A DNA stretch of 64,000 bases, taken from positions 62,001 to 126,000 of the forward strand of contig DASVBS010000022.1 of the NCBI GenBank assembly GCA_036375715.1. The letters run 5' to 3'. Both the position numbers and the translations under genes were made by a program. Shown here one piece after another: positions 1 to 64,000 of this stretch. The notes beneath the pieces were generated by a model. That model worked only from the letters and a program-made list of their open reading frames with translations, searched no databases and was not told where the DNA came from. The first letter of the stretch is position 1. Each line of letters starts with the position of its first letter. Source of the DNA: Longimicrobiaceae bacterium (GTDB taxonomy: Bacteria; Gemmatimonadota; Gemmatimonadetes; Longimicrobiales; Longimicrobiaceae).

Positions 1-805
1 TCGTCGAGCTCAGCGCATCCAGGAAGTGTGCCTCGTCGAAGCGGGTGGTGAGGCGCGTGTCGCCGGGGCCGATCGCCTCGCAGAAGGGGTGGGTGGAGAC
101 GTCCAACCGGCCCGCTTCGAAGTCGAAGCCGATCCGCTGCGCCACGAAGCGGTTGAGCTCCATCTGCTTCGACACCGGGATGGTCAGCCCGTCGATCGGC
201 GTGGACAAACGGGCGTGGCGGGGCGCGGCCTCGGCGATCAGCGGGGTGAGCCGTGCGCGCAGCTCGCTGAAGATCTGGACGAGCGGCTCGGCGGTGGCGT
301 CCGGCTCGTACTCGTCGAGCAGAGTGTCGTAGACGGGAGCGTCCGGCCGGTAGCAGAGCGCCTTCTGCCGCGCCAGATCGAAGCTCTTCTCCAGCCAGGG
401 AGCGAAGCTGCCGAAATCGCTCGCCTCCCGAGCGTCGCGCCAGGCGCGCTGCGATAGCGCCGCGGTCTGGGCAATCTCGCGCACGAGAGAGCCGGGGAGC
501 TTCAATGCCCGGTCCAGGTCCCTGCGGATCTCCCGCAGATTGGCGGACGCGTCGGGATCGTTGCGGAGGTCGGGGTCCGCTTCGGCGGTCGCCAGCCATT
601 CCTGCACCTCCGGCCGGGTCCGCCGCTCGTGTACGAGCCCGCTCAGCGCTGCGAGCTGATCCGCTCGCAGGGAGGCGCCGCGGGGTGGTAGCTGGGTCTC
701 CTGATCCCACGCCAGCACGGCTCCCGCCGAGGCCAGGACCGCCGTTTCGCGGAGGTCTTTCAGCAGCGCCTCGTACGCTGCCCGAGCGGTGCGCGGCTCA
801 GACAT
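1..805 (-). CDS. M32 carboxypeptidase (Taq type), 3' part outside window
   Basis: Zinc metallocarboxypeptidase of family M32, which removes C-terminal residues from peptides in the cytoplasm. The gene starts at the ATG ending at 805 and runs off the left edge, so about 268 N-terminal residues are visible of roughly 500 usual for the family. The start has LAWDQETQLPPRG, typical of M32, and near the edge lie a conserved HPF and the GDTRLTTRF segment that precedes the metal-binding HEXXH. The HEXXH itself lies beyond the window, so activity cannot be judged. It overlaps the purB stop by 8 nt and is the last visible gene of a truA-purB-M32 operon. Confidence 0.85.
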   Translation of the reverse strand, partial: MSEPRTARAAYEALLKDLRETAVLASAGAVLAWDQETQLPPRGASLRADQLAALSGLVHERRTRPEVQEWLATAEADPDLRNDPDASANLREIRRDLDRALKLPGSLVREIAQTAALSQRAWRDAREASDFGSFAPWLEKSFDLARQKALCYRPDAPVYDTLLDEYEPDATAEPLVQIFSELRARLTPLIAEAAPRHARLSTPIDGLTIPVSKQMELNRFVAQRIGFDFEAGRLDVSTHPFCEAIGPGDTRLTTRFDEAHFLDALSST

Positions 806-2240
806 GGAGCTCCGGGGCAGTTCGGTTGACCTCCGAGCCGTATCGCTCGAGCACCGGCTCGACCCATTCCGCCAGGAAAACGTCCACCTGTTCCGGTGCC
901 CGGCCGACATAACGCTCCGGCCGCAGCTCCTCCTCCAGCTCCTGGCGGGTGACCCCGAAGGTCGGGTCGGCCGCGATCCGGTCGAGGAGGTCGTTCGGCA
1001 GACCCTGCAGCTTGATCCGCTTGCCCGCCTCCAGCGAGTGCTGCCGCACTCTCTCGTGGAGCTCCTGGCGATCGCCGCCGCGCTTCACGCTGCGCATCAT
1101 CAGGTTCTCCGTCGCCATGAACGGTAGCTCCTCCATCAGATGGCGACGAATCATCTCCGGGTTGACCACCAGGCCCGCCGCGACGTTGTGCTGGATGAGC
1201 AGGATCGCATCGATGGCCAGATACGCTTCGGGGACGGCGATTCGCTTGTTCGCCGAGTCGTCGAGCGTGCGCTCGAACCACTGCGTGGCTGCGGTGAAGG
1301 CCGGATCGATGACCAGAGTGATGGCGTGCCGTGCCAGCGCGTTGATCCGCTCGCTGCGCATCGGGTTGCGCTTGTACGGCATGGCAGACGAGCCGATCTG
1401 GTGCTCCTCGAACGGCTCTTCCACCTCCTTCAGGTGCGAGAGAAGACGCACGTCGTTGGCAAACTTCGAGGCGGACTGTGCGATTCCGGCCAGGGTGGAG
1501 AGGCAGGCGTAGTCTACCTTGCGGGTGTAGGTCTGCCCGGTCACCCCGTAGCGCTGCTCGAAGCCCATCTTGCGGGACACTTTCTCGTCGAGGGCATCGA
1601 TCCTGGCGGTATCGCCCTCGAAGAGGTCCATGAAGGACGCCTGCGTGCCCGTCGTGCCGCGGACGCCGCGGAAGCGCAGGGTGTCCAGCCGGAACTCGAT
1701 CTCCTCGAGATCCAGCAGCAGGTCCTGGAGCCAGAGGGTCGCCCGCTTGCCCACCGTCGTGGGCTGAGCCGGCTGGAAGTGGGTGAAGCCCAGGGTGGGC
1801 AGCGCCCGGTACCTCCGCGCGAAGTCCGCCAGCGCCGCGATCACCCCGACCAGTCGCGTTCGGACCAGCCGGAGCGCCTCGCGATGCTGGATGAGATCGG
1901 TGTTGTCGCCCACGAAGGCGCTGGTTGCCCCCAGGTGGATGACGCCGCGCGCGGCCGGCGCCTGCTCGCCCAGGTGATGGACGTGCGCCATGACGTCGTG
2001 GCGGAGTTGCCTCTCCAGCTCCGCCGCCCGCTTCAGGTCCACGGTGTCGAGCTGCTCGCGGATCGCAGCGATCGCCTCGTCGGGGATTGGTAGGCCGAGC
2101 TCCTTCTCGGCCTCCGCAAGCGCCAGCCAGAGTCGACGCCAGGTGCCGAACTTGAACGCCGGCGAGAAGATGCGGGACATCTCCGCGGAGGCGTAACGCT
2201 CGGTCAGCGGGTTCGAGTATCGCTCGGAACTGCCGGTCAT
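798..2240 (-). CDS. purB: Adenylosuccinate lyase
   Basis: Fumarase/aspartase-superfamily enzyme that splits adenylosuccinate to AMP and SAICAR to AICAR, both releasing fumarate, in purine synthesis. The protein has 480 residues, the usual size. The superfamily signature GSSAMPYKRNP is at about residues 283-293, the TSAFVGDN segment at about 106-113 and a catalytic-His region (GFTHFQPAQPTT) at about 151-162. It starts 13 nt after the truA stop and overlaps the downstream carboxypeptidase gene, so it is probably cotranscribed from the truA promoter. No defect seen. Confidence 0.97.
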   Translation of the reverse strand: MTGSSERYSNPLTERYASAEMSRIFSPAFKFGTWRRLWLALAEAEKELGLPIPDEAIAAIREQLDTVDLKRAAELERQLRHDVMAHVHHLGEQAPAARGVIHLGATSAFVGDNTDLIQHREALRLVRTRLVGVIAALADFARRYRALPTLGFTHFQPAQPTTVGKRATLWLQDLLLDLEEIEFRLDTLRFRGVRGTTGTQASFMDLFEGDTARIDALDEKVSRKMGFEQRYGVTGQTYTRKVDYACLSTLAGIAQSASKFANDVRLLSHLKEVEEPFEEHQIGSSAMPYKRNPMRSERINALARHAITLVIDPAFTAATQWFERTLDDSANKRIAVPEAYLAIDAILLIQHNVAAGLVVNPEMIRRHLMEELPFMATENLMMRSVKRGGDRQELHERVRQHSLEAGKRIKLQGLPNDLLDRIAADPTFGVTRQELEEELRPERYVGRAPEQVDVFLAEWVEPVLERYGSEVNRTAPELHV

Positions 2241-2253
2241 CGGGTACTCTGGT

Positions 2254-3087
2254 TCAGTGATTGGGGGGCGCCGCCGGCAAGACGGTCGAGCCGCCTGCTT
2301 CCTCTACTCCGTCCGCCTCCTCGCCGTCGTCCGCATACCATACCCGCGTGAGATACAGCCCCTGAGGCGGTGCGGGTGGCGAGGTCTCGAGCGCGGTGTC
2401 TGCCTTCAGCAATTCGGCCATCTCCTCCACCGGCCTCCGTCCCAGGCCGATCTCCACGAGCGTTCCTACCAGGTAGCGGACCATGTGGTGGAGGAAGCGG
2501 TTCGCCGAGATCCGCAGCTCTATGCCGATTGGCGCCCAGTCGACCCAGCGCGCCTCGGACACCATGCAGCGGTCCCCGCGCTCCTCCTGACCGGCTTTGG
2601 CGAAGGCGCGGAAACAGTTGTCGCCGATCAGGAGGTGGGTCGCCTCCGCCATCCTTTCCCGGTCGAGCTCCCGTCCCAGCGGCCAGCACCAGCGGGCGTG
2701 GAAGGGAGAGGCGGCCTCCGGGGAGGTGCCGATCCGGTAGACGTACGAACGCGAGCGGGCGTCGTAGCGCGGGTGAAAACGCGGCCTGGCCACGGAGGCA
2801 TGCGCGACCCAGACGTCCCGCGGCAGCAGCGCGTTCATGGCGCGCCTCAGCTCCGCCGGGGCCCAGCGGACCGGCACGTCCACCGCCGCGACCTGGCCGA
2901 CTGCGTGCACGCCCCGATCCGTCCGCCCCGAGCCGAGCACCCGTGTGGGTCTGTTGAGCAGCCGAGAGAGCACGCGCTCCAGCTCTCCCTGCACGGTTCG
3001 CTCCCGGGCCTGCAGCTGCCACCCGAAGAACTCGGCCCCGTCGTAGTGCAGGGTCAGGCGGATGCGGTGCGTCTCCGGGGTTTCCAT
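2254..3087 (-). CDS. truA: tRNA pseudouridine(38-40) synthase
   Basis: Converts uridines 38-40 in the anticodon stem-loop of tRNAs to pseudouridine. The protein has 277 residues, with the catalytic Asp in GRTDRGVHA (about residues 54-62) and the family segments RSRSYVYRI and FLHHMVRYLVG. The ATG at 3087 lies only about 10 nt past a good -10 hexamer, so the mRNA is probably leaderless or nearly so. It heads the minus-strand operon with purB and is divergent from trpD. Confidence 0.96.
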   Translation of the reverse strand: METPETHRIRLTLHYDGAEFFGWQLQARERTVQGELERVLSRLLNRPTRVLGSGRTDRGVHAVGQVAAVDVPVRWAPAELRRAMNALLPRDVWVAHASVARPRFHPRYDARSRSYVYRIGTSPEAASPFHARWCWPLGRELDRERMAEATHLLIGDNCFRAFAKAGQEERGDRCMVSEARWVDWAPIGIELRISANRFLHHMVRYLVGTLVEIGLGRRPVEEMAELLKADTALETSPPAPPQGLYLTRVWYADDGEEADGVEEAGGSTVLPAAPPNH

Positions 3088-3096
3088 GGCGGCGGA

Positions 3097-3124
3097 AAGC
3101 TAGACCCGAGCGGTCGAATGTCAA
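3097..3124 (-). promoter_or_regulatory. Promoter of truA-purB operon
   Basis: On the minus strand TTGACA (3124-3119) is followed after 16 nt by TAGCTT (3102-3097). The expected transcription start near 3090 is almost at the truA ATG (3087). The TAGCTT -10 recurs at panB. Confidence 0.7.
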
Positions 3125-3157
3125 GCCGCCGCTTGGGTTTCGAACCGCACCGACAAG

Positions 3158-3187
3158 TTGACACGTTGGCTCGGGGATGACTACAAT
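3158..3187 (+). promoter_or_regulatory. Promoter of trpD
   Basis: TTGACA (3158-3163), 18 nt spacer, TACAAT (3182-3187); a near-consensus housekeeping promoter. It rules out an upstream TTG start for trpD because that TTG is part of the -35 box. Confidence 0.75.
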
Positions 3188-3241
3188 GCGGCCGCTCGAA
3201 GGGCCTGGCCCCGGCACGCCTCACACACCCAGCAAGCGCGA

Positions 3242-4318
3242 ATGACCCAGACCCCCGACATCGAGCTCAGCACCCTGGTTCGCATCGCCTCCGAGCGTTC
3301 CCTCACGGTCGAGGAGGCGGAGGCCGCTTTCACCGAGGTGATGGAGGGTCGCGCCACCCCGGTCCAGATCGCGGCGTTGCTGGTGGGAATCCGCGCACGC
3401 GGGGCGGTGGCCTCGGAGGTGGCGGGGGGCGTGCGCGCGCTACGGAAGGCGATGGTGGCAGTGAATCCGCTGGGCGAGGGGCCGGTGGTGGATACCTGCG
3501 GCACCGGGGGTGGCGGCCTCACCACCTTCAACATCTCCACCGCCGCCGCGCTGGTCGCCTCGGCGGGGGGTGCGCGCGTGGCCAAGCACGGCAATCGCAG
3601 TTTCACCTCGCGGTGCGGCAGCGCGGACGTCCTCGAGACGCTCGGCGTCCGGCTGGAGCTCCCCCCGGAGCGGGAGGCTCAGATCCTGGAAGAGACCGGG
3701 ATCGTCTTCATGTTCGCCCCTCTGCATCATCCGGCCATGAGACACGTGGGACCCGTCCGCCGTGAGCTGGCGATGCCCACGATCATGAACGTGCTAGGGC
3801 CGCTGACCAACCCGGCGGGGGCGAAGCGGCAGGTGGTCGGCGTGGCGGATCGGCAGCTTCTCGAGCTGGTAGCCGAGGCGCTCCGCGTCCTTGGTCACGA
3901 GCGGGCGCTCGTAGTGCACGGGGAGCCGGGGATGGACGAGTTCAGCCCGCTGGGGCCGACCGAGGTGGTGGAGCTTCGGGAGGGTGAGCTCTCGAGGTGG
4001 ATCTTTGATCCGCAGCGCGAGCTGGGCTGGGAGACCTACGATCCTACCGAGCTGGCGGGTGGTGAGCGCGAAGAGAACGCCGCGACAGTTGCCGACGTGC
4101 TGTCGGGTCGGCTGAGCGGGGGAGCACGTGCGGCCGTCGTGTTGAATGCCGCCGCCGCCCTCTACATCGCTGACCGGGCCTCGAGCATTGCGGAAGGTGT
4201 GACCCTGGCGGAATCGCTCCTGGACTCGGGCAAGGCCTGGACGCAACTCGAGCGGCTCCGGAAAGCGTCGACGCAGGAAATCCGGGAAGTCGAGGAGGAC
4301 GCCCCCTCGTCTTCGTGA
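3242..4318 (+). CDS. trpD: Anthranilate phosphoribosyltransferase
   Basis: Transfers phosphoribose from PRPP to anthranilate, the second committed step of tryptophan synthesis. The 358-residue protein has the PRPP loop DTCGTGGGG (about 84-92), the anthranilate-site KHGNRS (about 115-120) and LGPLTNPAG. ATG 3242 is chosen because the longer reading frame begins inside the -35 element. No clear Shine-Dalgarno precedes it. It stands apart from the other trp genes, separated by lexA on the opposite strand; trpE/trpG are not in the window. Confidence 0.96.
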   Translation: MTQTPDIELSTLVRIASERSLTVEEAEAAFTEVMEGRATPVQIAALLVGIRARGAVASEVAGGVRALRKAMVAVNPLGEGPVVDTCGTGGGGLTTFNISTAAALVASAGGARVAKHGNRSFTSRCGSADVLETLGVRLELPPEREAQILEETGIVFMFAPLHHPAMRHVGPVRRELAMPTIMNVLGPLTNPAGAKRQVVGVADRQLLELVAEALRVLGHERALVVHGEPGMDEFSPLGPTEVVELREGELSRWIFDPQRELGWETYDPTELAGGEREENAATVADVLSGRLSGGARAAVVLNAAAALYIADRASSIAEGVTLAESLLDSGKAWTQLERLRKASTQEIREVEEDAPSSS

Positions 4319-4358
4319 GCGTCGGGTACGCCGAATTCCCGATCAGCTGACGATTCCG

Positions 4359-4394
4359 GACCGCGGATTTTTTCGACCAGTCGATTCCGCGGTC
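4359..4394. terminator. Possible bidirectional terminator (weak)
   Basis: Inverted repeat GACCGCGGA (4359-4367) / TCCGCGGTC (4386-4394) with an 18-nt loop containing a T-run, placed between the convergent trpD and lexA units. The stem is short relative to the loop, so this is only a candidate. Confidence 0.3.
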
Positions 4395-4445
4395 AGCGAC
4401 TTTCCGGCCCGTTGGCTTTGCGACCAGTCCATCAGCACCGACAGA

Positions 4446-4613
4446 TCAGTCGACCAACACCGCCCGAATCTTCCAGGGGCCGGGAAATACCGGCCGTTCC
4501 GCCGGGTGCGGGAAGACGAGCTTCTGCTCGCCCTTGCGGATCGTTCCGATCACGAAGACCCAGTGCTTGGCCCCTTCAGCGCCCTCGCCCGATACCTGCT
4601 GTCCAGTACGCAT
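4446..4613 (-). CDS. Small hypothetical protein directly downstream of lexA (55 aa)
   Basis: A 55-codon reading frame from ATG 4613 to TGA 4446, starting 12 nt after the lexA stop. The start is preceded by GGGGGAG at good spacing, which argues for translation. The product is soluble-looking, with no membrane segment: a Gly/Glu-rich N-terminus, then KHWVFVIGTIRKGEQKLVF and a basic/proline-rich tail ending in RAVLVD. I do not recognise a family. The position in the lexA transcript suggests SOS co-regulation; in several phyla the gene next to lexA is an SOS division inhibitor, but nothing in this sequence shows that function. Confidence 0.55.
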   Translation of the reverse strand: MRTGQQVSGEGAEGAKHWVFVIGTIRKGEQKLVFPHPAERPVFPGPWKIRAVLVD

Positions 4614-4625
4614 CGCTCCCCCACG

Positions 4626-5228
4626 TCAATACTTGCGGATGACCGCTACCACGATACCCTGGATCTGCACCTCAGCCTCGTCGTAGTACATCGGCTGCAT
4701 CGTCGGATTGGCCGGCTGCAGTCGGATTCTTCCGCCAGGCTCGCGATAGAACTTCTTCACCGTGGCGGCATCGCCCCCGATCAGCGCCACCACCATCTCT
4801 CCGTTCTCCGCCGTCTGCCGGGAATTCACTACGATGTAGTCGCCGTCGCGGATCTGCTCGTCGATCATCGAGTTGCCCTGGACGCGGAGCACGAAGTTGT
4901 TGCCGCGCCGGAGCATGTCGTGAGGCACCGCGATCGTTTCCTGCTGCTCGACCGCTTCGATCGGAAACCCTGCCGCGACCAGCCCGAGCAGCGGGAGCTC
5001 CACCGCCAACGTCCCCTCCGCCGGCACCAGCTCCAGCGAGCGGCTCTTGTTGTAGTTCTTCCGCAAATAGCCTTTCTTCTCCAGATTACTGAGGTGCTCG
5101 TGCACCGTGGCCAGCGAGGAGTAACCGAAGGCGTTGGCAATCTCTTCGAAGCTCGGAGAGTAGCCGTACGTCTCGATGAAGCTTTCCACGTAGTCCAGGA
5201 TGTGCTTCTGTCGCTTGGTCAGGGCCAT
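4626..5228 (-). CDS. lexA: SOS repressor LexA
   Basis: Transcriptional repressor of the DNA-damage response that self-cleaves when RecA filaments form. The 200-residue protein has an N-terminal winged helix (LTKRQKHILDYVESFIE; recognition-helix region YSSLATVHEHLSNLE) and a C-terminal S24 domain. The cleavage site Ala86-Gly87, catalytic Ser120 (VQGNSMID) and Lys158 (TVKK) are all present. ATG 5228 matches the usual MxLTxRQ start, so longer upstream reading is rejected. A promoter with flanking TTCGG direct repeats lies upstream, consistent with autoregulation. A 55-aa ORF follows in the same transcript. Confidence 0.97.
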   Translation of the reverse strand: MALTKRQKHILDYVESFIETYGYSPSFEEIANAFGYSSLATVHEHLSNLEKKGYLRKNYNKSRSLELVPAEGTLAVELPLLGLVAAGFPIEAVEQQETIAVPHDMLRRGNNFVLRVQGNSMIDEQIRDGDYIVVNSRQTAENGEMVVALIGGDAATVKKFYREPGGRIRLQPANPTMQPMYYDEAEVQIQGIVVAVIRKY

Positions 5229-5262
5229 AGATCGCGCGCGGTCTGGGTGAGGTCCTGAAGAG

Positions 5263-5305
5263 CCGAATAGAGACCGAACCACAGTATACCCGAAACAACG
5301 CCGAA
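5263..5305 (-). promoter_or_regulatory. Candidate LexA operators: paired TTCGG-N6-TTCGG direct repeats
   Basis: Read on the minus strand there are four TTCGG words, at 5305-5301, 5294-5290, 5278-5274 and 5267-5263. They form two TTCGG-N6-TTCGG pairs with 11-nt period, one on each side of the TATACT -10 of lexA. Direct-repeat operators with an 11-nt period (GTTC-N7-GTTC) are known for alpha-proteobacterial LexA; assignment here is by position and analogy. Confidence 0.45.
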
Positions 5306-5311
5306 GGGCAA
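5283..5311 (-). promoter_or_regulatory. Promoter of lexA
   Basis: On the minus strand TTGCCC (5311-5306), 17 nt spacer, TATACT (5288-5283). It is flanked by the TTCGG repeats described separately. Confidence 0.65.
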
Positions 5312-5319
5312 GCAATTCG

Positions 5320-6150
5320 TTGAGTACCGTTCCGGCTTCGGCCGCCTCTCCCGATATCCTCTCGCGCATCGTCGACACCAAGCGGGCCGAAGTCGCGGCT
5401 CTGCGGCCGCATGCCGCCGAGCTGCGCGATCGTGCGCGGTGCGCGCCGCCGACCCGCGGCTTCGCGCGCGCACTGCGCCGGCCCGCGGAGGTGCGCCTGC
5501 TGGCGGAGATCAAGCGTCGCTCGCCCTCGGCCGGGCCCATTCGGCCGGGCTCGTCGCCCGATCAGGTCGCGACGGACTACCTCCGCGGCGGTGCCGCGGC
5601 GCTTTCGGTCTTGACGGACAGGGAGTACTTCGACGGCAGCCTCGAGGCGCTGCAGGCCGCCCGTGCGGCGGTGGACCTCCCCCTGCTGCGAAAGGATTTC
5701 ACCATCGACCCGGTGCAGGTCTACGAGGCGCGCGCCGCCGGTGCCGATGCCGTGCTGCTCATCGTCCGCATCCTCGAGGACGAGCAGCTGCGGGAGCTAC
5801 TCGGGTTGGCGGCCGATCTCGGGCTGGATAGCTTGGTCGAGGTGCACGACGCGGAAGAGATGGACCGCGCGCTGGCCGCCGGCGCGACGCTCCTGGGCGT
5901 CAACAACCGGGACCTGCGTACCTTTCGCACGGAGCTCGACCTCACGCTTCGTCTGGCTCCCCGGGTGCCCGCGCAGGTGACGCTGGTCGCGGAGAGCGGG
6001 ATCCGCACGCCCGACGACGTATGCGTTCTCGGAGCGGCTGGCGTCGACGCGATCCTGGTGGGCGAGTCGCTGATGCGGCAGCCCGACCTGGCCGCCGCTG
6101 CACGCGCCCTGACCGGGTTGCCGAAGAAACCGCGACGAGAGGAACGATGA
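5320..6150 (+). CDS. trpC: Indole-3-glycerol-phosphate synthase
   Basis: Closes CdRP to indole-3-glycerol phosphate. The 276-residue (beta/alpha)8 protein shows the family landmarks [39 protein letters not shown] and LVAESGIRT. The start used is TTG 5320, about 10 nt after AAGGG; no ATG fits better. It heads trpC-trpF-trpB-HEAT-HDGYP-trpA and is divergent from lexA, so the shared 90-nt region may also hold its promoter, which I could not define. Confidence 0.95.
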
Positions 6151-6815
6151 CCGCCGTGCGGGTGAAGATCTGCGGGCTCACCAGGCGGCCCGATGCCGAG
6201 CTGGCGGCGGCATCGGGCGCTCACTATGGAGGAGTGATCCTCGCCCCCGGAGGTCGTCGCTCGATCGATCTGGCGGCCGCGGCGGAGGTGCTGGACGGTC
6301 TTCCCCTCCGGCGCGTCGGCGTGTTCGTCGACGCGACCGTCGAAGAGATGCGCCGCGCAGCTCACATCGTCTCGCTCGACGTGCTCCAGCTGCACGGCTC
6401 CGAGTTGCCCGAGACCGCGCAGCAGCTGCGCAGCGAAGGCCGCTGGGAGGTGTGGAAGGCGCTCCGCCCGCGCCCGGGTATGGACCTCGTGACCGAGTTG
6501 CGGCGCTACGCGGGACGGGTCGATGGCATCCTGCTGGACGGCTGGTCTCCCTCCGCGCCCGGCGGTACCGGTACACCCTTTCCCTGGGAGGCGGTCGCGC
6601 CGCACCGGGACGCGATTCCCCCGCGAGTGAGCCTGGTGGTGGCGGGAGGCCTGTCTCCCTCGAACGTTCGCGCCGCCATCGAGCTGCTGCGTCCCGACGT
6701 CGTGGACGTGAGCTCGGGCGTGGAGGACTCTCCCGGTGTCAAGAACGCGGACGCCGTGACCGCTTTTATAAGTGCGGCCCTCGATGCCGTCGCCGACCCC
6801 TTCCCGAGATCCTGA
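6147..6815 (+). CDS. trpF: Phosphoribosylanthranilate isomerase
   Basis: Amadori isomerase converting PRA to CdRP. The protein has 222 residues. The N-terminal [15 protein letters not shown] carries the catalytic Cys; [20 protein letters not shown] (catalytic Asp) and [11 protein letters not shown] follow in the family order. ATG 6147 overlaps the trpC stop (ATGA), giving translational coupling. Confidence 0.95.
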
Positions 6816-8035
6816 TGTCCGAGTCTGTAATCGATACGCCCGCGAGCTCTTCCACCTCCGGCTGGTTCGGTCGTTTCGGGGGCCGCTTCGTGCCGGAAAC
6901 GCTCATCGCTGCCCTCGATGAGCTGGTGGCGGTATACGCCGAGGCCTCGGCGGATCCGACTTACTGGGAAGAGCTCGGCGACCTCTGGCGCGATTACGTG
7001 GGTCGCCCCACGCCGCTCTATCACGCGCGCAGGCTCGGTGAGGCCGCGGGTGGGATCGAGGTCTACCTAAAGCGCGAGGACCTGAACCACACCGGCTCGC
7101 ACAAGATCAACAACACCCTCGGGCAGGTGCTCCTCGCCCGGCGGATGGGGAAGCGACGCATCATCGCCGAAACGGGCGCCGGACAGCACGGCGTGGCCAC
7201 CGCCACGGTGTGCGCGCTGTTCGGGCTGAATTGCGTGGTCTACATGGGGGAGGAGGACGTCCGGCGGCAGGCGCTCAACGTCTACCGCATGCGCTTGCTG
7301 GGCGCGGAGGTGAGGCCGGTCGGCAGCGGAACGCGCACACTGAAGGACGCCACCAACGAGGCGATCCGCGACTGGGTGACGAACGTCCAGGACACCCACT
7401 ACATCATCGGATCGGTGGTCGGGCCGGATCCCTACCCGCGCATGGTGCGCGACTTCCAGTCGGTGATCGGCCGGGAGACACGCTCGCAGCTCCTGGAGAT
7501 CACCGGCAGCCTCCCGGCAGCGGTGGTCGCCTGCGTCGGGGGAGGGTCCAACTCGATCGGGATGTTCCACCCGTTCCTCGAGGACGCGGAGGTCGAGCTG
7601 GTCGGCATCGAGGCGGCGGGCGAGGGATTGGAGACTGGTCGTCACGCCGCCTCACTCACCGCCGGGCAGCCCGGCGTACTGCACGGCGCGCTCTCCTATC
7701 TGCTGCAGGACGAGCACGGCCAGGTGGCCCCGGCGCACAGTGTCTCGGCGGGGCTCGACTACCCGGGTGTGGGTCCCGAGCACGCCTCCCTGCGCGATAG
7801 CGGCCGCGCGACCTACGCCAGCGTCACAGACCGCGAGGCACTCGACGGCTTCGAGCAGCTCTCCCGCCTGGAGGGGATCATCCCGGCGCTGGAGAGCGCC
7901 CACGCCATCGCCTACGTGCTGCGCGAGGGGCGGCGCTGGCGGGGAGGGAGGCCGGTGGTGATCTGCCTGAGTGGTCGCGGCGACAAGGACGTTGCGCAGG
8001 TGGCCGAGCTCACCCAGCAGGGGTTGGACACCTAG
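6815..8035 (+). CDS. trpB: Tryptophan synthase beta chain
   Basis: PLP enzyme condensing indole with serine to tryptophan. It has 406 residues. Lys97 in GSHKINN binds [11 protein letters not shown] and GGGSNSIG hold the cofactor phosphate, and LSGRGDKD is near the C-terminus. It is the TrpB1 type expected to pair with TrpA. ATG 6815 shares one base with the trpF stop. Unusually, its partner trpA is 3.1 kb downstream, behind two non-biosynthetic genes. Confidence 0.97.
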
Positions 8036-8037
8036 GG

Positions 8038-9738
8038 ATGGACGGGCGGCAGGCCCCCGGGATCGGCGCCGCGGATTTTCCGACGGACTCCGCTGACCGC
8101 TCGCCGGTGGCGGGGCAGATCGAGGAGTTGCTGCGCACGTTCTCCTCGACCGTGCGCAGCTACCGGCTCTACGCCGGCAATGGGCCCATGCTCGAGCGGT
8201 TCGTGGTGGTCCTGCGCGAGCGGGTACGCGATGTCTGGGAGGAATTGGATCGCCTGCGGCTCGAGATCACGGAGAACGCCATCCTCTGGGAGGGGCACCG
8301 GGTTTATCCGACCGGCGACGCCGGTGCCGACCTCGCCTTTCTCTTCTACAAGGACGGTATCCGCACGGTGACGCTCCTGCCGGGGCTGGAGGAGGAGCTG
8401 GACCGCCTGCTCTCCGTGCTCGGGCGTGCACCGCAGCTCCGCGAAGAAGAGGACGACCTCGTCACCCTCCTGTGGGAGGAGAACCTGGCCGGCCTCCGGT
8501 ACGAGCTCGTGGACCTGCCGGTGGACTCCATCGACCTCGGCGCTCCGAGCGGAGCCGCCCCGGCGCGCATCGATCCCGCTGCCGTCCGCGCCGCCGCCTC
8601 GGAACCGGCCCCATCCACCGGCCTCTCCGCCGACGATTTCCGCGAGACCCTCTACTTCCTCGACGAGGACGAGCTGAGGAAGCTCGAGCACGAGGTGCAG
8701 CTCGAGGCAAATCGAGACCTCTGGCGCGACGTGCTCAACGCACTCCTGGATCGGCTGGAGGACGGCTCCCCGGAGCGGCAGCTGCGCATCGCTCGCATCC
8801 TCGAAGAGGTGCTCCCCTCGATGCTCTCGTCGGGAGCGTTCGACCGGGCGGCCAGTCTGCTCGACGAGCTCACGCGCATTGCCACGGGTGAGACTCCGCT
8901 TCCGCCGGAGGTGCTCCAGCGGATCCGCCTCGTCTTCGAGCAGCTAGCCAGCCCGCAAACGCTCGAGCAACTGGTGGAGATGATGGATGAGCCGGCGCGC
9001 GCTCCCGGCGCCGACTCGTTCGAGCGCCTGCTCGGCTATTTCCCGCCGGCCAGCCTTGCCCCGCTGACCCAGCTGATCGATCGCATCGCGCGGCCTGATA
9101 CGCGGCGTATCGTGACCGCCGCGGCCGAGCGCCTCGCCGCCGGCAACCGGGACCAGGTGGTTCGGCTCCTTGCCAGCGATGACCCGCTGGTGGTACGGGG
9201 AGCGCTGCGGTGGGTGGGCAGTCTGGCGATTGGCAGCGCCGCCGGTGAGGTGATGCGCCTGCTGCGACACGACTCTCCGCTGGTGCGGGAGGCGGCGGTG
9301 GAGGCGGTCGTGGGGCTGCGAGCTGCCGTGGCGGGAAACACGGTGATCGCGCTGCTCGACGACCCCGAGCGCGAGGTGAGGATGGCGGCCGCGCGCGCCC
9401 TCGGTGCCCTGGAGCATTCGGCCGCTCGCGAGCCGCTCGAGGAGGCGATTCAGGGGAAGCGGCTCCGGGCCGCGGACCGGACGGAGAAGCTGGCCTTCTT
9501 CGAGGCGCTGGGGAGGGTCGGCGGGGCGGAGGCGGTACCGTTCCTGGATCGGTTGCTGAACGGGCGGAAGTGGCTGGGGAGGGGCGAGCCGGCGGAGATC
9601 CGGGCCTGTGCGGCGTACGGTCTGGCACGGGTGCGCCACCCCTCCGCGCGGCAGTCGCTCGAGCGGGCGGCCGACGATTCCGACCCTGTGGTCCGCACGG
9701 CCGTTGCCCGCGCGCTCCGTGGAGGGACCGAGGGATGA
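8038..9738 (+). CDS. HEAT-repeat protein inserted in the trp operon
   Basis: A 566-residue soluble protein beginning 2 nt after the trpB stop. The N-terminal half has a region (about residues 25-110) that resembles the N-terminus of the next gene product, including SSTVRSYRLYAGNGPMLERF versus the neighbour's HAALRALRLYPLENRAVQNA. The C-terminal half holds HEAT/PBS-type repeats of the form PLVRGALRWVGSLA, PLVREAAVEAVVGLR, REVRMAAARALGAL and PVVRTAVARALRG. No catalytic motif was found. A scaffold or adaptor role for the following HD-GYP protein is inference from the shared domain and the stop-start overlap. Confidence 0.8.
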   Translation: MDGRQAPGIGAADFPTDSADRSPVAGQIEELLRTFSSTVRSYRLYAGNGPMLERFVVVLRERVRDVWEELDRLRLEITENAILWEGHRVYPTGDAGADLAFLFYKDGIRTVTLLPGLEEELDRLLSVLGRAPQLREEEDDLVTLLWEENLAGLRYELVDLPVDSIDLGAPSGAAPARIDPAAVRAAASEPAPSTGLSADDFRETLYFLDEDELRKLEHEVQLEANRDLWRDVLNALLDRLEDGSPERQLRIARILEEVLPSMLSSGAFDRAASLLDELTRIATGETPLPPEVLQRIRLVFEQLASPQTLEQLVEMMDEPARAPGADSFERLLGYFPPASLAPLTQLIDRIARPDTRRIVTAAAERLAAGNRDQVVRLLASDDPLVVRGALRWVGSLAIGSAAGEVMRLLRHDSPLVREAAVEAVVGLRAAVAGNTVIALLDDPEREVRMAAARALGALEHSAAREPLEEAIQGKRLRAADRTEKLAFFEALGRVGGAEAVPFLDRLLNGRKWLGRGEPAEIRACAAYGLARVRHPSARQSLERAADDSDPVVRTAVARALRGGTEG

Positions 9739-11156
9739 GCGACGGCGATCGGGCGGCGCAGCAGCTCGGGCGCGATTTCGTGTTCGCCCTGCACGCCGCT
9801 CTGCGGGCGCTGCGGCTCTACCCGCTAGAGAACCGCGCGGTGCAGAACGCCCTCACCGAACTGGAGCAGGTCGCGGGGCGGCTGCTCGGGTCGGAGGGGG
9901 GCATCTCGCTGCACTACGTGGGCGATTACTGCTTCGTCAACGACCTGCGGATGCGGATCGACGTGGGAAGCTTCGCCACCTTCGGCGCGCTCAGCCGGCT
10001 GCTCGCTTCCCACGGCATCGGCCAGGTGGAGGTCGCCGAGGGCGTGACGCGCGACGAGTGGACGCGCTTCCTCACCCGCCTGAACGCGGAGCCCTTGCCC
10101 GACGATCCGCTGGGCCAGATGAACGATCGCCTGACGCGGGCCGGGGTCACCCACATCCTCCTTACCGCACCCGAGCAGGGGGGCAGCGCGGGGTCGCCGG
10201 ACGAGGCGAAAGAGATCGCAAAAAAGACCTACCTGCAGTCGGTCGCGGTCGCCCGGGAGGTAATGCTGGGGGTGCGGATGGGCAAAGCGGTGAGCGTACG
10301 CCGCGTGAAGCGTGCAGTGCAGCAGATCGTCGATCAGGTGCTGCAGAACGAGACGACCATGCTCGGCATGACCGTCCTGCGCGATTACGACCAGTACACC
10401 TTCGCGCACTCGGTCAACGTCTGCATATTCAGCGTTGCGCTGGGCAAGAAGCTCGGCCTCGCGCGGGAGCAGCTCTACGAGCTGGGGATGGGGGCCTTGC
10501 TGCACGACATGGGCAAGGTGAAGCTCCCCATCGAGCTCACCAACAAAGAGGGGGCGTTGGAGGAGGCGGAGTGGGAGCTCGTCCGCGAGCATCCCACCGA
10601 AGGGCTGCTGGCGCTGATGGAGCTGCGCGGACTGGGCACTCTGCCTCTGCGCGCGATGCTCCTCGCCTACGAGCACCACATGAAGATCGATCAGAGCGGC
10701 TATCCCCGCTCGATCCGGCCCCGCTCACCGACCCTCTTCTCGCGCATCGTGGCGATCGCGGACGGCTTCGACGCGGCAACCACGAAGCGCAGCTACCAGG
10801 CGAATCCGGCCCTGCCGGACCAGGTGCTGCGCGACATGCGGGACAACCCCAAGCGCGGGGTGGACCCGTTGCTGGTCAAGGCATTCATCAGCCTGACCGG
10901 CTATTATCCCGTGGGTAGCGTGGTCATTCTCGACAACTACGAGCTAGCGGTGGTGGTGGCGCCCGGCAAGGCACCGGACGCTCACCACCAGCCCATCGTG
11001 CGGGTGATCTACGACGAGCTGGGGCAGCCGCTGGACGTGCCGCGCACGCTGGACCTGACCGAGACCGACCCGGCAACGGGGCGGCCGCGGCGCTCGATCA
11101 TCAAGACGACCGACCCGGAGAGGTATGGCATCAACGTCAGGGACTATTTCGTCTGA
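9735..11156 (+). CDS. HD-GYP domain protein, probable c-di-GMP phosphodiesterase
   Basis: A 473-residue protein. ATG 9735 overlaps the HEAT gene stop. Residues 1-150 form a domain related to the N-terminus of the preceding protein. The C-terminal HD-GYP domain has HDMGK at 257-261, HH at 314-315 and SGYP at 321-324, so the metal-binding and signature residues are intact. Members of this family hydrolyse cyclic di-GMP. There is no signal peptide or membrane segment. Its last 32 nt overlap trpA, so the operon structure is tight and the trp promoter probably expresses it. Confidence 0.88.
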   Translation: MSDGDRAAQQLGRDFVFALHAALRALRLYPLENRAVQNALTELEQVAGRLLGSEGGISLHYVGDYCFVNDLRMRIDVGSFATFGALSRLLASHGIGQVEVAEGVTRDEWTRFLTRLNAEPLPDDPLGQMNDRLTRAGVTHILLTAPEQGGSAGSPDEAKEIAKKTYLQSVAVAREVMLGVRMGKAVSVRRVKRAVQQIVDQVLQNETTMLGMTVLRDYDQYTFAHSVNVCIFSVALGKKLGLAREQLYELGMGALLHDMGKVKLPIELTNKEGALEEAEWELVREHPTEGLLALMELRGLGTLPLRAMLLAYEHHMKIDQSGYPRSIRPRSPTLFSRIVAIADGFDAATTKRSYQANPALPDQVLRDMRDNPKRGVDPLLVKAFISLTGYYPVGSVVILDNYELAVVVAPGKAPDAHHQPIVRVIYDELGQPLDVPRTLDLTETDPATGRPRRSIIKTTDPERYGINVRDYFV

Positions 11157-11931
11157 TTCGTCGCTCCACGCGGCGTTCTCGCGTGCGCGGCAGGAAGGCC
11201 GGGCGGCGCTCGTGCTGTATACCACCTCGGGTCACCCGGAGCCGGAACGCGGGCTCGAGACGCTGATCAAGCTCGCCGACGCTGGGGCCGACGTGATCGA
11301 GCTGGGGATCCCGTTCAGCGATCCCCTCGCCGACGGCCCGACCATCCAGCGCTCCTCCTTCGAGGTGATCAACAAGGGGGTCGACCTGCGCTGGTCGCTC
11401 GAACTCCTGCGTCGCTTCCGCGCGCAGCGTAGCACGCCGGTGGTCGTGTTCAGCTACCTGAACCCCATCATGAGCTACGGCGTGGACGCCTTCCTCCGCG
11501 ACGCGGGAGAAGCGGGAGCGCAGGGTGTGCTGGTGACCGATCTACCGCTGGGGAGTGACCCGGAGCTGGAGGCGAAGTTCAGCGCCGCCGACCTCGATCT
11601 GATCCGCCTGATCGCGCCGACCACCTCTTCCGACCGGGTTCGGGAGATCGCGGCCGCGGCGAGCGGATTCCTGTACTACGTATCGCGCACCGGTGTGACC
11701 GGTGTGCGAGAGGAGCTGACCGCGAGCCTCGAAGCGGAGGTGGCGGCGGTGCGCGCGGTGACGACCCTGCCCGTGGCGGTCGGCTTCGGCATCTCCACGC
11801 CCGCGCAGGCCGGAGCCGTCTCGCGCATCGCCGACGGTGTGGTGGTGGGCAGCGCGCTGGTGGACCGGCTCGCCCGCGAAGGGTTGGAGTCGGCGGCGAG
11901 GTTCGTCGCCGAGCTACGGCAGGCGCTCTGA
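11125..11931 (+). CDS. trpA: Tryptophan synthase alpha chain
   Basis: Cleaves indole-glycerol phosphate to indole for TrpB. The 268-residue barrel has catalytic Glu59 (VIELGIPFSDP) and Asp70 (LADGP), then YYVSRTGVTG and GFGISTPAQ for phosphate binding. ATG 11125 follows GGAGAGG and lies 32 nt inside the end of the HD-GYP gene. It is the last gene of the operon and converges with rqcH only 8 nt away. Confidence 0.96.
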   Translation: MASTSGTISSDSSLHAAFSRARQEGRAALVLYTTSGHPEPERGLETLIKLADAGADVIELGIPFSDPLADGPTIQRSSFEVINKGVDLRWSLELLRRFRAQRSTPVVVFSYLNPIMSYGVDAFLRDAGEAGAQGVLVTDLPLGSDPELEAKFSAADLDLIRLIAPTTSSDRVREIAAAASGFLYYVSRTGVTGVREELTASLEAEVAAVRAVTTLPVAVGFGISTPAQAGAVSRIADGVVVGSALVDRLAREGLESAARFVAELRQAL

Positions 11932-11939
11932 GCTGACCA

Positions 11940-13607
11940 TCAGGCCGGCTCGGGCGGCTTCTTTGGCTCCACGAACAACGTCTTCACCCGGGAGGGGACC
12001 ACCGTTCCTGGAGGCGCACCCCGGTGTTTGCGCACGTACTTCCGCCGCGTCCAGTCGACGGGGACGATGCCCGATGTGCGCGCCTTGCTGTAGTAGGCCG
12101 CGAGCCGCGCCGCTTCTTCGAGGTCGCGAGCGGGAGGAGCGCCCTCCGGATCGCGCCAGCGAAGGATGACGTGCGAGCCGGGGACGGAACGCGCATGCAT
12201 CCAGACATCGCTGGGGCTGGAATGGCTGAAGGTGAGCTGATCGTTCGCCTTGGAGTTGCGCCCCACACGGATTTCCAGGCCGCCCGAAGATCGGAACACC
12301 CGGTACGGCAAGGCGCTCGTCTGCGTGCCGGAGGTCTGTCGGCCCTTCGCCCGCTCTCGCTCGATCTCGGCCGACACCCAGTCGGGCAGCGAACCCGCCT
12401 CTCCCAGCCGCACCGCCTCGCGCCAGCGCTCCACCTCGGCGCGCGCCTTCTCCAGCATTGCCGGGAGGCGCTCAGCCGCCCGCTCGCGCCGTCGGGCTTC
12501 GGCGTACCACTCGGTCGCGTTGTCGGCCGCCGAGCGCGTGGGGTCCAGTCGGATTCGCACGCGCTCGCCGTCCCAGCCGCTGATCTCGACTTCCTCCGCC
12601 CCTCTGGGGACTTCGTGCAGCCGCGCGAGCAGGAGGTCGGCCTGCTCCCTCAGTCGCTCGGCTCCTCCGCTGCGAGCGACCTCGTCGGCCAGTCGCTCGG
12701 CCCGCCGCTCAGCCATCTCGAGCCTCGTTCGGGCCGCCGTGAGCAGCGCCGCGTCTTCACCGTTGGGGGTGCCCTTCTCGGCCGGTGCGGCCTGCGCGAC
12801 CCGGTCCATCGCCTCCAGCAGGGATTCGGCCCGCTCCCAGCGATAGCCATGCAGCGGAAGGGGATACGGCTGCAGCCCGTAGGGCGTGTGCAGCACGACC
12901 GGGCGGCTCGGGGGCAAGGCGCATAGCGCCCACCAGCGCTCGAAGGCCTGCTCGATGGCATCTCCGTCGACGCCGGAGTCCGGTGCCTGCGCGTCGCTCC
13001 CCAGGATGGAGGCGGCATTTACCCGACCGGTCCAGGCGAACTCACGGATAAGCACCCCCTCCCGCTCGCTCGCGGCCACGCCACCCAGCGTCTCGCGCCA
13101 GCGCCGGCGAGCCGCCTCCCGATTGACGGCCGCGGCTCCGTATCGGTCGGACGACGATGGGGGTTCGTACCGCGCCCCCGGCGTCAGGGCACGCGTCCCC
13201 GCCCGGCGGGACCAGAGCGTCGAGTGGATCCGCTCGTCCTCGGCAGAGACCAGCAGCACGTTCCACTGGTTGGCCATCAGCTCCACTTCCAACCGACGGG
13301 CTCCCGAGCGGAAGCGGTCGGCCGCGTCGATCTCGATGGTCAGACGGCGTTCGTCGGGCGGGGCGTGCACGCCCGCACAGACGGCGTCGAGCGGCGCAGC
13401 ATCCGCCTCCCAGGGGACGATGCGTATCCAACCGCGCAGCGGGTGCAGGTCCATCTCCAGCGCTTCACCGCCGTCCAGCGCCAGCAGCGCCACCCTGCGC
13501 GCCGCGAAGAAGGGGGTGGACCCACAAACACGCCCGCGGAGGCGCCGGTCGAGCTCCTCCGCGAGGTACCGGATCAGCAGCGGATCGTAGCGAATCGCGT
13601 TTGACAC
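11940..13607 (-). CDS. rqcH: RqcH/NFACT-family ribosome quality control protein
   Basis: Bacterial homologue of Rqc2/NEMF, formerly called fibronectin-binding protein. It binds peptidyl-tRNA on stalled 50S subunits and directs alanine tailing for degradation. It has 555 residues. The NFACT-N domain is at the start (YLAEELDRRLRGR), coiled coil fills the middle (about 280-400), and the NFACT-R domain near the C-terminus has FSHSSPSDVWMHARSVPGSHV. GTG 13607 is the start. It lies on the opposite strand to trpA and panB, with panB's -35 box at its own start codon. Confidence 0.9.
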   Translation of the reverse strand: MSNAIRYDPLLIRYLAEELDRRLRGRVCGSTPFFAARRVALLALDGGEALEMDLHPLRGWIRIVPWEADAAPLDAVCAGVHAPPDERRLTIEIDAADRFRSGARRLEVELMANQWNVLLVSAEDERIHSTLWSRRAGTRALTPGARYEPPSSSDRYGAAAVNREAARRRWRETLGGVAASEREGVLIREFAWTGRVNAASILGSDAQAPDSGVDGDAIEQAFERWWALCALPPSRPVVLHTPYGLQPYPLPLHGYRWERAESLLEAMDRVAQAAPAEKGTPNGEDAALLTAARTRLEMAERRAERLADEVARSGGAERLREQADLLLARLHEVPRGAEEVEISGWDGERVRIRLDPTRSAADNATEWYAEARRRERAAERLPAMLEKARAEVERWREAVRLGEAGSLPDWVSAEIERERAKGRQTSGTQTSALPYRVFRSSGGLEIRVGRNSKANDQLTFSHSSPSDVWMHARSVPGSHVILRWRDPEGAPPARDLEEAARLAAYYSKARTSGIVPVDWTRRKYVRKHRGAPPGTVVPSRVKTLFVEPKKPPEPA

Positions 13608-13629
13608 CCCCGGAACTTGGAGTTAGCTT
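13601..13629 (+). promoter_or_regulatory. Promoter of panBCD
   Basis: TTGACA (13601-13606), 17 nt spacer, TAGCTT (13624-13629). It overlaps the first codons of rqcH on the other strand. Confidence 0.7.
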
Positions 13630-13712
13630 TTTCGCGCGTCAATACGTAGAGATTTCAAGGATTTCCGGCGTTTCGGGCCACTCCCGAGGTGCGGAAACCA
13701 GCCGGAGGAGCG

Positions 13713-14537
13713 ATGTCGACGCACAGCGGGGAGGGGAAGCGGGTCAGGACTCTTGACCTCCTTGAAATGAAGCGGAAGGGGGAGCGCATCGCGGTGCTCA
13801 CCGCCTACGATGCCCTCTTCGCGCGACTGCTGGACCAGGCGGGGGTGGATGTGGTGCTGGTGGGCGACTCGCTCGCCGAGGTGGTGCTGGGTCTCGAGTC
13901 GACGCTGCCGCTCTCGGTCGACGACATGATCCACCATGCCCGCGCGGTAGTGCGAGGGGTGAAAAGGGCACTGGTGGTGGTGGACATGCCCTTCCTGTCC
14001 TATCAGGTCTCCCGGGAAGAAGCGGTTCGCAACGCGGGCCGCATCCTCAAGGAGAGCGGTGCCTCGGGCGTCAAGCTGGAGGGGGGAAGCGAGGCGCTGG
14101 CGGACACGGTCGCGGCGATCGTCGGCGCCGGGATCCCGGTGATGGGGCATCTCGGCTTCACTCCCCAGTCGGTCCACGCCCTGGGCGGGCCCCGCGTGCA
14201 GGGTCGCGACGAGGCGGCCCAGAAGCGCCTGCTGGAGGAAGCTCGGCGGCTCGAGCAGGCCGGCGCTTTCTCCGTCGTGCTCGAGCTGATGCCGGGAGAG
14301 CTCGCGCGCGCCGTCTCGGCTGAGCTCACCATTCCGACCATCGGAATCGGTGCCGGGCCGGGTTGTGACGGGCAGGTGCTCGTCCTTCCCGACATGCTCG
14401 GCCTGAACACGACCTTCAAGCCACGCTTCCTGCGGCATTTCGCTAACCTCGGGGAACAGGCCACGGCCGGGGTCAAGGCCTACGTCGAGGCCGTGAAGAA
14501 GGGCGAGTACCCGGCCGACGAGCACACCTTCTCCTGA
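13713..14537 (+). CDS. panB: 3-methyl-2-oxobutanoate hydroxymethyltransferase
   Basis: Makes ketopantoate from 2-oxoisovalerate and methylene-THF, the first step of pantothenate synthesis. It has 274 residues with LTAYDALFARLLDQ, VGDSLAEVVLG, KLEGG, HLGFTPQS and IGIGAGPGCDGQVLV. ATG 13713 is preceded by GGAGGAG; an upstream GTG 24 nt earlier is less likely. First gene of panBCD. Confidence 0.96.
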   Translation: MSTHSGEGKRVRTLDLLEMKRKGERIAVLTAYDALFARLLDQAGVDVVLVGDSLAEVVLGLESTLPLSVDDMIHHARAVVRGVKRALVVVDMPFLSYQVSREEAVRNAGRILKESGASGVKLEGGSEALADTVAAIVGAGIPVMGHLGFTPQSVHALGGPRVQGRDEAAQKRLLEEARRLEQAGAFSVVLELMPGELARAVSAELTIPTIGIGAGPGCDGQVLVLPDMLGLNTTFKPRFLRHFANLGEQATAGVKAYVEAVKKGEYPADEHTFS

Positions 14538-14558
14538 TCGCCCGTCGCGCCGCCGCCG

Positions 14559-15401
14559 ATGCGACTGAGCCGCACGCGCCAAGAGACAAGATCCTGGGTC
14601 CACTCCTGCCGACTGGCCGGCGAGCGGGTGGCGCTGGTCCCGACCATGGGATATCTGCACGAGGGGCACCTCTCCCTCATCCGGCGCGCGCGCGAGGTGG
14701 CCGATCGGGTGGCGGTCTCGATCTTCGTCAACCCCCTGCAGTTCGGTCCGAACGAGGACTACGAGCAGTACCCTCGGGACCTCGATCGCGACCTGGATCT
14801 CTGTTCCGAGGCTGGAGCCCACTTTGCGTTCGCTCCATCGGTGGAGGAGATGTATCCGGGCGGGGAGCCGTGGGTGAACGTCGTCCCCGTCCGGGGAGCG
14901 GACCGGCTCTGTGGTGCCTCCAGGCCGGGGCACTTTGCCGGGGTGCTGACGGTGGTGGCGAAGCTCTTCGCGATCGTCCAGCCCGACGTGGCCGTCTTCG
15001 GGCAGAAGGACTATCAGCAGCTCGTTCTGATCCGGCGGATGGTGCGCGACCTGAATCTGGACATCGAGATCGTTTCCGGTCCCATCGTGCGCGATCCCGA
15101 TGGGTTGGCGATGAGCTCTCGCAACACCTATCTGTCGCCCGAGGAGCGCACGCGCGCGCTTGCTCTGTCCCGTGCGTTGCAGCGTTGTCAGGAGCTGTAT
15201 GCGAGCGGCGAGCGGAACGCGGAGGCGTTTCGGGGGTTGCTTTTGCAGATCGACGGCCCGGGCGTCGAGCTGGAGTACGGCGAGGTCGTGGACCCCGACA
15301 CCCTCGATCCGCTGGAGGAGGTGCGCGAAGGCGCGGTCTGTGCGGTTGCCGCGCGGGTGGGTAGGACCCGGCTGATCGACAATACGATCCTGGGCACCTG
15401 A
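14559..15401 (+). CDS. panC: Pantothenate synthetase
   Basis: ATP-dependent condensation of pantoate with beta-alanine. It has 280 residues with the nucleotidyl-transferase signatures PTMGYLHEGHLSL (HxGH type) and MSSRNTYLS (KMSKS-like), plus FVNPLQFGPNEDY and VFGQKDYQQL. It lies 21 nt downstream of panB and 18 nt upstream of panD. Confidence 0.96.
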   Translation: MRLSRTRQETRSWVHSCRLAGERVALVPTMGYLHEGHLSLIRRAREVADRVAVSIFVNPLQFGPNEDYEQYPRDLDRDLDLCSEAGAHFAFAPSVEEMYPGGEPWVNVVPVRGADRLCGASRPGHFAGVLTVVAKLFAIVQPDVAVFGQKDYQQLVLIRRMVRDLNLDIEIVSGPIVRDPDGLAMSSRNTYLSPEERTRALALSRALQRCQELYASGERNAEAFRGLLLQIDGPGVELEYGEVVDPDTLDPLEEVREGAVCAVAARVGRTRLIDNTILGT

Positions 15402-15419
15402 CCGGAGGATGGAATCGCC

Positions 15420-15794
15420 ATGCTGCGGATGATGTGTAAATCGAAGATCCACCGGGCTACTGTGACCGGCGCGGATCTGAACTATATGGGATCGATCACC
15501 ATCGATCCGGATCTCATGGAGGCCGCCGACCTGCTCGAGTACGAGCAGGTGCACGTGGTCAACATCAACAACGGCGCTCGCTTCGAGACGTACGTGATCC
15601 CCGGCAAGCGGGGCGAGGGAGAGATCTGCCTCAACGGTGCCGCCGCCCGCTTGGCGCACCCCGGGGACAAGGTGATCGTGATCAGCTACGCGCAGTACTC
15701 GGAAGAGGAGCTCGCCGAGCACCGACCCATCTTCATCTTCGTCGACGAGCAGAATCGGCTACACCGCGACCACATCAGGGCAGAGAGCCGCTGA
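15420..15794 (+). CDS. panD: Aspartate 1-decarboxylase proenzyme
   Basis: Pyruvoyl enzyme making beta-alanine for PanC. The 124-residue proenzyme has the self-cleavage site Gly24-Ser25 (YMGSITID), Lys9, [12 protein letters not shown] and the C-terminal strand [10 protein letters not shown]. All residues needed for maturation are present. It completes the pantothenate cluster. Confidence 0.96.
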
Positions 15795-15798
15795 CGCG

Positions 15799-16650
15799 AT
15801 GGCTCGCTGGACGGGCATTATCCTCGCCCTCCCCTCATCCCGCACGGACGGGATGGTATCACGGCTGCCAGCATACCTCCATCCCATCGCAGGGCGGCCG
15901 CTGGTGTGGCACGCCGCGGCGTCGCTGGCGGAGGCGCCCTCGAAGCCGGAGAGGGTGATCGTCGTCTCGGAGGGAGATCTCCCCGCCGACCTCTTTCAGG
16001 ACCTTCCCGTTCACGTCGACGCCTTCACGGTACCGGACGCCGAGAGCCGCCAGCGCAGTGTGCTGCAACCGCTCGGGGACGGCGAGGAGCGGTGTCTGGC
16101 GGTGCACGCCGCCGCCGTACTGGCGGCGGAAACGCTCGAGGTGTTGCTCGATTCCTCCCCGGGGTCGTGGGTCGTGGGAGGACCCGAAGACGCCGCCGCC
16201 GCGCACGGCGACCCCGAGCGATTGTCGCAGCTCCTACGCCTTCCCGATCCCTTCGCCGTTCCCAATGGCGTGCTCGCCGCCGCAGACCGCCTCTCCGATT
16301 CGCGCGACACCTCCATCGTCCAGAACCGCGCACAGCTCGCAGCCACCTCTGATCGGATCCGTCGACAGATCGTCCGCGGGCACATGGCTGCCGGCGTCAC
16401 CTTCCTCCTGCCGGAGACGGTGCTGGTGGACGTCGATGTGCGGATCGGTCGCGATAGCATCCTCTATCCCGGCGTGGTGCTGGAGGGGTCGACCACGGTC
16501 GGCGACGAGACCGTGATCGGGCCGGGCTGCCGGATCATCGACAGCTGGGTCGGGAGCGGGGTCGAGCTCAGAGGCTGGAACTACATCTCGCACACCTCGA
16601 TCCGCAACCGAGCCATCCTGGAGCCTTATGTCCGACGCGGCTTCGACTGA
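15799..16650 (+). CDS. GlmU-like protein lacking both catalytic centres
   Basis: A 283-residue protein resembling a shortened GlmU. The N-terminal part keeps the nucleotidyltransferase outline (GIILALPSS..RLPAYLHPIAGRPLVWH), but the LAAGxGTRM loop is lost and the PKVLH lysine is replaced by Ala. From about residue 190 it has the GlmU-type linker helix and left-handed beta-helix coils (VDVDVRIGRDSILYPGVVLEG, IGPGCRIIDS), then stops where the acetyltransferase active site would begin. Neither activity is expected. It begins 4 nt after panD and overlaps the HD gene by 23 nt. A binding or regulatory role is possible but unproven. Confidence 0.65.
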   Translation: MARWTGIILALPSSRTDGMVSRLPAYLHPIAGRPLVWHAAASLAEAPSKPERVIVVSEGDLPADLFQDLPVHVDAFTVPDAESRQRSVLQPLGDGEERCLAVHAAAVLAAETLEVLLDSSPGSWVVGGPEDAAAAHGDPERLSQLLRLPDPFAVPNGVLAAADRLSDSRDTSIVQNRAQLAATSDRIRRQIVRGHMAAGVTFLLPETVLVDVDVRIGRDSILYPGVVLEGSTTVGDETVIGPGCRIIDSWVGSGVELRGWNYISHTSIRNRAILEPYVRRGFD

Positions 16651-17233
16651 GCTACCCGTCAGCTGGGTTTCCGCGACCGTCGCTGCCGCCGCGGCCGGCG
16701 AGCTCCCGCCATGGGCTCGGGTGACCGAGGCGAGGCGCGAGCACATCGGGCGGGTCACCGCCCTGATGCGCCAGTGGGCCGAAGAGCTCGGCCTCCCCGC
16801 CGTGGACCGGATGCGCTGGGCTGCGGCCGGGATGCTCCACGATGCCCTGCGGGACGCCGACACGGCCGAGCTCCGCACGATTCTCGGTCGCCGCTTCCTT
16901 GACCTGCACCCGGTCCTGCTGCACGGCCCGGCCGCGGCCCACCTCCTCTCCGCCGACGCTGACGAGGCCCTCCTGCGGGCCATCCGCTACCACACGCTCG
17001 GGCACCCGGAGCTCGACCGGCTTGGTCGGGCGCTCTACCTGGCCGACTTTCTCGAACCGGGGCGCGACTTTGCGCGGGAATGGAGGGCTGAGTTGCGCGA
17101 GCGGATGCCGCGCGAGCTCGATTCAGTGGTCCGAGAGGTGGTGGCCGCGCGCATCCGACACCTGCTGGAGGACGGCAAGCCGATACGTCCGGAAACCGCC
17201 GCGTTCTGGTCGTCGTTGACGGAGGAGGCGTGA
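16628..17233 (+). CDS. yqeK: YqeK-type HD-domain hydrolase
   Basis: HD-superfamily protein of 201 residues resembling YqeK, the symmetrical Ap4A hydrolase often found near nadD/rsfS. The metal ligands are visible as HD in MLHDALRD, LHGPAAAHLL, the AIRYHTLGHPELD segment and ADFLEPGR. The N-terminal 30 residues are extra. ATG 16628 overlaps the preceding gene and its stop overlaps the GTG of the LytR_C gene. nadD and rsfS are not adjacent here, so the substrate assignment rests on family resemblance. Confidence 0.75.
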   Translation: MSDAASTELPVSWVSATVAAAAAGELPPWARVTEARREHIGRVTALMRQWAEELGLPAVDRMRWAAAGMLHDALRDADTAELRTILGRRFLDLHPVLLHGPAAAHLLSADADEALLRAIRYHTLGHPELDRLGRALYLADFLEPGRDFAREWRAELRERMPRELDSVVREVVAARIRHLLEDGKPIRPETAAFWSSLTEEA

Positions 17234-17661
17234 AGGGCTTGAAGGTCGCCGCTCTGGTGGGGCTCTGCGTGCTGGTGCTGTTCCTCGTGGGGTCGATGGT
17301 GATGGGGATGCGCGGCGAGAGGCCGCCGGAGCTCGCCGGGGTCGAGGTCGAGTTACCGGAACGGCGCGTCCGCGTCGAGGTGCTGAATGCCGCCGGCATC
17401 CCCAGGCTGGCGCAGCGAGAAACCGACCGCCTGCGCGACGAGGGCTTCGACGTCGTCTTTTTCGGGAACGCGAGAGGATTCCACCCCGACACCTCGCTGG
17501 TGCTGGACCGGGTGGGAGACCCCGCCGCCGCGCGCGCGGTCGCCGCGGTGCTTGGTATCAACCAGGTTCGCGAAGCACCGGATACCAGCCTCTACCTCGA
17601 GGTGACGGTGATCCTGGGGCGCGATTGGGCGGAGGCTAACGCCGAGAGCGTGGCAAACTAG
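17230..17661 (+). CDS. Membrane-anchored LytR_C domain protein
   Basis: A 143-residue protein with one N-terminal membrane segment (about residues 5-27) and a periplasmic LytR_C domain: VRVEVLNAAGIPRLA, then the LRDEGFDVVFFGNA and YLEVTVILG strands. LytR_C domains occur alone or on LCP cell-wall proteins; the ligand is unknown. GTG 17230 overlaps the yqeK stop. It ends 4 nt inside the convergent rlmN. Confidence 0.8.
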   Translation: MKGLKVAALVGLCVLVLFLVGSMVMGMRGERPPELAGVEVELPERRVRVEVLNAAGIPRLAQRETDRLRDEGFDVVFFGNARGFHPDTSLVLDRVGDPAAARAVAAVLGINQVREAPDTSLYLEVTVILGRDWAEANAESVAN

Positions 17662-18773
17662 GCGAGCTCGGACGCGGCGGTTTTGAGGCTCGACCCGAGT
17701 TTGACGAGCGGCCGACCGCGGGTGGCCTCCGCCTTGAGCTGCCCGCAGGCGGCGGCGATGTCGCGCCCTCGCGGTTCTCGAACGTGGGCGGTAACCCCGC
17801 GGCGGGCGAGTCGCTGTGCGAAGGCGGCCAGTCGATCGGGCGGCGTGGGCCTCCAGTCGTTGGCGGGGATGGGGTTGAACGGTATCAGGTTGACGAAGGC
17901 CTTGAACTCACGCACCAGCTCGGCCAGGGCGTCCGCCTCGGCCAACCCGTCGTTCACCCCGTCGATCATCACGTACTCGAAGGTGATCCGCTTGCCGCCG
18001 GCCTCGTCGAACGCGCGCAGCGCCTCCATGAGCCGCGGGAGCGGATACTTCTTCTCTACCGGGATGAGTTGCTGGCGAAGCTCGTGGGTCGGGGCGTGCA
18101 GCGAGACAGCCAGGCGGTACTGCTGCGGCATCTCCGCCATCCGCAGAATGCCGGGTACGATGCCCACGGTGGAGACGGTGATGCGCCGCGCGCCCACGCC
18201 GTAGGCCTGGTTGAGGAGCTCCAGGGCCGGAAAGACCGCCCTGGGGTTCATCAACGGCTCCCCCATCCCCATGAACACGATGTTGGTGATGGGGCCGTAG
18301 CCGTTCTCCAGGGCCCACACCTGCGCCCCGCGGTACTGCGCGACGATCTCGCCCGCGGTGAGCTGCCGCTGGTAGCCCATCCAGCCGGTCGCGCAGAAGG
18401 TGCAGGCCATGGCGCATCCGGCCTGCGAGGAGATGCAGAGGGTCAGGCGCTCTCGCGCGGGAATGAGCACCGACTCGATCAGCTCGCCGTCGGCGAGCTT
18501 CCAGAGGTGCTTCGTCGTGCCGTCGACGGAGCGCGATAGCTTGGCCGTTTCCGGCGCGGACAGGGAGAAAGCTTCGGCGAGTGCCTCCCGCTCCGCCCGC
18601 GGCAGATCGGTCATCCCCACGAAGGAGAAGGCCAGCTTCTCATACAGCCACGCCAGGACCTGGCGCACCCGGTAGGCGGGCTGACCGCGCGCGGCGAAGT
18701 AGTCCGCGAGCGCGCGCGCGGCCTCTTCGGGCGAGCAACCGAGCAGATCTGGACGGGAGACGGCTGTGATCAT
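17658..18773 (-). CDS. rlmN: 23S rRNA (A2503-C2)/tRNA methyltransferase
   Basis: Radical SAM enzyme methylating C2 of A2503 in 23S rRNA and A37 in some tRNAs. It has 371 residues. The cluster motif is GCAMACTFCATG, with CxxxCxxC spacing; FMGMGEPLMN binds SAM. The remaining landmarks are VSLHAPTHELRQQLIP, FEYVMIDGVND and the second catalytic Cys in the C-terminal GRDIAAACGQL. ATG 18773 is divergent from ptsN. Confidence 0.96.
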   Translation of the reverse strand: MITAVSRPDLLGCSPEEAARALADYFAARGQPAYRVRQVLAWLYEKLAFSFVGMTDLPRAEREALAEAFSLSAPETAKLSRSVDGTTKHLWKLADGELIESVLIPARERLTLCISSQAGCAMACTFCATGWMGYQRQLTAGEIVAQYRGAQVWALENGYGPITNIVFMGMGEPLMNPRAVFPALELLNQAYGVGARRITVSTVGIVPGILRMAEMPQQYRLAVSLHAPTHELRQQLIPVEKKYPLPRLMEALRAFDEAGGKRITFEYVMIDGVNDGLAEADALAELVREFKAFVNLIPFNPIPANDWRPTPPDRLAAFAQRLARRGVTAHVREPRGRDIAAACGQLKAEATRGRPLVKLGSSLKTAASELA

Positions 18774-18877
18774 CGATTCGTTCGGGTGGTGCCGCCGCGG
18801 TCGTCGCGGAGGGGCGACGCCTTATTTCCCCGCACCGTTCCTTGTGTTCCATGCATCGGGCGGGCCCCGGCGCCAGC

Positions 18878-18906
18878 TTGATGCTCCAAACGGGCGGCGT
18901 TACCTT
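18878..18906 (+). promoter_or_regulatory. Promoter of ptsN-vanZ-aspS
   Basis: TTGATG (18878-18883), 17 nt spacer, TACCTT (18901-18906). Expected start of transcription near 18913. Confidence 0.55.
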
Positions 18907-18968
18907 TGCAGCGCATGCACCCGTGCCGCTGCGCGGCACCTGCAACGGACCGATTTCACGAGGTGCTC

Positions 18969-19427
18969 GTGCTGCTCACGGACCTGCTGACTCCCGAGCG
19001 AATCAAGATCCCGCTTCGCTCCACCACGAAGGAAGACCTCCTCGAGGAGCTGGTCGACCTGGCCGCCAACGGCGCCGAGGTCAAGGATCGCCAGGAGGTG
19101 CTTCGTGCGGTGATGGATCGGGAGGAGGTGCTCAGCACCGGCATCGGGCACGGCGTCGCGATTCCGCACGGCAAGTCCTCGAGCGTGAACGGCCTCGTGC
19201 TGGTGGCGGGGGTGACCCGGGAAGGCGTGGACTTCGAGGCCCTCGACGGTAAGCCCGTTCACCTCTTTTTCCTCCTCGTCGGACCCGAGTCTGCAGCGGG
19301 GGAGCATGTAAAGGCATTGAGCCGGATCTCGCGCCTGCTGCGGCGGGAATCATTCCGCCAGCGGCTGATCGAGGCTCCGGATCCGCAGTCCTTCTACTCC
19401 GTGCTGGCCGAGGCGGAAGCTTCGTGA
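18969..19427 (+). CDS. ptsN: PTS IIA-like nitrogen-regulatory protein (PtsN type)
   Basis: EIIA domain of the fructose/nitrogen family, phosphorylated by HPr/NPr and usually regulatory. It has 152 residues. The start LLTDLLTPERIKIPL is typical and the phospho-acceptor is His67 in GHGVAIPHGK. GTG 18969 is chosen for family length and for GAGG 5 nt upstream; ATG 18915 would add an unusual Cys-rich 18 residues. No EI or HPr gene is near, so the phospho-donor is not shown. Confidence 0.85.
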   Translation: MLLTDLLTPERIKIPLRSTTKEDLLEELVDLAANGAEVKDRQEVLRAVMDREEVLSTGIGHGVAIPHGKSSSVNGLVLVAGVTREGVDFEALDGKPVHLFFLLVGPESAAGEHVKALSRISRLLRRESFRQRLIEAPDPQSFYSVLAEAEAS

Positions 19428-19819
19428 AAGCCGGGGTGCGTGCATGGGCGCCGGCCCTTGTCTGGGCCGCCGTCCTTTTTGCATTGAGCTCGCAGCCGAC
19501 CTTGCCGACGGAGCTCGACAACGGACTCGACAAGGCGGCGCACTTCGGGGCCTTCGCCATCCTGGGAGTCCTCCTGGCCCACGGAGCGCTCGCCTCGCGC
19601 CTCCGGTACGTGTGGCCGGTAGTCATCGGGCTCGTCTACGCCGCGAGCGACGAGCTTCACCAGCAGTTCGTCCCCGGGCGCGCCCCCGATCCCGCCGACT
19701 GGGTGGCGGATGCGCTCGGGGTCGCGGCCGGCTGCTTCATCCTCTACCGCCTGCGGTCCGGGGGCGTTCGGTCGGCTCGGCGCTCCGGCCCCGCCTCCAC
19801 CGGTTTTCCACATACATGA
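19424..19819 (+). CDS. VanZ-like membrane protein
   Basis: A 131-residue integral membrane protein with about four helices and the VanZ-family landmarks LSSQPTLP, LDKAAHFGAFAILGVLL, ASDELHQQFVPGR and DWVADALGVAAG. The molecular function of this family outside glycopeptide-resistance operons is unknown. GTG 19424 overlaps the ptsN stop and its own stop overlaps the aspS ATG. Confidence 0.85.
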   Translation: MKAGVRAWAPALVWAAVLFALSSQPTLPTELDNGLDKAAHFGAFAILGVLLAHGALASRLRYVWPVVIGLVYAASDELHQQFVPGRAPDPADWVADALGVAAGCFILYRLRSGGVRSARRSGPASTGFPHT

Positions 19820-21720
19820 CTTCAGCTCATTCCACACAGTACCGGACCGATCTGGCCGGTGCCCTGCGCGCGTCCGACATCGGTCGCGACGTGCGGTTGG
19901 TCGGGTGGGTTCACCGACGTCGCGACCTCGGCGGGCTGGTTTTCGTCGACCTGCGCGACCGCGGCGGTCTCTTCCAGGTCTCCTTCGACCCGGAGTGGTC
20001 GCCGGCGGAGGTGGTGCGCGCGGCGCGCGACCTCGGCCCGGAGGACGTCATCCAGGTGGAGGGCAGAGTAGAGCGGCGGATCAAAGAGAACCCGGAGATG
20101 GAAACCGGGGAGATCGAGCTGCGCTGTACCACGCTCGAGGTGCTGCAGAAGGCGGCGCCCCTGCCGATCCCCGTCTACCGCTCGCCGGACGAGGCCCTCC
20201 CCAGCGAGGACCTGCGGCTGCGCTACCGCTATCTGGACCTGCGGCGGCCGGAGCTGCTGCGGAACTTCGAGCTTCGACACCGTGCGGCGCGTGCCGTGCG
20301 ACAGTACCTGGACGAGCAGGGATTCCTCGAGGTGGAAACGCCCATGCTCACCCGGCGCACGCCCGAAGGAGCGCGCGACTATCTCGTTCCCAGCCGCGTA
20401 CATCCAGGCGAGTTCTACGCGCTGCCGCAGTCGCCGCAGCTCTATAAGCAGCTGTTGATGGTCAGCGGCTTCGACCGCTACTTCCAGATCGTCCGCTGCC
20501 TGCGGGACGAGGACCTCCGTGCCGATCGCCAACCCGAGTTCACTCAGGTCGACGCCGAGATGGCCTTCGTTACCGAGGAGGACGTCTTCGCCGTCGCGGA
20601 GGGAATGGTGGCCGCCGTCTGGAAGGAGGTTCTGGGGGTCGAGCTGCCCACGCCCTTCCCCCGGCTGACCTACGCCGATGCCATGCTCCGCTATGGAACC
20701 GACAAGCCGGACCTGCGCTACGACCTCGAGATCGAGGATGTGACCGAGGTTCTCCAGGCGGCCGATTTCCGCGTTTTCGCTGCAACCAAGGGAACCCCGC
20801 AGCGAATTCGTGGACTGCGGGTTCCGGGAGGTGCGAGCCTGTCCCGCAAGGAGCTGGACGAGCTGCAGGAGGTGGCGAAGCGGGGTGGCGCACTCGGCGC
20901 GATGTGGGTGAAGCGCTCCGAGGAGGGCTTTTCCGGCAGCTTCGCCCGCGCCCTGGAGGGCGGGATCGGCGACCGCTTTGTCGAGCGCACAGGGATGGAG
21001 GTTGGCGACCTGTTCGTGCTGGTCGCCGGCGACTTCCGCATCCATCGTGTCGAGGTCGGCCACGCCCCTGACCTCTCGGCGGGCCGCTCGGTGCCGGTTG
21101 GTCTCGAGCCTGCGCTCGACGAGCTACGGCGACACCTCGCGGCCCGGCTCCAGCTGGTCGATTCGTCGCAGCATGCCTGGGCCTGGGTCACGGAGTTCCC
21201 GCTCTTCGACTGGGATCCCGACGCGGACCGGCTGGTCGCTTCGCACCACCCGTTCACCATGCCGCATGCGGAGGATCTCCCGCGCCTGTACGGGGCGACC
21301 GAGCGCGACCAGCCGCTCACCTCGGCAGAGCAGCGAAGCCTGTATGTGGCCGGGATGAGATCCCGGGCATACGATGCGGTGTACAACGGGAACGAAATGG
21401 CCAGCGGGTCGGTGAGAATACACGATCCCGCCCTGCAGGGGCGGATCTTCCGCGCCCTCGGAATGTCGGCCGAGGAGGCACGCGCCAAGTTCGGTTTCCT
21501 CCTCGAGGCGTTCCAGTTCGGAGCGCCTCCCCACGCCGGGTTCGCATTCGGCTTCGACCGAATGGCGATGCTCCTGGCGGGGGCGCCGAGTCTGCGGGAC
21601 GTGATCGCCTTTCCGAAGACGACCGCGGCGCGCGGTCTCATGGAGGGCGCGCCGGCGCAGATCGCGGAAGAAGACCTCCACGACCTGCACATTCGTACCG
21701 TGAACCCGAGCAATTCGTGA
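19816..21720 (+). CDS. aspS: Aspartyl-tRNA synthetase
   Basis: Class II aminoacyl-tRNA synthetase charging tRNA-Asp. It has 634 residues: an OB-fold anticodon domain (VRLVGWVHRRRDLGGLVF), motif 2 (FDRYFQIVRCLRDEDLRADRQ), a bacterial GAD insertion (about 290-420) and motif 3 (FGFDRMAMLLAG). ATG 19816 overlaps the vanZ stop; the longer frame is rejected. Whether it also charges tRNA-Asn cannot be told here; no gatCAB or asnS is visible. Confidence 0.96.
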   Translation: MTSAHSTQYRTDLAGALRASDIGRDVRLVGWVHRRRDLGGLVFVDLRDRGGLFQVSFDPEWSPAEVVRAARDLGPEDVIQVEGRVERRIKENPEMETGEIELRCTTLEVLQKAAPLPIPVYRSPDEALPSEDLRLRYRYLDLRRPELLRNFELRHRAARAVRQYLDEQGFLEVETPMLTRRTPEGARDYLVPSRVHPGEFYALPQSPQLYKQLLMVSGFDRYFQIVRCLRDEDLRADRQPEFTQVDAEMAFVTEEDVFAVAEGMVAAVWKEVLGVELPTPFPRLTYADAMLRYGTDKPDLRYDLEIEDVTEVLQAADFRVFAATKGTPQRIRGLRVPGGASLSRKELDELQEVAKRGGALGAMWVKRSEEGFSGSFARALEGGIGDRFVERTGMEVGDLFVLVAGDFRIHRVEVGHAPDLSAGRSVPVGLEPALDELRRHLAARLQLVDSSQHAWAWVTEFPLFDWDPDADRLVASHHPFTMPHAEDLPRLYGATERDQPLTSAEQRSLYVAGMRSRAYDAVYNGNEMASGSVRIHDPALQGRIFRALGMSAEEARAKFGFLLEAFQFGAPPHAGFAFGFDRMAMLLAGAPSLRDVIAFPKTTAARGLMEGAPAQIAEEDLHDLHIRTVNPSNS

Positions 21721-21786
21721 CGCATACATCTGCTCATCGAGCCACCCCGGCGGTGCGCTCGACCTCAACCGCCGTCGTGGGGGACC

Positions 21787-22800
21787 GTGGCTGAGGGCAC
21801 GATCCAGCATCGGCTCTCTGCCGAAGGCGCCGATCCCCTGCTGCTGGCTGGGGTCAACGACAGTCACCTCCTGGAGCTCTCCCGCGTTGGGGGATCTCGC
21901 GTGGTGCTGCGTGACGACCACCTCCTGCTCTCGGGCGCCCTCGAAGACGTGGAGCGCTCCGTACCCGTCGCCCAGCACATGATCGATCTCGCGCGAGCGG
22001 GGACGCCGTTCGCGGTCGATGACATCGCGCGGTTCGCCGAGCAGGCGCGGCTGCCCGACGGAGGGCTGCAACGGCTGAGCGAGGGGCAGAAGATCATCGT
22101 TCCCGGCGGGAAGAAGTCGATCACGCCGAAGACGGAAGGGCAGCGCGAGTACATCCGCGCCATCGAAGAGAACGACATCGTCGTCGGCATCGGGCCGGCA
22201 GGTACGGGTAAGACCTACCTGGCGGTGGCGATGGCGGTCGATGCGCTGTTCAAGAAGCGGGTCAAACGCATCATCCTCGCTCGTCCGGCGGTGGAGGCGG
22301 GAGAGAACCTGGGCTTCCTCCCCGGCGACCTGCAGGAGAAGGTGGATCCCTACCTGCGTCCCCTGTACGATGCCCTCGATGACATGATGGGCACCGAGCG
22401 AATGCGGCGGGCGCTGGAGTCGCGCGCGATCGAGATCGCGCCTCTTGCCTACATGCGCGGGCGCACGCTGCACGACGCGTTCGTGATCCTGGACGAGGCG
22501 CAGAACGCCACCGGGCTGCAGATGAAGATGTTCCTCACCCGCCTCGGGCTGAACTCGAAGGCCGTGATCACGGGGGACAAGACGCAGATCGACCTCCCCT
22601 CGCGTGAACAGTCAGGGCTCCTCCAGGTGGAGACGGTGCTGAAGGGGATCGAGGGGATCGCGTTCGTCTACATGCGGCCGACCGACGTGATCCGCCACCG
22701 GCTGGTGAAAGAGATCATTCGCGCCTATGCGGCGGCTTCGGGCGAGCCGGAGACGGAGGAGGACATTGCCGCGCTACGGAGTGAGCCCGCCGGGACATGA
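21787..22800 (+). CDS. phoH: PhoH-like ATPase
   Basis: P-loop ATPase of the PhoH/YbeZ family, linked to RNA metabolism and ribosome maturation with YbeY. It has 337 residues, with Walker A GPAGTGKTYLAV and Walker B FVILDEAQNAT; the N-terminal region resembles a KH-like domain. GTG 21787 follows GGGGGA. It is the first gene of phoH-pgpH-ybeY, a common bacterial arrangement, and its stop overlaps the pgpH ATG. Confidence 0.93.
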   Translation: MAEGTIQHRLSAEGADPLLLAGVNDSHLLELSRVGGSRVVLRDDHLLLSGALEDVERSVPVAQHMIDLARAGTPFAVDDIARFAEQARLPDGGLQRLSEGQKIIVPGGKKSITPKTEGQREYIRAIEENDIVVGIGPAGTGKTYLAVAMAVDALFKKRVKRIILARPAVEAGENLGFLPGDLQEKVDPYLRPLYDALDDMMGTERMRRALESRAIEIAPLAYMRGRTLHDAFVILDEAQNATGLQMKMFLTRLGLNSKAVITGDKTQIDLPSREQSGLLQVETVLKGIEGIAFVYMRPTDVIRHRLVKEIIRAYAAASGEPETEEDIAALRSEPAGT

Positions 22801-25016
22801 CGGCCAAACGTGTGGGGCCTACCTCGTCGATCCGGCGAGCGGCGCTCGCTCTCGATCAGGATCCGGAGGGAAGCTGGGTAGCGGCCCTGGTACATCATGG
22901 CGCGCGCGTCCTGCTTCTGCTGGTGACCGCCGTCATCGTGTACGTGCTCTTCCCGGCACCCCGGCTCCCTGACACGGCGGTCCTCGAGCGGGGTACGGTT
23001 GCCTCACAGGACGTCATCGCCGAGTTCACCTTCAACATTCCGAAGTCGCCGGACGAGCTGCTCAGGGAGCAGGTGGAGGCCGCAAGCAGCGTCCCCGCCA
23101 TCTACGACCAGGTCCCCCAGGCAACGGAGAACGTGGTCGCCGGGCTCAACGGCTTCTTCGCGGAGGTCGACTCGGTCATCGGCTCGGTGCCGGCCGCGGA
23201 GCGAAGCGAGGCTCTGGCGGACTACCTGGAGACGAATCGGGTCACCCCCACGCCCGGAACCCTCCAGCTCCTGCTGAATTCGTCGCGGCGAGCTGCGCTG
23301 CAGCGCGCCGCGGTGCGCGCAGTGCGCGAGCTCTTTCCGCAGGGAGTCGCGCCCAGCGCCCTCCCCCCCTCCGTCGCCACCATCTACGTGCAGGAGCCCG
23401 GCGGCACCCAACGGGTGCTCACCCGTGACTCCGTCCTGACCCCCGAGCGTCTTTTCGCCATGGCGGCGCAGCAGCTCGGTCCGGACAATCCGGACGGTGC
23501 GGAGCTCCTGCGCCTCCTGCTCATCCGCTTCTTCGAACCGAGCCTCGTCCCGAACGAGGCCGCGACCGAAGCCGCCCGGGAGCGGGCGCGCGCCGCGGTC
23601 GACCCGGTAAAGGCTACCATCCTGAAGGGTGAGAGGATCATCGGGGCGCACGAGCGGGTCGGTGAGGAGGAGGAGGCCCGGCTGCAGGCCTACCAGGCGG
23701 AGCTGACCCGCCGGGGGATGGGGAGCGGAATCGAGGATGGCGGCTTTGGCCGCGCGGCCGGTGCGATCCTGTACAACGCGGTGGTGCTCGGGCTGTTCGG
23801 GCTGCTCCTGATCTTCTTCAGGCCGGCACTCTACCGCGACTGGCGAGCGCTGCTGGTCTTCGCCCTTCTGGTCCTGAGCGTGGCCGGGGCGGGTTCCCTG
23901 ATCGCGCGCTTCAACCTCCCTCCGGAGCTGATCCCGGTCACGTTCGCGGCACTGATCGTGGCGGTGCTCTGGGACGGAAGGCTGGGCTTCTCCCTGGCGA
24001 TGATCCTGGCGCTGCTGATCGGCGGCCAGACGCCCTTCCTGGGAGTCACCGCCCTCTTCACCACGGCGGTCGGTGGCGCGGCGGCCGCGTTCAGCGTTCG
24101 GGTGGTGGAGCGCCGCTCGAAGACGTGGCTCTTCATCTCGATCATCTCCCTCGCCTACGTCATCGCCACCCTGACCATGGCGCTGCTGCGGTCGCGCGGG
24201 CTGGCGGAGGTGGGGCTGTCGATGGGAGCGGGGATCACCAACGCCATCGTCGCGTCGCTGCTCGCGATTGGCTTCCTGCCATTGCTCGAGACCTTCACGG
24301 GCATCACCACCGACCAGACGCTGCTCGAGCTCTCGGACCTGAACCGGAAGCTGCTGAAGCGACTCTCGCTGGAGGCCCCGGGGACCTACGCGCACACGGT
24401 CAACGTGGCCAACCTGGCGGAGGCGGCGAGCAGCGCGATCGGCGCCAATGGGCTGCTCGCGCGCGTGGGGGCGTACTACCACGACATCGGCAAGCTGGTG
24501 AAGCCGCAGTACTTCATCGAGAATCAGCCGCGGGGGCGTAACCCGCACGACAAGCTGAAGCCCTCGACCAGCTCCGCCATCATCCGCGGGCACGTTGCCG
24601 AGGGGCTCAAGCTTGCCGAGGCGGACGGGCTTCCGGAGGTCGTGAAGCGCTTCATCCCCGAGCACCACGGGACGCAGCAGATCTCCTTCTTTCTCAACCG
24701 TGCGCGGGAGAACGATCCGGACGCTCAGATCAATCCCAGCGATTTCGCCTACTCCGGGCCGAAACCGCAGACGAAGGAGACCGCGATTCTGATGATGGCG
24801 GACACGGTGGAGTCCGCTACTCGCGTCCTGCAGGACCCCACGCCGGCTCGCATCCGGGAGCTGGTGGACCGCCTGATCGGGCAGAAGATTGCGGAAGGGC
24901 AGCTGGACGAGGCCCCGTTGACACTGGCAGAGATCGGTATCATCAAGGATTCCCTGACCAAAGTGCTCACGGGAATGTATCATCACCGCATCGACTACCC
25001 CGGCGGGCAAGGGTGA
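22797..25016 (+). CDS. pgpH: 7TM-HD membrane phosphodiesterase (PgpH/YqfF family)
   Basis: Membrane protein of 739 residues: one helix (about 38-58), an extracytoplasmic 7TMR-HDED domain (about 60-310), a bundle of about six to seven helices (about 320-510) and a cytoplasmic HD domain with HTVNVANLAEAA, YYHDIGKLVKP and PEHHGTQ. Family members hydrolyse cyclic di-AMP, so it probably controls c-di-AMP level. It sits between phoH and ybeY with 4-nt overlaps on both sides. A diadenylate cyclase is not in the window. Confidence 0.9.
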   Translation: MTAKRVGPTSSIRRAALALDQDPEGSWVAALVHHGARVLLLLVTAVIVYVLFPAPRLPDTAVLERGTVASQDVIAEFTFNIPKSPDELLREQVEAASSVPAIYDQVPQATENVVAGLNGFFAEVDSVIGSVPAAERSEALADYLETNRVTPTPGTLQLLLNSSRRAALQRAAVRAVRELFPQGVAPSALPPSVATIYVQEPGGTQRVLTRDSVLTPERLFAMAAQQLGPDNPDGAELLRLLLIRFFEPSLVPNEAATEAARERARAAVDPVKATILKGERIIGAHERVGEEEEARLQAYQAELTRRGMGSGIEDGGFGRAAGAILYNAVVLGLFGLLLIFFRPALYRDWRALLVFALLVLSVAGAGSLIARFNLPPELIPVTFAALIVAVLWDGRLGFSLAMILALLIGGQTPFLGVTALFTTAVGGAAAAFSVRVVERRSKTWLFISIISLAYVIATLTMALLRSRGLAEVGLSMGAGITNAIVASLLAIGFLPLLETFTGITTDQTLLELSDLNRKLLKRLSLEAPGTYAHTVNVANLAEAASSAIGANGLLARVGAYYHDIGKLVKPQYFIENQPRGRNPHDKLKPSTSSAIIRGHVAEGLKLAEADGLPEVVKRFIPEHHGTQQISFFLNRARENDPDAQINPSDFAYSGPKPQTKETAILMMADTVESATRVLQDPTPARIRELVDRLIGQKIAEGQLDEAPLTLAEIGIIKDSLTKVLTGMYHHRIDYPGGQG

Positions 25017-25474
25017 ACGACCGCATCGAGGTCGAGGTCGGGCTGGGGGAGGGGGTGACGCTGCCGATCACCCTTCCGCATGCCGAAGCGGCGGTGCGGC
25101 ATGTGCTATCCGCAGAAGGCGTGCAAGTGGCCGAGATCTCCGTGGCGTTTGTCGGTGACGAGGAGATCGCGCGGTTGAACGAGGAATACCTGGCACACGA
25201 AGGGACAACCGATGTGATCTCCTTCGCGCTGCACGCTGCGGGCGAGAGTCCGCTGGGTGACATCTATGTCGGGGTCGATCAGGCAGGGCGTCAGGCCGCG
25301 GAGGTGGGGGTTCCGGTTGCCGACGAACTGTTCCGTCTGGTGATCCACGGAACCCTTCACGTGTTGGGATACGATCACCCGGAAGGGCCGGACCGCGCCG
25401 GGTCCGTGATGTATCGTCGTCAGGAAGAGCTACTCACCGGTTTTCTCGATCGGATCGGCGCCCAGGGGCGCTGA
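25013..25474 (+). CDS. ybeY: Endoribonuclease YbeY (rRNA maturation factor)
   Basis: Single-strand endoribonuclease needed for 16S rRNA 3'-end maturation and ribosome quality control. The protein has 153 residues. The zinc motif is intact as HGTLHVLGYDH (HxxxHxxGxxH) and is preceded by LNEEYLAHEGTTDVISF. GTG 25013 overlaps the pgpH stop. Confidence 0.96.
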   Translation: MNDRIEVEVGLGEGVTLPITLPHAEAAVRHVLSAEGVQVAEISVAFVGDEEIARLNEEYLAHEGTTDVISFALHAAGESPLGDIYVGVDQAGRQAAEVGVPVADELFRLVIHGTLHVLGYDHPEGPDRAGSVMYRRQEELLTGFLDRIGAQGR

Positions 25475-25525
25475 TCGAGTCGCGCGTTCACCCCAGCCGT
25501 CGCCAGAACCTTGCTCGAACCCGGA

Positions 25526-26878
25526 ATGGCGAAGCTGCTGGAAGAGATCCGCGAGCTGATCCGCACGGGAACCCCGGAAGAGCTTCACGCCCTCCTTCTT
25601 CCCTTTCACCCCAGTGACCTTGCCGATCTCCTCGCCGAGCTGGACGAGGAGGAGCGGCGCGCGGTCCTGATCGCGCTGGCCCCCGAGCCGGCCCTCGCCG
25701 CAGAGGCACTCGCCGAGATGGAGTGGGACGAGCACCCGGAAGAGGCGCTCGCCCTGCTCGAGCCGGAGCAGATTGCCACCCTGGTCTCGGCGCTCTCCGA
25801 CGACGACGCGGCCGACATCATCGGCGAGCTGGACCCGGAGGACCAGATCCGGGTGCTCGCGGCGCTGCCGAGCCTGCACTCCGGCGACATCCGCGACCTC
25901 CTGCGCTATCACGAGGAGACGGCCGGCGGGTTGATGACGACGGAGCTCGTCGCCATCGACGTCGAGCTGGACGCCCGCGAAGCGCTCGAGGAGGTGCGGC
26001 GGCAGGCGCAGGAGATCGGAGAGTTCTACAACATCTACGTGGTGGACGGGGAGCGCCGGCTGAAGGGCACGCTTCCTTTACAGGCCCTGGTGACCGCGCC
26101 CGTCGGGGCGCGGATCGCCGACCTGGTGGAACCGGCGATCGTCGCCGTCCCCCCGGAGATGGACCAGGAGGAGGTCGGGCGGATCATCTCCCGCTACAAC
26201 CTCGTCGCTGTACCCGTCGTCGACAGTGAGGGCAAACTGCTCGGCCGCATCACGTTCGACGACGTGATCGACGTCCTGGAGGCCGAGACCACCGAAGACA
26301 TCCTCCGGTTCGGCGGTGTATCGGACGAGGAGGAGGTGCGCGGCGGCTGGCAGGACGCCGTGCGGTCACGCCTCCCGTGGCTTCTTCTGAACCTGGTCAC
26401 CGCGGCTGCTTCGGCCACGGTGGTCGTGTATTACGCGGCGACCATCGAGCGCCTAACCCTGCTCGCGGCGCTGATGCCGGTGATCGCCGGGATGGGCGGG
26501 AATACCGGCACACAGGCGCTGGCGGTGACCATTCGCCGCCTGGCGCTGTCGCGGGAGAGCCCGGGGCGGCGCTGGGCGGTGGTGCTGAAGGAGCTGGCGG
26601 TGGGGCTGATCAACGGGCTGGCGATCGGCGTGATCGCCGCCCTGGTGACGGCTCTGCTCGCCATTGCGTTCGGTGAGACCTTGCTGCTCGCCCTGGTGGT
26701 TCTGCTGGCGATGTGGATGAACCTGGTGGTCGCCGGGTTTGCCGGCGCCTTCGTCCCCATCGTGCTCGAGCGGCGGGGGGTGGACCCGGCCGTCGCTTCC
26801 TCCATCTTCGTGACCACCTTCACCGACATGGTGGGCTTCTTCCTGTTGCTGGGGCTGGCGAGCTGGATGCTTCTTTGA
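25526..26878 (+). CDS. mgtE: Magnesium transporter MgtE
   Basis: Mg2+ channel gated by cytoplasmic Mg2+. The 450-residue protein has an N-terminal helical domain of acidic repeats (about 1-125), two CBS domains (about 130-255; LMTTELVAIDVELDAREAL, YNLVAVPVVD) and five membrane helices. The pore signature PVIAGMGGNTGTQALAVTIR is at about residue 315. ATG 25526 is preferred over TTG 25511. The tandem-word repeat at 26877 begins on the stop codon. Confidence 0.94.
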   Translation: MAKLLEEIRELIRTGTPEELHALLLPFHPSDLADLLAELDEEERRAVLIALAPEPALAAEALAEMEWDEHPEEALALLEPEQIATLVSALSDDDAADIIGELDPEDQIRVLAALPSLHSGDIRDLLRYHEETAGGLMTTELVAIDVELDAREALEEVRRQAQEIGEFYNIYVVDGERRLKGTLPLQALVTAPVGARIADLVEPAIVAVPPEMDQEEVGRIISRYNLVAVPVVDSEGKLLGRITFDDVIDVLEAETTEDILRFGGVSDEEEVRGGWQDAVRSRLPWLLLNLVTAAASATVVVYYAATIERLTLLAALMPVIAGMGGNTGTQALAVTIRRLALSRESPGRRWAVVLKELAVGLINGLAIGVIAALVTALLAIAFGETLLLALVVLLAMWMNLVVAGFAGAFVPIVLERRGVDPAVASSIFVTTFTDMVGFFLLLGLASWMLL

Positions 26879-27024
26879 GAAGCTAGGAGCTAGAAGCTAG
26901 GAGCTGGAATAGGGAGCGCAGGCATGTTAGTAGATATACACATCTCAAACATTTCGTCTGTCCGATGGTCGTGCCGCTGGGTGTTCTCCACCGACATCTT
27001 CTAGCTTCTAGCTCCTAGCTTCTA
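26877..27024. repeat. Heptamer inverted repeat, locus A (AGRAGCY words)
   Basis: The left arm (26877-26909) is built of the 7-nt words AGAAGCT/AGGAGCT; the right arm (26996-27024) is its near-perfect reverse complement. About 86 nt separate them. The left arm begins within the mgtE stop codon and the right arm ends 7 nt before the recN ATG, so it fills the whole intergenic region. RNA from either strand could fold into a long hairpin. Confidence 0.85.
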
Positions 27025-27031
27025 CCTTCGC

Positions 27032-28711
27032 ATGCTATCCGAGCTCCGCATCCGCAACTTCGCCCTCATCGACGAGCTGTCGGTGCGTTTGGGGCCGGGG
27101 CTGAACGTGCTCACCGGCGAGACCGGGGCCGGGAAGTCGATCATCGTGGGAGCGTTGTCGCTGCTGCTCGGAGAGCGGGCGACGGCGGACATGGTGCGTG
27201 CCGGGGCCGAGCGCGCCAGCGTGGAGGGGCTTTTCGACATCGGAGATTCGCCCGACCTCGTTCACATGCTGGATGAGATGGGGATCGAAGTGGAGGACGG
27301 TCTTCTCGTGCTCAAGCGCGAGGTGGCGATCGAGGGGCGGAACCGCGCCTGGATCAACGGCTCGCCGACCACGGCAGGCACTCTGGGCCAGGTGGGGGCG
27401 GCGCTGGTCAGCCTGCACGGGCAACACGAGCACCAATCGCTCCTGCGCCGCGATGAACAGCGTGCGATCCTGGACGTCTACGGAGGCCACGAGGAGGCGC
27501 AGGCCCGGGTGAGTGACGCGCATCGCCGCTTGCGGGAGCTGACCAACCGTATCGAGGAGCTGGAGCGCCTTCGCGCGGAGTCGATCCAACGTGGCGACTA
27601 CCTGCGCTTCCAGCTCAACGAGATCGAGGCGGCCAACCTGCGCGTCGGGGAGGAGGAGGAGCTCGCCGAGGAGGAGCAGCGGCTCTCCCACTCCCAGGAG
27701 CTCATGGAGCTCTCCTCCTCGCTCGCCAATGCCCTGGTCGGGGAAGACGAATCGTTGCTCGGTCGGCTCGGTTCCCTGCGCCGGTCCGTCGATCAACTGG
27801 TGCGCATCGACCGCGGACAGGAAGAGCTGACCGAGCTCTTCGACACCGCCTACTACGCCCTGGAAGAGCTCGGCAATCGCCTGGCGGACTATGCCACCCG
27901 GGTCGAGCACGATCCCGCCCGCCTCGAGGAGATCCGCCAGCGGCGCGACCTGCTCTTCCGGCTCGGATCCAAGTACGGGGGCTCGGTTGAGGCGATCCTG
28001 GAGGTAGCGCAGCGCGCCCGCGCCGAGCTGGAGCGAATCGACAACGCCGAGTGGGAGCTCTCCGGCTTGCAGAAGGAGGTTGCGGCGGCGAGGGAAGAGC
28101 TGGAGACGGCAGCGGCGGAGCTGACGCGGCTGCGAACGGCGGCGGCGGAGAAGCTGGCAGGGGAGGTGGGTGCGATCCTCCCGCAGCTCGGCATGGAGGG
28201 CGGAACCTTCCAGGCGACGATTCTCCCGCTACGGGAGCCGGGTTCGAACGGGTCCGAAGAGGTGGAGTTCCGGGTGGCGTTGAATCGGGGTTTCGAGCCT
28301 CGCCCACTGGCGCAGGTCGCATCGGGAGGCGAGCTGTCGCGCGTGATGCTGGCGCTGAAAACGGTGCTTGCCCGTCAGGATGCCGTGCCGACGCTGGTCT
28401 TCGACGAGGTGGACGCCGGCGTGGGAGGCGTGGTCGCCCTCCAGGTGGGCGACAAGATGCGCGAGGTCGCGCGCAGCCATCAGGTTTTCGCCATCACCCA
28501 TCTGCCGCAGATCGCGTCTCGCGCGCAGACCCACCTGCTGGTGCGCAAGGGGGAGCGGGACGGCTTGACCACCACCGAGGTCCAGGAGCTCGACGCCGAG
28601 GCGAGGGTGAGGGAGCTGGCGCGTATGCTGGGAGGAGACCCCGAGAGCGAGGTCTCGCGTCGTCATGCCGGCGAGCTGATCGAGCGGGCCGGGGCCGCGG
28701 TGCGTGCTTGA
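27032..28711 (+). CDS. recN: DNA repair protein RecN
   Basis: SMC-like ATPase acting in double-strand-break repair. It has 559 residues, with Walker A GETGAGKS (29-36), two coiled-coil arms flanking the middle and the C-terminal ABC signature ASGGELSRVMLALK followed by TLVFDEVDAGVGG. ATG 27032 is the start. RecN is often SOS-controlled, but the upstream region is occupied by repeat locus A and I saw no TTCGG-N6-TTCGG element there. Confidence 0.96.
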   Translation: MLSELRIRNFALIDELSVRLGPGLNVLTGETGAGKSIIVGALSLLLGERATADMVRAGAERASVEGLFDIGDSPDLVHMLDEMGIEVEDGLLVLKREVAIEGRNRAWINGSPTTAGTLGQVGAALVSLHGQHEHQSLLRRDEQRAILDVYGGHEEAQARVSDAHRRLRELTNRIEELERLRAESIQRGDYLRFQLNEIEAANLRVGEEEELAEEEQRLSHSQELMELSSSLANALVGEDESLLGRLGSLRRSVDQLVRIDRGQEELTELFDTAYYALEELGNRLADYATRVEHDPARLEEIRQRRDLLFRLGSKYGGSVEAILEVAQRARAELERIDNAEWELSGLQKEVAAAREELETAAAELTRLRTAAAEKLAGEVGAILPQLGMEGGTFQATILPLREPGSNGSEEVEFRVALNRGFEPRPLAQVASGGELSRVMLALKTVLARQDAVPTLVFDEVDAGVGGVVALQVGDKMREVARSHQVFAITHLPQIASRAQTHLLVRKGERDGLTTTEVQELDAEARVRELARMLGGDPESEVSRRHAGELIERAGAAVRA

Positions 28712-28886
28712 CTGTACAGGGGGGGATGGGCGGCTGTGCCGGTGCGTGGCTGGCGCGGACGGCTGTGTGCTGGTCGGGGTTGGCGCGGCCTGGAGTGCTA
28801 TGCGGGCTGTCCGGAGCTCGCGTGGGCTGGCGGTCAGGTGAGGGCGCGGGCGTGCTCGGCGGATGTACTTGGCGGATGGCCTCGCG

Positions 28887-30293
28887 TCACCAGAGCCGTG
28901 GCAGCAGGCTGGCGGTGACCGTCAGCCTTCCTCCACCGGGCGTCCCTTCCGGCCCCCCGAGGGTACGCTGATAGGCGAGGGTGACTTCGGCGGGCAGGAT
29001 CGCTTCGCGCACCCAGTAGGCGGGAAGGCTGGAATAGCGGATCTCCAGGCCGAAGCGTTGCAGCCGCCCCCCTGCCAGGTTCAGCACATCGGCCGGGCGC
29101 TCCTCCGTTCCACCCGTGTAGCGGGTGTCCCCCACCTCGTACAACGCGTACTCAGCCCCCACGGAGATCGCCCGGTCGAGGCGATAGCGGGGCGCCACAC
29201 GCAGCTCGGTGATGTCGCCGGGCTTGATGGAAACAGCGGTCGGCTCCTGCGGGGGATCGAGCGGGTTCTCGCCGGGGATGCGGCGGACGATCTCGCTCTC
29301 GCGCCCGCGGGTGAAGCGCAGGCTACCGCTCACCCAGATGTGCGAACCGAGGAAGAGGTCCACGGCCGCTCCGCCCGACCAGGAGGAGAGCCCCTCCGAG
29401 GGTTCGGGCGTGAGGAGATCCATCGTGTCGGGTTGTTCCCCGGTGGCGAAGCGTGCACCACCCAGCAGGGCGATGCGTAGGTCGAAGCCGGGGTCCGCGG
29501 GGACGGGAGCTCCGCCGAAGGTGCTGAGCAGGAGCGCCTTGGCGTCCATTTCCAGGTCGCCGGCGCGCCAGCGCTCGATGCGGGACGCAAGGGGGTCGAA
29601 CCCGAACTGCTCGCTCAGCAGCGCGGCAAGAACCTCCGTGTTGGCGGTGTCCTCCGGCAGCGCCATCGGCTCGCCAGCCAGCTCGGTGACGCGGTTCTGC
29701 AGCTCCATTCCCAGCGGCGACTCCGAGGTGGGGAGGAGAGGGAGCGCGCCAAGCTCCTCCCACCCGATCGCCGCCAGCAGCGCGGCGTTGCCCTCGGCGT
29801 CCGGGTTCAGTCCCAGATTGCCTCCCTGCAGCTCGAAGCGATGGACGAGCCGGTCTCCGCGACCGATCGACATGGAGGCGCCCAACTCCAGGCGCGGAAG
29901 GATCCCCACGGCGAGCCGTCCCCGCGCCGCCGTGTGGCTGGCCGAGGCCGCCACGTCGAGCAGGCCGAGGGTGATGCTACTCGGCGATGGGGGTTCCGGC
30001 GAGGCCCCGGAAGAGCCCTGTGTGGCGTCCAGGAAGGCGGTGAGCTGAGCTTGGAGAGGGGCGAGGGCGGTGAAGCGATCGGGGGTGAGGTCGCCGCCCA
30101 GGTCCGAGCCGAGGTCGACCCGGTTGCCGTCGGCGTCGAAGCGGCTGCTCCAGCTCGCGTGGACCCCTTCCACCCCCAGGCGGAACATGCCGAAGGGAAG
30201 GACGTACGCGTCGGGGCTCTGGGCGGATGCCGCCGCCGGAAGCAGAGCGCCCAGCGCGAGGGCGGCGCAGGCGGCGCGGGCGCGAAACCTCAT
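28887..30293 (-). CDS. Outer-membrane beta-barrel protein (hypothetical)
   Basis: A 468-residue exported protein. It has a clear signal peptide (MRFRARAACAALALGALLPAAASAQ, cut after about residue 25), many alternating strands (LRVAPRYRLDRAISVGAEYAL) and a C-terminal aromatic residue (LLPRLW), as in outer-membrane barrels. No specific family recognised. It lies alone on the minus strand between recN and the tRNA genes. Confidence 0.7.
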   Translation of the reverse strand: MRFRARAACAALALGALLPAAASAQSPDAYVLPFGMFRLGVEGVHASWSSRFDADGNRVDLGSDLGGDLTPDRFTALAPLQAQLTAFLDATQGSSGASPEPPSPSSITLGLLDVAASASHTAARGRLAVGILPRLELGASMSIGRGDRLVHRFELQGGNLGLNPDAEGNAALLAAIGWEELGALPLLPTSESPLGMELQNRVTELAGEPMALPEDTANTEVLAALLSEQFGFDPLASRIERWRAGDLEMDAKALLLSTFGGAPVPADPGFDLRIALLGGARFATGEQPDTMDLLTPEPSEGLSSWSGGAAVDLFLGSHIWVSGSLRFTRGRESEIVRRIPGENPLDPPQEPTAVSIKPGDITELRVAPRYRLDRAISVGAEYALYEVGDTRYTGGTEERPADVLNLAGGRLQRFGLEIRYSSLPAYWVREAILPAEVTLAYQRTLGGPEGTPGGGRLTVTASLLPRLW

Positions 30294-30598
30294 CGACTCC
30301 AGTCGATCGATTGCCGAAAAACAAGCGGGGCTCCGAGCGCCGGAGCCGTGGGCCGCAAGAGGGTAGCGGCGCCGCGCGGGCGTGTCAACCGAGCCCCGGT
30401 GCCGGGTTGACGCATGTGCGCTGTATGGGTAAATTTTGTATTCCTGTGCCGCGCGCCGAAGGTCGCGAGAAGGGGAGGATTTCGCTCGGTTTGCCGCGAC
30501 AAGTTGCGAGCAAAGCTCAGTGACTTCGCGCGCTGCGCCTGCTCAGGGGTAGATGGCTTCGACTCGCGGAAGTGTACGTTGAGAGCGCGTCTCCAATT
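30294..30598 (+). other. Intergenic region and long tRNA leader
   Basis: About 305 nt without a credible gene. It holds the promoter at 30407-30435 and then a leader of about 155 nt before tRNA-Gly. The leader is locally rich in short G+C dyads (for example CGCGCGCCGAAGGTCGCG). It may be simple 5' leader or a small RNA; I see no coding signal. Confidence 0.4.
30407..30435 (+). promoter_or_regulatory. Promoter of tRNA-Gly/tRNA-Cys transcript
   Basis: TTGACG (30407-30412), 17 nt spacer, TAAATT (30430-30435), followed by a T-rich start region. Good match to a housekeeping promoter. Confidence 0.65.
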
Positions 30599-30671
30599 GC
30601 GGGCATAGCTCAGTTGGTAGAGCGCAACCTTGCCAAGGTTGAGGTCGCCGGTTCGAGCCCGGTTGCCCGCT
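30599..30671 (+). tRNA. tRNA-Gly (GCC)
   Basis: A 73-nt cloverleaf. The acceptor GCGGGCA pairs with TGCCCGC, the anticodon loop TTGCCAA gives GCC, and the T-arm contains GGTTCGAGCC. The 3' CCA is not encoded. Confidence 0.97.
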
Positions 30672-30675
30672 TTAC

Positions 30676-30746
30676 GGTGCCGTAGCCAAGCGGTAAGGCA
30701 GAGGTCTGCAAAACCTCCATCCCCGGTTCGATTCCGGGCGGCACCT
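30676..30746 (+). tRNA. tRNA-Cys (GCA)
   Basis: A 71-nt cloverleaf starting 4 nt after tRNA-Gly. The acceptor GGTGCCG pairs with CGGCACC, the anticodon loop CTGCAAA gives GCA, and the T-arm contains GGTTCGATTCC. Discriminator U73 is typical of tRNA-Cys. CCA is not encoded. Confidence 0.97.
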
Positions 30747-30770
30747 CTTTCCCGGCAAGAGCGCTCCAAG

Positions 30771-30811
30771 AAAGAGCCTGACGAGAGTCTCTCGTCAGGC
30801 TCTTTGTCTTT
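30771..30811 (+). terminator. Terminator after tRNA-Gly/Cys
   Basis: A 16-bp perfect stem (30771-30786 with 30790-30805, AAAGAGCCTGACGAGA and its complement) closed by a 3-nt loop and followed by GTCTTT. Intrinsic terminator; the A/T ends of the stem make it usable in both directions. Confidence 0.9.
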
Positions 30812-30961
30812 ATACGTTCGCGGCCGCCATCCGCGCAGAATCCGTAGTATCGGTGGAACGATGGCGCAAGCGTTTGGTCCTCCTCCACCCGCTCGTCCAG
30901 TTTCCGGTCAGGCGGAAGATTCCCGCCGAGCCGCTCGAACTCACCTGAGCTAACTCCAGCC

Positions 30962-31186
30962 ATGCCACCCCGGTCCAGGAAACCCAAGCAACCTCCGCTC
31001 ATCGTGGATCTACCGGTCGGCCCGCACTCCGATCCGCGTGAGATCCACCTCTGGCTCGACGAGCTGGACGCGCTGCGGCGCGCCTATGCGGGCGAGCCCG
31101 AAGCGGCGGCGACTATCGACGAGGCGATCGCGCGGGCCGTGGGCTGGCTGCACGGCCGGGACGAGCTCGCCGGCGCCGGCCCCTGA
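30962..31186 (+). CDS. Small hypothetical protein (74 aa)
   Basis: Reading frame of 74 codons with a basic, proline-rich start (MPPRSRKPKQPP) and an amphipathic helical C-terminal half (IHLWLDELDALRRAYAG..TIDEAIARAVGWLHG). Codon use fits the neighbours. No strong ribosome-binding site is visible and I recognise no family. It lies alone between the tRNA terminator and the next barrel gene. Confidence 0.5.
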   Translation: MPPRSRKPKQPPLIVDLPVGPHSDPREIHLWLDELDALRRAYAGEPEAAATIDEAIARAVGWLHGRDELAGAGP

Positions 31187-31493
31187 GCGGCCGATCCGGC
31201 GACGGAGGCGCCTGGCCCCCTGCTTTCCCTTCAATTCTCCACCCACCGATCCCCATTCGCGGTTGATCCGCTCCTGCGGCAACATTGCCTGCAGTAACGC
31301 CGCGATGTCTCCGGATCCCAGCCCTGGCTCCCATTGGCCTTCGCCTGGCGCAAGTCTGTCGGCGACGGAATTTATCAGGAACTCCGCTCCCCTGTGCTGG
31401 CGGTTGCGACAACGGCCGCTATCTTTGCGGCGCGGTTGTCGCATGATGACCGCAGGTTCGTGATCGGCCACTGACCTCATCAGGAGAGTCCGA
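31187..31493 (+). promoter_or_regulatory. Upstream region of barrel gene with 9-bp inverted repeat
   Basis: About 300 nt without a gene. At 31405-31413 and 31435-31443 lies a perfect 9-bp inverted repeat (TGCGACAAC/GTTGTCGCA) with a 21-nt spacer that contains TATCTT (31420-31425), a plausible -10. This has the form of an operator flanking a promoter for the downstream gene; the -35 is weak. The rest shows nothing. Confidence 0.4.
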
Positions 31494-32096
31494 ATGCAAC
31501 GTCTCGTACGTAGGGCGTATCTTCTCCTCTTTCTGCTTCTCCTCGCCGGCACCCGCGCGGAGGCGCAGGGCATCATCCCGATCGCTGTCGAAGGCCGCGG
31601 CGCCTTTGCCCTCCCGCAGGGTGAGTGGAACGACGCCGAGGCCCTGAGCAACGGGTTCGGCTACGGCTTCGACATCCGTCTCCAGGTCATGCCGCTCATC
31701 AGCATCTACGGCGGCTGGGACACCTACAGCTTCGACCTCGAGGACATCGAAGACGCGGACGCGAACGACTCCGGTGTCCACCTGGGCGGCCAGCTCTCGC
31801 TCCCGTTGTCCGGCCTGACCGGGGTCAGCCCCTTCGCGTTCGCGGGCCTCGTTTTCAACCAGACCGAGATGGCGTTCGAGAACAACGCGGTTTCGCTCGA
31901 GGTGGAATCGGATCGCGGGGTCGGCTACGAGCTGGGGGCTGGTCTCGGCTTCCCCTTCGCGCCCGCGCTCACGATCACCCCGCAGGTGCGCTACCGTTCG
32001 CACGGGGCCGATTTTCCCGGCGTCGGCGAAGAGGAGGACGAGGATGTGACGGTCTCCTACCTCTCCTTCGAGGTGGGCTTGAAGCTCGGGCTCTAG
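31494..32096 (+). CDS. Small outer-membrane beta-barrel protein
   Basis: A 200-residue exported protein with a signal peptide of about 25 residues (YLLLFLLLLAGTRAEAQG), then a run of amphipathic strands separated by acidic turns (DIEDADANDSGVHLGGQLSL, GEEEDEDVTVSYLSFEVGLKLGL). This is the pattern of OmpA/OmpW-type eight-stranded barrels. ATG 31494 is preceded by AGGAGAG. The cargo or function is unknown. A perfect inverted repeat upstream may regulate it. Confidence 0.75.
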   Translation: MQRLVRRAYLLLFLLLLAGTRAEAQGIIPIAVEGRGAFALPQGEWNDAEALSNGFGYGFDIRLQVMPLISIYGGWDTYSFDLEDIEDADANDSGVHLGGQLSLPLSGLTGVSPFAFAGLVFNQTEMAFENNAVSLEVESDRGVGYELGAGLGFPFAPALTITPQVRYRSHGADFPGVGEEEDEDVTVSYLSFEVGLKLGL

Positions 32097-32112
32097 GACG
32101 GCAACTGCGGGC

Positions 32113-32338
32113 TACGTAATTACGAATTACGAATTACGAATTACGAATTACGGCGGGCACCGAGCCGATTCGATCATCCCGACCGACAGCGAGCGATCGC
32201 CGCAGGCGCCGAACAGTCTGCAACCCTTCGCTTCGCTCAGGACCAGGGATCCAATAGAGTCATCTTGAACTATCTGGCTGTCCCTCGGGATGGCAAGACC
32301 AGCTCGATCAGTAATTCGTAATTCGTAATTCCTGATTC
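32113..32338. repeat. Heptamer inverted repeat, locus B (GAATTAC words)
   Basis: The left arm has about five tandem copies of the 7-nt word GAATTAC (32113-32152); the right arm has two and a half copies of the complementary word GTAATTC (32311-32338). About 158 nt separate them. The left arm starts 17 nt after the barrel-gene stop. It is far more AT-rich than its surroundings. Confidence 0.85.
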
Positions 32339-32467
32339 CAGGCCACGCGCGCGACGCAGAACTTTCTTCCCACCCCGGGGTATCAGGCGCCGAAATCGTT
32401 GCGCGCCAGGGGGTTTGCGCGGACTTCGGAGGGCTCCCGGCGGGCGGCGAAGGGCGGCGCCGAGGGG

Positions 32468-32496
32468 TTGACGGCCCTGGAGGACTCTGATACATT
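32468..32496 (+). promoter_or_regulatory. Promoter of tRNA-Glu
   Basis: TTGACG (32468-32473), 17 nt spacer, TACATT (32491-32496), ending 13 nt before the mature tRNA. Confidence 0.7.
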
Positions 32497-32509
32497 CAGG
32501 GCTCTTGTC

Positions 32510-32582
32510 GCCCCGTTCGTCTAGTGGCCTAGGACATCGCCCTCTCACGGCGAAAACAGGGGTTCGATTCCCCTACGGGGTA
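32510..32582 (+). tRNA. tRNA-Glu (CTC)
   Basis: A 73-nt cloverleaf. The acceptor GCCCCGT pairs with ACGGGGT (one G-U pair), the anticodon loop CTCTCAC gives CTC, and the T-arm contains GGTTCGATTCC. CCA is not encoded. Confidence 0.96.
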
Positions 32583-32664
32583 CTCCGGGAGGCAAAGGGT
32601 CAGGGCCCCGCAGGCAGCAGCCCACCTCCTGGCGCGGGTGCGGATACCCTCCGGCCCGCGTTAT

Positions 32665-32738
32665 GGTCGATTAGCTCAGCTGGTTAGAGCGCTCGCCTCA
32701 CATGCGAGAGGTCCGGGGTTCGAGTCCCTGATCGACCA
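32665..32738 (+). tRNA. tRNA-Val (CAC)
   Basis: A 74-nt cloverleaf. The acceptor GGTCGAT pairs with ATCGACC, the anticodon loop CTCACAT gives CAC, and the T-arm contains GGTTCGAGTCC. CCA is not encoded. Confidence 0.96.
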
Positions 32739-32740
32739 CT

Positions 32741-32779
32741 GACGGCGCCAGCCCCGGTCGGGTCTGGCGCCGTCTTTCT
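32741..32779 (+). terminator. Terminator after tRNA-Val
   Basis: An 11-bp perfect stem, GACGGCGCCAG (32741-32751) with CTGGCGCCGTC (32764-32774), a 12-nt loop and a TTTCTGT tail. Confidence 0.85.
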
Positions 32780-32844
32780 GTCCGCCCGGAGGCATCGGGC
32801 CGACACTCACGGCAGTGGGACGCCCTTTGCAGTGCGAGAGCACC

Positions 32845-33642
32845 ATGCGCTTGCCGACTCTTCTTCTCGCCCTTTCGGTCCTCTTCGGCGCATCCTCCGC
32901 GGGCGCACAGGAGAAGCCGCTCCGGATCGACCTCAACATCCCGGCGCTTCGCCTCACCGTCTACGAGGGGGACGAGATCATCCGCTCCTACCCGGTCGCG
33001 GTGGGGATGAAGGGGCACGACACCCCCACCGGAAAGTTTGCCATCACCCACGCCGAGTGGAACCCGTGGTGGCGTCCACCGGCCCGCGAATGGGCGAAGG
33101 ACGAGAAGGTCACCCCGCCCGGGCCCAACAACCCGATGGGCAGGGTGAAGCTCTTCTTCCTCCAGTACTACTTCTTCCACGGCACGCCGGAGAGCGGCAG
33201 CATCGGCACACCCGCGTCGCACGGGTGCGTGCGCCTGCTCAACAAGGACGTGATCGCGCTGGCGCGCCTGCTCCACGAACGGGCCGCCCCCCAGGTCAGC
33301 TCCAAGGATATCGACCGCATCCTGGCGAACTCCAGCCAGACGCGCCGGGTGAACTTCCGCGAACCGATCCCGGTCACGATCCGCTACGACCTGGTGACCG
33401 TGCAGGACGGGGATATCAACATCTATCCGGACATCTACGACTACGGCACCCTGCACTCGGAGGCGGTCTACCAGGCGCTGATGGCGGCCGGGTACGACGT
33501 GAGCCTGGTCTCCCACAAGGACGTCGCGCGGTTGATCGAGCAGGGCCGGGGGGCGCGCGAGACGCTGAACCTGAAGGTGGAGGACGTCTTCGGGACCGAG
33601 GTCGCCGCGAGCCGCAAGAGCGTGACCACCGCGGTTCGATAG
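32845..33642 (+). CDS. L,D-transpeptidase (YkuD family)
   Basis: Exported enzyme that cross-links peptidoglycan or attaches proteins to it. The mature protein follows a signal peptide of about 22 residues (LLLALSVLFGASSAGAQ). The YkuD domain has HGTPESGSIGTPASHGCVRL, with His112 and catalytic Cys128 in SHGCVR. ATG 32845 is chosen because it starts the signal peptide. The C-terminal part (about 150-265) is extra and not recognised. It begins about 70 nt after the tRNA-Val terminator. Confidence 0.92.
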   Translation: MRLPTLLLALSVLFGASSAGAQEKPLRIDLNIPALRLTVYEGDEIIRSYPVAVGMKGHDTPTGKFAITHAEWNPWWRPPAREWAKDEKVTPPGPNNPMGRVKLFFLQYYFFHGTPESGSIGTPASHGCVRLLNKDVIALARLLHERAAPQVSSKDIDRILANSSQTRRVNFREPIPVTIRYDLVTVQDGDINIYPDIYDYGTLHSEAVYQALMAAGYDVSLVSHKDVARLIEQGRGARETLNLKVEDVFGTEVAASRKSVTTAVR

Positions 33643-33702
33643 CCGGAAGCTTCGCCCGACGCGAGCGCGCCTGCGCCGCGTCGAAACAGGGAAGAGGAGG
33701 GG

Positions 33703-34509
33703 ATGATCGAGAGCTCCAGCCGGGCCAGGCTCGCAGAGGCTCTCTCCCCGCTTCAACTCCACGCGGCCCGATGCGTGGTCGCCCGGGTGCGAGTGGAGAT
33801 TGCCCCCGAGCTGGTGCAGGCCTCGCTCTTCGGCTCGCGAGCTCGGGGGGACGCTCGCCCCGACTCCGACGTCGATCTGCTGCTCGTCTTCCGCTCGCTG
33901 CCACCCGACCGCGAGCCCTACGCTTCTGAAGCGGAATCCATTGCCGAGCAGGAGGCTCGTCGCCTGCACGTGCCGGTCACGGTCTGGTCCGTCTCCCTCG
34001 AGGACCTGGCCGTCGGTCAGCGCACCCCCATGCTGGTCGACGCCCTGGCCGACTCGATCCCTCTCTGGTGCCGCGAGGCCCCGCTCCCTGCGGTCCCCTT
34101 CACCCCCGTTGACGCGATTCATTGCGTCGAGACGCTGCTCCGCCGTATCGACGAGGGTTCCCAACTCGTCCGGATCGCGCTCCGGCAAGGCCGCTCGAAG
34201 GCGGCGGCGCGCCGGGTCCGCGACGACCTCGTCCGCGCCTGTACGGCGCACCTCCTTCTGAGCGGGATCACGCGGCCGCGCCGGGCCGAAGCCGTCCGCC
34301 AGGTGCTGCTGCCCAGCGGAGGCGAGTGCCTTACCGGCTCAGTCGCCGAATGGGTGGAACGCTCCTTTGGCTTCAACGGTACGGATGAGCACGTCTTCGT
34401 CCCGCCCCCGCCGGGGGGCTTTGCGGCGGCCGCGGAGTTGGTCGAGGAGTTGCGAAGGGCGGCGCTGCAGCGCCTCGACGAGCTGCGAGCGCGCCTCGGG
34501 AGGTGGTGA
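33703..34509 (+). CDS. MNT nucleotidyltransferase with possible HEPN-like C-terminus
   Basis: A 268-residue protein. The N-terminal domain is a minimal nucleotidyltransferase with GSRARGDARPDSDVDLLLV (GSRxRG...DxD, about residues 44-62). The C-terminal half is helical and holds RACTAH, an RX4H pattern of the kind that marks HEPN RNases, after a basic helix. MNT-HEPN pairs are often toxin-antitoxin systems; a single-chain fusion would be atypical, and the HEPN call is weak. ATG 33703 follows AGGAGGGG. No second gene of a TA pair adjoins it. Confidence 0.65.
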   Translation: MIESSSRARLAEALSPLQLHAARCVVARVRVEIAPELVQASLFGSRARGDARPDSDVDLLLVFRSLPPDREPYASEAESIAEQEARRLHVPVTVWSVSLEDLAVGQRTPMLVDALADSIPLWCREAPLPAVPFTPVDAIHCVETLLRRIDEGSQLVRIALRQGRSKAAARRVRDDLVRACTAHLLLSGITRPRRAEAVRQVLLPSGGECLTGSVAEWVERSFGFNGTDEHVFVPPPPGGFAAAAELVEELRRAALQRLDELRARLGRW

Positions 34510-34606
34510 ACGTGAAGAGGAGGGTTGCCGTCAGCCGGAATATTCCTTGCTCGGCGTCTCCACCTGACAGGGCGCACCGGTTCAGCCCGTTCAGCAGCAT
34601 CCATCC

Positions 34607-36526
34607 ATGAGGCTCTTCCAGCCAGACAGCCGCCAGCGCCGAACCCTGGGCGCTCTTTTCGCGATCAGCTTTGTGATCGCGGTGCTCCTCACCGCGTTCT
34701 ACAACACGCAGATCGTTCGGGGAGAGTCGTACGCGCTCGCCTCCGAGGACAACCGTCTGCGACCGGTCGTCATCCCCGCCCCGCGGGGAACGATTTACGA
34801 TCGCTACGGGGAGGTGGTGGCCACCAGCATTCCCGGCTTCTCCGTGGTGCTGCTCCCCGGAACCGAGGAGACGATTCGCGCCACTCTCGAGGATCTGCAG
34901 CGTTTCCTGGGCCTGGCGGACTCCGACGTCGAGCGGCTGATGCGTCAACGCGAGACCAGCCCGCACGGCCTGCTCACCATCACGGAAGACGCGACCTTTT
35001 CGCAGGTGGCTGCCCTCGAGGAGCGGCGCGCCTCCTTCCCCAACCTGCTCATCGTAGATCGACCCAAGCGCTACTATCCTGCCGGTCCCGCCATCGGTCA
35101 CATCATCGGCTACGTATCGGAGATCTCCGACGAGGAGCTCCAGTTGCCGATCTACCAGGAGGCCGGGTATCGGCAGGGGCGATGGATCGGAAAGGCGGGC
35201 GTGGAAAAACAGTACGAGCTGCGCCTCAGCGGGGAAGACGGGGCGCGGTTCGTGGAGGTGGACGCCAAGGGGCGCATCGTGAACCCTCGCTCCACCGTGG
35301 AGGTGCAGCCCCCTGTTCCTGGCCAGGACCTGCGGCTGACGCTTGATCTCGAGCTGCAGAAGTACATCGCCGAGATCTTCCCGGACACGATGAAGGGCGC
35401 CGTGGTGGCGATGGTGCCCTCGACGGGGGAGATCCTCGCGATGTACAGCAATCCCAGCTACGATCCCAACGATTTCGTCGGGGGGATCAGCGGCAGGTTG
35501 TGGTCGGCGCTGCAGAACGATCCGCTGAAGCCGCTCATCGACCGGACGATTGGGGCCCGCTACCCGCCCGCTTCGACCTTCAAGCTGGCGACCGCGGCCA
35601 TGGGCGTGAAGCTCGGGCTGGTGAACGCCTCGACCCGGATGCCAATTCCCTGTACCGGCGGTCTTTCCTACGCGGGACGCTACTGGAGGTGCTGGCAGTC
35701 TCAAGGACACGGCGCGCTCGACCTGGCCAGCGCCATCGAGAAGTCGTGCAACGTCTACTTCTACCAGCTCGGACTGCAGATCGGTCTGCAGAAGTTCATC
35801 GAGGAAGGAACGCGGATCGGCTTCGATGAGCGCACCGGCATCGACCTGCCCAATGAGGCGCGGCCGATCTTTCCGCTCTCGCTGGAGTGGTACGAGGATC
35901 GCTACGGGTACCGGCCCAAGAGCTCCGAGGTACTCAGCCTCTCCATCGGTCAGGGACCCAACACCCAGACCGTGCTGCGCATGGCGCACTTCTACTCCGC
36001 CATCGCCGGCAACGGGACTGCTCCGGCCCCACACCTCGTCCAGGGCGAGGCGCCTGCGGAAGGAGGGATAGACCTCGGGCTGACGCCGGAGCAGTTGGAG
36101 ACGCTCTGGGCCGGGCTGGTGAAGGTCGTTCAGCCGGGGGGAACCGCGGTGCTCTCCTCGCTGGCGAACTGGCAGATCTACGGGAAGACCGGAACGGCTC
36201 AGAACCCGCCCAATCCGGATCACGGTTGGTTCATCGGCTTCTCCGGTAAGCCGGGGGGCACGCCGGAGATCGTGGTTGCCGCCATCATCGAGCACGGGCT
36301 GCACGGCAGCGACGTCGCGCCCCTGGCGGCGAAGGTGATCAATCACTATCTGAGTCGGAAGCACGGCATTCCGGTCGATCCGCAGCCGACCTACATCGAG
36401 CGTCTCGAGTCCGGTCGCGCCCGCGGGCCCGACACCTACCCGGCGCCGCTGCACCCCGGTCTCCCGCCGGGAGCGGGAACGCTGGCCACGGCTCCCGAGC
36501 AGGCCCAGTCGCCGGCAGAGGAATGA
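34607..36526 (+). CDS. mrdA: Penicillin-binding protein 2 (elongasome transpeptidase)
   Basis: Class B PBP that cross-links peptidoglycan during cell elongation with RodA. It has 639 residues: one membrane anchor (about 13-34), a pedestal domain with PAPRGTIYDRYG, and the transpeptidase domain. That domain has active-site Ser323-Lys326 (PASTFK), SCN at 380-382 and KTGTAQ at about residue 525. The PBP2-type RGTIYDR...GKAGVEKQYE layout is preferred over PBP3. mreBCD and rodA are not adjacent. Confidence 0.93.
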   Translation: MRLFQPDSRQRRTLGALFAISFVIAVLLTAFYNTQIVRGESYALASEDNRLRPVVIPAPRGTIYDRYGEVVATSIPGFSVVLLPGTEETIRATLEDLQRFLGLADSDVERLMRQRETSPHGLLTITEDATFSQVAALEERRASFPNLLIVDRPKRYYPAGPAIGHIIGYVSEISDEELQLPIYQEAGYRQGRWIGKAGVEKQYELRLSGEDGARFVEVDAKGRIVNPRSTVEVQPPVPGQDLRLTLDLELQKYIAEIFPDTMKGAVVAMVPSTGEILAMYSNPSYDPNDFVGGISGRLWSALQNDPLKPLIDRTIGARYPPASTFKLATAAMGVKLGLVNASTRMPIPCTGGLSYAGRYWRCWQSQGHGALDLASAIEKSCNVYFYQLGLQIGLQKFIEEGTRIGFDERTGIDLPNEARPIFPLSLEWYEDRYGYRPKSSEVLSLSIGQGPNTQTVLRMAHFYSAIAGNGTAPAPHLVQGEAPAEGGIDLGLTPEQLETLWAGLVKVVQPGGTAVLSSLANWQIYGKTGTAQNPPNPDHGWFIGFSGKPGGTPEIVVAAIIEHGLHGSDVAPLAAKVINHYLSRKHGIPVDPQPTYIERLESGRARGPDTYPAPLHPGLPPGAGTLATAPEQAQSPAEE

Positions 36527-36702
36527 GAACAGACGGTCGGACGGATGCGGCAGCGGCCGCGGCTCTTGGCTGGGTCGCGGCCGCTCCAGCGTCGTCCCTT
36601 CCTCACCGCCCGCGTCTTGACCGCTCGCCGGGGCCGGGGCAGGTTGTCGCCGCCCCCAAGGCCGCAGTCGAACCGGCCTGATTCACCACGAGCAACGCAA
36701 CA

Positions 36703-38175
36703 ATGTCCCGAATCGAAGTCCCCATGCCGCAGATGGGTGAGTCGATCACCGAAGGGACGGTCTCCGTCTGGCTGAAGAGCGTCGGCGACCGGGTGGAACG
36801 CGACGAGCCGATCATGGAGATCTCCACCGACAAGGTGGATGCGGAGATCCCCTCACCCGCGGCCGGGACACTGGTCGAGATCCTCGTCCAGGAGGGAGAG
36901 ACGGTCGAGGTGGGCACTCCGGTGGCGCTGATCGAGACCGAGGTGTCGGGTGAGGCGCCGGAGGGCTCGGTCGCGGCCGCCCCCGCCTCCGCAGGCGCAT
37001 CGTCCGAGACCGAGACCGGCACCGCGGAAGAGGGTATCGCGGCGGCGGTCGAGCAGCAGGGTGCGGCCGCGCAGCTCGGGGCGATGGCCATCGCCGCGGA
37101 AGGTGGTACGGCAACCGCTGCGGCGGGCGGTGCCGCGACCGCCACTGCCGGCGAGGCCGGAGGGCCGAGCGGACCGATGGCAGGCCCGGGGAGTACTGGG
37201 GGAGCTGCGGCTGCGACGCCGACCAACGCTTCGCCCCAGACCCTTGAGGAGCGGATCCGCAGGCGCTCCTCGCCGCTAGTTCGGCGTATGGCGGAGGAAC
37301 ATGGGATCGATCTCCAGCGCGTCCAGGGGACCGGGTGGATGGGGAGGGTGACCAAGGACGATATCCTCGCCTGGATTCGAAACGGTGGGGCGGCGGTCGC
37401 GGAGAGGCGTGGGGCAGGGAAGCTGGACTGGGACGAGTTCTACAGCCACGTCGAACACCCGACCGTGGAAGTCGGTCCAGCCGATCGCGTGGAGCCGATG
37501 AGCCGGATGACCCGGTTGATCGCCGACCACATGGTCATCTCCAAGCGGGTCTCGCCCCATGTCCATTCCTTCATCGAGGTGGACTACTCCCGCATCGACC
37601 AGGTGCGCGCTGCCCACCGGAAGCGGTGGGAGGAGCAGGGGGTAAAGGTGAGCTACACGGCCTTCGTGGCGCGGGCGGTGGCCACCGCGCTGCGGGAGCA
37701 TCCGAAGCTCAACGCCTCGATCTCCGGCGCCGAGGTCGTTTACCGCGGCCGGATCAATCTGGGGATCGCGGTGGCGCTCCCCTGGGGCCTCATCGTTCCC
37801 GTGGTGAAGCAGGCGGACGAGCTGTCGCTGGTCGGCATCGCCCAGCGCATCAACGACCTGGCCGAGCGTGCCCGGGCAAAGAAGCTCTCGCCCGAGGAGG
37901 TGCAGGAGGGAACCTTCACCATCACCAATCCGGGCGTTTTCGGGACGCTGATCGGCTTCCCGATCATCAACCAGCCGCAGGTGGCGATCCTGTGTATGGG
38001 CGGGATCGAGAAACGGCCAGTCGTGGTCACCGACGAGTTTGGCAACGACGCGATCGTGGCGCGCAAGCGCGGCTTCATCTCCCTGGGCTTCGATCACCGC
38101 CTGGTGAACGGGGCCGACGGGGACAGCTTCCTGGCCCGGGTGAAGGAGCTGCTGGAATCGGCAACTGAGGTCTGA
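36703..38175 (+). CDS. Dihydrolipoyl acyltransferase, E2 of a 2-oxoacid dehydrogenase
   Basis: Core acyltransferase of a pyruvate, 2-oxoglutarate or branched-chain dehydrogenase complex. It has 490 residues: a lipoyl domain (MGESITEGTV, lipoyl Lys in EISTDKVDAEIPS), a long Ala/Gly-rich linker (about 90-180), an E1/E3-binding domain (SPLVRRMAEEHGIDLQRVQGTGWMGRVTKDDIL) and a catalytic domain ending GFDHRLVNGADG. The lipoyl sequence resembles SucB/BkdB more than AceF, but the substrate is unresolved. lipB follows 13 nt later, which fits a shared lipoate function. Confidence 0.93.
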   Translation: MSRIEVPMPQMGESITEGTVSVWLKSVGDRVERDEPIMEISTDKVDAEIPSPAAGTLVEILVQEGETVEVGTPVALIETEVSGEAPEGSVAAAPASAGASSETETGTAEEGIAAAVEQQGAAAQLGAMAIAAEGGTATAAAGGAATATAGEAGGPSGPMAGPGSTGGAAAATPTNASPQTLEERIRRRSSPLVRRMAEEHGIDLQRVQGTGWMGRVTKDDILAWIRNGGAAVAERRGAGKLDWDEFYSHVEHPTVEVGPADRVEPMSRMTRLIADHMVISKRVSPHVHSFIEVDYSRIDQVRAAHRKRWEEQGVKVSYTAFVARAVATALREHPKLNASISGAEVVYRGRINLGIAVALPWGLIVPVVKQADELSLVGIAQRINDLAERARAKKLSPEEVQEGTFTITNPGVFGTLIGFPIINQPQVAILCMGGIEKRPVVVTDEFGNDAIVARKRGFISLGFDHRLVNGADGDSFLARVKELLESATEV

Positions 38176-38188
38176 GGAGGTCGAGAGG

Positions 38189-38881
38189 GTGAGCGTGACG
38201 ACGGCACAACTGGTCGCGCGGGGGAGAGCGCAGCGCATCCTGGAGGTGCGTCGGATAGGGACCGTGCCCTATGCGGACGGGCTTCAGCTTCAGGCGGAGC
38301 TGGTGCGTCAGCGACGGGAGGGCGAGATCCCTGACACGCTCCTCCTGCTCGAGCACCCCCACGTCATCACCAAGGGGTCGGGGACGCACCTCGAGAACAT
38401 TCTGCTGAGCGACGAGGAGCGGGAGCGGCGGGGCATCGAGCTCTTCGACGCCGGGCGTGGGGGCGACGTGACCTACCACGGCCCGGGTCAGCTGGTCGGC
38501 TATCCGATCCTGGACCTCAAGCCGGACCGGTGCGACCTCCACGCCTACCTTCGGGATATCGAGGAGGTGCTCATCCGCGTGCTCGCCGGGTACGGCCTGT
38601 CCGCGGGGAGAAGGGAGGGCCTCACCGGCGTCTGGGTGGAGGATCGGAAGCTGGCCGCAATCGGGATTCGCGTCTCCTCCGGCTGGATCACCAGCCACGG
38701 CTTCGCGCTGAACGTGAGCACCGACCTCAGCTACTTCAGCGCGATCATCCCCTGCGGCATCCACGAGTACGGCGTGGGATCGATCGAGTCCGAGCTGGGC
38801 CGCAAGGTGGAGATGTCCGAGGTGGAGGAGAGGGTGGCGGGGGAGTTCTGCGCGGTGTTCGGGATGGCGGTGGGAGGGTGA
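38189..38881 (+). CDS. lipB: Octanoyltransferase (lipoate biosynthesis)
   Basis: Transfers octanoyl from acyl carrier protein to lipoyl domains, the substrate step for LipA. The 230-residue protein has RGGDVTYHGPGQLVGYPI, the catalytic Lys in RKLAAIGIR and catalytic Cys in IIPCGI. GTG 38189 is the start. It is cotranscribed with its substrate-protein gene (E2). Repeat locus C starts at its stop codon. Confidence 0.96.
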   Translation: MSVTTAQLVARGRAQRILEVRRIGTVPYADGLQLQAELVRQRREGEIPDTLLLLEHPHVITKGSGTHLENILLSDEERERRGIELFDAGRGGDVTYHGPGQLVGYPILDLKPDRCDLHAYLRDIEEVLIRVLAGYGLSAGRREGLTGVWVEDRKLAAIGIRVSSGWITSHGFALNVSTDLSYFSAIIPCGIHEYGVGSIESELGRKVEMSEVEERVAGEFCAVFGMAVGG

Positions 38882-39010
38882 GAAGGTGACAAGGTGACAA
38901 GGTGACAAGGTGAGTGGGGAGGCGGAAGCCAGCAGCCAGGAGCTGGACGGGTCAGGCCACGGGCCCAGACGCCGCCATCGGTCACTGTCACCTTGTCACC
39001 TTGTCACCCC
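38881..39010. repeat. Octamer inverted repeat, locus C (GGTGACAA words)
   Basis: The left arm (38881-38914) has three to four tandem copies of the 8-nt word GGTGACAA; the right arm (38983-39010) has two and a half copies of TTGTCACC. About 68 nt lie between. The loop holds an unpaired stretch of the other word family (GCCAGCAGCCAGGAGC, 38929-38944). The right arm runs into the last codons of rnhA, so it lies between the convergent lipB and rnhA. Confidence 0.85.
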
Positions 39011-39612
39011 CCCGGCGGCGGCGGCGACGGCCGAAACTCGAACTCGTCCGGATTCGGAGGCAGGAAGTCGAGGTAGCGGCCGCGGTTCTGCTCTTCCGCG
39101 ATCCAGGCGTCGAAGCCCGAGGGGACGAGGCCGCCGCTGGCGGACTGACTCGCGGCGGCGCGGGTGGCGAGATGGTTCGCGTACTCGTTCTGCGGATGAC
39201 CGGCGTGGCCCTTCACCCAGCACCATTGCACCTGGTGTGCGGCCGCCGCGCGCGCCAACTCCTTCCAGAGGGCGAGGTTCTCGATCTCGCCACCCTTCCG
39301 GGTCCAGCCCCGCCGCGCCCATCCGTAAACCCAGCCGGTGATCCCGTCGACCAGGTAACGGCTGTCGGTGGTGAAGACCACCTGCGAGCGGACTCTCAGC
39401 GCGTCCAGCAGGTCGATCGCGCTGCGCAGCGCCATCCGGTTGTTGGTTGTGTCCGGCTCCGAGATCCAGTAGTCCCGCCGCACCCATCCGCGCTGCGGGT
39501 GCAGGTACTCCAGCATTCCTCCGGCCCCTCCTGGCCTCGCCCGATCGCGAAACTGATTCCCCAGACAGGATTCGTCGGCGTAGATGAAGACGAGAGGGCT
39601 TTGGCGGTTCAA
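39004..39612 (-). CDS. RNase HI-like protein with altered active site
   Basis: A 202-residue protein clearly related to RNase HI (FIYADESCLGNQ, TTNNRMALRSAI, FTTDSRYLVDGI, WCWVKGHAGHPQNEYANHLA). The first Asp, the TDS Asp and the His of KGHAGH are kept. The Glu of TTNNRME is Ala, and the last catalytic Asp (NERCDELA in E. coli) is Asn. There is also an insertion after the first strand and a C-terminal extension of about 40 residues ending in Pro/Gly. Classical RNA-DNA hybrid cleavage may be reduced or absent. Single gene, convergent with lipB. Confidence 0.8.
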   Translation of the reverse strand: MNRQSPLVFIYADESCLGNQFRDRARPGGAGGMLEYLHPQRGWVRRDYWISEPDTTNNRMALRSAIDLLDALRVRSQVVFTTDSRYLVDGITGWVYGWARRGWTRKGGEIENLALWKELARAAAAHQVQWCWVKGHAGHPQNEYANHLATRAAASQSASGGLVPSGFDAWIAEEQNRGRYLDFLPPNPDEFEFRPSPPPPGG

Positions 39613-39634
39613 GATTCCAGGTCGGGCGGAGGTT

Positions 39635-39918
39635 GAGAAGCCAGGAGCCAGGAGCTAGAAGCTAGAAGCCAGAAAGGCTTGGCCGGCGCGCTCCCGTTAT
39701 CGCTAGCAAAGTTAGCGGATCAACACACCCGCCGCACACTTCGGTCTGGGGCCGTCTCTTCTGGCTCCTGGCTTCTGTCTTCCAACCCCTTCTGGCTCCT
39801 CGCTCCTGGCTCCCTTCCTACGCACAGGCGGCCGCGCAGGCTGGGAATGGGAAGAAGGTGGAGGAACGTCACCCCGAACCTTCTAGCTTCTAGCTTCTAA
39901 CTTCTAGCTTCTTCTCTT
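39635..39918. repeat. Composite heptamer repeats, locus D (AGRAGCY words)
   Basis: Three blocks of 7-nt words. The left block (39635-39674) mixes AGGAGCC, AGGAGCT and AGAAGCT. The middle block (39757-39811) has the reverse complement of the GGAGCCA words in two runs. The right block (39880-39916) has the reverse complement of the AGAAGCT words. The two right-hand blocks thus each pair with part of the left block, giving alternative hairpins. It fills the gap between rnhA and the carA promoter. Confidence 0.8.
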
Positions 39919-39944
39919 GACATCCCCCCTCACCCCCCTACATT
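39917..39944 (+). promoter_or_regulatory. Promoter of carA
   Basis: TTGACA (39917-39922), 16 nt C-rich spacer, TACATT (39939-39944). It begins right after repeat locus D and excludes any carA start upstream of about 39950. Confidence 0.75.
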
Positions 39945-40006
39945 CCCCCGCGGCGCAACCGCGCCTGTCCCTTGAACTTGACGCGATAACGCGAGACGGG
40001 AGCCGA

Positions 40007-41128
40007 ATGGCGGATCAAGCGATCCTCATGCTGGAGGACGGACGCACGTTCTCAGGTGAGGCGTACGGTGCCCGCGGCACGACCTTCGGCGAGGTGGTCT
40101 TCAATACCTCGATGACCGGGTACCAGGAAGTGGTCACCGACCCCTCCTACGCGGGGCAGATCGTCACCATGACCTATCCGCTGATCGGAAACTACGGCGC
40201 CAACGACACCGACCAGGAGTCGGCCCATCCCCAGGTCGCCGGCTTTGTGGTCTACGAACCCTCGCCGATCTACAGCAACTGGCGCGCGACGGAATCGTTC
40301 GATGCGTATCTCCGTCGTCACGGGGTGGTGGGGATCTGCGACGTCGACACGCGGGCGATCACCCGTCACATCCGCTCAGCGGGCGCCATGCGCGGGGCCA
40401 TCGCTCCGGCGGAGGTCGATCGCGACGCGTTGCTCCAGCAGATCCTGGCCCAGCCCCGTATGGAGGGACTCGACCTCGCGTGCGCCGTCTCGACCGATCG
40501 TCGCTACGTCGTTCCCGCCCGCGGTGAGCGCCGCTTCCGCGTCCTCGCTTACGACTTCGGCGTCAAGTCGCACTCGCTGCAGCTGCTCGCGGAACGAGGG
40601 TGCGAGGTGACCGTGCTGCCGGCGAGCACTCCGGCCGACGAGGTGCTGGCCAGCGGGGCGGACGGTCTCTTCGTCTCCAACGGTCCGGGGGATCCCGAGG
40701 CGGTCGGTCAGGCGCTGGAATCAATCCGCGCGCTGGCGGAGGCCGATCGACCGGTGTTCGGCATCTGCCTGGGCCACCAGCTCATCGCGCGCGCGTTCGG
40801 GGCGCAGACGTTCAAGCTCCTCTACGGCCACCGCGGCGGCAATCATCCGGTCCGGCGGTTGTCCGACGGTGCGGTGGAGATCACCGCCCAGAACCACGGT
40901 TTTGCGGTGCGCGGCGACGAGTCGGGAGTGCATCACGCTCCGGACCTGCGGGTCACGCACCTGAACCTGAACGACGGCACGGTCGAGGGTCTGGAGCACA
41001 CCAGCCGGCCGGTTTTCTCGGTGCAGTACCACCCCGAATCGGCTCCTGGGCCGCACGATTCGCGCTACCTCTTCGATCGCTTCATCGCCGAGATGGATCG
41101 GCGCGTTCGGAGTCAACGGGAAGCTTGA
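40007..41128 (+). CDS. carA: Carbamoyl-phosphate synthase small subunit
   Basis: Glutamine amidotransferase subunit that feeds ammonia to CarB for arginine and pyrimidine synthesis. It has 373 residues, with N-terminal [26 protein letters not shown] split across the family start region, and a class I GATase domain with SNGPGDPE, catalytic Cys in FGICLGHQL and His/Glu in [11 protein letters not shown] 40007 follows GGGAG. carB is not next to it; hup follows instead, so the large subunit must be elsewhere. Confidence 0.96.
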
Positions 41129-41153
41129 CGGCAACCGGGGGCGTCTTTATTGT
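41125..41153 (+). promoter_or_regulatory. Promoter of hup
   Basis: TTGACG (41125-41130, overlapping the carA stop), 17 nt spacer, TATTGT (41148-41153). It implies a 5' leader of about 175 nt for hup. Confidence 0.6.
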
Positions 41154-41334
41154 AACTCCGGTAAGCTGCCATCCAGCAATCTGTTAGCAATACTCGCGAG
41201 CTCTCCGTCGGCGCTCGTTTCGCGGCCACGGGGGTCCTCGCAAAGAAGTAGGATCACCGATCGCGGTCCGAACGCCCCGGCCGCGGTTTAGAGCGGATAG
41301 TCGCCCCTCTCTCCCAACTCGACGGAGGCAGTCC

Positions 41335-41631
41335 ATGACCAAGGCGGATCTCGTACAGCTTGCATCCGAAGCCATCGGGCCGGGCATCACCAAGAAGGAC
41401 TGTGCCGTGGTGGTCGATGCGTTCCTCAACGCCATCAAGGACGCCATGGCCGAGCACAAGAACATTGAGATTCGCGGCTTCGGCACCTTCAAGGTGCGCG
41501 AGCGGAAGAGCCGTCTCGCCCGCAACCCGCGCACCGGTGACCCCGTGGAGGTGCCCCCGCGCGCGGTGCCGGTTTTCAAGCCCTCGAAGGAGTTGAGGGC
41601 GATGGTGGAGGAGCGTCCGCTGGAGGTCTGA
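41335..41631 (+). CDS. hup: HU/IHF-family DNA-binding protein
   Basis: Nucleoid-associated protein that bends DNA. The 98-residue protein has the full family pattern: MTKADLVQLASE, the IEIRGFGTFKVRERKSRLARNPRTG segment with the DNA-intercalating arm, and VPVFKPSKELR. It follows a strong ribosome-binding site (GGAGG) and has its own promoter and terminator, a monocistronic unit. Confidence 0.95.
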   Translation: MTKADLVQLASEAIGPGITKKDCAVVVDAFLNAIKDAMAEHKNIEIRGFGTFKVRERKSRLARNPRTGDPVEVPPRAVPVFKPSKELRAMVEERPLEV

Positions 41632-41676
41632 CCCGGACGCGCCAGGCCGGCGCCCGACGATCGGGGGGCGACTTCA

Positions 41677-41710
41677 AGAGCCCGTCGCAAAGGTGACGGG
41701 CTCTCTTCTT
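41677..41710 (+). terminator. Terminator of hup
   Basis: A 10-bp perfect stem, AGAGCCCGTC (41677-41686) with GACGGGCTCT (41695-41704), an 8-nt loop and CTTCTT tail. Confidence 0.85.
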
Positions 41711-41757
41711 GCGTTTCCGCGGCTGCGCGACTCGTTCCCCCGCGGCCGGGAGATGCC

Positions 41758-42063
41758 ATGCTCGTCCAGGAGGTAGTCACCGATCTTCCCCGTGCCGAGG
41801 TGCTGGCGCGGGCGCGCGAATGGTTCACCACTCGCTTCTCCCCCTACGCCGGCTTCCTGGAGGACGAGAGCGAAAGCCACCTCCGGTTCGAGGCGGAGTC
41901 CGGCGAGTTGGTCCTCGGTGTCGCCGAGCGAGACGGGCGCACTGTCGTACGCGGATCCACCTCCCGAATGCACCACGAGCTCTCACAGTTCCTCATGACC
42001 CTCGCCCCTGCCGAAGAGGTCAGGCAGAACCTCATCGGGCCGGGCGTGAGCGGTGCGGGCTGA
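41758..42063 (+). CDS. Hypothetical protein (101 aa)
   Basis: Small soluble alpha/beta-looking protein: a helix (PRAEVLARAREWFTTRF), acidic strand pairs (SHLRFEAESGELVLGVAERDG..VVRGSTSR) and a C-terminal helix (HHELSQFLMTLAPAEEV). The fold outline could be SRPBCC-like but no motif confirms it. It lies between hup and the moa genes, with start ATG 41758. Codon use matches the genome. Confidence 0.6.
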   Translation: MLVQEVVTDLPRAEVLARAREWFTTRFSPYAGFLEDESESHLRFEAESGELVLGVAERDGRTVVRGSTSRMHHELSQFLMTLAPAEEVRQNLIGPGVSGAG

Positions 42064-42152
42064 GCCGCTCGTCCGAGCTCGGATCGCCAGGCACGACTTT
42101 CTGGATCCCGGGTAGCACGGGGGTGGACTCTCCTCGGCCCCGGGATCATTGT

Positions 42153-42401
42153 ATGATGACCGTCCGCGCGCTCTTCTTCGCTTCGTATCGGGACTTCGCC
42201 GGTCAGGACGAGCTCGAAGTCGAAGTGCCGCCCGGCGTCAGCGTTCGAGAGCTGGTGCGTCTGCTGCGAGCGCGAGGCGGTGGGTGGGCGCGGCTTCCCG
42301 AGGCTCCCGTCGTTGCGGTCAACATGGAATACGTGGACCTTTCCACCCGCCTCAGCGCGGGGGACGAGGTCGCTTTCATCCCGCCCGTGAGCGGAGGGTG
42401 A
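42153..42401 (+). CDS. moaD: Molybdopterin synthase sulfur-carrier subunit
   Basis: Ubiquitin-fold protein whose C-terminal thiocarboxylate supplies sulfur to molybdopterin. The 82-residue protein ends in the required GG (FIPPVSGG) and shows VNMEYVDLSTRLSAGDEVAF. Two ATGs (42153, 42156) are adjacent; either could be used. It is followed at once by moaE and moaA. Confidence 0.92.
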   Translation: MMTVRALFFASYRDFAGQDELEVEVPPGVSVRELVRLLRARGGGWARLPEAPVVAVNMEYVDLSTRLSAGDEVAFIPPVSGG

Positions 42402-42403
42402 AC

Positions 42404-42856
42404 GTGCCCGCGATCACCTGCAGCATCACCGACCAGCCGATCGACGCGGCAGCTATTCTGAACTCGGCGATCTCGCCGAGCGATGGTGCCGCGCTGCTCT
42501 TCCTCGGCGTCGTGCGCAATCACAATGAAGGCCGCGAGGTGGGGCACCTCGAGTACTCCGCTTTTCGGGAGATGGCGGAGCGCGTTCTCGCCGAGATCGC
42601 GCGCGAGGCCGCGGAGCGCTGGGAGACGGGCGACATCACCGTAGTGCACCGCATCGGCCGGCTGGACCTGGGGGAGGCGAGCGTGGCCATCGCGGTGGCC
42701 TCGCCCCACCGGGATGCCGCCTATCAGGCCTCGCGCTACATCATCGAGGAGCTGAAGCGGCGCGCTCCTATCTGGAAGAAGGAAGGGTACCTGGAAGGAG
42801 AGTCGGCGTGGCTCTCGGGCCACTCGCCCGCGCCCCGGGAGCTCGCGCATGAGTAG
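42404..42856 (+). CDS. moaE: Molybdopterin synthase catalytic subunit
   Basis: Partner of MoaD, converting precursor Z (cPMP) to molybdopterin. It has 150 residues with GAALLFLGVVRNHNEGR, YSAFREMAE, VVHRIGRLDLGEASVAIAV and the lysine-bearing IWKKEGYLEGE. GTG 42404 has GGAGG seven bases upstream; an in-frame GTG at 42398 is too close to it. The end overlaps moaA by 8 nt. Confidence 0.94.
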   Translation: MPAITCSITDQPIDAAAILNSAISPSDGAALLFLGVVRNHNEGREVGHLEYSAFREMAERVLAEIAREAAERWETGDITVVHRIGRLDLGEASVAIAVASPHRDAAYQASRYIIEELKRRAPIWKKEGYLEGESAWLSGHSPAPRELAHE

Positions 42857-43904
42857 CCGCCTCGTCCAGCTAGGCGAGTCGCGCGCGACTTTCCCCGAGC
42901 GGCCCGTACCGACCACCGGCCCGATGGAGGACGGGTTCGGCCGTCGCATCGAGTACCTCCGCATCTCGGTCACCGACAAGTGCAACCTCCGCTGCGTCTA
43001 CTGCATGCCCGAGGAGGGATTACCGTGGCTGCGGAGGGAGGATCTCCTCACCTTCGAGGAGATCACCGAGATCGTTCGGGAGATGGCGCAGATGGGCCTC
43101 CGCAGGCTGCGGATCACCGGCGGAGAGCCGCTGGTGCGACGGGATCTGCCTCGGCTGATCGAGTTGCTCCGCGAGATCCCCGGAATCGAGGACATTGCGC
43201 TCTCGACCAACGCGGTCCTGCTGGCGGACCAGGCGGCGGCGCTGCGGGAGGCCGGCGTCGATCGGATCAATGCCTCGCTCGATTCCCTGCGGCCGGAGCG
43301 AGTGGATGCGATCGCGCGCCGCGCGGGCTCCGCGGAGAAGATCTTTGCGGGATTGCGGGCGGCCGAGGCCGTCGGGTTCGCCCCCATCAAGGTGAATTGT
43401 GTGGTGATGAGGGGGATGAACGACGACGAGCTGGTCGACTTCGCCCGCATCACCCTGGAGCGCCCGTGGCACGTCCGGTTCATCGAGGTCATGCCGACCG
43501 GGGACAACCTCGAGATCTCGCGCGATGCCTTCGTGTCCGCGGACGAGATACTCGAGCGGATCGCCTCCATCGGGGCGTTGTCGCCGGTCGAGGGCCCTCG
43601 AGGGAACGGCCCCGCGCGCTACTTCGCCTTCGCCGGCGCGCCGGGCACGGTGGGCGTGATCACCCCCATGAGCCACAACTACTGCGACCGCTGCAACCGC
43701 ATGCGGCTCACCGCCGATGGGCAGCTCCGCCCCTGCCTCTTCGGCGAGATGCAGACCAACCTCCGCGATCCCCTTCGTCGTGGTGAGCCGATCGCTCCGC
43801 TCATCCGGCAGACCCTGCGAATCAAGCCCGAGCGCCACTGGCTGGCGGCGGGGAGCGACCGTGGTAGCGGAGGGCTCCGTGCGTTGTCTCAGGTGGGGGG
43901 GTGA
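42849..43904 (+). CDS. moaA: GTP 3',8-cyclase (molybdenum cofactor)
   Basis: Radical SAM enzyme that starts molybdenum-cofactor synthesis from GTP. It has 351 residues. The N-terminal cluster is C45-C49-C52 (KCNLRCVYCMPEEG), the second cluster cysteines are in HNYCDRCNRMRLTADGQLRPC, and the C-terminus ends in the functional GG. moaC, moeA and moaB/mog are not adjacent, so the pathway is completed elsewhere. Confidence 0.96.
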   Translation: MSSRLVQLGESRATFPERPVPTTGPMEDGFGRRIEYLRISVTDKCNLRCVYCMPEEGLPWLRREDLLTFEEITEIVREMAQMGLRRLRITGGEPLVRRDLPRLIELLREIPGIEDIALSTNAVLLADQAAALREAGVDRINASLDSLRPERVDAIARRAGSAEKIFAGLRAAEAVGFAPIKVNCVVMRGMNDDELVDFARITLERPWHVRFIEVMPTGDNLEISRDAFVSADEILERIASIGALSPVEGPRGNGPARYFAFAGAPGTVGVITPMSHNYCDRCNRMRLTADGQLRPCLFGEMQTNLRDPLRRGEPIAPLIRQTLRIKPERHWLAAGSDRGSGGLRALSQVGG

Positions 43905-44081
43905 GCGCGTCGGATCCCGGTGACGCGAATCGCTGGAGACGAGCCGCTCGATTGCGCGGAAGCTGGTCGAAAAGGCGATTTAACGGCGCAAACCGGTAGG
44001 TGGCGAGAAGGCGCGGCCGGTGGGGATGTTCGTGACCCGGAATTCGCAATTCATCACTCGCGCCGCGCCTGCTGCGCCGAG

Positions 44082-45096
<1,015 letters not shown>

Positions 45097-45109
45097 GCGG
45101 GATTCAGAC

Positions 45110-45134
45110 GCTGCGCCCCACCTCGGGGCGCAGC
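45110..45134 (+). other. Intercistronic hairpin between mdh and sdhC
   Basis: A 10-bp perfect stem GCTGCGCCCC/GGGGCGCAGC with a 5-nt loop and no T-run. It may stabilise or partly attenuate the mdh-sdh transcript. Confidence 0.5.
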
Positions 45135-45172
45135 GCACATAGGGTTTCGTTCGCCCACGCACGGAGATCGCC

Positions 45173-45673
45173 ATGGCAGTCGAATACCGCCACCGATCGC
45201 TCGGGACCGCCCTGCGCTACAAGGGCGGGGAGGGGATGTGGACCTGGATCCTCCACCGCGCGACGGGGCTGGGAGTTCTGCTTTTTCTGGTCGCGCACGT
45301 GATCGATACCGGGATCATCATCTACCGACCCGATTGGTACGACCACGCGCTCGGTGTCTACCGACATCCTCTCTTCCGCGTCGCCGAGCTCTTCGTCTTC
45401 TTCGGCGTCGTCTATCACGCGGCCAACGGGCTGCGCATCGTCGTGCAGGATTTCTGGCCGTATATCATGCAGCGGCAGCGACAGATCTCGCTGGCGGTGG
45501 TCACCGTGGTCGTGCTCGCGATGATCCCGATCACCTGGATCATGATTGCTCCGCTGCTTGGCCTCGCCGACGAGCCCGGGACGGCGCGCCATGAGCAACG
45601 GTGCCTCGAAGTCCCGAATGCCCCGGCGTGCGTGCAGGAGGTGGGAACGGGAGCCGCGGAGGTGGCCCTGTGA
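45173..45673 (+). CDS. sdhC: Succinate dehydrogenase cytochrome b subunit
   Basis: Membrane anchor of complex II. It has 166 residues: three membrane helices, WILHRATGLGVLLFLVAHV at the quinone side and VVYHAANGLRIVVQ with a likely haem-ligand His. A C-terminal tail of about 30 residues contains two Cys and is unusual. ATG 45173. First of sdhCDAB, downstream of mdh. Confidence 0.92.
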   Translation: MAVEYRHRSLGTALRYKGGEGMWTWILHRATGLGVLLFLVAHVIDTGIIIYRPDWYDHALGVYRHPLFRVAELFVFFGVVYHAANGLRIVVQDFWPYIMQRQRQISLAVVTVVVLAMIPITWIMIAPLLGLADEPGTARHEQRCLEVPNAPACVQEVGTGAAEVAL

Positions 45674-46107
45674 AGGCGCCCGGCGGAGTGGTCGAGCGGC
45701 GCATCGCTCGGCGGGGTGGTGGTCACCTGAAGCCGACGGGGAGCCGAGGGGGCTTCGAGCTCTGGTCCTGGTTCTTCATGCGCATTTCCGGCCTAGTGCT
45801 GATCTTCCTGGCCCTCTATCACCTCATCTGGTGGAACCTGGTGATCGGGGTCGAGCACCTCGACTCGGCAATCGTGATCGAGCGCTGGAACAATCCGCTC
45901 TGGCGCTTCTTCAATGTCATGCTGATCACGCTGGCCATGCTGCACGGACTGAACGGCCTGCGCTACGTCATCGAGGACTACGTGCGTAGCCCTGGTAAGC
46001 AGGCCGCGACCAAGGCCGTGGCCTACACCGTGGTGCTCTCGGTGCTTGCGTTTGGCATTTACGCGCTGGTGACTTTCGATCCGGCTATCTTCTTCGCCGA
46101 CCGATGA
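45670..46107 (+). CDS. sdhD: Succinate dehydrogenase membrane anchor subunit
   Basis: Second anchor of complex II, 145 residues with three membrane helices. SWFFMRISGLVLIFLALYHLIWW and MLHGLNGLRYVIEDY carry the conserved Arg and His. GTG 45670 overlaps the sdhC stop and has GGAGG upstream; the longer frame is rejected. Its end overlaps sdhA by 4 nt. Confidence 0.9.
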   Translation: MKAPGGVVERRIARRGGGHLKPTGSRGGFELWSWFFMRISGLVLIFLALYHLIWWNLVIGVEHLDSAIVIERWNNPLWRFFNVMLITLAMLHGLNGLRYVIEDYVRSPGKQAATKAVAYTVVLSVLAFGIYALVTFDPAIFFADR

Positions 46108-47843
46108 TCCATACTCACACATACGATGCGCTGGTGGTCGGCGGCGGCGGCGCCGGCCTGATGGCCGCGATCTACCTGTCCCGGGAATCCGACATCAAGA
46201 CGGCGGTGATCTCGAAGCTCTACCCGACCCGCTCCCATACGGGCGCGGCTCAGGGAGGGATCGGCGCCGCTCTGGCCAACCTGGAGGAGGATCATCCCCA
46301 GTGGCACGCCTTCGACACGGTCAAGGGCTCGGACTACCTCGGCGACCAGGACGCCATCGAGACAATGTGCGAGGAGGCGGTGGGGGTGATCATCGAGCTG
46401 GAGCACATGGGGCTCCCCTTCTCGCGCACCCCTGACGGAAAGATCGCCCAGCGTCCTTTCGGCGGTCACACCCACCACTTCGGCCAGGGGCCGGTGCGTC
46501 GCTCCTGCTATTCGGCGGACCGCACCGGCCACATGATCCTGCAGACCCTCTACCAGAACTGCATCAAGAACGGAGTCGAGTTCTACGACGAGTTCCAGGT
46601 AGTAGACCTCCTGTTGAATGAGGGGCGCTGCGTGGGTGTGGTGGCGTACGAGGTGGCCACGGGCGACCTCCACGTCTTCCGGGCCAAGGCGGTGAACTTC
46701 GCGACCGGTGGGTTCGGGCGGGTCTGGTCGATCACCTCGAACGCGCACGCCAATACGGGTGACGGGCCGGCGGTGGCGCTGCGTCGCGGCATCCCGTTGC
46801 AGGACATGGAGTTCTACCAGTTCCATCCGACCGGCATCTACCGTCTCGGGATCCTGATTACCGAGGGCGTGCGCGGAGAAGGTGGGGTGCTGCGCAACGA
46901 TCTCGGCGAGCGTTTCATGGAGCGCTACGCTCCGACCATGAAGGACCTCGCCTCCCGCGACGTGGTGGCGCGGGCCATCAACCAGGAGATCCGGGAGGGA
47001 CGGGGGATCAACGGGAAGAAGTACGTCTACCTCGACGCCACCCACCTCGGCGCCGAGGTGATCGAGAAGAAGCTCCCCGACATCGCTGATTTCTGCCGCA
47101 CCTATCTGGGCGTGGATCCGGTGCGCGAGCCGATGCCGATCCAGCCGACCGCGCACTACGCCATGGGAGGCATCCCCACCGACGTGAACGGGCGGGTGGT
47201 GATCGACGCGCAACGAACCGTCTTCCCTGGCCTCTATGCGGCGGGGGAGACGGCCTGCGTCTCGGTGCACGGCGCGAACCGGCTGGGCACAAACTCGCTG
47301 CTCGACCTGGTCGTTTTCGGCAAGCGCTCGGGCGTCGACATGGTGCGCTTCTGTCGCGAGAACGACCTCGGTCCGCTCCCCGAGAATCCCACGGCCGAGA
47401 TCGCCGCGACATTGCAGCGCCTGCTGGATAACAAGGATGGCGAGCCGGCCGCCCGTCTGCGCGAAGAGATGCAGGACGTGATGCAGGACGACGTCGGCAT
47501 CTTCCGCGACGGCAAGGGGATGGAACGTGCGTTGACCAAGGTGCGCGAGCTGCGCGAGCGCTACCGTAACGTGGTGGTAATGGACAAGGGAAAGCGCTTC
47601 AACACCGACCTCATGGAGGCCTGGGAGCTGGGGAATCTGCTCGATCTGGCCGAGGTGACGACGTGGAGCGCCCTGAACCGGAAAGAGAGTCGTGGCGCGC
47701 ACATGCGCGAGGATTTCTCCAAGCGCGACGACCAGAACTGGCTCAAGCACACGCTCGCGTATCGTCGGGAAGACGACACGATCGAGCTCGCTTACAAGCC
47801 CGTGACGATCACGAAGTTCGAGCCGAAGGAGAGGGTGTACTGA
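46104..47843 (+). CDS. sdhA: Succinate dehydrogenase flavoprotein subunit
   Basis: Oxidises succinate to fumarate with covalent FAD. It has 579 residues: GGGGAGLMAAI for FAD, RSHTGAAQGGIG with the flavin-linking His, HPTGIY, TEGVRGEGG with the catalytic Arg region, and GAGETACVSVHGANRLGTN near the C-terminal FAD site. It shares the order CDAB with other bacteria and overlaps neighbours at both ends. Confidence 0.97.
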   Translation: MIHTHTYDALVVGGGGAGLMAAIYLSRESDIKTAVISKLYPTRSHTGAAQGGIGAALANLEEDHPQWHAFDTVKGSDYLGDQDAIETMCEEAVGVIIELEHMGLPFSRTPDGKIAQRPFGGHTHHFGQGPVRRSCYSADRTGHMILQTLYQNCIKNGVEFYDEFQVVDLLLNEGRCVGVVAYEVATGDLHVFRAKAVNFATGGFGRVWSITSNAHANTGDGPAVALRRGIPLQDMEFYQFHPTGIYRLGILITEGVRGEGGVLRNDLGERFMERYAPTMKDLASRDVVARAINQEIREGRGINGKKYVYLDATHLGAEVIEKKLPDIADFCRTYLGVDPVREPMPIQPTAHYAMGGIPTDVNGRVVIDAQRTVFPGLYAAGETACVSVHGANRLGTNSLLDLVVFGKRSGVDMVRFCRENDLGPLPENPTAEIAATLQRLLDNKDGEPAARLREEMQDVMQDDVGIFRDGKGMERALTKVRELRERYRNVVVMDKGKRFNTDLMEAWELGNLLDLAEVTTWSALNRKESRGAHMREDFSKRDDQNWLKHTLAYRREDDTIELAYKPVTITKFEPKERVY

Positions 47844-48589
47844 TGGCGCAGACCGCCGCATCCGCGCCCCCGCGCGCGCCGGCCACCTCGACAGCCACGA
47901 TCAAGATCCTGCGCTTCAACCCGGAGACCGATCGCGAGCCGACGTACCGGAGCTACCAGGTCCAGGTCGAGCCGACGGACCGGGTGCTCGATGCGCTCAA
48001 CACGATCAAGTGGTACCAGGACGGGACGCTCACCTACCGCCGCTCGTGTGCGCACGGGGTCTGCGGCTCGGACGCCATGCGCATCAACGGGGTCAACCGA
48101 CTGGCCTGCAAGGTGTTGATGCGCGACGTGGGAAGCGAGGTAGTGGTGGAGCCGTTGATGGGCTTCCGGGTGATCAAGGACCTGGTGGTGGATATGGAGC
48201 CCTTCTTTGCCCAGTACCGCTCCATCTTCCCCTACCTCATCAACGACGAGCGCCCGCCGGAGCGGGAGCGGATCCAGTCGATCGAGGAACGCGAGATCTT
48301 CGACGATACCACCAAGTGCATTCTGTGCGCGGCCTGCACTACCTCGTGCCCGTCCTTCTGGGCGAACGAGGAGTTCGTCGGGCCGGCGGCGATCGTGAAC
48401 GCGCACCGTTTCATCTTCGACTCTCGCGACCACGGGGCGAACTTGCGGCTGGCGCGCCTCAACGGGCGCGAAGGGGTCTGGCGCTGCCGCACGATCTTCA
48501 ACTGCACCGAGGCCTGCCCGCGCGAGATCAAGATCACCAAGGCGATCGGTGAGGTGAAGAAGGCGATTCTGTACGGCGGAGTGGGATGA
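47843..48589 (+). CDS. sdhB: Succinate dehydrogenase iron-sulfur subunit
   Basis: Carries electrons from FAD to quinone through three clusters. It has 248 residues: the [2Fe-2S] motif (SCAHGVCGSDAM), the [4Fe-4S] motif (CILCAACTTSCP) and the [3Fe-4S] motif (CRTIFNCTEACP) are complete. A Pro/Ala-rich N-terminus of about 18 residues is extra. ATG 47843 shares a base with the sdhA stop. Repeat locus E begins one base after the stop. Confidence 0.97.
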   Translation: MAQTAASAPPRAPATSTATIKILRFNPETDREPTYRSYQVQVEPTDRVLDALNTIKWYQDGTLTYRRSCAHGVCGSDAMRINGVNRLACKVLMRDVGSEVVVEPLMGFRVIKDLVVDMEPFFAQYRSIFPYLINDERPPERERIQSIEEREIFDDTTKCILCAACTTSCPSFWANEEFVGPAAIVNAHRFIFDSRDHGANLRLARLNGREGVWRCRTIFNCTEACPREIKITKAIGEVKKAILYGGVG

Positions 48590-48718
48590 GATAAGAAGCT
48601 AGAAGCTAGAAGCTAGAAGATTCCGGCGTCAGGCGCCTCAGACTCGAGCGACCGGGACCCCAGCTGTGGATTGCATTCTAGCTTCTAGCTCCTAGCTTCT
48701 AGCTTCTGATCTTATCAC
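48590..48718. repeat. Heptamer inverted repeat, locus E (AGAAGCT words)
   Basis: The left arm (48590-48621) has four AGAAGCT-type words after ATA; the right arm (48673-48718) has the complement, TTCTAGC words, ending GATCTTATC. About 51 nt separate them. The outer GATAAG/CTTATC ends also pair. Directly after the sdhB stop. Confidence 0.85.
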
Positions 48719-48731
48719 AAGTGAGGTCCCT

Positions 48732-48968
48732 TTGAAGGTCCCCATCGAGTGGCTGGTTCAGCGGGTCGATGAACCGCCCACCTCGTACAATCCGCGGGAG
48801 GGCAGTTCGCCGCTGCGCATCCGCATGGCGTGGCAGAAACTGAAGAGCCGGGCGCACGGGCAGGACGAGATCTGGGCCTACGCCAATCCGTCGGATCGAC
48901 ACGGGCGTCACCAGGGGTTCGCGCTGGTCAGAGAGGGCGTGGTGATCGAGGCGATCGAGGTGGATTGA
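48732..48968 (+). CDS. Hypothetical protein (78 aa)
   Basis: Short soluble protein read from TTG 48732 with GAGG seven bases upstream. Contents: VPIEWLVQRVDEPP, a basic middle (MAWQKLKSRAHGQDEIWAYAN) and a strand-turn-strand end (GFALVREGVVIEAIEVD). No family recognised. The TTG start follows the repeat element directly, so its transcript would need to start near 48718 or read through from sdhB. Confidence 0.5.
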   Translation: MKVPIEWLVQRVDEPPTSYNPREGSSPLRIRMAWQKLKSRAHGQDEIWAYANPSDRHGRHQGFALVREGVVIEAIEVD

Positions 48969-49078
48969 TAGGCCCCGTTCGGACGGGTGCCGGATGCCGA
49001 GAGGGCGCGAAGTCCAACGACTTCGCGCCCCCTTTCGTTCTCACGATCCTTGCCTGTCGCCGTCGAATCGAGCGGGTC

Positions 49079-49825
49079 TCACTGGTCGGCGGTGGACACG
49101 GCGGTCGAGACGATGATCGCGCCGTGTGGATGCCCGGGGCCGAGCCGCAGCGCTGCCTGCGCGGCTGAGAGCCGGGTGATCGACCGGACTTCTGCGGCGG
49201 GGATGCTGCGCAGGTTGTCGACGTCTCCCAGACGTGCGTTGTCCAGGTAGGTAATGATCTGCGGAGTGCCGGGAATGACGGCGACCGAATAGTCGGTCTC
49301 GAGCACCTGTCCCTGCTCGAGCAGGCTCTTGTTGCCGCGGACGATGAACCAGTCCGGCTTGAGCGACTGGATGACCTCGAAGACGGTGGTGCCTCCCGCC
49401 TCGGCGATCTCCTCGTGGGAGAGGAACTCGATCCCTTCCATCGCAACGTTCCTGGGGATGGCCAGCCCCGGCCCCACCCCTGCGTGGTGCTCCCCGATCA
49501 GGAGCCCTGCGATCGCGCCGATTGCCGCGCCGCTCGCGGAGTAGAGGCGACGCTGTTCGAGGAAGCTGCTGTTGGAGGTCTTGTGCCAGTCGTTGTAGAC
49601 CACGTGACTGGTGAAGTATCCCAGGCCGGCGCCGACCACGGCACCCCCCACGGTGAACAGAGTCCTGGTCAGGAGGCTTCGCGCGGCGCTGCGGCGGCCT
49701 GACGCCATCTCGGCCTGGGCCGCCGGGGAGAGCAAAGATGCGCTCCGCGAGCTGAGTAACTGCCCCTGCGCCTCGCCCGCCAGGGCAAGGATCGATAGGG
49801 CGACGAGTGGTATGCGGCGATACAT
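49079..49825 (-). CDS. Exported protein with TonB-plug-like C-terminal domain
   Basis: A 248-residue protein with a signal peptide (PLVALSILALAGEAQGQ), a glycine-rich membrane-like stretch (FTVGGAVVGAGLGYF, GAAIGAIAGLLIGEHH) and a C-terminal region with IPAAEVRSITRLSAAQAAL then GPGHPHGAIIVSTA. This last part resembles the plug domain of TonB-dependent receptors, without any barrel. ATG 49825 starts the signal peptide. Function unknown; perhaps a periplasmic partner of a receptor. Confidence 0.6.
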   Translation of the reverse strand: MYRRIPLVALSILALAGEAQGQLLSSRSASLLSPAAQAEMASGRRSAARSLLTRTLFTVGGAVVGAGLGYFTSHVVYNDWHKTSNSSFLEQRRLYSASGAAIGAIAGLLIGEHHAGVGPGLAIPRNVAMEGIEFLSHEEIAEAGGTTVFEVIQSLKPDWFIVRGNKSLLEQGQVLETDYSVAVIPGTPQIITYLDNARLGDVDNLRSIPAAEVRSITRLSAAQAALRLGPGHPHGAIIVSTAVSTADQ

Positions 49826-50345
49826 CTGGGCTGCGGGGGCTGCGGTAAAAGCGAGGCCTCGCCGGAGGAGCCTCTCGCGAGGGGCTCGGCCTGCGGGGGG
49901 CGGAATCTCCGAAAAGTCCCACACGGGCGTGTGCCAGGGACGGCTGGAGGCTCGATGCTCTCCGGCGCGCGGGATTGGTATATCATGCGCGGCTTACATG
50001 CCCGGGGCAAGTCGGCCGAATCTCCGCAGCGGGAGCTTCCCCTGGACGACGCCGTCCTGTCCGTTTCCTGGCCGCCTCCGACAACGCCTACCGCGACGCC
50101 CTGCGCTGCTCGCCGAGACCGACCGAGCGGCGCGTCGCGACCCTTCGCCTGGTCCAGGCGTCGAGCGCCGTCGCCCTTTCCCCAACCGGATTGCGCGGCG
50201 CGTCATTCCCGAAGCAGGACCGTCGCACCCGAACGCCGAGGTCGGGGGACATGCGACGCCCCGGGCGCCCGCGCCGTTTTCGGGGCGGTTCACGTGTTTC
50301 CCGCCGGCTGGAGGCGCCATCAGGGATGCGAGCGCTTCCTCGCGC
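49826..50345. other. Intergenic region of about 520 nt
   Basis: No convincing gene. Several overlapping reading frames exist on both strands, but all are Arg/Pro-rich and none shows a motif, good start site or steady codon use. A decayed gene is possible; I cannot name it. Confidence 0.3.
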
Positions 50346-51782
50346 TCACCAGCGCGGTGGCACGACGGCCCACGAAGCGCCCCAGCAGGCCACGGTGCCG
50401 GTGGACCTTAACGCGCAGGTGCCCCAGTTCGCCGCGCTCAGCTGTGTGAAGGTACCCGCGGGAGGCGTCGCCTGGCCAAGCTCATTGCTCCCCCAGCAGG
50501 CGAGGGTGCCGTCCGAACGGAGGGCGCAGGTGTGTTCGACGCCTGCGCTGACCTGGGTGAAGGTGCCGTCGGGAACTCCGCTCACCTGGCCCTCGCTGTC
50601 GTCGCCCCAGCAGATCACGGAGCCGTCCCGGCGCAGAGCACAGCTGTGGGTGTGGCCCGCGCTCACCTGGACGAAATCGGTGCCGGGGGGTGGCGAGGCC
50701 TGGCCGAGGTCCGGGATTCCGCCGCCGCCGTCAACCGCTCCCCAGCACGAGATGGAGCCATCCCGCCGCAGCGCGCAGGTGTGCGAGTTGCTCGCGCTGA
50801 CCTGCACGAACGGTCCTTCGTGCGTGTGGGTTGCCGAATAGGTCGGGGAGCCGCCGACCTGGCCGGCCCAGTTGTCGCCCCAGCAGTAGACCGAACCGTC
50901 TCCACGGAGCGCGCAGACATGCGAGCCACCCGTGCTCACCTGCGTGAAGTCGGAGGAGTGGAGCGTGCAGGTGTACAGCCAGAGCGAAGGGTGGTCGCAA
51001 GCCCAACCCTCTTCCGGGGGGTTGCTGTACCGAACGAGTAACTCGCTGCCCCAACAGGTGAGCGTGCCGTCGCCGCGCACCCCACAGCCGACGACGTTGG
51101 CGTAGCCCGCATCCACCTGGACGAAGCCGGCGCCGGGTGGCTGCAGGTCGGTGGGTCCGCAGGTCACGGTGCCGTCCGCGTGCAACCCGCAGTTGTTCTC
51201 CCCCGCGCTCACCTGGACGAACCGCACGGCGGTCCGGGTGCGGGCCGCGACCAAATCGAAGTGCACGGTGAACGGACCTGGCTGGAGCGCGTCGACGTAG
51301 AGCACCGCCTCGAACACGTCCTCGGGGCCGACCGACTCACGCGGCAGCTGCAGCCCGGGGTGACGCAGCACCGCCACACGGACCCGGCAGTTGACACAAT
51401 GCATCGGCGCGGCCGCGTCCCCCACCTCGTCGCGCCGGAAATCCACGCTGTCCAGCACGATGTCCTTTACCGTGAAGCGCACGGTCAGGACCTGATCCTC
51501 CAGCGCCTGGTTCCCGCACCCCTCACAGGTTACGCTGGCCTCTACGTGGTCGGCCGTCACCGGCACGCGGGTCAGAGACGGGCCCCCGGCTCCGCTGGCG
51601 ACACCGGCTCCCTGCCGCAGCTGGACCACCCCGATCGCGGGGTCGACCTCCAGCGCGATCTGGGCGACGACCGAGCGATCGTCGGGGAGTGGAGCTTCGG
51701 CCGCGGGGCCGAGTAGGCGCGGGCTCTCCTGACAGCCGACGAGGAGAAGCGCCAGCGGGAGGAGGAACGATCTCGATCGCAT
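50346..51782 (-). CDS. RCC1-repeat lipoprotein
   Basis: A 478-residue protein with a lipoprotein signal (LALLLVGC, lipid Cys at residue 17) and a C-terminal beta-propeller. The propeller has at least six RCC1-type repeats of the form FxQVSAGxxHxCALRxDGSVxCWGxN, about 45 residues apart, each with two Cys that could pair. An N-terminal domain (about 20-185) holds VTCEGCGNQA and HCVNCRV. RCC1 propellers bind proteins or ligands at the surface. It follows the RiPP cluster on the same strand after about 130 nt; a link is uncertain. Confidence 0.8.
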   Translation of the reverse strand: MRSRSFLLPLALLLVGCQESPRLLGPAAEAPLPDDRSVVAQIALEVDPAIGVVQLRQGAGVASGAGGPSLTRVPVTADHVEASVTCEGCGNQALEDQVLTVRFTVKDIVLDSVDFRRDEVGDAAAPMHCVNCRVRVAVLRHPGLQLPRESVGPEDVFEAVLYVDALQPGPFTVHFDLVAARTRTAVRFVQVSAGENNCGLHADGTVTCGPTDLQPPGAGFVQVDAGYANVVGCGVRGDGTLTCWGSELLVRYSNPPEEGWACDHPSLWLYTCTLHSSDFTQVSTGGSHVCALRGDGSVYCWGDNWAGQVGGSPTYSATHTHEGPFVQVSASNSHTCALRRDGSISCWGAVDGGGGIPDLGQASPPPGTDFVQVSAGHTHSCALRRDGSVICWGDDSEGQVSGVPDGTFTQVSAGVEHTCALRSDGTLACWGSNELGQATPPAGTFTQLSAANWGTCALRSTGTVACWGASWAVVPPRW

Positions 51783-51911
51783 TCGATACTCTCCTGCGGG
51801 CGTGAAAGTCGGAGACCAGCAGGGGGACGGAAGCGGGCGGATGTGCCGCCAGACTCGAGCGAGTTGCCCTATTCTTTGGGGACAAATAGATCCAAGCCCA
51901 GACCCTGTATG

Positions 51912-53240
51912 TCAAGAGTCTTCGCGTGCCTGCGGCGGGACCGCGAGGACCGACGTCCCGGCCGCGGTAGGCGGGTTCTCCGGGACGCCGGAGCGGGCAC
52001 CCGTCGTGGTGCGGTGGGATGATCGAGGGAGGAGGCCGTAGCTGGTCGTCAGGCGGAGCGGTCGGAGCAGGTAGTAGAGCGGGAAGAGCGGGTCGGGGAG
52101 GGGCAGGGCCTGCCAGTCCTCCGGGGTCGGCGTCCAGAGCGCGCGCCAGAGATAGCGCGCCCGGCCGCCCAACCCGTCCAGGGCCCTGAGCTGGAAGCGG
52201 TGGAAGGGCAGCCCCCGCGAATGGGCGGGTCGATCGTCCTCGGCGCCGATCCATGCACGCGCCTCGTGGCAGAGCCGCAGGGCCCCGCGGTCGGAGCGCA
52301 CCCGATCCGCGATCCGGTCGGGGAGCGGCGCGTCCAGCAGCTCCTGCGCCAGGCGCAGCCCGAGGAACAGCACCCGGCGGCTGCGGAAGCGTTCCGCCCG
52401 GCTGATGGCCTGGTCCCAATCGATCTCGTGCGAACGGACCAGCTCGGCGACGTCGCAGAGCCACGCGAGTCGCTCCCAGAGGTGCCGCGCGCCGTGGAAG
52501 CAGAGTACGAGAAGAAGGTCCTCCGTCCCGAAGGTCGGGACGGCCATCCCCGCCATCCGCAGCGACCGCGTAGCGGGACGCAGCGCGTCCAGGTCCAGCG
52601 ACGCGATGGGGTGGCGCGTGGCGAAGGCCCAGTGGAGCTCTACCGAGACCCGACCCGCGCCTCCATGCAGCGGGAGGTTGTTGTTGGCGCGCAGGAGCGC
52701 CCTCTGCTGCCGGGGAGAGAGTCGGTCGCGCGGGCGGTAGCCGAGGCACTGGAGAACGTCGAGGGCGCGTGGGAGGTCGTCCGGACGGACCAGCACGTCG
52801 AGGTCGGTCATCTGTCGAAAGGCCACGTCGCCGTACAGCTGGTGCGCCAGCACCGGTCCCTTGTAGGGAAGCCCGGCGATCCCGCGTGCTTCGAGGTGGA
52901 GGAGAATCTCCCGCAACGCCTTGACCAGCACCCGGCTATGGGCGGCATTGAGCGCCACCTCCGTCCGGAGCTCTCGTAGGAGGTCGGCCGGCACTTCGGG
53001 GACCGGCAGCGCTGCGAGGTGGCGCAGGAGGAAGGGGACTACCCGGTGCCGGCGGGCCAGTGCGAGCAGCTCCGGCCAGCTCACCCCCTCCCGGATCAGC
53101 GCCGCGACGCGCTCGGCCCCCGACCGGGACAGCTCGGAGCGTGCGCAGAGCACCAGAAGCTCCCACGCGCGCCCCCGGGGCAAATCCTGATCGCCGGCTC
53201 CGGGCGGGGGGTGGAGCACCTCGCTCGTCAGCGCGGGCAT
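51912..53240 (-). CDS. Nucleotidyltransferase-fold protein of RiPP cluster
   Basis: A 442-residue protein of the NTP_transf_5 group often found in lasso and related peptide clusters. The core is GIAGLPYKGPVLAHQLYGDVAFRQMTDLDVLVRP, with the DLD metal pair and upstream Lys, then FGTEDLLLVLCFHGARHLWERLAWLCDVAELV. The C-terminal tail is Pro/Thr-rich and unlike the family. It starts one base after the B2 stop and ends the operon. It may nucleotidylate or otherwise modify the peptide; the reaction is not established. Confidence 0.75.
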   Translation of the reverse strand: MPALTSEVLHPPPGAGDQDLPRGRAWELLVLCARSELSRSGAERVAALIREGVSWPELLALARRHRVVPFLLRHLAALPVPEVPADLLRELRTEVALNAAHSRVLVKALREILLHLEARGIAGLPYKGPVLAHQLYGDVAFRQMTDLDVLVRPDDLPRALDVLQCLGYRPRDRLSPRQQRALLRANNNLPLHGGAGRVSVELHWAFATRHPIASLDLDALRPATRSLRMAGMAVPTFGTEDLLLVLCFHGARHLWERLAWLCDVAELVRSHEIDWDQAISRAERFRSRRVLFLGLRLAQELLDAPLPDRIADRVRSDRGALRLCHEARAWIGAEDDRPAHSRGLPFHRFQLRALDGLGGRARYLWRALWTPTPEDWQALPLPDPLFPLYYLLRPLRLTTSYGLLPRSSHRTTTGARSGVPENPPTAAGTSVLAVPPQAREDS

Positions 53241-53241
53241 G

Positions 53242-53706
53242 TCACGCCGGCCGGGGGAGGGCGGAGGGGATTCGGTGCATCACGACGAAGGCCGTGCGCG
53301 GGTCGCCCTCCTCCAGATACGGCCGCCCGTCGCGCTCCAGCCAGCAGTGGCCGCTGAGCCTGCCCCCCGCGGTGAGGGTGGCGCCGAAGCAGAGGCGCAG
53401 CTCCATGCCCGCGCGACGGAGGAAGTAGTAGCGGGTGACCCCACGCGTGAGACAGCCGGGGCGGATCCACGGCCCGCCGCCGCGCAGCACCCGCTCCACG
53501 CACGCGGACACGCGCGCCACCGTCGGCGCATCCGCGGGGGGTGGGGGGCGGCGCGGCTCGAGGAACCGCTCCAGCGCCGAGAGCGGCAACCGCACTAGCG
53601 CCGGAGCCGCCATCGCCACGAGGAAAACGCGGGCCAGAAGGAGGCTCCTCTCGATCCGCGGTAAGCCCCCTCGTGGGCGCGAGATAGGGATCGTCGTCTC
53701 CGTCAT
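53242..53706 (-). CDS. Lasso-type B2 protein (transglutaminase-like leader peptidase)
   Basis: A 154-residue protein of the transglutaminase-like family that removes the leader in lasso-peptide pathways. The catalytic triad can be placed at Cys85 (RPGCLTRGVTRYYFLRRAG), His120 (SGHCWLERDG) and Asp126. It lies 14 nt after the pqqD-like gene. With the RRE protein it should recognise the leader and cut near the conserved Thr of the precursor (inference). Confidence 0.85.
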   Translation of the reverse strand: MTETTIPISRPRGGLPRIERSLLLARVFLVAMAAPALVRLPLSALERFLEPRRPPPPADAPTVARVSACVERVLRGGGPWIRPGCLTRGVTRYYFLRRAGMELRLCFGATLTAGGRLSGHCWLERDGRPYLEEGDPRTAFVVMHRIPSALPRPA

Positions 53707-53720
53707 CCGAGCGACCGCGC

Positions 53721-54023
53721 TCAGCCTGGCTGCCGGCGGCCGACCAGGCCCTCCTCGCGTAGCAACGCGACGAACTCGGCCACCAGGGCCGCCGCCGCCT
53801 CGCTCGTGACCTCGTACTCCGCGACCAGCGCCTCGACCGCCGTGGCGACGTCGCCAGAGCGCTCCAGCGCCTCCCAGATGCGCATCCCGGTCTCGTTCAG
53901 CGAGTAGTAGCGCTTGGTCTCGATGCTCAGGAGGATCCCCTCCGTGTCGCTCACGCGAGTGAAGACGACCTCGGGGCTGGGTCGGATGCGGTGTGCGGTC
54001 GTGGACTCGGGACGGATCTGCAT
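53721..54023 (-). CDS. PqqD-like RiPP recognition element
   Basis: A 100-residue PqqD-family protein, equivalent to lasso B1, that binds precursor leaders and presents them to the enzymes. It shows VVFTRVSDTEGILLSIETKRYYSLNETGMRIWEAL followed by the three-helix end with a VTSEAAAALVAEFVALLREEGLV pattern. It sits 19 nt after the radical SAM gene. Confidence 0.88.
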   Translation of the reverse strand: MQIRPESTTAHRIRPSPEVVFTRVSDTEGILLSIETKRYYSLNETGMRIWEALERSGDVATAVEALVAEYEVTSEAAAALVAEFVALLREEGLVGRRQPG

Positions 54024-54042
54024 GGCGAATCGGCGAGGACGC

Positions 54043-55080
54043 TCAGCGCGGCGCGGACGGGAGGACCGGCAGCGACCGAGTGCGGGCCCGGCGCGGCACC
54101 TTGCCGTAATGCTCCAGGCAGTGAGCGCAGATGAAGTGGTCGCGTTCGTCGGCAGGCCCTTGCGCCAGCCGCTCGATCTTCTCGCGGTTGAGGCGCGCGA
54201 TCCGCTTCACCAGCCGTTGGTGCGCCTCGTATAGGCTGACCCGGGCCAGGTCGGCGATGACGTCGGTGTCCGGGGTCCCGCCGCGGTAGTTGGACAGCGT
54301 GCAGCAGGCGGTGAGGTAACCCCGATAGTCGACGTTGAACTCCCGCATCTCGAGCTGCGGGCACTGGTAGAAGCGGGACTCCTCGTAGTGGTCGCCGGCG
54401 AGCAGGATCCGCAGCCGGAGGGCGCGCTGCAGCGCCGCGATCTCGGCCTCCACCTCCCGGCGTTCGCGCGGGTCCAGCACCAGGCCGGCCGCCTCCGCGT
54501 CGGGCGTGGGCTGGCAGTGCCCGTAGAACAGCGCCTCGCACCCGAGGCGACTTGCCAGCATCGCCATCGCCTCCAGCTCCGAGCGGTTGGCGCGGGTCAC
54601 CACCATGTTCAGGTGGACCGGGACACCCCAGGCGCGACAGAGCGCGACGCCCTGTAGCACGCGACGGAACGAGCCCGCGCGTCGGCGCAGGGTGTCGTGC
54701 GTCTGCTCGGTCGCGCCGTCGAGGCTGAAGGTGACGTGCGCGCACCACTCCCGGTACGGCCGGAGCTGCGCGCCGGTGCGGGAGACGAACTGCCAGCCGT
54801 TGGTCACGAAGCCGAACCGGTAGCCGTGCTCCGTCACCCGGCGAAGGATCTCCGCGAAACGCGGGTGCAATGTGGGCTCGCCGCCGGTAAAGGCCACGAA
54901 GTTCACGCTCCGGTAAGCCTTCGCCTCGACGAGCACCTTTTCGACCAGCTCGACGGGGAGGAATGTGCCGGTTCCCCCCTCCTCCCGGATGCAGTGCGTG
55001 CAGCGGAAGTTGCACACGTCGGTCAGCTCGAAGATGAGCTTGATCCCCGGACGCCGGTCGGGGGTGGGAGCGTGTCTCAT
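54043..55080 (-). CDS. Radical SAM peptide-modifying enzyme
   Basis: A 345-residue radical SAM protein. The cluster motif is C23-C27-C30 (VCNFRCTHC), SAM is bound at FTGGEPTLHP, and the C-terminal half has Cys in QCPQLEMREFNV, LTACCTL and ICAHCLEHYG, as in SPASM or twitch domains with one or two auxiliary clusters. ATG 55080 overlaps the kinase stop; the longer frame is rejected. In this setting it probably installs a C-C, C-S or epimer modification in the precursor core; the exact reaction cannot be read from sequence. Confidence 0.85.
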   Translation of the reverse strand: MRHAPTPDRRPGIKLIFELTDVCNFRCTHCIREEGGTGTFLPVELVEKVLVEAKAYRSVNFVAFTGGEPTLHPRFAEILRRVTEHGYRFGFVTNGWQFVSRTGAQLRPYREWCAHVTFSLDGATEQTHDTLRRRAGSFRRVLQGVALCRAWGVPVHLNMVVTRANRSELEAMAMLASRLGCEALFYGHCQPTPDAEAAGLVLDPRERREVEAEIAALQRALRLRILLAGDHYEESRFYQCPQLEMREFNVDYRGYLTACCTLSNYRGGTPDTDVIADLARVSLYEAHQRLVKRIARLNREKIERLAQGPADERDHFICAHCLEHYGKVPRRARTRSLPVLPSAPR

Positions 55081-56117
55081 GCGCCCATCAGCCGGCTGGG
55101 AGACGGTGCGGGGGAGCCGACGGAGACCAACGGTTCGAGGAGTTCCACCACGCGCTCCGGGGCGTCCTCCACGTCCCGGCCCGCGAGCAGGCGGTAGCCG
55201 CGCGCCTGGGCCGCCAGCCGGCCCAGGACGGCCAGGTGGCAGGGAAGCGTCTCCGGATCGAGCGCCAGAACGGCGCTCTGAGCAATGAGGCGCGGCAGCA
55301 TCTCCGCCGGCGCCAGCGGCACGAGCCGGCTCTTGGCCAGAGGCGCGATCTCGGGGAACAGCAGCACCTGCGGGCGGCAGCACGCCACGAGCCGGTGCGG
55401 GAAGAGGGTGCGCATGTCGAGCCGATGCTTCCCCCTCCCGGCGAATGGACCGGGCGCCCCGTGAACGGCGACCTCGGGGAAGCGCGTGGCCAGGACGGGG
55501 TCGAGGCAGAGATCCCGGCGCAGGGCCAGGCCCTCCACCCCCTCGCCGAGCGGCCGGAGTAGAAGGGCGTCGTCTGCGAGATAATCCCAGCCGCCGCGCA
55601 CCAGGGTGTAGGTGATCGTGGACTTACCGCTGCCGGACCCCGCGACGAACAGGTAGCCGGCGCCGCGGTAGACGACCGCCGAAGCGTGCAGCGCGAAGAG
55701 GCCGCGGCGGCGGACCAGGAGGAGGAGGGCGTAGACAACGAGGTCCTTGCGCGGCGGGTCGGTGGCGCCGGGGAGCCAGCCCTGCGCCACGCCGCCACGG
55801 AGGTCGAGGCGGAAGTGGTGCGCCCCCGAATCCAGCCAGAGCCCGGTATCGGAACCAAGCGCGCGAATGCCGTCCTGACGGGCGATCTCCCGCGCGTCGT
55901 CGGGGAGCGGCGGCGCCTGGCGGGCGGAGACCACCAACCGTAGCGGGACGGGGTCGGGATTCGGCACCGCCGTCCCCAGCCCGAAGTGCTCGAGGATCGC
56001 GCGCACCCGCAGGAGGAGTGACGGGTCATCGCCCTCCAGGCGTAGCCCCACGCCGTGGAGCGCATACGTGTAGGTCCGAGACTGCCGACTTCCGGGGGCT
56101 GTCCGCACGGCGTCCAT
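55077..56117 (-). CDS. HprK-related kinase of RiPP cluster
   Basis: A 346-residue P-loop kinase-like protein related to the HPr kinase group seen in lasso clusters, where some members phosphorylate the precursor at a C-terminal Ser. Walker A is GSGSGKST (160-167), preceded by ALHASAVVYRGAGYLFVAG, and the acidic pair is at 182-183 (YLADDALLL). ATG 56117 is preferred to TTG 56126. It starts 52 nt after the precursor stop and overlaps the radical SAM gene. The precursor core contains Ser and Thr as possible targets. Confidence 0.8.
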   Translation of the reverse strand: MDAVRTAPGSRQSRTYTYALHGVGLRLEGDDPSLLLRVRAILEHFGLGTAVPNPDPVPLRLVVSARQAPPLPDDAREIARQDGIRALGSDTGLWLDSGAHHFRLDLRGGVAQGWLPGATDPPRKDLVVYALLLLVRRRGLFALHASAVVYRGAGYLFVAGSGSGKSTITYTLVRGGWDYLADDALLLRPLGEGVEGLALRRDLCLDPVLATRFPEVAVHGAPGPFAGRGKHRLDMRTLFPHRLVACCRPQVLLFPEIAPLAKSRLVPLAPAEMLPRLIAQSAVLALDPETLPCHLAVLGRLAAQARGYRLLAGRDVEDAPERVVELLEPLVSVGSPAPSPSRLMGA

Positions 56118-56169
56118 GCAGCTCAAGCCGGGGAGCGACCGTCCGGGTGCGCGCTGCGGCGCCCGTTCG

Positions 56170-56340
56170 TCACGGACTGAAAGTCCCGATGAAGGAGCCG
56201 GTTACCTCCGGAAGGGAGCCGTGTCGCGTGAGCTCAGGCCGGACCATCGGCTTACGCGGCGCCGCCGTGCGCGACGTCTCCTCTGGCTGCGGCGAAGGGG
56301 TGCGGGGCTCGGGTCTCATGTCCGTTCCGGTCGTCGCCAT
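56170..56340 (-). CDS. Candidate RiPP precursor peptide, lasso-type leader (56 aa)
   Basis: A 56-codon gene heading the cluster. The leader matches the lasso recognition rule Y-x2-P-x-L-x3-G-x5-T: Met32 stands for Tyr, then Pro35, Leu37, Gly41 and Thr47. Cleavage one residue after the Thr, as in lasso peptides, would leave SFIGTFSP, an eight-residue core with two Phe, two Ser and one Thr but no Asp or Glu. A lasso ring is therefore not possible. ATG 56340 has GGAG six bases upstream; a longer TTG start at 56415 lies in the -35 box. The N-terminal half is Pro/Thr/Ser-rich. Confidence 0.7.
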   Translation of the reverse strand: MATTGTDMRPEPRTPSPQPEETSRTAAPRKPMVRPELTRHGSLPEVTGSFIGTFSP

Positions 56341-56386
56341 TCCAGTCTCCGCGTAGAGGTGGCGGGCGGATCGGGAAACTCCTGTA

Positions 56387-56415
56387 TCCATAATCTGCGA
56401 AGGGATGGGTGGCAA
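56387..56415 (-). promoter_or_regulatory. Promoter of RiPP operon
   Basis: On the minus strand TTGCCA (56415-56410), 17 nt spacer, TATGGA (56392-56387); about 40 nt of leader to the precursor ATG. Confidence 0.5.
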
Positions 56416-56489
56416 GACAGGTCCTTAAAGTGTCCACCTGAGGGGATGGACAGCGGGCCGTTCTCGATCGCGCGCTGGTACGCCCGCTG

Positions 56490-56756
56490 TTGCTGTGCGG
56501 ACTGATGTCGACCCCGCTGTACCTCGGGATCGATCTTCTCGCCGGGTCGAGGTACGAGGGGTACAGCTTCCTCGATCAGGCAGTCAGCGAGCTATCCGCG
56601 ATCGACGCGCCGACGCGCGGGCTCTGGCTCGCTCTCGGTCCCCTGTACCAGCTCCTGGTGCTGCTTTTCGGCGTGGGGGCGCAGCTGGCCGCCGGGCGTG
56701 ACCGGCGGCTGCGGATCGCCGCTAGCGGACCGCCTCGCCCTCCTCGATCCGTCTGA
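56490..56756 (+). pseudogene. Truncated DUF998-family membrane protein
   Basis: Only the N-terminal third of a DUF998 protein remains: LLCGLMSTPLYLGIDLLAGSRYEGYS, FLDQAVSELSAIDAPTR and LALGPLYQLLVLLFGVG match the family, which normally has about 200 residues and six helices. The frame then runs into an unrelated tail and stops at 56756, overlapping the 3' end of the convergent merR. The open frame begins upstream of any good start codon. A deletion joining it to merR seems likely. Confidence 0.65.
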
Positions 56757-57123
56757 CGATTCTCCGAAAATCGAGGCAGCGAGTAAAATCCTCGGCGCGA
56801 CAGGTGAGCGCGTGGTCGACCATGGCCCGCGCCGCGTCGAGCTCACGCTGACGCCGGTCCAGCTCCGCCCGGTGCTCCAGGAGTAGCTTGCGCCGGGTCG
56901 ACCGATCCGGCGCCTGGAGGATCTGCCGGATGCGCTCCAGGCTGAGGCCGGCCGCCTTCGCCCCCAGGATCAGGGCGATCCTCGCCTCCTGCTCACGCCG
57001 ATAGCGCCGCCGTCCGTTGACCCGTTCCGTCGGCAGCAGCAATCCGACGCTCTCCCAGTGCCGCAGCACGTGTGGCTCCAGGCCGAAGCGCGCTGCCAGC
57101 TCCCCGATCGTCATCCCGCTCAT
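56722..57123 (-). CDS. MerR-family transcriptional regulator
   Basis: A 133-residue regulator with an N-terminal MerR helix-turn-helix (MTIGELAARFGLEPHVLRHWESVGLL), the wing and dimerisation helix (LDRRQRELDAARAMVDHAL) and a short effector end with Cys108 and Cys116 (CRAEDFTRC) that could sense metal or redox state. It is divergent from the thioredoxin-reductase-like gene, and a typical 19-bp-spacer promoter with a dyad lies between them. Confidence 0.85.
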   Translation of the reverse strand: MSGMTIGELAARFGLEPHVLRHWESVGLLLPTERVNGRRRYRREQEARIALILGAKAAGLSLERIRQILQAPDRSTRRKLLLEHRAELDRRQRELDAARAMVDHALTCRAEDFTRCLDFRRIVRRIEEGEAVR

Positions 57124-57133
57124 CGCAACGCCC

Positions 57134-57164
57134 TTGACTTAAAGTTCACCTTAACATTTAGAAT
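57134..57164 (+). promoter_or_regulatory. MerR-type promoter/operator of the oxidoreductase gene
   Basis: TTGACT (57134-57139) and TAGAAT (57159-57164) with a 19-bp spacer, the elongated spacing that MerR activators correct. Within the spacer is the dyad TTAAaGTtcACcTTAA (57139-57154; capitals pair). Confidence 0.8.
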
Positions 57165-57214
57165 GCGGAGTCTGCAGTTCGTAGACAAGACTCCAGGACA
57201 ACGGGGAGGTGCAA

Positions 57215-58153
57215 ATGGTTCGGGATGTGATCGTGATCGGCGGAGGGCCGGCGGGGCTCGCGGCGGCGCAGACGCTGGGGCGGATGCGGCGGAGAACCCT
57301 GGTGCTGGACTCGGGGGAGCCGCGCAACGCGCCTTCGCCCGCGATGCACAACTTCCTCTCGCGCGATGGTACGCCGCCGGCCGAGTTGAGACGGATCGCC
57401 CGCGAGGAGGTGGGTCGGTATGCCTCGGTCGAGCTGCGCGACGGGCGCGTCGACGCGGCGCAGTTCGTCGAGGAGGGCTTCGAGGTCCGGCTCGCGGATG
57501 GTGAGCGAATCCGCGCGCGTCGGCTGCTGCTGGCGACCGGTCTCGCGGACGAGCTGCCGCCCATTGCCGGCCTGAGGGAGCTCTGGGGCAAACGGGTGCT
57601 GCACTGCCCCTACTGCCACGGCCACGAGGTGGCGGATGGGCCGCTCGCCGTGCTGGGGAGCGCTGCGCCGCGCGTGCGCATGGCGCTCCTCCTGACGCGC
57701 CTCTCCAAAGACGTCGTGCTCTGTCCCGCCGGGGAGGACTTACCTGATGCGGAAACCCGGGCGAAGCTCGGGCGGCAGGGGGTGCGGGTGCGAGAGGGAG
57801 AGGTGAGTGCGGTGGAAGCGTTGGGAGAGGATTCGGTCCGACTCCGCTTCGCGGACGGAGGCGTGTTGGAGCGGCGGGCGCTCTTCGTACAGTCTCGGCC
57901 CGTCCAGCGCAGCTCGCTGGCCGCGGAGCTCGGCTGCGATCTGTTGGAGGACGGCAGCGTCGTGGTGGACGAGGCTTATCGGACTACGGTCGCCGGGGTG
58001 TACGCCGCGGGCGACATGGCCCGGCGCGTGACCCCGCACTGGGCGGCCTCGTCGGTGATCGTCGCGGCCGCGGGGGGCGCGACGGCCGCGGCGATGATCG
58101 ACCAGGATCTTCTCAGTGCGGATCTCGGTCTGCCGCTGCCGTTCGCAGGGTAG
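57215..58153 (+). CDS. Thioredoxin-reductase-like FAD oxidoreductase
   Basis: A 312-residue flavoprotein: FAD loop GGGPAG (9-14), redox pair C131-C134 (CPYCHG), an NADP-domain segment in which the GxGxxA pattern is degenerate (AVLGSAAPRVRMA), and C-terminal GVYAAGDMARR. Proteins of this group reduce a thiol partner or act on small disulfides. ATG 57215 follows GGGGAGG. Its divergent MerR regulator with paired Cys suggests induction by thiol-reactive stress (inference). Confidence 0.85.
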   Translation: MVRDVIVIGGGPAGLAAAQTLGRMRRRTLVLDSGEPRNAPSPAMHNFLSRDGTPPAELRRIAREEVGRYASVELRDGRVDAAQFVEEGFEVRLADGERIRARRLLLATGLADELPPIAGLRELWGKRVLHCPYCHGHEVADGPLAVLGSAAPRVRMALLLTRLSKDVVLCPAGEDLPDAETRAKLGRQGVRVREGEVSAVEALGEDSVRLRFADGGVLERRALFVQSRPVQRSSLAAELGCDLLEDGSVVVDEAYRTTVAGVYAAGDMARRVTPHWAASSVIVAAAGGATAAAMIDQDLLSADLGLPLPFAG

Positions 58154-58196
58154 GGAGCTGCGGGGGGACGGATCGGACGGCTGTATCTACCCGGTC

Positions 58197-58808
58197 TCAG
58201 TGGACTCCCGCCGTCTCTGATCCTGTTAATCCTCTCTTCGTGGTTTCGCTGCCAGGATGAAAGTCGCGACGTCGCGTCCAGAAGTAATGTAGCCAGAGGG
58301 CATTGAACCCTAGCGTTAGAAGGGCGGCGATGCGCGTTTCAGACGGTTCGGCCGGATCGACCATCGTCGCCAGCGCTCCGAGGATCGAAAGAGGCACTAC
58401 CACCATGCATATCCACCACGCCCACTTGCGAAACCGCGACACCCCCCTGGCCATCAGAAACGGCAATCCAGCCAACAGTACGAAAGCGATCGCCAGGACC
58501 AGCGCCTCAGTGAGGCCGAACTCGTTTAATGAGTCTGCTGCGGCAAGAAGCATTACGATGGGCGCCACAATACCGAACATTGCTGCCCCAAAATAGTTGA
58601 GTCCTATGAACAACTTTCCCGGCCAGGTATGGGAAGGAGCTTTGTGGATCACCCTCGCCGTCGCGAATCCGTCACCGGGCGGGCCGGACAAACCGCCCGC
58701 GCTTTTTGCGACCGCAATGGAGGCGTCGGTCGGACAGCCACAGTGAATACAGGCGGACGAGGCGTCGGAGATTGACTGGTAACAATCACGGCAAGTGATC
58801 AATGGCAT
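58197..58808 (-). CDS. Zinc-ribbon membrane protein
   Basis: A 203-residue protein: an N-terminal zinc ribbon with C6-C9 and C20-C23 (CRDC, CIHC), a short linker and four membrane helices (about 68-185; two pairs). Function unknown. Its GC content is visibly lower than in the neighbours and codon use differs, which suggests recent acquisition. Confidence 0.7.
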   Translation of the reverse strand: MPLITCRDCYQSISDASSACIHCGCPTDASIAVAKSAGGLSGPPGDGFATARVIHKAPSHTWPGKLFIGLNYFGAAMFGIVAPIVMLLAAADSLNEFGLTEALVLAIAFVLLAGLPFLMARGVSRFRKWAWWICMVVVPLSILGALATMVDPAEPSETRIAALLTLGFNALWLHYFWTRRRDFHPGSETTKRGLTGSETAGVH

Positions 58809-59164
58809 AAGCAGATCAAAGAAGGATTACAATGCGGCCGAGGATTACGTACTTATGCGAAAAGGCCTCGTGACCATAGTCTCGGCCAGAGGCTGGCTCG
58901 CCCGTAGCGATGGCAGCGGCTCGTCGTGTACAGACGGTACGCGGCGTTGGGCGCAGGGCGCCCACTGGTGGCTGCTGCTCACAGACGCGAAGCCGACCTG
59001 CGATCTTGTCGTTGAGGAGGTCGAGAGCGTGTGATGATGCGGCCCGGGTCACGACGGAGGGGCGTGCGGTTGACCGTCGACGGGCTTTCGGAGACCTTCG
59101 ATGCAGACTGGGGCTACCGCATGCTCTTCGATTCTGCCGCCAAGCGCACGTAGAAACAGGAATC
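58809..59164 (+). other. Intergenic region upstream of recQ
   Basis: About 356 nt. A 79-codon frame (58795-59034) overlaps the zinc-ribbon gene start and has no family match. A short in-frame tail (59035-59151, ...DADWGYRMLFDSAAKRT) may be the end of a decayed gene. A weak promoter TTGACC-17-GACCTT ends near 59100. Nothing else seen. Confidence 0.35.
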
Positions 59165-61252
59165 TTGCCCACCGAAAAAGCACGCGAACTCCTGCACCGA
59201 TACTGGGGTTACCCCGACTTCCGTGCCGGACAGAAGAAGGCCATCGAGGCGATTCTCTCCCGCCGGGACACCCTCCTCATCATGCCCACCGGGGGCGGGA
59301 AGAGCATCTGCTACCAGGTCCCGGCGCTGCTCTTCGACGGCGTCACCATCGTCGTTTCCCCCCTCATCTCCCTGATGAAGGACCAGGTGGACACGCTGGC
59401 GCAGGCGGGGCTGCCGGCCACCTTCATCAACTCGAGCCTCTCCAGTTCGGAGATGGCGGCGCGGCTGGAAGCGGTCGAGCGCGGGGCCGTCAAGCTCGTC
59501 TACGTCGCCCCGGAGCGCTTCGACAGCCCCGCCTTCGCGGAGCGGGTTCGCCGCCTCGACGTGTCCCTGCTCGCGGTCGACGAGGCCCACTGTGTCTCGC
59601 AGTGGGGACACGATTTCCGACCGTCCTACCTGCGGGTCGGCAGGGTGCGCGAGATGCTCGGAGACCCGCCGATCGCGGCCCTGACCGCCACCGCCACGAG
59701 GGAGGTGCGGGAAGACATCGAAAGGCAGCTCCGCCTGCGTGACCCCCAAGTCTTCATCACCGGGTTCGATCGGCGGAACCTCCTCTGGCGCGTCCTCCGA
59801 GCGAAAAACGACTCGGAGAAGGACCGCCTCCTGCTCCGCCTCCTCCAGGGGCGCCAGGGCGGCCTCGGCTTCTCGCTTGAGAACAGCAGCGGCTCCGCGA
59901 TCGTCTACGCCTCGACGCGAAAGAGCGTCGACGCGCTCACCTCCCTGCTGGGCGGGATCGGGATAGCCGCGGTGGGCTACCATGCTGGTCTGCGCGACAC
60001 GGAGCGGAAGCGCATCCAGGACGCCTTCATGGCGGGAGAGGCTCGCGTCGTCGTGGCCACGAATGCGTTCGGGATGGGGATCGACAAGCCCGACGTGCGC
60101 CTCGTGGTGCACTACAACATGCCGGGCACTCTCGAAGCGTACTACCAGGAGGGCGGCCGCGCCGGGCGGGATGGAGGACAGTCGGACTGCGTGCTGCTGC
60201 ACGCCTATCCCGACCGCTTCACCCACGAGTTCTTCATCGAGCAGACCTACCCTCCTCGCAGCCTGGTCGAGAGCCTCGTCCGCGAGCTGCGCTCGCGAGC
60301 CGACGCCGAGGGAGCCATCCGCCTGGGGACCGCCGAACTCGTGCGCACGCTGCCGGGAGGCCCTAAGGATCGGCAGGTCGCCTCCGCGCTCCGCCTACTC
60401 GAGGAGGCGGGCATCATTCGCTCGTTGTCGGCGGGAGGGTCGACCGGAGCACACGTGCGGTTGATCGCGACAGCCGAACGGATCCGCCGAGAGATCGACC
60501 GTCCCGACCGGCAGGAGGAGTTGCTCTTCCTGCGACGTCTCTGGCGGCTGGGAGGTGGCAACGGACTCTACCGGGGCGCTGCGATGCGCTGGCGGGACCT
60601 CGGAGCGGCGGCGGGTGGCCGTGAGCGGGCGGCGGAGCTGATGGATGCCCTGCAGGACGAGGGAGTGCTGGAATGGACGCGCTTCCTGGACGGAGAGGGG
60701 ATTCAGCTGTTGGACCGCTCCACCCGCGTGGATCGTCTTCCCATCGACTGGCGCAGGCTCGAGGCCAGGAAGAGGCGGGATCTCGACAAACTGCAGAAGA
60801 TGCAGGGTTACGCGTACACCGACCGCTGTCGTCGAGGATACGTTCTACGCTACTTCGGCGATCCCGATGCCATGGACGAATGCGGTGCCTGCGACGTCTG
60901 CATGGGTGAGGCACGCCAGGCTGATCGTCCCCGGGAGACGCGAGAGGACCGCACTGTTGCGGCGCGCCCGCAGGGGACGCGGCGATCCCGCGCACGCCGC
61001 ATCCGCGACGTCACACCCTACACCCCCACCCCCGCCGAGGAGCAGCTGTTCGAACGCCTGCGCGCGGTTCGCAGTCAGCTCGCCCGCGGAGATGGGGTTC
61101 CCGCCTACTGCGTGTTCAACGACCGCACGCTCGCGGAGCTCGCGCGCCGCCGACCCGCCACCGAAGACGCCCTGCTCGAGATTCCCGGCGTGGGTCCTGC
61201 GAAGGCGGCGAAGTACGGACGCGCCTTCCTGGAAATTCTCCAGGAGGCGTAA
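59165..61252 (+). CDS. recQ: ATP-dependent DNA helicase RecQ
   Basis: 3'-5' DNA helicase in recombination repair. From TTG 59165 it has 695 residues: helicase motif I (TGGGKS, about 42-47), the DEAH box (VDEAHCVSQWGHDFRP), motif VI (QEGGRAGRDG), the RQC zinc-binding module (CRRGYVLRYFGDPD..CGACDVC) and a C-terminal HRDC domain (ELARRRPATEDALLEIPGVGPAKAAKYG). The long in-frame upstream extension is not like RecQ; AGGA before TTG supports the start. The linker before HRDC is Arg-rich. Confidence 0.93.
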   Translation: MPTEKARELLHRYWGYPDFRAGQKKAIEAILSRRDTLLIMPTGGGKSICYQVPALLFDGVTIVVSPLISLMKDQVDTLAQAGLPATFINSSLSSSEMAARLEAVERGAVKLVYVAPERFDSPAFAERVRRLDVSLLAVDEAHCVSQWGHDFRPSYLRVGRVREMLGDPPIAALTATATREVREDIERQLRLRDPQVFITGFDRRNLLWRVLRAKNDSEKDRLLLRLLQGRQGGLGFSLENSSGSAIVYASTRKSVDALTSLLGGIGIAAVGYHAGLRDTERKRIQDAFMAGEARVVVATNAFGMGIDKPDVRLVVHYNMPGTLEAYYQEGGRAGRDGGQSDCVLLHAYPDRFTHEFFIEQTYPPRSLVESLVRELRSRADAEGAIRLGTAELVRTLPGGPKDRQVASALRLLEEAGIIRSLSAGGSTGAHVRLIATAERIRREIDRPDRQEELLFLRRLWRLGGGNGLYRGAAMRWRDLGAAAGGRERAAELMDALQDEGVLEWTRFLDGEGIQLLDRSTRVDRLPIDWRRLEARKRRDLDKLQKMQGYAYTDRCRRGYVLRYFGDPDAMDECGACDVCMGEARQADRPRETREDRTVAARPQGTRRSRARRIRDVTPYTPTPAEEQLFERLRAVRSQLARGDGVPAYCVFNDRTLAELARRRPATEDALLEIPGVGPAKAAKYGRAFLEILQEA

Positions 61253-61336
61253 GCGGCGGTGACTTCCCCCGCCCGTCCGCCGGCGGTAGTTTTTTCCTGC
61301 GAAACACGCCGCCGGGGGCCGCTAACCCAGCGCCAG

Positions 61337-62557
61337 ATGCTACCCTATTTCGACGAGAGCCACCGGCTCATTCGCGAGACCGTGCGCGAGTTCGCGGCGA
61401 GCGAGATCGCCCCGGTGGCGGCGGAGCTCGACCGTACGGCGGAGTTTCCGTGGGAGAACGTGGCCAAGATGGCCGAGCTGGGGCTCCTGGGCATTCCCTG
61501 GCCGGAGGAGCTCGGGGGGGCGGGGATGGACCAGATCAGCTACATCATCGCGATCCATGAGATCGCGAAGGTGGACGCTTCGCACGCCATCACCATCTCC
61601 GCACACACCACGCTGGGGACGTCGCCGATCGTCGCCTTCGGTACCGAGAAGCAGAAGCAGCGCTACGTCCCGCTCCTCGCCGTGGGGAGGGTGCTCGCGG
61701 GCTTCGGCCTTACCGAGCCGCAGGCAGGCTCGGACGCGGGGGGAACCCGCACGACCGCGCGGCGCGTGGACGGAGGCTACGTGCTGAACGGCACGAAGAT
61801 CTTCATCACCCACGGGGGGGTGGGCGAGGTCTACGTGGTCAGCGCATTGACCGATCCGGACGCAGGGACGAAGGGTATCAGCGCCTTCATCGTGACCAAG
61901 CCGACTACTGACCTGGAACGTGCCCGGGAAGTCGGCGTGGGACACGCGGAGGAGCTCGATTTCACGGAGGGGGTCCGGGCGGGGAAGAAGGAAGACAAGA
62001 TGGGCTGGCGCGCCTCCGATACCCGGGAGCTGGTCCTTGAGGACGCCTTCGTCCCCGAGGAGAATCGGCTGGGAGCGGAGGGGCAGGGGTTTCCCATCTT
62101 CATGCAGACGCTCGACGCGGGGCGCATCGGCATTGCCGCGCTCTCGCTCGGGCTGGCCGAAGGCGCGTTCGAGCAGGCGATGCGGTACGCCAACGAGCGC
62201 CGGCAGTTCGGGAAGAAGATCAGTGAGTTCCAGGCGATCCAGTTCAAGCTCGCCGACATGGCCACGGGGATCGAGGCGGCCAGACACCTGGTATACCACG
62301 CGGCCTGGCTCAAGCAGAACGGTCGGCCCTTCTCCCGCGAGGCCTCGATGGCGAAGTTGTACGCCTCCGAGCTGGCCATGCGCGTCACCTCGCAGGCGGT
62401 GCAGATCCACGGCGGGTACGGCTACATGAAGGAGTACCCTGTCGAGCGGATGATGCGGGACGCGAAGATCTGCGAGATCGGAGAAGGAACCAGTGAGATT
62501 CAACGGTTGGTGATCGCGCGATCGCTCCTGCGGGAGTTGAACGGCGGCCCGGCCTGA
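61337..62557 (+). CDS. Acyl-CoA dehydrogenase
   Basis: FAD enzyme introducing the alpha-beta double bond into acyl-CoA. It has 406 residues. Signatures: GFGLTEPQAGSDAGG, KIFITHGG, FQAIQFKLADMA, IHGGYGYMKEYPVERMMRDAKI and catalytic Glu in IGEGTSEIQR. A stretch of about 25 extra residues follows IVTKPTTDL before KKEDKMGWRASDT. The exact chain-length preference is unknown. ATG 61337 fits the family start. It lies between recQ and the RNase E/G gene. Confidence 0.93.
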   Translation: MLPYFDESHRLIRETVREFAASEIAPVAAELDRTAEFPWENVAKMAELGLLGIPWPEELGGAGMDQISYIIAIHEIAKVDASHAITISAHTTLGTSPIVAFGTEKQKQRYVPLLAVGRVLAGFGLTEPQAGSDAGGTRTTARRVDGGYVLNGTKIFITHGGVGEVYVVSALTDPDAGTKGISAFIVTKPTTDLERAREVGVGHAEELDFTEGVRAGKKEDKMGWRASDTRELVLEDAFVPEENRLGAEGQGFPIFMQTLDAGRIGIAALSLGLAEGAFEQAMRYANERRQFGKKISEFQAIQFKLADMATGIEAARHLVYHAAWLKQNGRPFSREASMAKLYASELAMRVTSQAVQIHGGYGYMKEYPVERMMRDAKICEIGEGTSEIQRLVIARSLLRELNGGPA

Positions 62558-62606
62558 ACCCAAGCGGCAAGGAACGTGTGGCGAGGAACGGGAAGGGAAC
62601 TGGCGG

Positions 62607-64000
62607 GTGAAACGTGAAATTCTGATGAGCACCACCGGCGAGGAGACGCGAGTCGCGATCCTCGAGGATGAGTTGCTCGTAGAACTGATGGTCGAGCGTC
62701 CGGACTCGACGCGCATCGTGGGGGATATCTACCTCGGCCGCGTCGAGGCGGTGCTGCCCGGGATCCAGGCAGCCTTCATCGACATCGGAACCGAGAAGGC
62801 TGCCTTTCTACACGTCTCGGACATCGCCAACGAGGACGACGAAGAGGAGGAGTCGGCCCCGGAGGAGGAAGCGGGGGAGAGCGAGGGCGGCACCCGGCGG
62901 CGAACGCGTCGCTACCCGCCGATCCAGGACCTGGTGCAGAAGGGACAGGAGCTTCTGGTCCAGGTCACCAAGGAGCCGATCAGTACCAAGGGCCCCAGGG
63001 TGACCGCGCACATCTCCCTCCCCGGGCGCTTTCTCGTCTACATGCCGACGTCCGACCACGTCGGCGTCTCGCGCAAGATCGAGGATCGCGAGGAGCGGGC
63101 GCGTCTTCGTGCCCTCGCCCGGGAGATCCTTCCCGAGGACGCGGGCGGCGTCATCGTGCGCACGGTGGGGGAGGAGCTGACCCAGGAGACGTTCGAGCGC
63201 GAGCTGAAATCGCTGCTCGCCACCTGGAAGCAGATCAAGCGTCGCGCGGCGCGGGCTCGCGCACCGGCGGCGATCCATCGTGAAGCCAAGCTCACCAAGG
63301 GGATCATCCGTGACCTCTTCTCCGTCAAGGTCGATTCCCTCATCATCGACAGCCAGGCGGTCTACGACGAGGTCCGTCAGTACCTGGACAGCGTGGACCC
63401 GTCGCTGATCGAGCGGGTGCACCTCTACCAGGATCCGCTCCCCCTCTTCGACGCCTACGAGATCGAGACGGAGATCCAGGAGGCCTTTCAGCGCCGGGTG
63501 ATGCTCCCCTCGGGAGGCTACATCATCATCGAGCCGACCGAAGCGCTGGTCTCGATCGACGTCAACACTGGTCGCTATACAGGGAAGAAGGACCCCGAAA
63601 AGACCATCCTGAGGACCAACCTGGACGCCGCGCGCGAGATCGCCCGGCAGCTACGCCTGCGCGACATCGGCGGGATCATCGTCTGCGACTTCATCGACAT
63701 GGAGTCGAAGCAGAACCGGGAGAAGGTCCTTCAGGAGCTGCGCACACACCTCGCCCGGGACCGGGCGCGCACCAAGGCGTTCCAGGTCTCCGAGCTGGGG
63801 CTGATCGAGATGACGCGGCAGCGCGTGCGCCCGTCGCTCTACCACACCCAGACCGAGGCGTGCCCCACCTGCGGCGGGACCGGCCGGATCTTCACCCCCG
63901 AGACCGTGGTCCGGCGGATCGAGCGGGCCATTCGGCGCCTGAGCGTCGACTCGCGGGAGCGCCAGCTCCTCGTGCGGGTGCACCCCGAGGTCGCCCTCTA
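62607..64000 (+). CDS. rng: Ribonuclease E/G family, 3' end outside window
   Basis: Endoribonuclease of the RNase G/E type for rRNA and mRNA processing; 464 codons are visible. GTG 62607 starts the typical KREILMSTTGEETRVAILED. An S1-like domain with an acidic insertion (ANEDDEEEESAPEEEAGES, about residues 75-95) is followed by the catalytic segments VSIDVNTGR and CDFIDMES with the metal Asp residues, and the zinc-link ACPTCGGTGR. It continues beyond the right edge, so it may be RNase G or a longer RNase E. Confidence 0.93.
   Translation, partial: MKREILMSTTGEETRVAILEDELLVELMVERPDSTRIVGDIYLGRVEAVLPGIQAAFIDIGTEKAAFLHVSDIANEDDEEEESAPEEEAGESEGGTRRRTRRYPPIQDLVQKGQELLVQVTKEPISTKGPRVTAHISLPGRFLVYMPTSDHVGVSRKIEDREERARLRALAREILPEDAGGVIVRTVGEELTQETFERELKSLLATWKQIKRRAARARAPAAIHREAKLTKGIIRDLFSVKVDSLIIDSQAVYDEVRQYLDSVDPSLIERVHLYQDPLPLFDAYEIETEIQEAFQRRVMLPSGGYIIIEPTEALVSIDVNTGRYTGKKDPEKTILRTNLDAAREIARQLRLRDIGGIIVCDFIDMESKQNREKVLQELRTHLARDRARTKAFQVSELGLIEMTRQRVRPSLYHTQTEACPTCGGTGRIFTPETVVRRIERAIRRLSVDSRERQLLVRVHPEVAL

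Follow-up and report, generated by a model that had tools for sequence, protein, structure and literature searches.

A TTCGG direct repeat as the predicted LexA operator of the Gemmatimonadota

Described LexA operators and the lexA1 promoter

LexA operators vary among bacterial groups, and direct repeats have been reported in the Alphaproteobacteria and the Balneolaeota (PMC8565304, PMC7739468, PMC3323433), with 17 LexA motifs reported by 2021 (PMC8565304). The E. coli LexA box is the palindrome CTGT-N8-ACAG (PMC3323433), the alphaproteobacterial box is GTTC-N7-GTTC (PMC8565304, PMC3323433), and the Balneolaeota motif TTACACATATTTTWTACATA was tested by gel shift, its regulon including a radical SAM protein and translesion polymerases as well as recA (PMC7739468). 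In the literature searched, which left most subscription papers outside, no description of a Gemmatimonadota LexA motif was found as judged by titles, and TTCGG is a half-site spelling that we did not find described for LexA direct repeats.

The window, by which we mean the whole 64-kb stretch of DNA analysed, belongs to a Longimicrobiaceae genome of 4.37 Mb in 87 contigs. An earlier note on this DNA had described two TTCGG-N6-TTCGG pairs with an 11-nt period on either side of TATACT in a lexA promoter, and both the pairs and the gene are as described. CCGAA occurs on the plus strand at 5263, 5274, 5290 and 5301, which gives two minus-strand pairs with a period of 11 nt within each and a start-to-start distance of 27 nt (boxes A and B, Table 1). 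The product of the downstream gene, LexA1, is a LexA by its family score (Table 1), by its Ala86-Gly87 bond and by its Ser120-Lys158 pair, all of these residues being invariant among 18 aligned LexA1 proteins; the E. coli equivalents are Ala84-Gly85, Ser119 and Lys156 (PMC3091678). A scan of 5200-5420 detected a single sigma-70-like promoter, formed by the two hexamers listed in Table 1, with box A occupying the spacer and box B starting 4 nt beyond the -10 hexamer. The element thus overlaps the RNA polymerase sites of the lexA promoter, where a repressor would exclude the polymerase. The two pairs are also too regular for chance, as the note had held: they are the only exact copies in the window, against 0.22 copies expected from shuffled windows, at least two copies anywhere were seen in 2 of 100 shuffles, and the pairs are conserved in the order.

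Among 56 lexA1 promoters of the host's order, 53 carry two exact boxes and three carry one, the distance from box A to box B ranging from 24 to 29 nt. The 11-nt period was built into the search pattern, and what shows it to be constant is the double match in nearly all promoters. Of 127 lexA1 promoters, 125 have TTG at most 6 nt ahead of the first box. The best-matching named LexA loci mostly carry Gemmatimonadetes or Gemmatimonadota labels; in this set of 80, which partly overlaps the order set through genomes present in both, 69 have two exact boxes, two have one and nine have none. The nine boxless loci are labelled Acidobacteria (eight) and Deltaproteobacteria (one), and two boxed loci are labelled Holophagales and Kuenenia, their LexA proteins grouping among those of the Gemmatimonadota in the tree.

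The likeness to the alphaproteobacterial 11-nt repeat that the note had drawn is apt, since both elements are direct repeats of the form TTC-N8-TTC with an 11-nt period at SOS promoters. The half-site differs, however, being GTTC there and TTCGG here, with GG after the TTC. In box A the TTC mostly follows a C or a T, in box B the preceding base varies, and a G precedes the first TTC in 2/53 A boxes and 8/53 B boxes, which does not make a GTTC half-site; identity with the alphaproteobacterial box was dropped on this difference. The Balneolaeota motif is likewise a direct repeat from outside the Alphaproteobacteria, associated with recA, translesion and radical SAM genes, but its half-site is unrelated, and it was tested by gel shift whereas the element here is predicted from sequence. 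With the E. coli system the locus shares the repressor family, the cleavage residues and the overlap with the promoter, but the repeat is inverted there and direct here, and the half-site is another.

The lexA1 gene is divergent from trpC, and the boxed intergenic region is common to both genes. Of the 120 lexA1 loci with sufficient flanking sequence, 104 have a divergent trpC match at most 500 nt away (the remaining 7 of the 127 had less than 500 nt upstream and were left out), and the trp genes might also be influenced by LexA.

Table 1. Positions of the features discussed; plain numbers refer to the window, and L numbers to loci gathered from this and other genomes
Feature	Position	Strand	Remarks
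lexA1	4626..5228	-	200 aa, ATG at 5228, stop included; TIGR00498 207.8 bits, cut-off 110.95
Box B	5263..5278	-	TTCGGTCTCTATTCGG; shortly 3' of -10
-10 hexamer TATACT	5283..5288	-	between box A and box B
Box A	5290..5305	-	TTCGGCGTTGTTTCGG; within -35/-10 spacer
-35 hexamer TTGCCC	5306..5311	-	17-nt spacer to TATACT
trpC	5320..6150		named by eye
lexA1 to trpC	4626..6150		includes the common boxed intergenic region
lexA2 (G000:C65)	L047:4039-4686		own Ala-Gly bond; neighbours resemble gltX and tadA (by eye); box absent
Box before gyrase/topoisomerase IV A gene (G000)	L014:1501-1516		gene by eye
Box before gyrase/topoisomerase IV A gene (G035)	L333:1207-1222		gene by Pfam
Two boxes before mraZ-like gene (G024)	L326:1554-1612		gene by eye
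Three consecutive half-sites (G009)	L327:1528-1554		11-nt steps; upstream of DNA primase gene
Short LexA-domain protein (G009)	L339:896-1483		TTCGG box upstream
Short LexA-domain protein (G006)	L299:1118-1450		TTCGG box upstream
Sister-box loci	L155, L178, L179, L184, L187, L189, L191, L194, L197		lexA promoters, acidobacterial except one that is deltaproteobacterial

The element before other SOS genes

The earlier note had proposed scanning the promoters of recA, uvrA, dnaE2/imuB and other SOS genes, and the outcome divides by gene. In the window's genome, recA has an upstream box one letter off (TTCGTAATTTGTTCGG), the imuA-imuB-dnaE2 operon has an exact box, and uvrA has a weak one (TGCGGTAAATTTTCGG, 14.0 bits). 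In relatives, recA, imuA and the PA0069 radical SAM gene carry the element in most of the loci examined and uvrA in a minority. The reading of the element as an SOS box is thereby supported, with LexA as its predicted binder, since the element recurs at recA and at translesion-synthesis genes.

The counts in relatives come from a 19-nt matrix built from 109 lexA boxes alone and applied to 300 nt upstream of other genes. A site of at least 12 bits was found before recA in 22/30 loci (at least 8 bits in 27/30, the other three scoring below), before imuA in 18/19 (16 of 17 distinct genes, three of the 19 loci being one gene; 19/19 at 8 bits or more), before the radical SAM gene in 24/29 (24 also at the lower threshold) and before uvrA in 4/30 (11/30 at the lower threshold). 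For recA, the radical SAM gene and uvrA, the loci are the best-scoring 30 from 55, 48 and 61 genomes with matches, respectively; loci in which the gene start was uncovered were left out (4 of 23 for imuA and 1 of 30 for the radical SAM gene). As a control, 2400 random windows, taken from the loci of the radical SAM gene and of uvrA with any true promoters left in, gave 3.6% at 12 bits or more and 5.1% at 8 bits or more. In the recA boxes TTCGC or TTCGT is a frequent first half-site, and in several promoters the element is in the opposite orientation. With 4/30 loci at 12 bits, uvrA was dropped as a solid target across the order.

In the window's genome, an exact box also stands upstream of the PA0069 radical SAM gene (family score 484 bits, cut-off 360) and an exact site upstream of an SbcD-like gene. 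The DnaE2 of the imuA operon is firm (1062 bits, cut-off 939), and the naming of ImuA (38.6 bits, cut-off 150) and of ImuB (weak Y-family similarity) rests on operon position. PA0069 proteins resemble SplB. The splB photoproduct-lyase genes are reported to be under LexA control in two groups (PMC3323433).

A hidden Markov model was made from 49 boxes, including the two lexA boxes and the recA box of this genome. With 150 preselected candidates scored, it returned eight matches here at E up to 10, all weak (best E-value 0.048): three training members, namely the two lexA boxes and the recA box, and sites before imuA, the radical SAM gene and DprA-like, DinB-superfamily and esterase genes. The last three genes are candidates only. 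In two genomes, the window's own among them, a gyrase/topoisomerase IV A gene has a box a short distance upstream (Table 1).

Among the best 50 of the listed matches of the model in 41 genomes, with 150 preselected candidates scored per genome, 24 lie at most 300 nt upstream of imuA (nine), lexA (seven), the radical SAM gene (six), recA (one) or a gene encoding a LexA DNA-binding domain (one); the training set held lexA and recA boxes, and imuA and radical SAM boxes were absent from it. For the other 26, the ORFs were read and the telling ones family-scanned, and repair or replication genes were found downstream of 11: imuA (by eye, at a contig end), imuB-like (two), dnaE2-like (two), Rad52-like, primase, GIY-YIG nuclease, gyrase/topoisomerase IV A, SbcD-like and UDG-linked radical SAM (just below the cut-off). 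DinB-superfamily genes lie downstream of two of the best 50, and 13 of the 50 precede a gene without evident repair role or no clear gene. One match just under the best 50 has uvrB downstream (816 bits, cut-off 743).

In one relative, three consecutive TTCGG half-sites precede a DNA primase gene, and in another two boxes stand before an mraZ-like gene (Table 1), which if so named would be the head of a cell-division cluster, making an SOS link to division possible.

The predicted switch and its probable binder

Because the TTCGG repeat also stands before other DNA-repair genes, in the host as well as in its relatives, it is very probably (we put it at roughly 0.93) the LexA operator, or SOS box, of the Gemmatimonadota and the switch site of their SOS response. 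In an undamaged cell LexA1 would sit on both boxes of its own promoter, on A in the -35/-10 spacer and on B over the start region, and would thus block RNA polymerase; elsewhere it would occupy one box each at targets such as recA, the PA0069 radical SAM gene and the imuA-imuB-dnaE2 operon. Upon DNA damage, RecA filaments would form and prompt LexA1 to cleave itself at Ala86-Gly87, turning the genes on. Each box would be bound by one dimer, its two half-sites head to tail. The element adds to the direct-repeat LexA operators, which are odd for a symmetric dimer. The analysis gives the Gemmatimonadota a concrete predicted operator and a predicted SOS gene set, by which damage-response genes may be recognised in the many uncultured genomes of the phylum.

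The binder need not be LexA1. A second LexA (LexA2), 33% identical to LexA1, is encoded in the window's genome and in the majority of the order's 61 searched genomes, and at 184.5 bits against TIGR00498 it is a full LexA by family score, so that LexA2 might bind the boxes and control both the SOS genes and lexA1. We consider this improbable. The matrix found no site of at least 12 bits in 15 regions upstream of lexA2 and one of at least 8 bits (9.4 bits), and in eight genomes, three of them only 83-87% complete, lexA1 is boxed and a search for a second LexA gave nothing at E up to 0.001. Since these eight genomes carry the boxes without a second LexA match, LexA1 is the likely binder, and LexA2 was dropped in that role on both grounds.

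The nine named loci without TTCGG have another box. Eight carry TTCGC-N6-TTTG and the ninth, L197, TTCGC-N6-TTCGC (by eye), and these sister boxes are placed between -35-like and -10-like hexamers (also read by eye). Their LexA proteins have Lys in the recognition helix where Gemmatimonadota LexA has Glu44, which aligns with Glu45 of the chain that we take to be the E. coli LexA protein. The E. coli residue is among the DNA-contacting residues listed in PMC3091678. A TTCGG box occurs at least once with each of the 126 Glu proteins and with none of the nine Lys proteins; one further protein of the 136 (L042, two boxes) was unreadable by the residue pattern used, and SLATVHEH, one of two search words by which the public loci were gathered, favours Glu. 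The match between residue and box is a lead and suggestive only, because in the tree of 56 rows a single Glu/Lys change suffices. The LexA of the acidobacterial loci stands near that of the Gemmatimonadota. The LexA box of another acidobacterium, Acidobacterium capsulatum, was reportedly described by Mazon et al. in 2006, its lexA gene coming from the Alphaproteobacteria according to the title, whereas the acidobacterial loci here have a Gemmatimonadota-near LexA and mostly TTCGC-N6-TTTG. Tentatively, and with the odds somewhat against it, a direct-repeat LexA system with an 11-nt period, built on TTC-N8-TTC or something near it, may be old and common to the Gemmatimonadota and part of the Acidobacteriota, with one recognition-helix residue setting the half-site, Glu giving TTCGG and Lys giving TTCGC or TTTG. 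If true, a repressor noted for its changing operators would follow a simple code in which residues can be swapped. Together, TTCGG and the acidobacterial sister boxes make a natural pair on which the way LexA changes its site could be tested.

That the boxes are bound by some DNA-damage regulator other than a LexA is less likely still. Such a reading draws on the fact that LexA1 binding is deduced from the DNA and protein sequences; no candidate of this kind emerged in the analyses made, however, all 56 lexA1 promoters carry the box, and a box at its own gene is the usual look of LexA autoregulation. The box also differs where the LexA recognition helix differs. Least likely of all are chance repeats in a GC-rich genome, for although the exact pattern matches the genome 16 times and the reversed control 11 times, some 7 of the pattern's 16 matches falling within long ORFs (read by eye), chance was dropped on the conservation at lexA and on the return of the element before recA, imuA and the radical SAM gene. 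On the same counts the bare pattern was dropped as a regulon finder: by itself it is unspecific genome-wide, and what stands above chance is the doubled copy in a single promoter and its conservation.

Besides the full-length LexA proteins, two relatives encode short proteins that have a LexA DNA-binding domain without a peptidase-domain match (Table 1). In one of these genomes (G009) no full lexA1 match was found. Both proteins are possibly non-cleavable regulators of the same regulon.

Follow-up and report, generated by a model that had tools for sequence, protein, structure and literature searches.

A putative radical SAM RiPP operon with lasso-type recognition and cleavage genes and no cyclase in a Longimicrobiaceae genome and its relatives

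What is made by a locus that encodes a short precursor peptide and the leader-recognition and leader-cleavage proteins of lasso peptides, together with a radical SAM (rSAM) enzyme and without an asparagine-synthetase-like cyclase? Such a locus lies in the window, the 64,000-nucleotide stretch of Longimicrobiaceae DNA analyzed here, as a run of six genes spanning positions 51912-56340 of the minus strand. We consider it probable that this is a RiPP operon whose peptide undergoes RRE-guided rSAM and HprK-type modification, loses its leader to a B2 peptidase and is not closed into a macrolactam. The features of the locus are as follows.

56170..56340, minus strand: precursor peptide of 56 aa, MATTGTDMRPEPRTPSPQPEETSRTAAPRKPMVRPELTRHGSLPEVTGSFIGTFSP (open frame)
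56173..56196, minus strand: predicted core SFIGTFSP, or GSFIGTFSP (from the sequence)
55077..56117, minus strand: putative HprK-like peptide kinase (HprK_rel_A match, catalytic columns)
54043..55080, minus strand: rSAM enzyme (PF04055, E 9.7e-26)
53721..54023, minus strand: discrete PqqD-type RRE, B1-like (PF05402, E 1.6e-18)
53242..53706, minus strand: B2 leader peptidase, Transglut_core3 (NF033537, lasso_biosyn_B2, 63 bits, cut-off 33)
51912..53240, minus strand: NTP_transf_5 nucleotidyltransferase (PF14907, 209 bits)
50346..51782, minus strand: RCC1-repeat lipoprotein (PF13540, 2.2e-45), of uncertain membership in the cluster

The compact arrangement described in a previous sequence-only reading, six genes on one strand with overlaps or gaps of 1-52 nt, was borne out when the DNA was re-read and annotated. 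The kinase gene (56117-55077) and the rSAM gene (55080-54043) overlap by 4 nt (ATGA), and the gaps measure 52 nt between precursor and kinase, 19 nt between rSAM and RRE, 14 nt between RRE and B2, and 1 nt between B2 and the nucleotidyltransferase. None of the six genes encodes the asparagine-synthetase-like cyclase that defines a lasso cluster. A second rSAM gene in the window, at 42756-43901, encodes MoaA and is unrelated to the cluster.

The rSAM enzyme matches Radical_SAM (PF04055) with an E-value of about 1e-25 and has the make-up of a SPASM/twitch-type RiPP maturase: a CX3CX2C motif and C-terminal cysteines that would hold auxiliary clusters. The latter had been noticed from the single sequence, and five of them (C240, C259, C260, C318 and C321) proved invariant, as did the CX3CX2C motif, in alignments of 12 and 11 rows. 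Its predicted model (pLDDT 81) is nearest to the folds of BlsE, SkfB, SuiB, viperin and PqqE, which do not single out a reaction. The two lasso-type proteins, RRE (B1) and B2, are both present. The RRE matches PqqD (1.6e-18), the lasso_PqqD model NF033536 (1.5e-15, under the family cut-off) and the solved lasso RREs 9x90, TbiB1 and TfuB1; the B2 peptidase scores above its model cut-off and aligns with its catalytic Cys and His in place. The kinase matches HprK_rel_A over the P-loop region at 5.5e-8, under the cut-off, and a sequence search found no solved relative for it; it keeps the His, the P-loop Lys and the Asp-Asp pair, in LHASAV, GSGKST and LADD columns that are common to its relatives. 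The nucleotidyltransferase may play a role like that of PsmN or LppN. It is 39% identical over 383 aa to the nucleotidyltransferase of a lasso cluster elsewhere in its own genome and is barely alignable with those found at other rSAM loci of this type. The window operon may thus be partly mosaic.

The precursor gene called in the sequence-only reading was retained, and its start was moved. We place it most likely at ATG 56340 rather than TTG 56415, since a GGAG lies 6 nt upstream of the ATG and the resulting 56 aa is the length seen in relatives; the longer TTG form is possible. The precursor scores 16 bits with lasso_leader_L3, under the cut-off of 19, and its leader is homologous to that of the precursor at a related locus, L122 (LTRHxSL; score 70, where none of 2000 shuffles exceeded 51). 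At the RRE-binding position of the Y/WxxP leader motif the window has Met (MVRP), with neither Trp nor Tyr, whereas most relatives have Trp (WxxP) and the lasso precursors of the phylum have Tyr. The tail, GSFIGTFSP, contains no Asp or Glu, and in particular no acidic residue at the ring positions 7-9 of a lasso core, so that a lasso ring cannot form; lasso precursors of the same phylum have an Asp in the core. Two Ser and one Thr in the predicted core SFIGTFSP are candidates for phosphorylation.

We searched the order, phylum and class of the window genome with the rSAM or its alignment and identified 22 rSAM loci in 20 related genomes, all found through the rSAM and all within the phylum. 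Their rSAMs were 33-38% identical to that of the window in the first alignment. A short open frame with a lasso-like leader occurs in 20/22 loci, usually directly before the rSAM gene (L057 and L118 are the two loci in which none was found), and its tails include QTGSPIGGGGAGGSTVF, QTGGGIPCGSSTVCP and QTGPGIPGGGGPGGGGSTVII. Of 22 precursors, 21 have a Ser among their last 8 residues. The conserved end type in relatives is G-S-T-V-F/I; judging from the aligned tails, this end and its window counterpart GSFIGTFSP are likely to be the region that is modified. RRE, B2 and HprK genes occur together near the rSAM in most relatives, and an NTP_transf_5 gene adjoins HprK in five loci and the RRE-B2 pair in L158 and L159. 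The layout nearest to the window is that of contig C37 of genome G419 (L159; rSAM-HprK-RRE-B2-NTP). Contig C315 of the same genome (L121) reads precursor-lipoprotein-rSAM-HprK; since the contig ends encode near-identical proteins, the two could represent a single locus or its variants in different strains. In G195, rSAM-HprK-precursor (L122) and lipoprotein-RRE-B2-NTP (L158) are on different contigs, and in several relatives the parts are scattered across 5-10 kb or over separate contigs. In many relatives the contig breaks off within the cluster or close to it, so that a gene missing there says little; we gave most weight to G165 and to G044, which is a single contig. A scan of genome contigs with the rSAM of the window brought up no rSAMs other than distant ones, with partial-length matches.

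Two kinds of known system share most of this gene set. Paeninodin- and pseudomycoidin-type lasso clusters (PadeK, PsmK/PsmN; PMC9266682) likewise combine an RRE, B2, an HprK-type kinase, a nucleotidyltransferase and a Ser near the C terminus; unlike the window, they have their own cyclase, an acidic ring residue and no rSAM. Of the known families the nearest is that of the linear polyphosphorylated peptides (LPP), a cyclase-less RiPP (Popov 2026, PMC13381572), which shares with the window a discrete lasso-like RRE, an HprK-like kinase, an NTP transferase, a lasso-like leader and the lack of a cyclase. The gene combination by which LPP clusters are recognized (HprK, NTP transferase, RRE, no cyclase) is therefore present in the window, with the HprK match under its cut-off. 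The window leader MVRPELTRHGSLPEVT also follows the LPP leader logo YxxPxVLxHQxIxFET (PMC13381572), agreeing at P, L, H, L and T in the spacing P-L/V-H-I/L-T. This likeness allows for a version of LPP biosynthesis in which the peptide is chiefly modified by phosphorylation and the rSAM plays an accessory part, a reading that we hold to be rather unlikely. LPP clusters have a signal-peptidase-like SpI-type peptidase where the window cluster has B2 and no such gene, and the rSAM gene usually comes immediately after the precursor gene, in loci that were all found by way of the rSAM. The LPP paper also does not mention a radical enzyme, and its clusters differ from the window in having a transporter, in belonging to Bacillota and in the 45-aa core of the tested case (PMC13381572).

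Two further comparisons involve rSAM enzymes. The SynChlorMet models (TIGR04248-04251) for ScmC, ScmD (PqqD-like), ScmE and ScmF (rSAM) all match window proteins, and ScmF is the best NCBIfam match of the window rSAM (92 against a cut-off of 400), but all four equivalog scores fall far under their cut-offs. That cassette has two rSAM models, and neither B2 nor a lasso-like leader is among the models seen. The passages of the RRE-Finder paper on such genes count about 300 matches to discrete lasso RREs that co-occur with rSAM genes, as in the window, as false positives, and describe for them no kinase, B2 and NTP set and no precursors (PMC7470986).

Lipoproteins are the next most recurrent neighbors at the rSAM loci, and many of them share an N-terminal domain of ~190 aa, without a convincing Pfam match, followed by variable C-terminal parts; the sequence-only reading had no means of seeing this conserved partner of the relatives' loci. 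Both genome copies of this domain in G044 and the only copies in G195 and G419 are at these loci, as is one copy each in G165 and G197, while G131 and G138, which belong to the family of the window genome, have many copies elsewhere. We give about even chances to the proposal that these loci constitute a distinct RiPP family of the phylum, with an rSAM, lasso-related RRE, B2, HprK and NTP proteins and no cyclase, whose product works with this conserved, locus-encoded domain of secreted lipoproteins. PQQ and mycofactocin are cofactors that serve their enzymes. That the peptide here is likewise converted to a small cofactor or prosthetic group for the neighboring lipoproteins is very doubtful: rSAM and PqqD-type proteins do occur in cofactor pathways and the lipoprotein domain does cluster with the locus in relatives, but the HprK, NTP and B2 genes suggest a phosphopeptide as the product, and the lipoproteins have no known enzyme function. 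In addition, the RCC1-propeller lipoprotein of the window, which lies 129 nt downstream of the cluster on the same strand as the positional counterpart of the relatives' lipoproteins, lacks the conserved domain and shows no homology to them by hhalign, and the domain was not found anywhere in the window's genome.

The lack of a cyclase extends beyond the operon. We mapped Asn_synthase (PF00733) and B2 genes in the genomes of the rSAM loci and compared their coordinates. Every Asn_synthase match in the window's own genome is on another contig, so there is no cyclase anywhere in the 64 kb, as first noted from the sequence. An Asn_synthase gene is found at a distance of ~4 kb or less from fifteen B2 genes, three of them in the window's genome; the B2 genes that sit with the rSAM, RRE and HprK set have no Asn_synthase gene nearby. 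Conserved sets without an asparagine-synthetase-like gene, whose existence had been suggested for a search, were thus found across related genomes, and the finding that would have told against them, a cyclase flanking the set in relatives, was not encountered. G165 (99% complete, 5 contigs) has every gene of the set, with just one B2, and lacks an asparagine-synthetase-like gene, its sole and weak PF00733 match being QueC by recognizable motifs. An in-trans cyclase is therefore not needed there. The window's genome does hold cyclases, and it is the non-acidic tail, not gene absence, that counters their action in trans.

The RRE and B2 proteins form a lineage of their own. In a tree of their concatenated domains, a single branch separates the rSAM-linked modules, including that of the window, from the lasso-linked modules of the same phylum (support 94/85; 94% of bootstrap trees; 0/500 shuffles as low; 91/91 in a first run). 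The HprK tree gives weak agreement with this split (79/85). The nearest neighbors of the window are L158 and L159, and its own branch is long (1.62). The interpretation first drawn from the sequence is on the whole supported by this separate lineage and by relatives without an adjoining cyclase. That the locus is instead a lasso cluster served in trans by the cyclase of one of the three B2 loci beside Asn_synthase genes in its own genome, the rSAM being a tailoring enzyme, is hardly credible and was rejected on the tail without Asp or Glu and on G165, the separate lineage also speaking against it, even though the nucleotidyltransferase of one of those loci is the one that resembles the window's.

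For the RiPP operon that we favor, precedent suggests how the steps and their order might run. In paeninodin, pseudomycoidin and LPP biosynthesis, Ser is phosphorylated by HprK-type kinases, in some cases more than once; PsmN attaches a hexose to the phosphoserine, the RRE binds the leader and B2 removes it (PMC9266682; PMC13381572). The window RRE would bind the MVRPELTRHGSL leader and hand the precursor to the rSAM and the other maturation enzymes. The rSAM, in the place of the cyclase, would make the defining modification (a crosslink, an epimerization or other) on the short Ser/Thr/Phe-containing tail, and the kinase would phosphorylate a tail Ser, with which the Ser pattern in the precursors agrees, as PadeK, PsmK and LppK are Ser-specific (PMC9266682; PMC13381572). 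A further group may be placed on the phosphate by the NTP_transf_5 protein, by analogy with PsmN in pseudomycoidin. B2 would then remove the leader, cutting near its conserved Thr if lasso and LPP precedent holds, and no macrolactam would form in the product. The sequences show the gene content, the conserved catalytic residues, the recurrence with a precursor and the missing cyclase. Operon layout, recurrence, the Ser pattern, the lack of a cyclase, the separate RRE and B2 lineage and the match to solved lasso RREs favor this reading; the HprK, PqqD and leader matches under cut-off, the long branch, the leader without W/Y, the nucleotidyltransferase like that of the genome's own lasso locus and the scattered parts in relatives count against it.

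We found no description of this gene set in the open-licence literature, and its recurrence in about twenty related genomes suggests a family of natural peptides that has yet to be described. The suggestion that the window cluster may be a new RiPP class bears on the combination of rSAM and B2 and on its lineage; it does not extend to a cyclase-less RiPP with kinase, NTP transferase and lasso-like leader, since LPP (2026, PMC13381572) had already been published, and novelty is confined accordingly. There is a fair chance that the window cluster is a RiPP family of its own. If so, the lasso module for recognition, cleavage and phosphorylation would be portable to radical chemistry, and short peptides would exist that are both phosphorylated and radical-modified. 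Such clusters would escape gene finders in which a cyclase is mandatory or RRE-rSAM matches are dropped as false positives. With 22 aligned precursors, the reaction of the rSAM is open to direct testing.

The cluster lies between sdhAB and RecQ, which occupy opposite sides of it:

Window 46104-48589, sdhAB
Window 58910-61252, RecQ

In several same-family genomes the cluster again has them as neighbours, both of them in L058, L059 and L064 and RecQ in L060 and L061; this recurrence suggests that the genomic position of the cluster is conserved. The operon is followed directly downstream by an RCC1-repeat lipoprotein (window 50346-51782), encoded on the strand that also carries the operon.

Many secreted lipoproteins at relatives' radical SAM-type loci share a conserved N-terminal domain of ∼190 aa (alignment A6), found at the following and further loci:

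L117:8797-9396
L116:10521-11120
L121:2602-3291
L158:2994-3653

The domain matched no convincing Pfam family and is absent from the window's own genome. The C-terminal parts of these lipoproteins differ, with propeller repeats among them and a metallopeptidase-like HETKH in L055.

The window's own genome carries three more B2 loci with Asn_synthase genes, two of which also have HprK-like kinases:

L068, contig C55
L069, contig C54
L070, contig C8

The L070 lasso precursor has a YxxP motif and an Asp in its core.

A second precursor type (RRPFVRPQVSELGKLTTLTLISGGF; RKPFVRPSVEDLGGLTLVTLTVSVPVGP) occurs at two loci. It adjoins genes for an HprK-like kinase and for a protein with a formyltransferase domain, and the stretch lacks a cyclase:

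L053:13959 and 14091-15996
L054:16236 and 16449-18247

The product may be a phosphopeptide that is also formylated and whose tail is very short.

Follow-up and report, generated by a model that had tools for sequence, protein, structure and literature searches.

Why does a short reading frame in a Longimicrobiaceae genome carry the leader of a lasso peptide precursor in front of an eight-residue core that offers no acid for ring closure, and what is made from it? The ORF runs from 56340 to 56170 on the minus strand of the window, by which we mean the whole 64,000-nucleotide stretch analysed. With a probability of roughly 0.78, we read it as the precursor (A) of a non-lasso RiPP, in which a lasso leader-processing and tailoring kit would serve a short peptide modified by a radical SAM (rSAM) enzyme.

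The precursor ORF and its operon

The 56-aa translation reads MATTGTDMRPEPRTPSPQPEETSRTAAPRKPMVRPELTRHGSLPEVTGSFIGTFSP, with the C-terminal stretch RKPMVRPELTRHGSLPEVTGSFIGTFSP; an alternative TTG start at 56415 would give an 81-aa precursor. P35, L37, G41, T47 and Met32 all lie where the initial annotation had placed them, as does the GGAG upstream of the start codon. That annotation had also proposed a promoter, TTGCCA-17-TATGGA. The letters exist, but a promoter scan gave no site above threshold, so the promoter does not count as evidence. The features of the ORF are as follows.

56170..56340, minus strand: precursor peptide gene (A), 56 aa, ATG start; leave-one-out profile match E=4e-10
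56347..56350, minus strand: GGAG, possible ribosome-binding site 6 nt before the ATG, read from the sequence
56230..56247, minus strand: leader recognition motif MVRPEL (M32-L37), predicted positions -17 to -12; register compared with PMC10368454
56197..56202, minus strand: T47-G48, predicted -2/-1 residues of the B2 cleavage site, by the Thr(-2) rule from PMC10368454
56173..56196, minus strand: predicted core peptide SFIGTFSP; relatives have conserved [GS]F[FIV][GSN]xFxP-type cores

If the leader is cut after T47-G48, positions -17 to -12 are taken by residues 32-37 and position -2 by T47; YxxPxL of the lasso precursor BsfA is reported in that same -17 to -12 register (PMC10368454). The precursor carries the lasso-type leader pattern, YxxPxL followed by Thr at -2, albeit with Met at the Tyr position. 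The translation bears out the claim that the usual cut leaves SFIGTFSP, without Asp or Glu. No annotated family matched the ORF above its own cut-off, and the NCBIfam model lasso_leader_L3 reached a sub-threshold 14.9 bits on the leader (cut-off 19).

Downstream of the precursor, and all on the minus strand, lie the genes for an HprK-like kinase, an rSAM enzyme, a PqqD-type RRE, a B2 leader peptidase and an NTP_transf_5 protein, in that order, with an RCC1-repeat gene beyond them.

55077..56117, minus strand: HprK-like kinase (K); HprK_rel_A 5.5e-08, under cut-off; ATG start, TTG at 56126 also possible
54043..55080, minus strand: radical SAM maturase with C-terminal auxiliary-cluster cysteines; PF04055 1e-25
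53721..54023, minus strand: PqqD-type RRE (lasso B1-like); PF05402 1.6e-18, lasso_PqqD_Bac 1.5e-15
53242..53706, minus strand: lasso B2-type leader peptidase; lasso_biosyn_B2 63.4 bits (cut-off 33), PF13471
51912..53240, minus strand: NTP_transf_5 nucleotidyltransferase (N); PF14907 8.5e-62
50346..51782, minus strand: RCC1-repeat protein with lipobox-like signal, possibly associated; PF13540 2.2e-45; not conserved in anammox cassettes

The kinase keeps His, the P-loop Lys and Asp-Asp, the residues used to recognise HprK-like kinases of K/N-tailored peptides (PMC9266682). The rSAM protein has a CxxxCxxC motif and five C-terminal cysteines, all eight of which are kept in 26 of 26 relatives; BlsE, SkfB, PqqE and SuiB are among the solved structures closest to it in fold and profile. 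The cassette holds both the combination that marks an rSAM-dependent RiPP (CxxxCxxC, auxiliary cysteines and RRE) and the RRE (B1) and B2 leader peptidase of a lasso cluster, the peptidase retaining its Cys and His. Models for ScmF, ScmC and ScmD match proteins of the cassette, all under their cut-offs, and no exporter is evident in it. A distantly related second rSAM gene lies about 10 kb away in the window (42849-43904, plus strand).

Relatives in anammox bacteria

A search of the same phylum returned rSAM relatives at 33-40% identity, a kinase-based search of the window's order returned distant lasso-type kinases only, and plasmid and viral collections held no useful relatives. Closer rSAM relatives came from a genome-wide scan: locus L102, at 58% identity, and, among anammox bacteria, Brocadia (L103), Jettenia (L105) and Anammoxibacter (L106). 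Directly before the kinase or rSAM gene in L102, L103 and L105, and before a GNAT gene in L106, stands a small ORF whose leader follows the plan seen in the window and whose short core is rich in Phe; the cores are GFVGSFVP (L102), GFFGPFSP (L106), GFFGSFAPYE (L105) and QSNGFFSAFVP (L103). The check suggested by the initial annotation, a collection of homologous clusters, thus came out in favour of the ORF, which adjoins the same enzymes and is conserved at leader and core positions.

Leaders in anammox bacteria (Brocadiales) end in (F)xxPxL-x3-G-x5-T and precede cores such as GFFGPFSP, SFFGTF and GFVGSFVP. In a five-row precursor alignment that includes the window, only P35, L37, T47, F50, F54 and P56 are invariant. 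Phe50 and Phe54, previously singled out as core positions, are both among them, but F50 becomes Leu once in the larger precursor set, where the final Pro is absent twice. The replacement of Tyr by Met32 was correctly read, but is an oddity of the window copy, the relatives having Phe. The core pattern [FL][FIV][GSN]xF, usually followed by xP, is conserved across phyla. Cores of the relatives span 6 to 11 residues, and every core in the profile and selection sets has at least one Ser or Thr, at no fixed position.

Gene order A-K-rSAM-PqqD-B2-N is identical in the window, L103, L213, L215 and L216. L218 and L219 have this order plus a GNAT acetyltransferase gene; the L106 and L102 cassettes contain a GNAT gene and no kinase within the fetched stretch. 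The related GNAT genes lie at L106 7202-7729 (in place of the kinase), L218 5409-5972, L219 9216-9758 and L102 2829-3422. Similarity of the B2 proteins in anammox bacteria is modest (E about 1e-9 to 1e-13). Anammox precursors (L103, L105, L106, L211-L221) have the leader motif doubled in tandem (FxEPKLTFIEPKLTKHG), which looks as if it offered two recognition sites; it is single in the window and L102.

The precursor profile had matches in 12 of the 62 genomes from Brocadia's order, some with several copies, and one anammox genome (G745) holds multiple divergent copies. Within the window's phylum, where 395 genomes were searched, a full match came from the window genome alone, and a search of its whole assembly found one copy. 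FF also appears in the core of precursor-like ORFs at L108 3885-4088, L110 6608-6889 and L222 5326-5538, which belong to Acidobacteriota (..KKPFVEPTISVPVDVLEATTFFQAASSGSTN) and to an unclassified genome (..TFFKTFK).

The proposed product and its alternatives

In the pathway that we propose, the PqqD-like RRE would bind the (F/M)xxPxL leader and the rSAM enzyme would modify the core at Phe residues, by C-C cross-linking or epimerisation. The HprK-like kinase may phosphorylate Ser or Thr of the core, and the NTP_transf_5 protein may elaborate the core phosphate, with the K and N of pseudomycoidin as the parallel. Cutting by B2 after Thr-Gly would yield a modified octapeptide derived from SFIGTFSP. 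Since the core has no Cys, thioether chemistry is excluded; a sactipeptide or ranthipeptide was rejected, there being no Cys in any core of the profile and selection sets. Core phosphorylation by the kinase is uncertain because Ser/Thr positions vary and neither the L102 nor the L106 cassette, as fetched, includes a kinase gene. Phosphorylation of a C-terminal Ser as in paeninodin is likewise unsupported as a fixed rule.

The alternative that survives best, though we consider it unlikely, makes the short core the source of a small cofactor or signal, as for PQQ and mycofactocin, with only part of the octapeptide in the mature product. The placing of PqqE among the nearest solved rSAM relatives, the shortness of the core and its two or three Phe, the presence of one rSAM enzyme and no exporter, and the one precursor copy in the window genome would all fit. 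The variable core length and the lasso-type RRE and B2 speak against it, and the multiple divergent precursors of G745 look more like a peptide family. It is very improbable that the peptide remains bound to the surface protein of a neighbouring gene (RCC1 repeat here; S74/YadA or PD40 in Gemmatimonadota relatives) or regulates it: secreted repeat proteins do occur in these clusters, but they differ between clusters and the anammox cassettes show none of them.

A lasso peptide was rejected as the product. No Asp or Glu stands at core ring positions 7-9 in SFIGTFSP or in any relative of the profile and selection sets, and the cluster has neither a cyclase C nor a core with such an acid and a threaded tail. 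An Asn_synthase-type cyclase is absent from the window's 128-kb contig, and no full Asn_synthase occurs near the relatives' cassettes. Two relatives allow a wider view: G430 (Brocadia pituitae) is listed as a complete genome, and in G677 the cassette contig covers 3.46 Mb of a genome of ~3.5 Mb. Neither has a full Asn_synthase match anywhere, weak partial matches only, so the cyclase is not merely displaced. With no usable acid in the cores and no cyclase near the cassettes or in these two genomes, the product is not a lasso peptide, and the earlier statement that no macrolactam is possible holds. We regard a true lasso peptide with its cyclase elsewhere in the genome as extremely improbable. 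Lasso clusters do contain this type of leader, RRE, B2, K and N, and Asn_synthase genes do occur elsewhere in the window genome, on different contigs and in part close to further lasso-like genes; against this stand the acid-free cores, the single-chromosome relatives G430 and G677, and the lack of a cyclase near any cassette.

The reality of the precursor itself was assessed with a leave-one-out profile built from 15 precursors, all from other genomes and with the window ORF excluded. The ORF scored 35.6 bits (E=4e-10) and was the sole real match among the 1223 stop-to-stop segments of the window; the runner-up reached 2.7 bits, and the best score in 30 first-order Markov windows was 11.8 bits. 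For 14 anammox precursor copies, pN/pS was 0.08 in the leader block and 0.25 in the five-residue core block (pairwise counts, uncorrected for relatedness), and by these counts purifying selection is acting on the anammox copies. An ORF that looks like a lasso leader only by chance, for which the weak promoter and the lack of an annotated family above cut-off might speak, has next to no probability given the profile score against the null, the position and core conserved across phyla and the selection on anammox copies. Judged from its sequence, the 56-codon ORF is a genuine RiPP precursor.

Related clusters and known systems

Most Gemmatimonadota rSAM relatives have a different precursor directly upstream, with the leader PWxxPxVxxLPRLTxLTL and a Gly-rich core ending in STVF or SVF. 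These clusters resemble the window cassette in their related rSAM, kinase, RRE and B2, and one occupies the same sdh-recQ slot, but their rSAM proteins form a separate clade and the core is wholly different. No description of this precursor family was found in the literature searched. Its members ([RK]xPWxxPxVxxLPRLTxLTL) lie at L057 6883-7059 and 7191-7367, L058 12601-12984, L061 10897-11175, L063 9221-9379, L066 13344-13556 and L069 13499-13684, with S74/YadA-head and PD40 proteins in some of the clusters. Lasso-leader precursors with very short cores (about 5-10 residues, for example LLGGSL, LISGGF and LSGNGIQL), several beside HprK-like kinases, were seen at L058 18159-18299, L057 13891-14100, L075 10092-10241, L205 1477-1659 and L208 1471-1686.

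In the rSAM tree, the window and L102 are joined with support of 100/99 and placed with the anammox clade at weak support (92/60); all of them fall outside a well-supported Gemmatimonadota clade (99/97). An extra rSAM cysteine (GVALCRAWG in the window) is present in 11 of 11 L102 and anammox sequences and 0 of 15 from Gemmatimonadota. In these sequences core type is seen to track the rSAM clade and not the host. The window cassette lies between sdhAB and recQ, a slot that holds a Gly-rich-core cluster in the family relatives L059 and L061, and different clusters in one slot suggest that cassettes have been exchanged at this site. Differing rSAM/lasso-type clusters fill the interval, a possible exchange site, in the window (46104-61252), L059, L061 and L074. 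Small Cys-rich ORFs with hydrophobic N-termini adjoin the cluster in tandem at L059 8087-8621 and L061 4281-5103.

In known lasso clusters, K phosphorylates the C-terminal Ser and N adds hexoses to that phosphate (PMC8498205, PMC9266682). The phosphorylated and phosphoglycosylated lasso peptides (paeninodin, pseudomycoidin, the bsf cluster) share with the window A, B1 (RRE), B2, the HprK-like K and the nucleotidyltransferase N, as well as a (Y)xxPxL leader at -17 to -12 and, in most, Thr(-2) (Ile in bsf). In contrast to these, the window cassette has an rSAM enzyme and no cyclase C, and its family has a core of about eight residues without usable Asp or Glu and Phe or Met in place of Tyr. PqqD/rSAM RiPPs (PQQ, sactipeptides, the SynChlorMet cassette) likewise combine an RRE with an rSAM enzyme bearing auxiliary-cluster cysteines, but the window differs from them in its lasso-type leader, lasso B2 peptidase, Cys-free core and precursor. 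In its treatment of lasso-model matches, the RRE-Finder survey reports some 300 RREs that match the lasso model and stand beside rSAM enzymes, with no lasso machinery, and counts them as false positives of the model (PMC7470986). The lasso-type RRE beside an rSAM enzyme and the absent cyclase are as in the window, but that treatment describes no such precursor family (PMC7470986).

In the open-licence literature (anammox lasso peptides, Brocadia RiPPs, SynChlorMet, rSAM/kinase lasso clusters) we found no description of SFIGTFSP-type precursors and nothing relevant on anammox RiPPs or lasso peptides. FFGxFxP-type precursors are probably their own family within RiPPs, and the cassette and core type shared with anammox bacteria point to an undescribed family of bacterial peptides. 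The odds seem about even that this is a RiPP class of its own, where the module that reads and cuts lasso leaders, together with K and N, has been uncoupled from cyclisation and the rSAM enzyme cross-links or epimerises Phe of FFGxFxP-type cores; its products in anammox bacteria, in a lineage of Gemmatimonadota and elsewhere would be octapeptides that are phosphorylated or phosphoglycosylated. Portable as they are, the leader rule, RRE and B2 peptidase of lasso clusters are no proof of a lasso peptide, a point that matters for the calling of such clusters by genome-mining tools. A concrete short substrate is now available for an uncharacterised set of rSAM enzyme, kinase and nucleotidyltransferase, anammox bacteria included.
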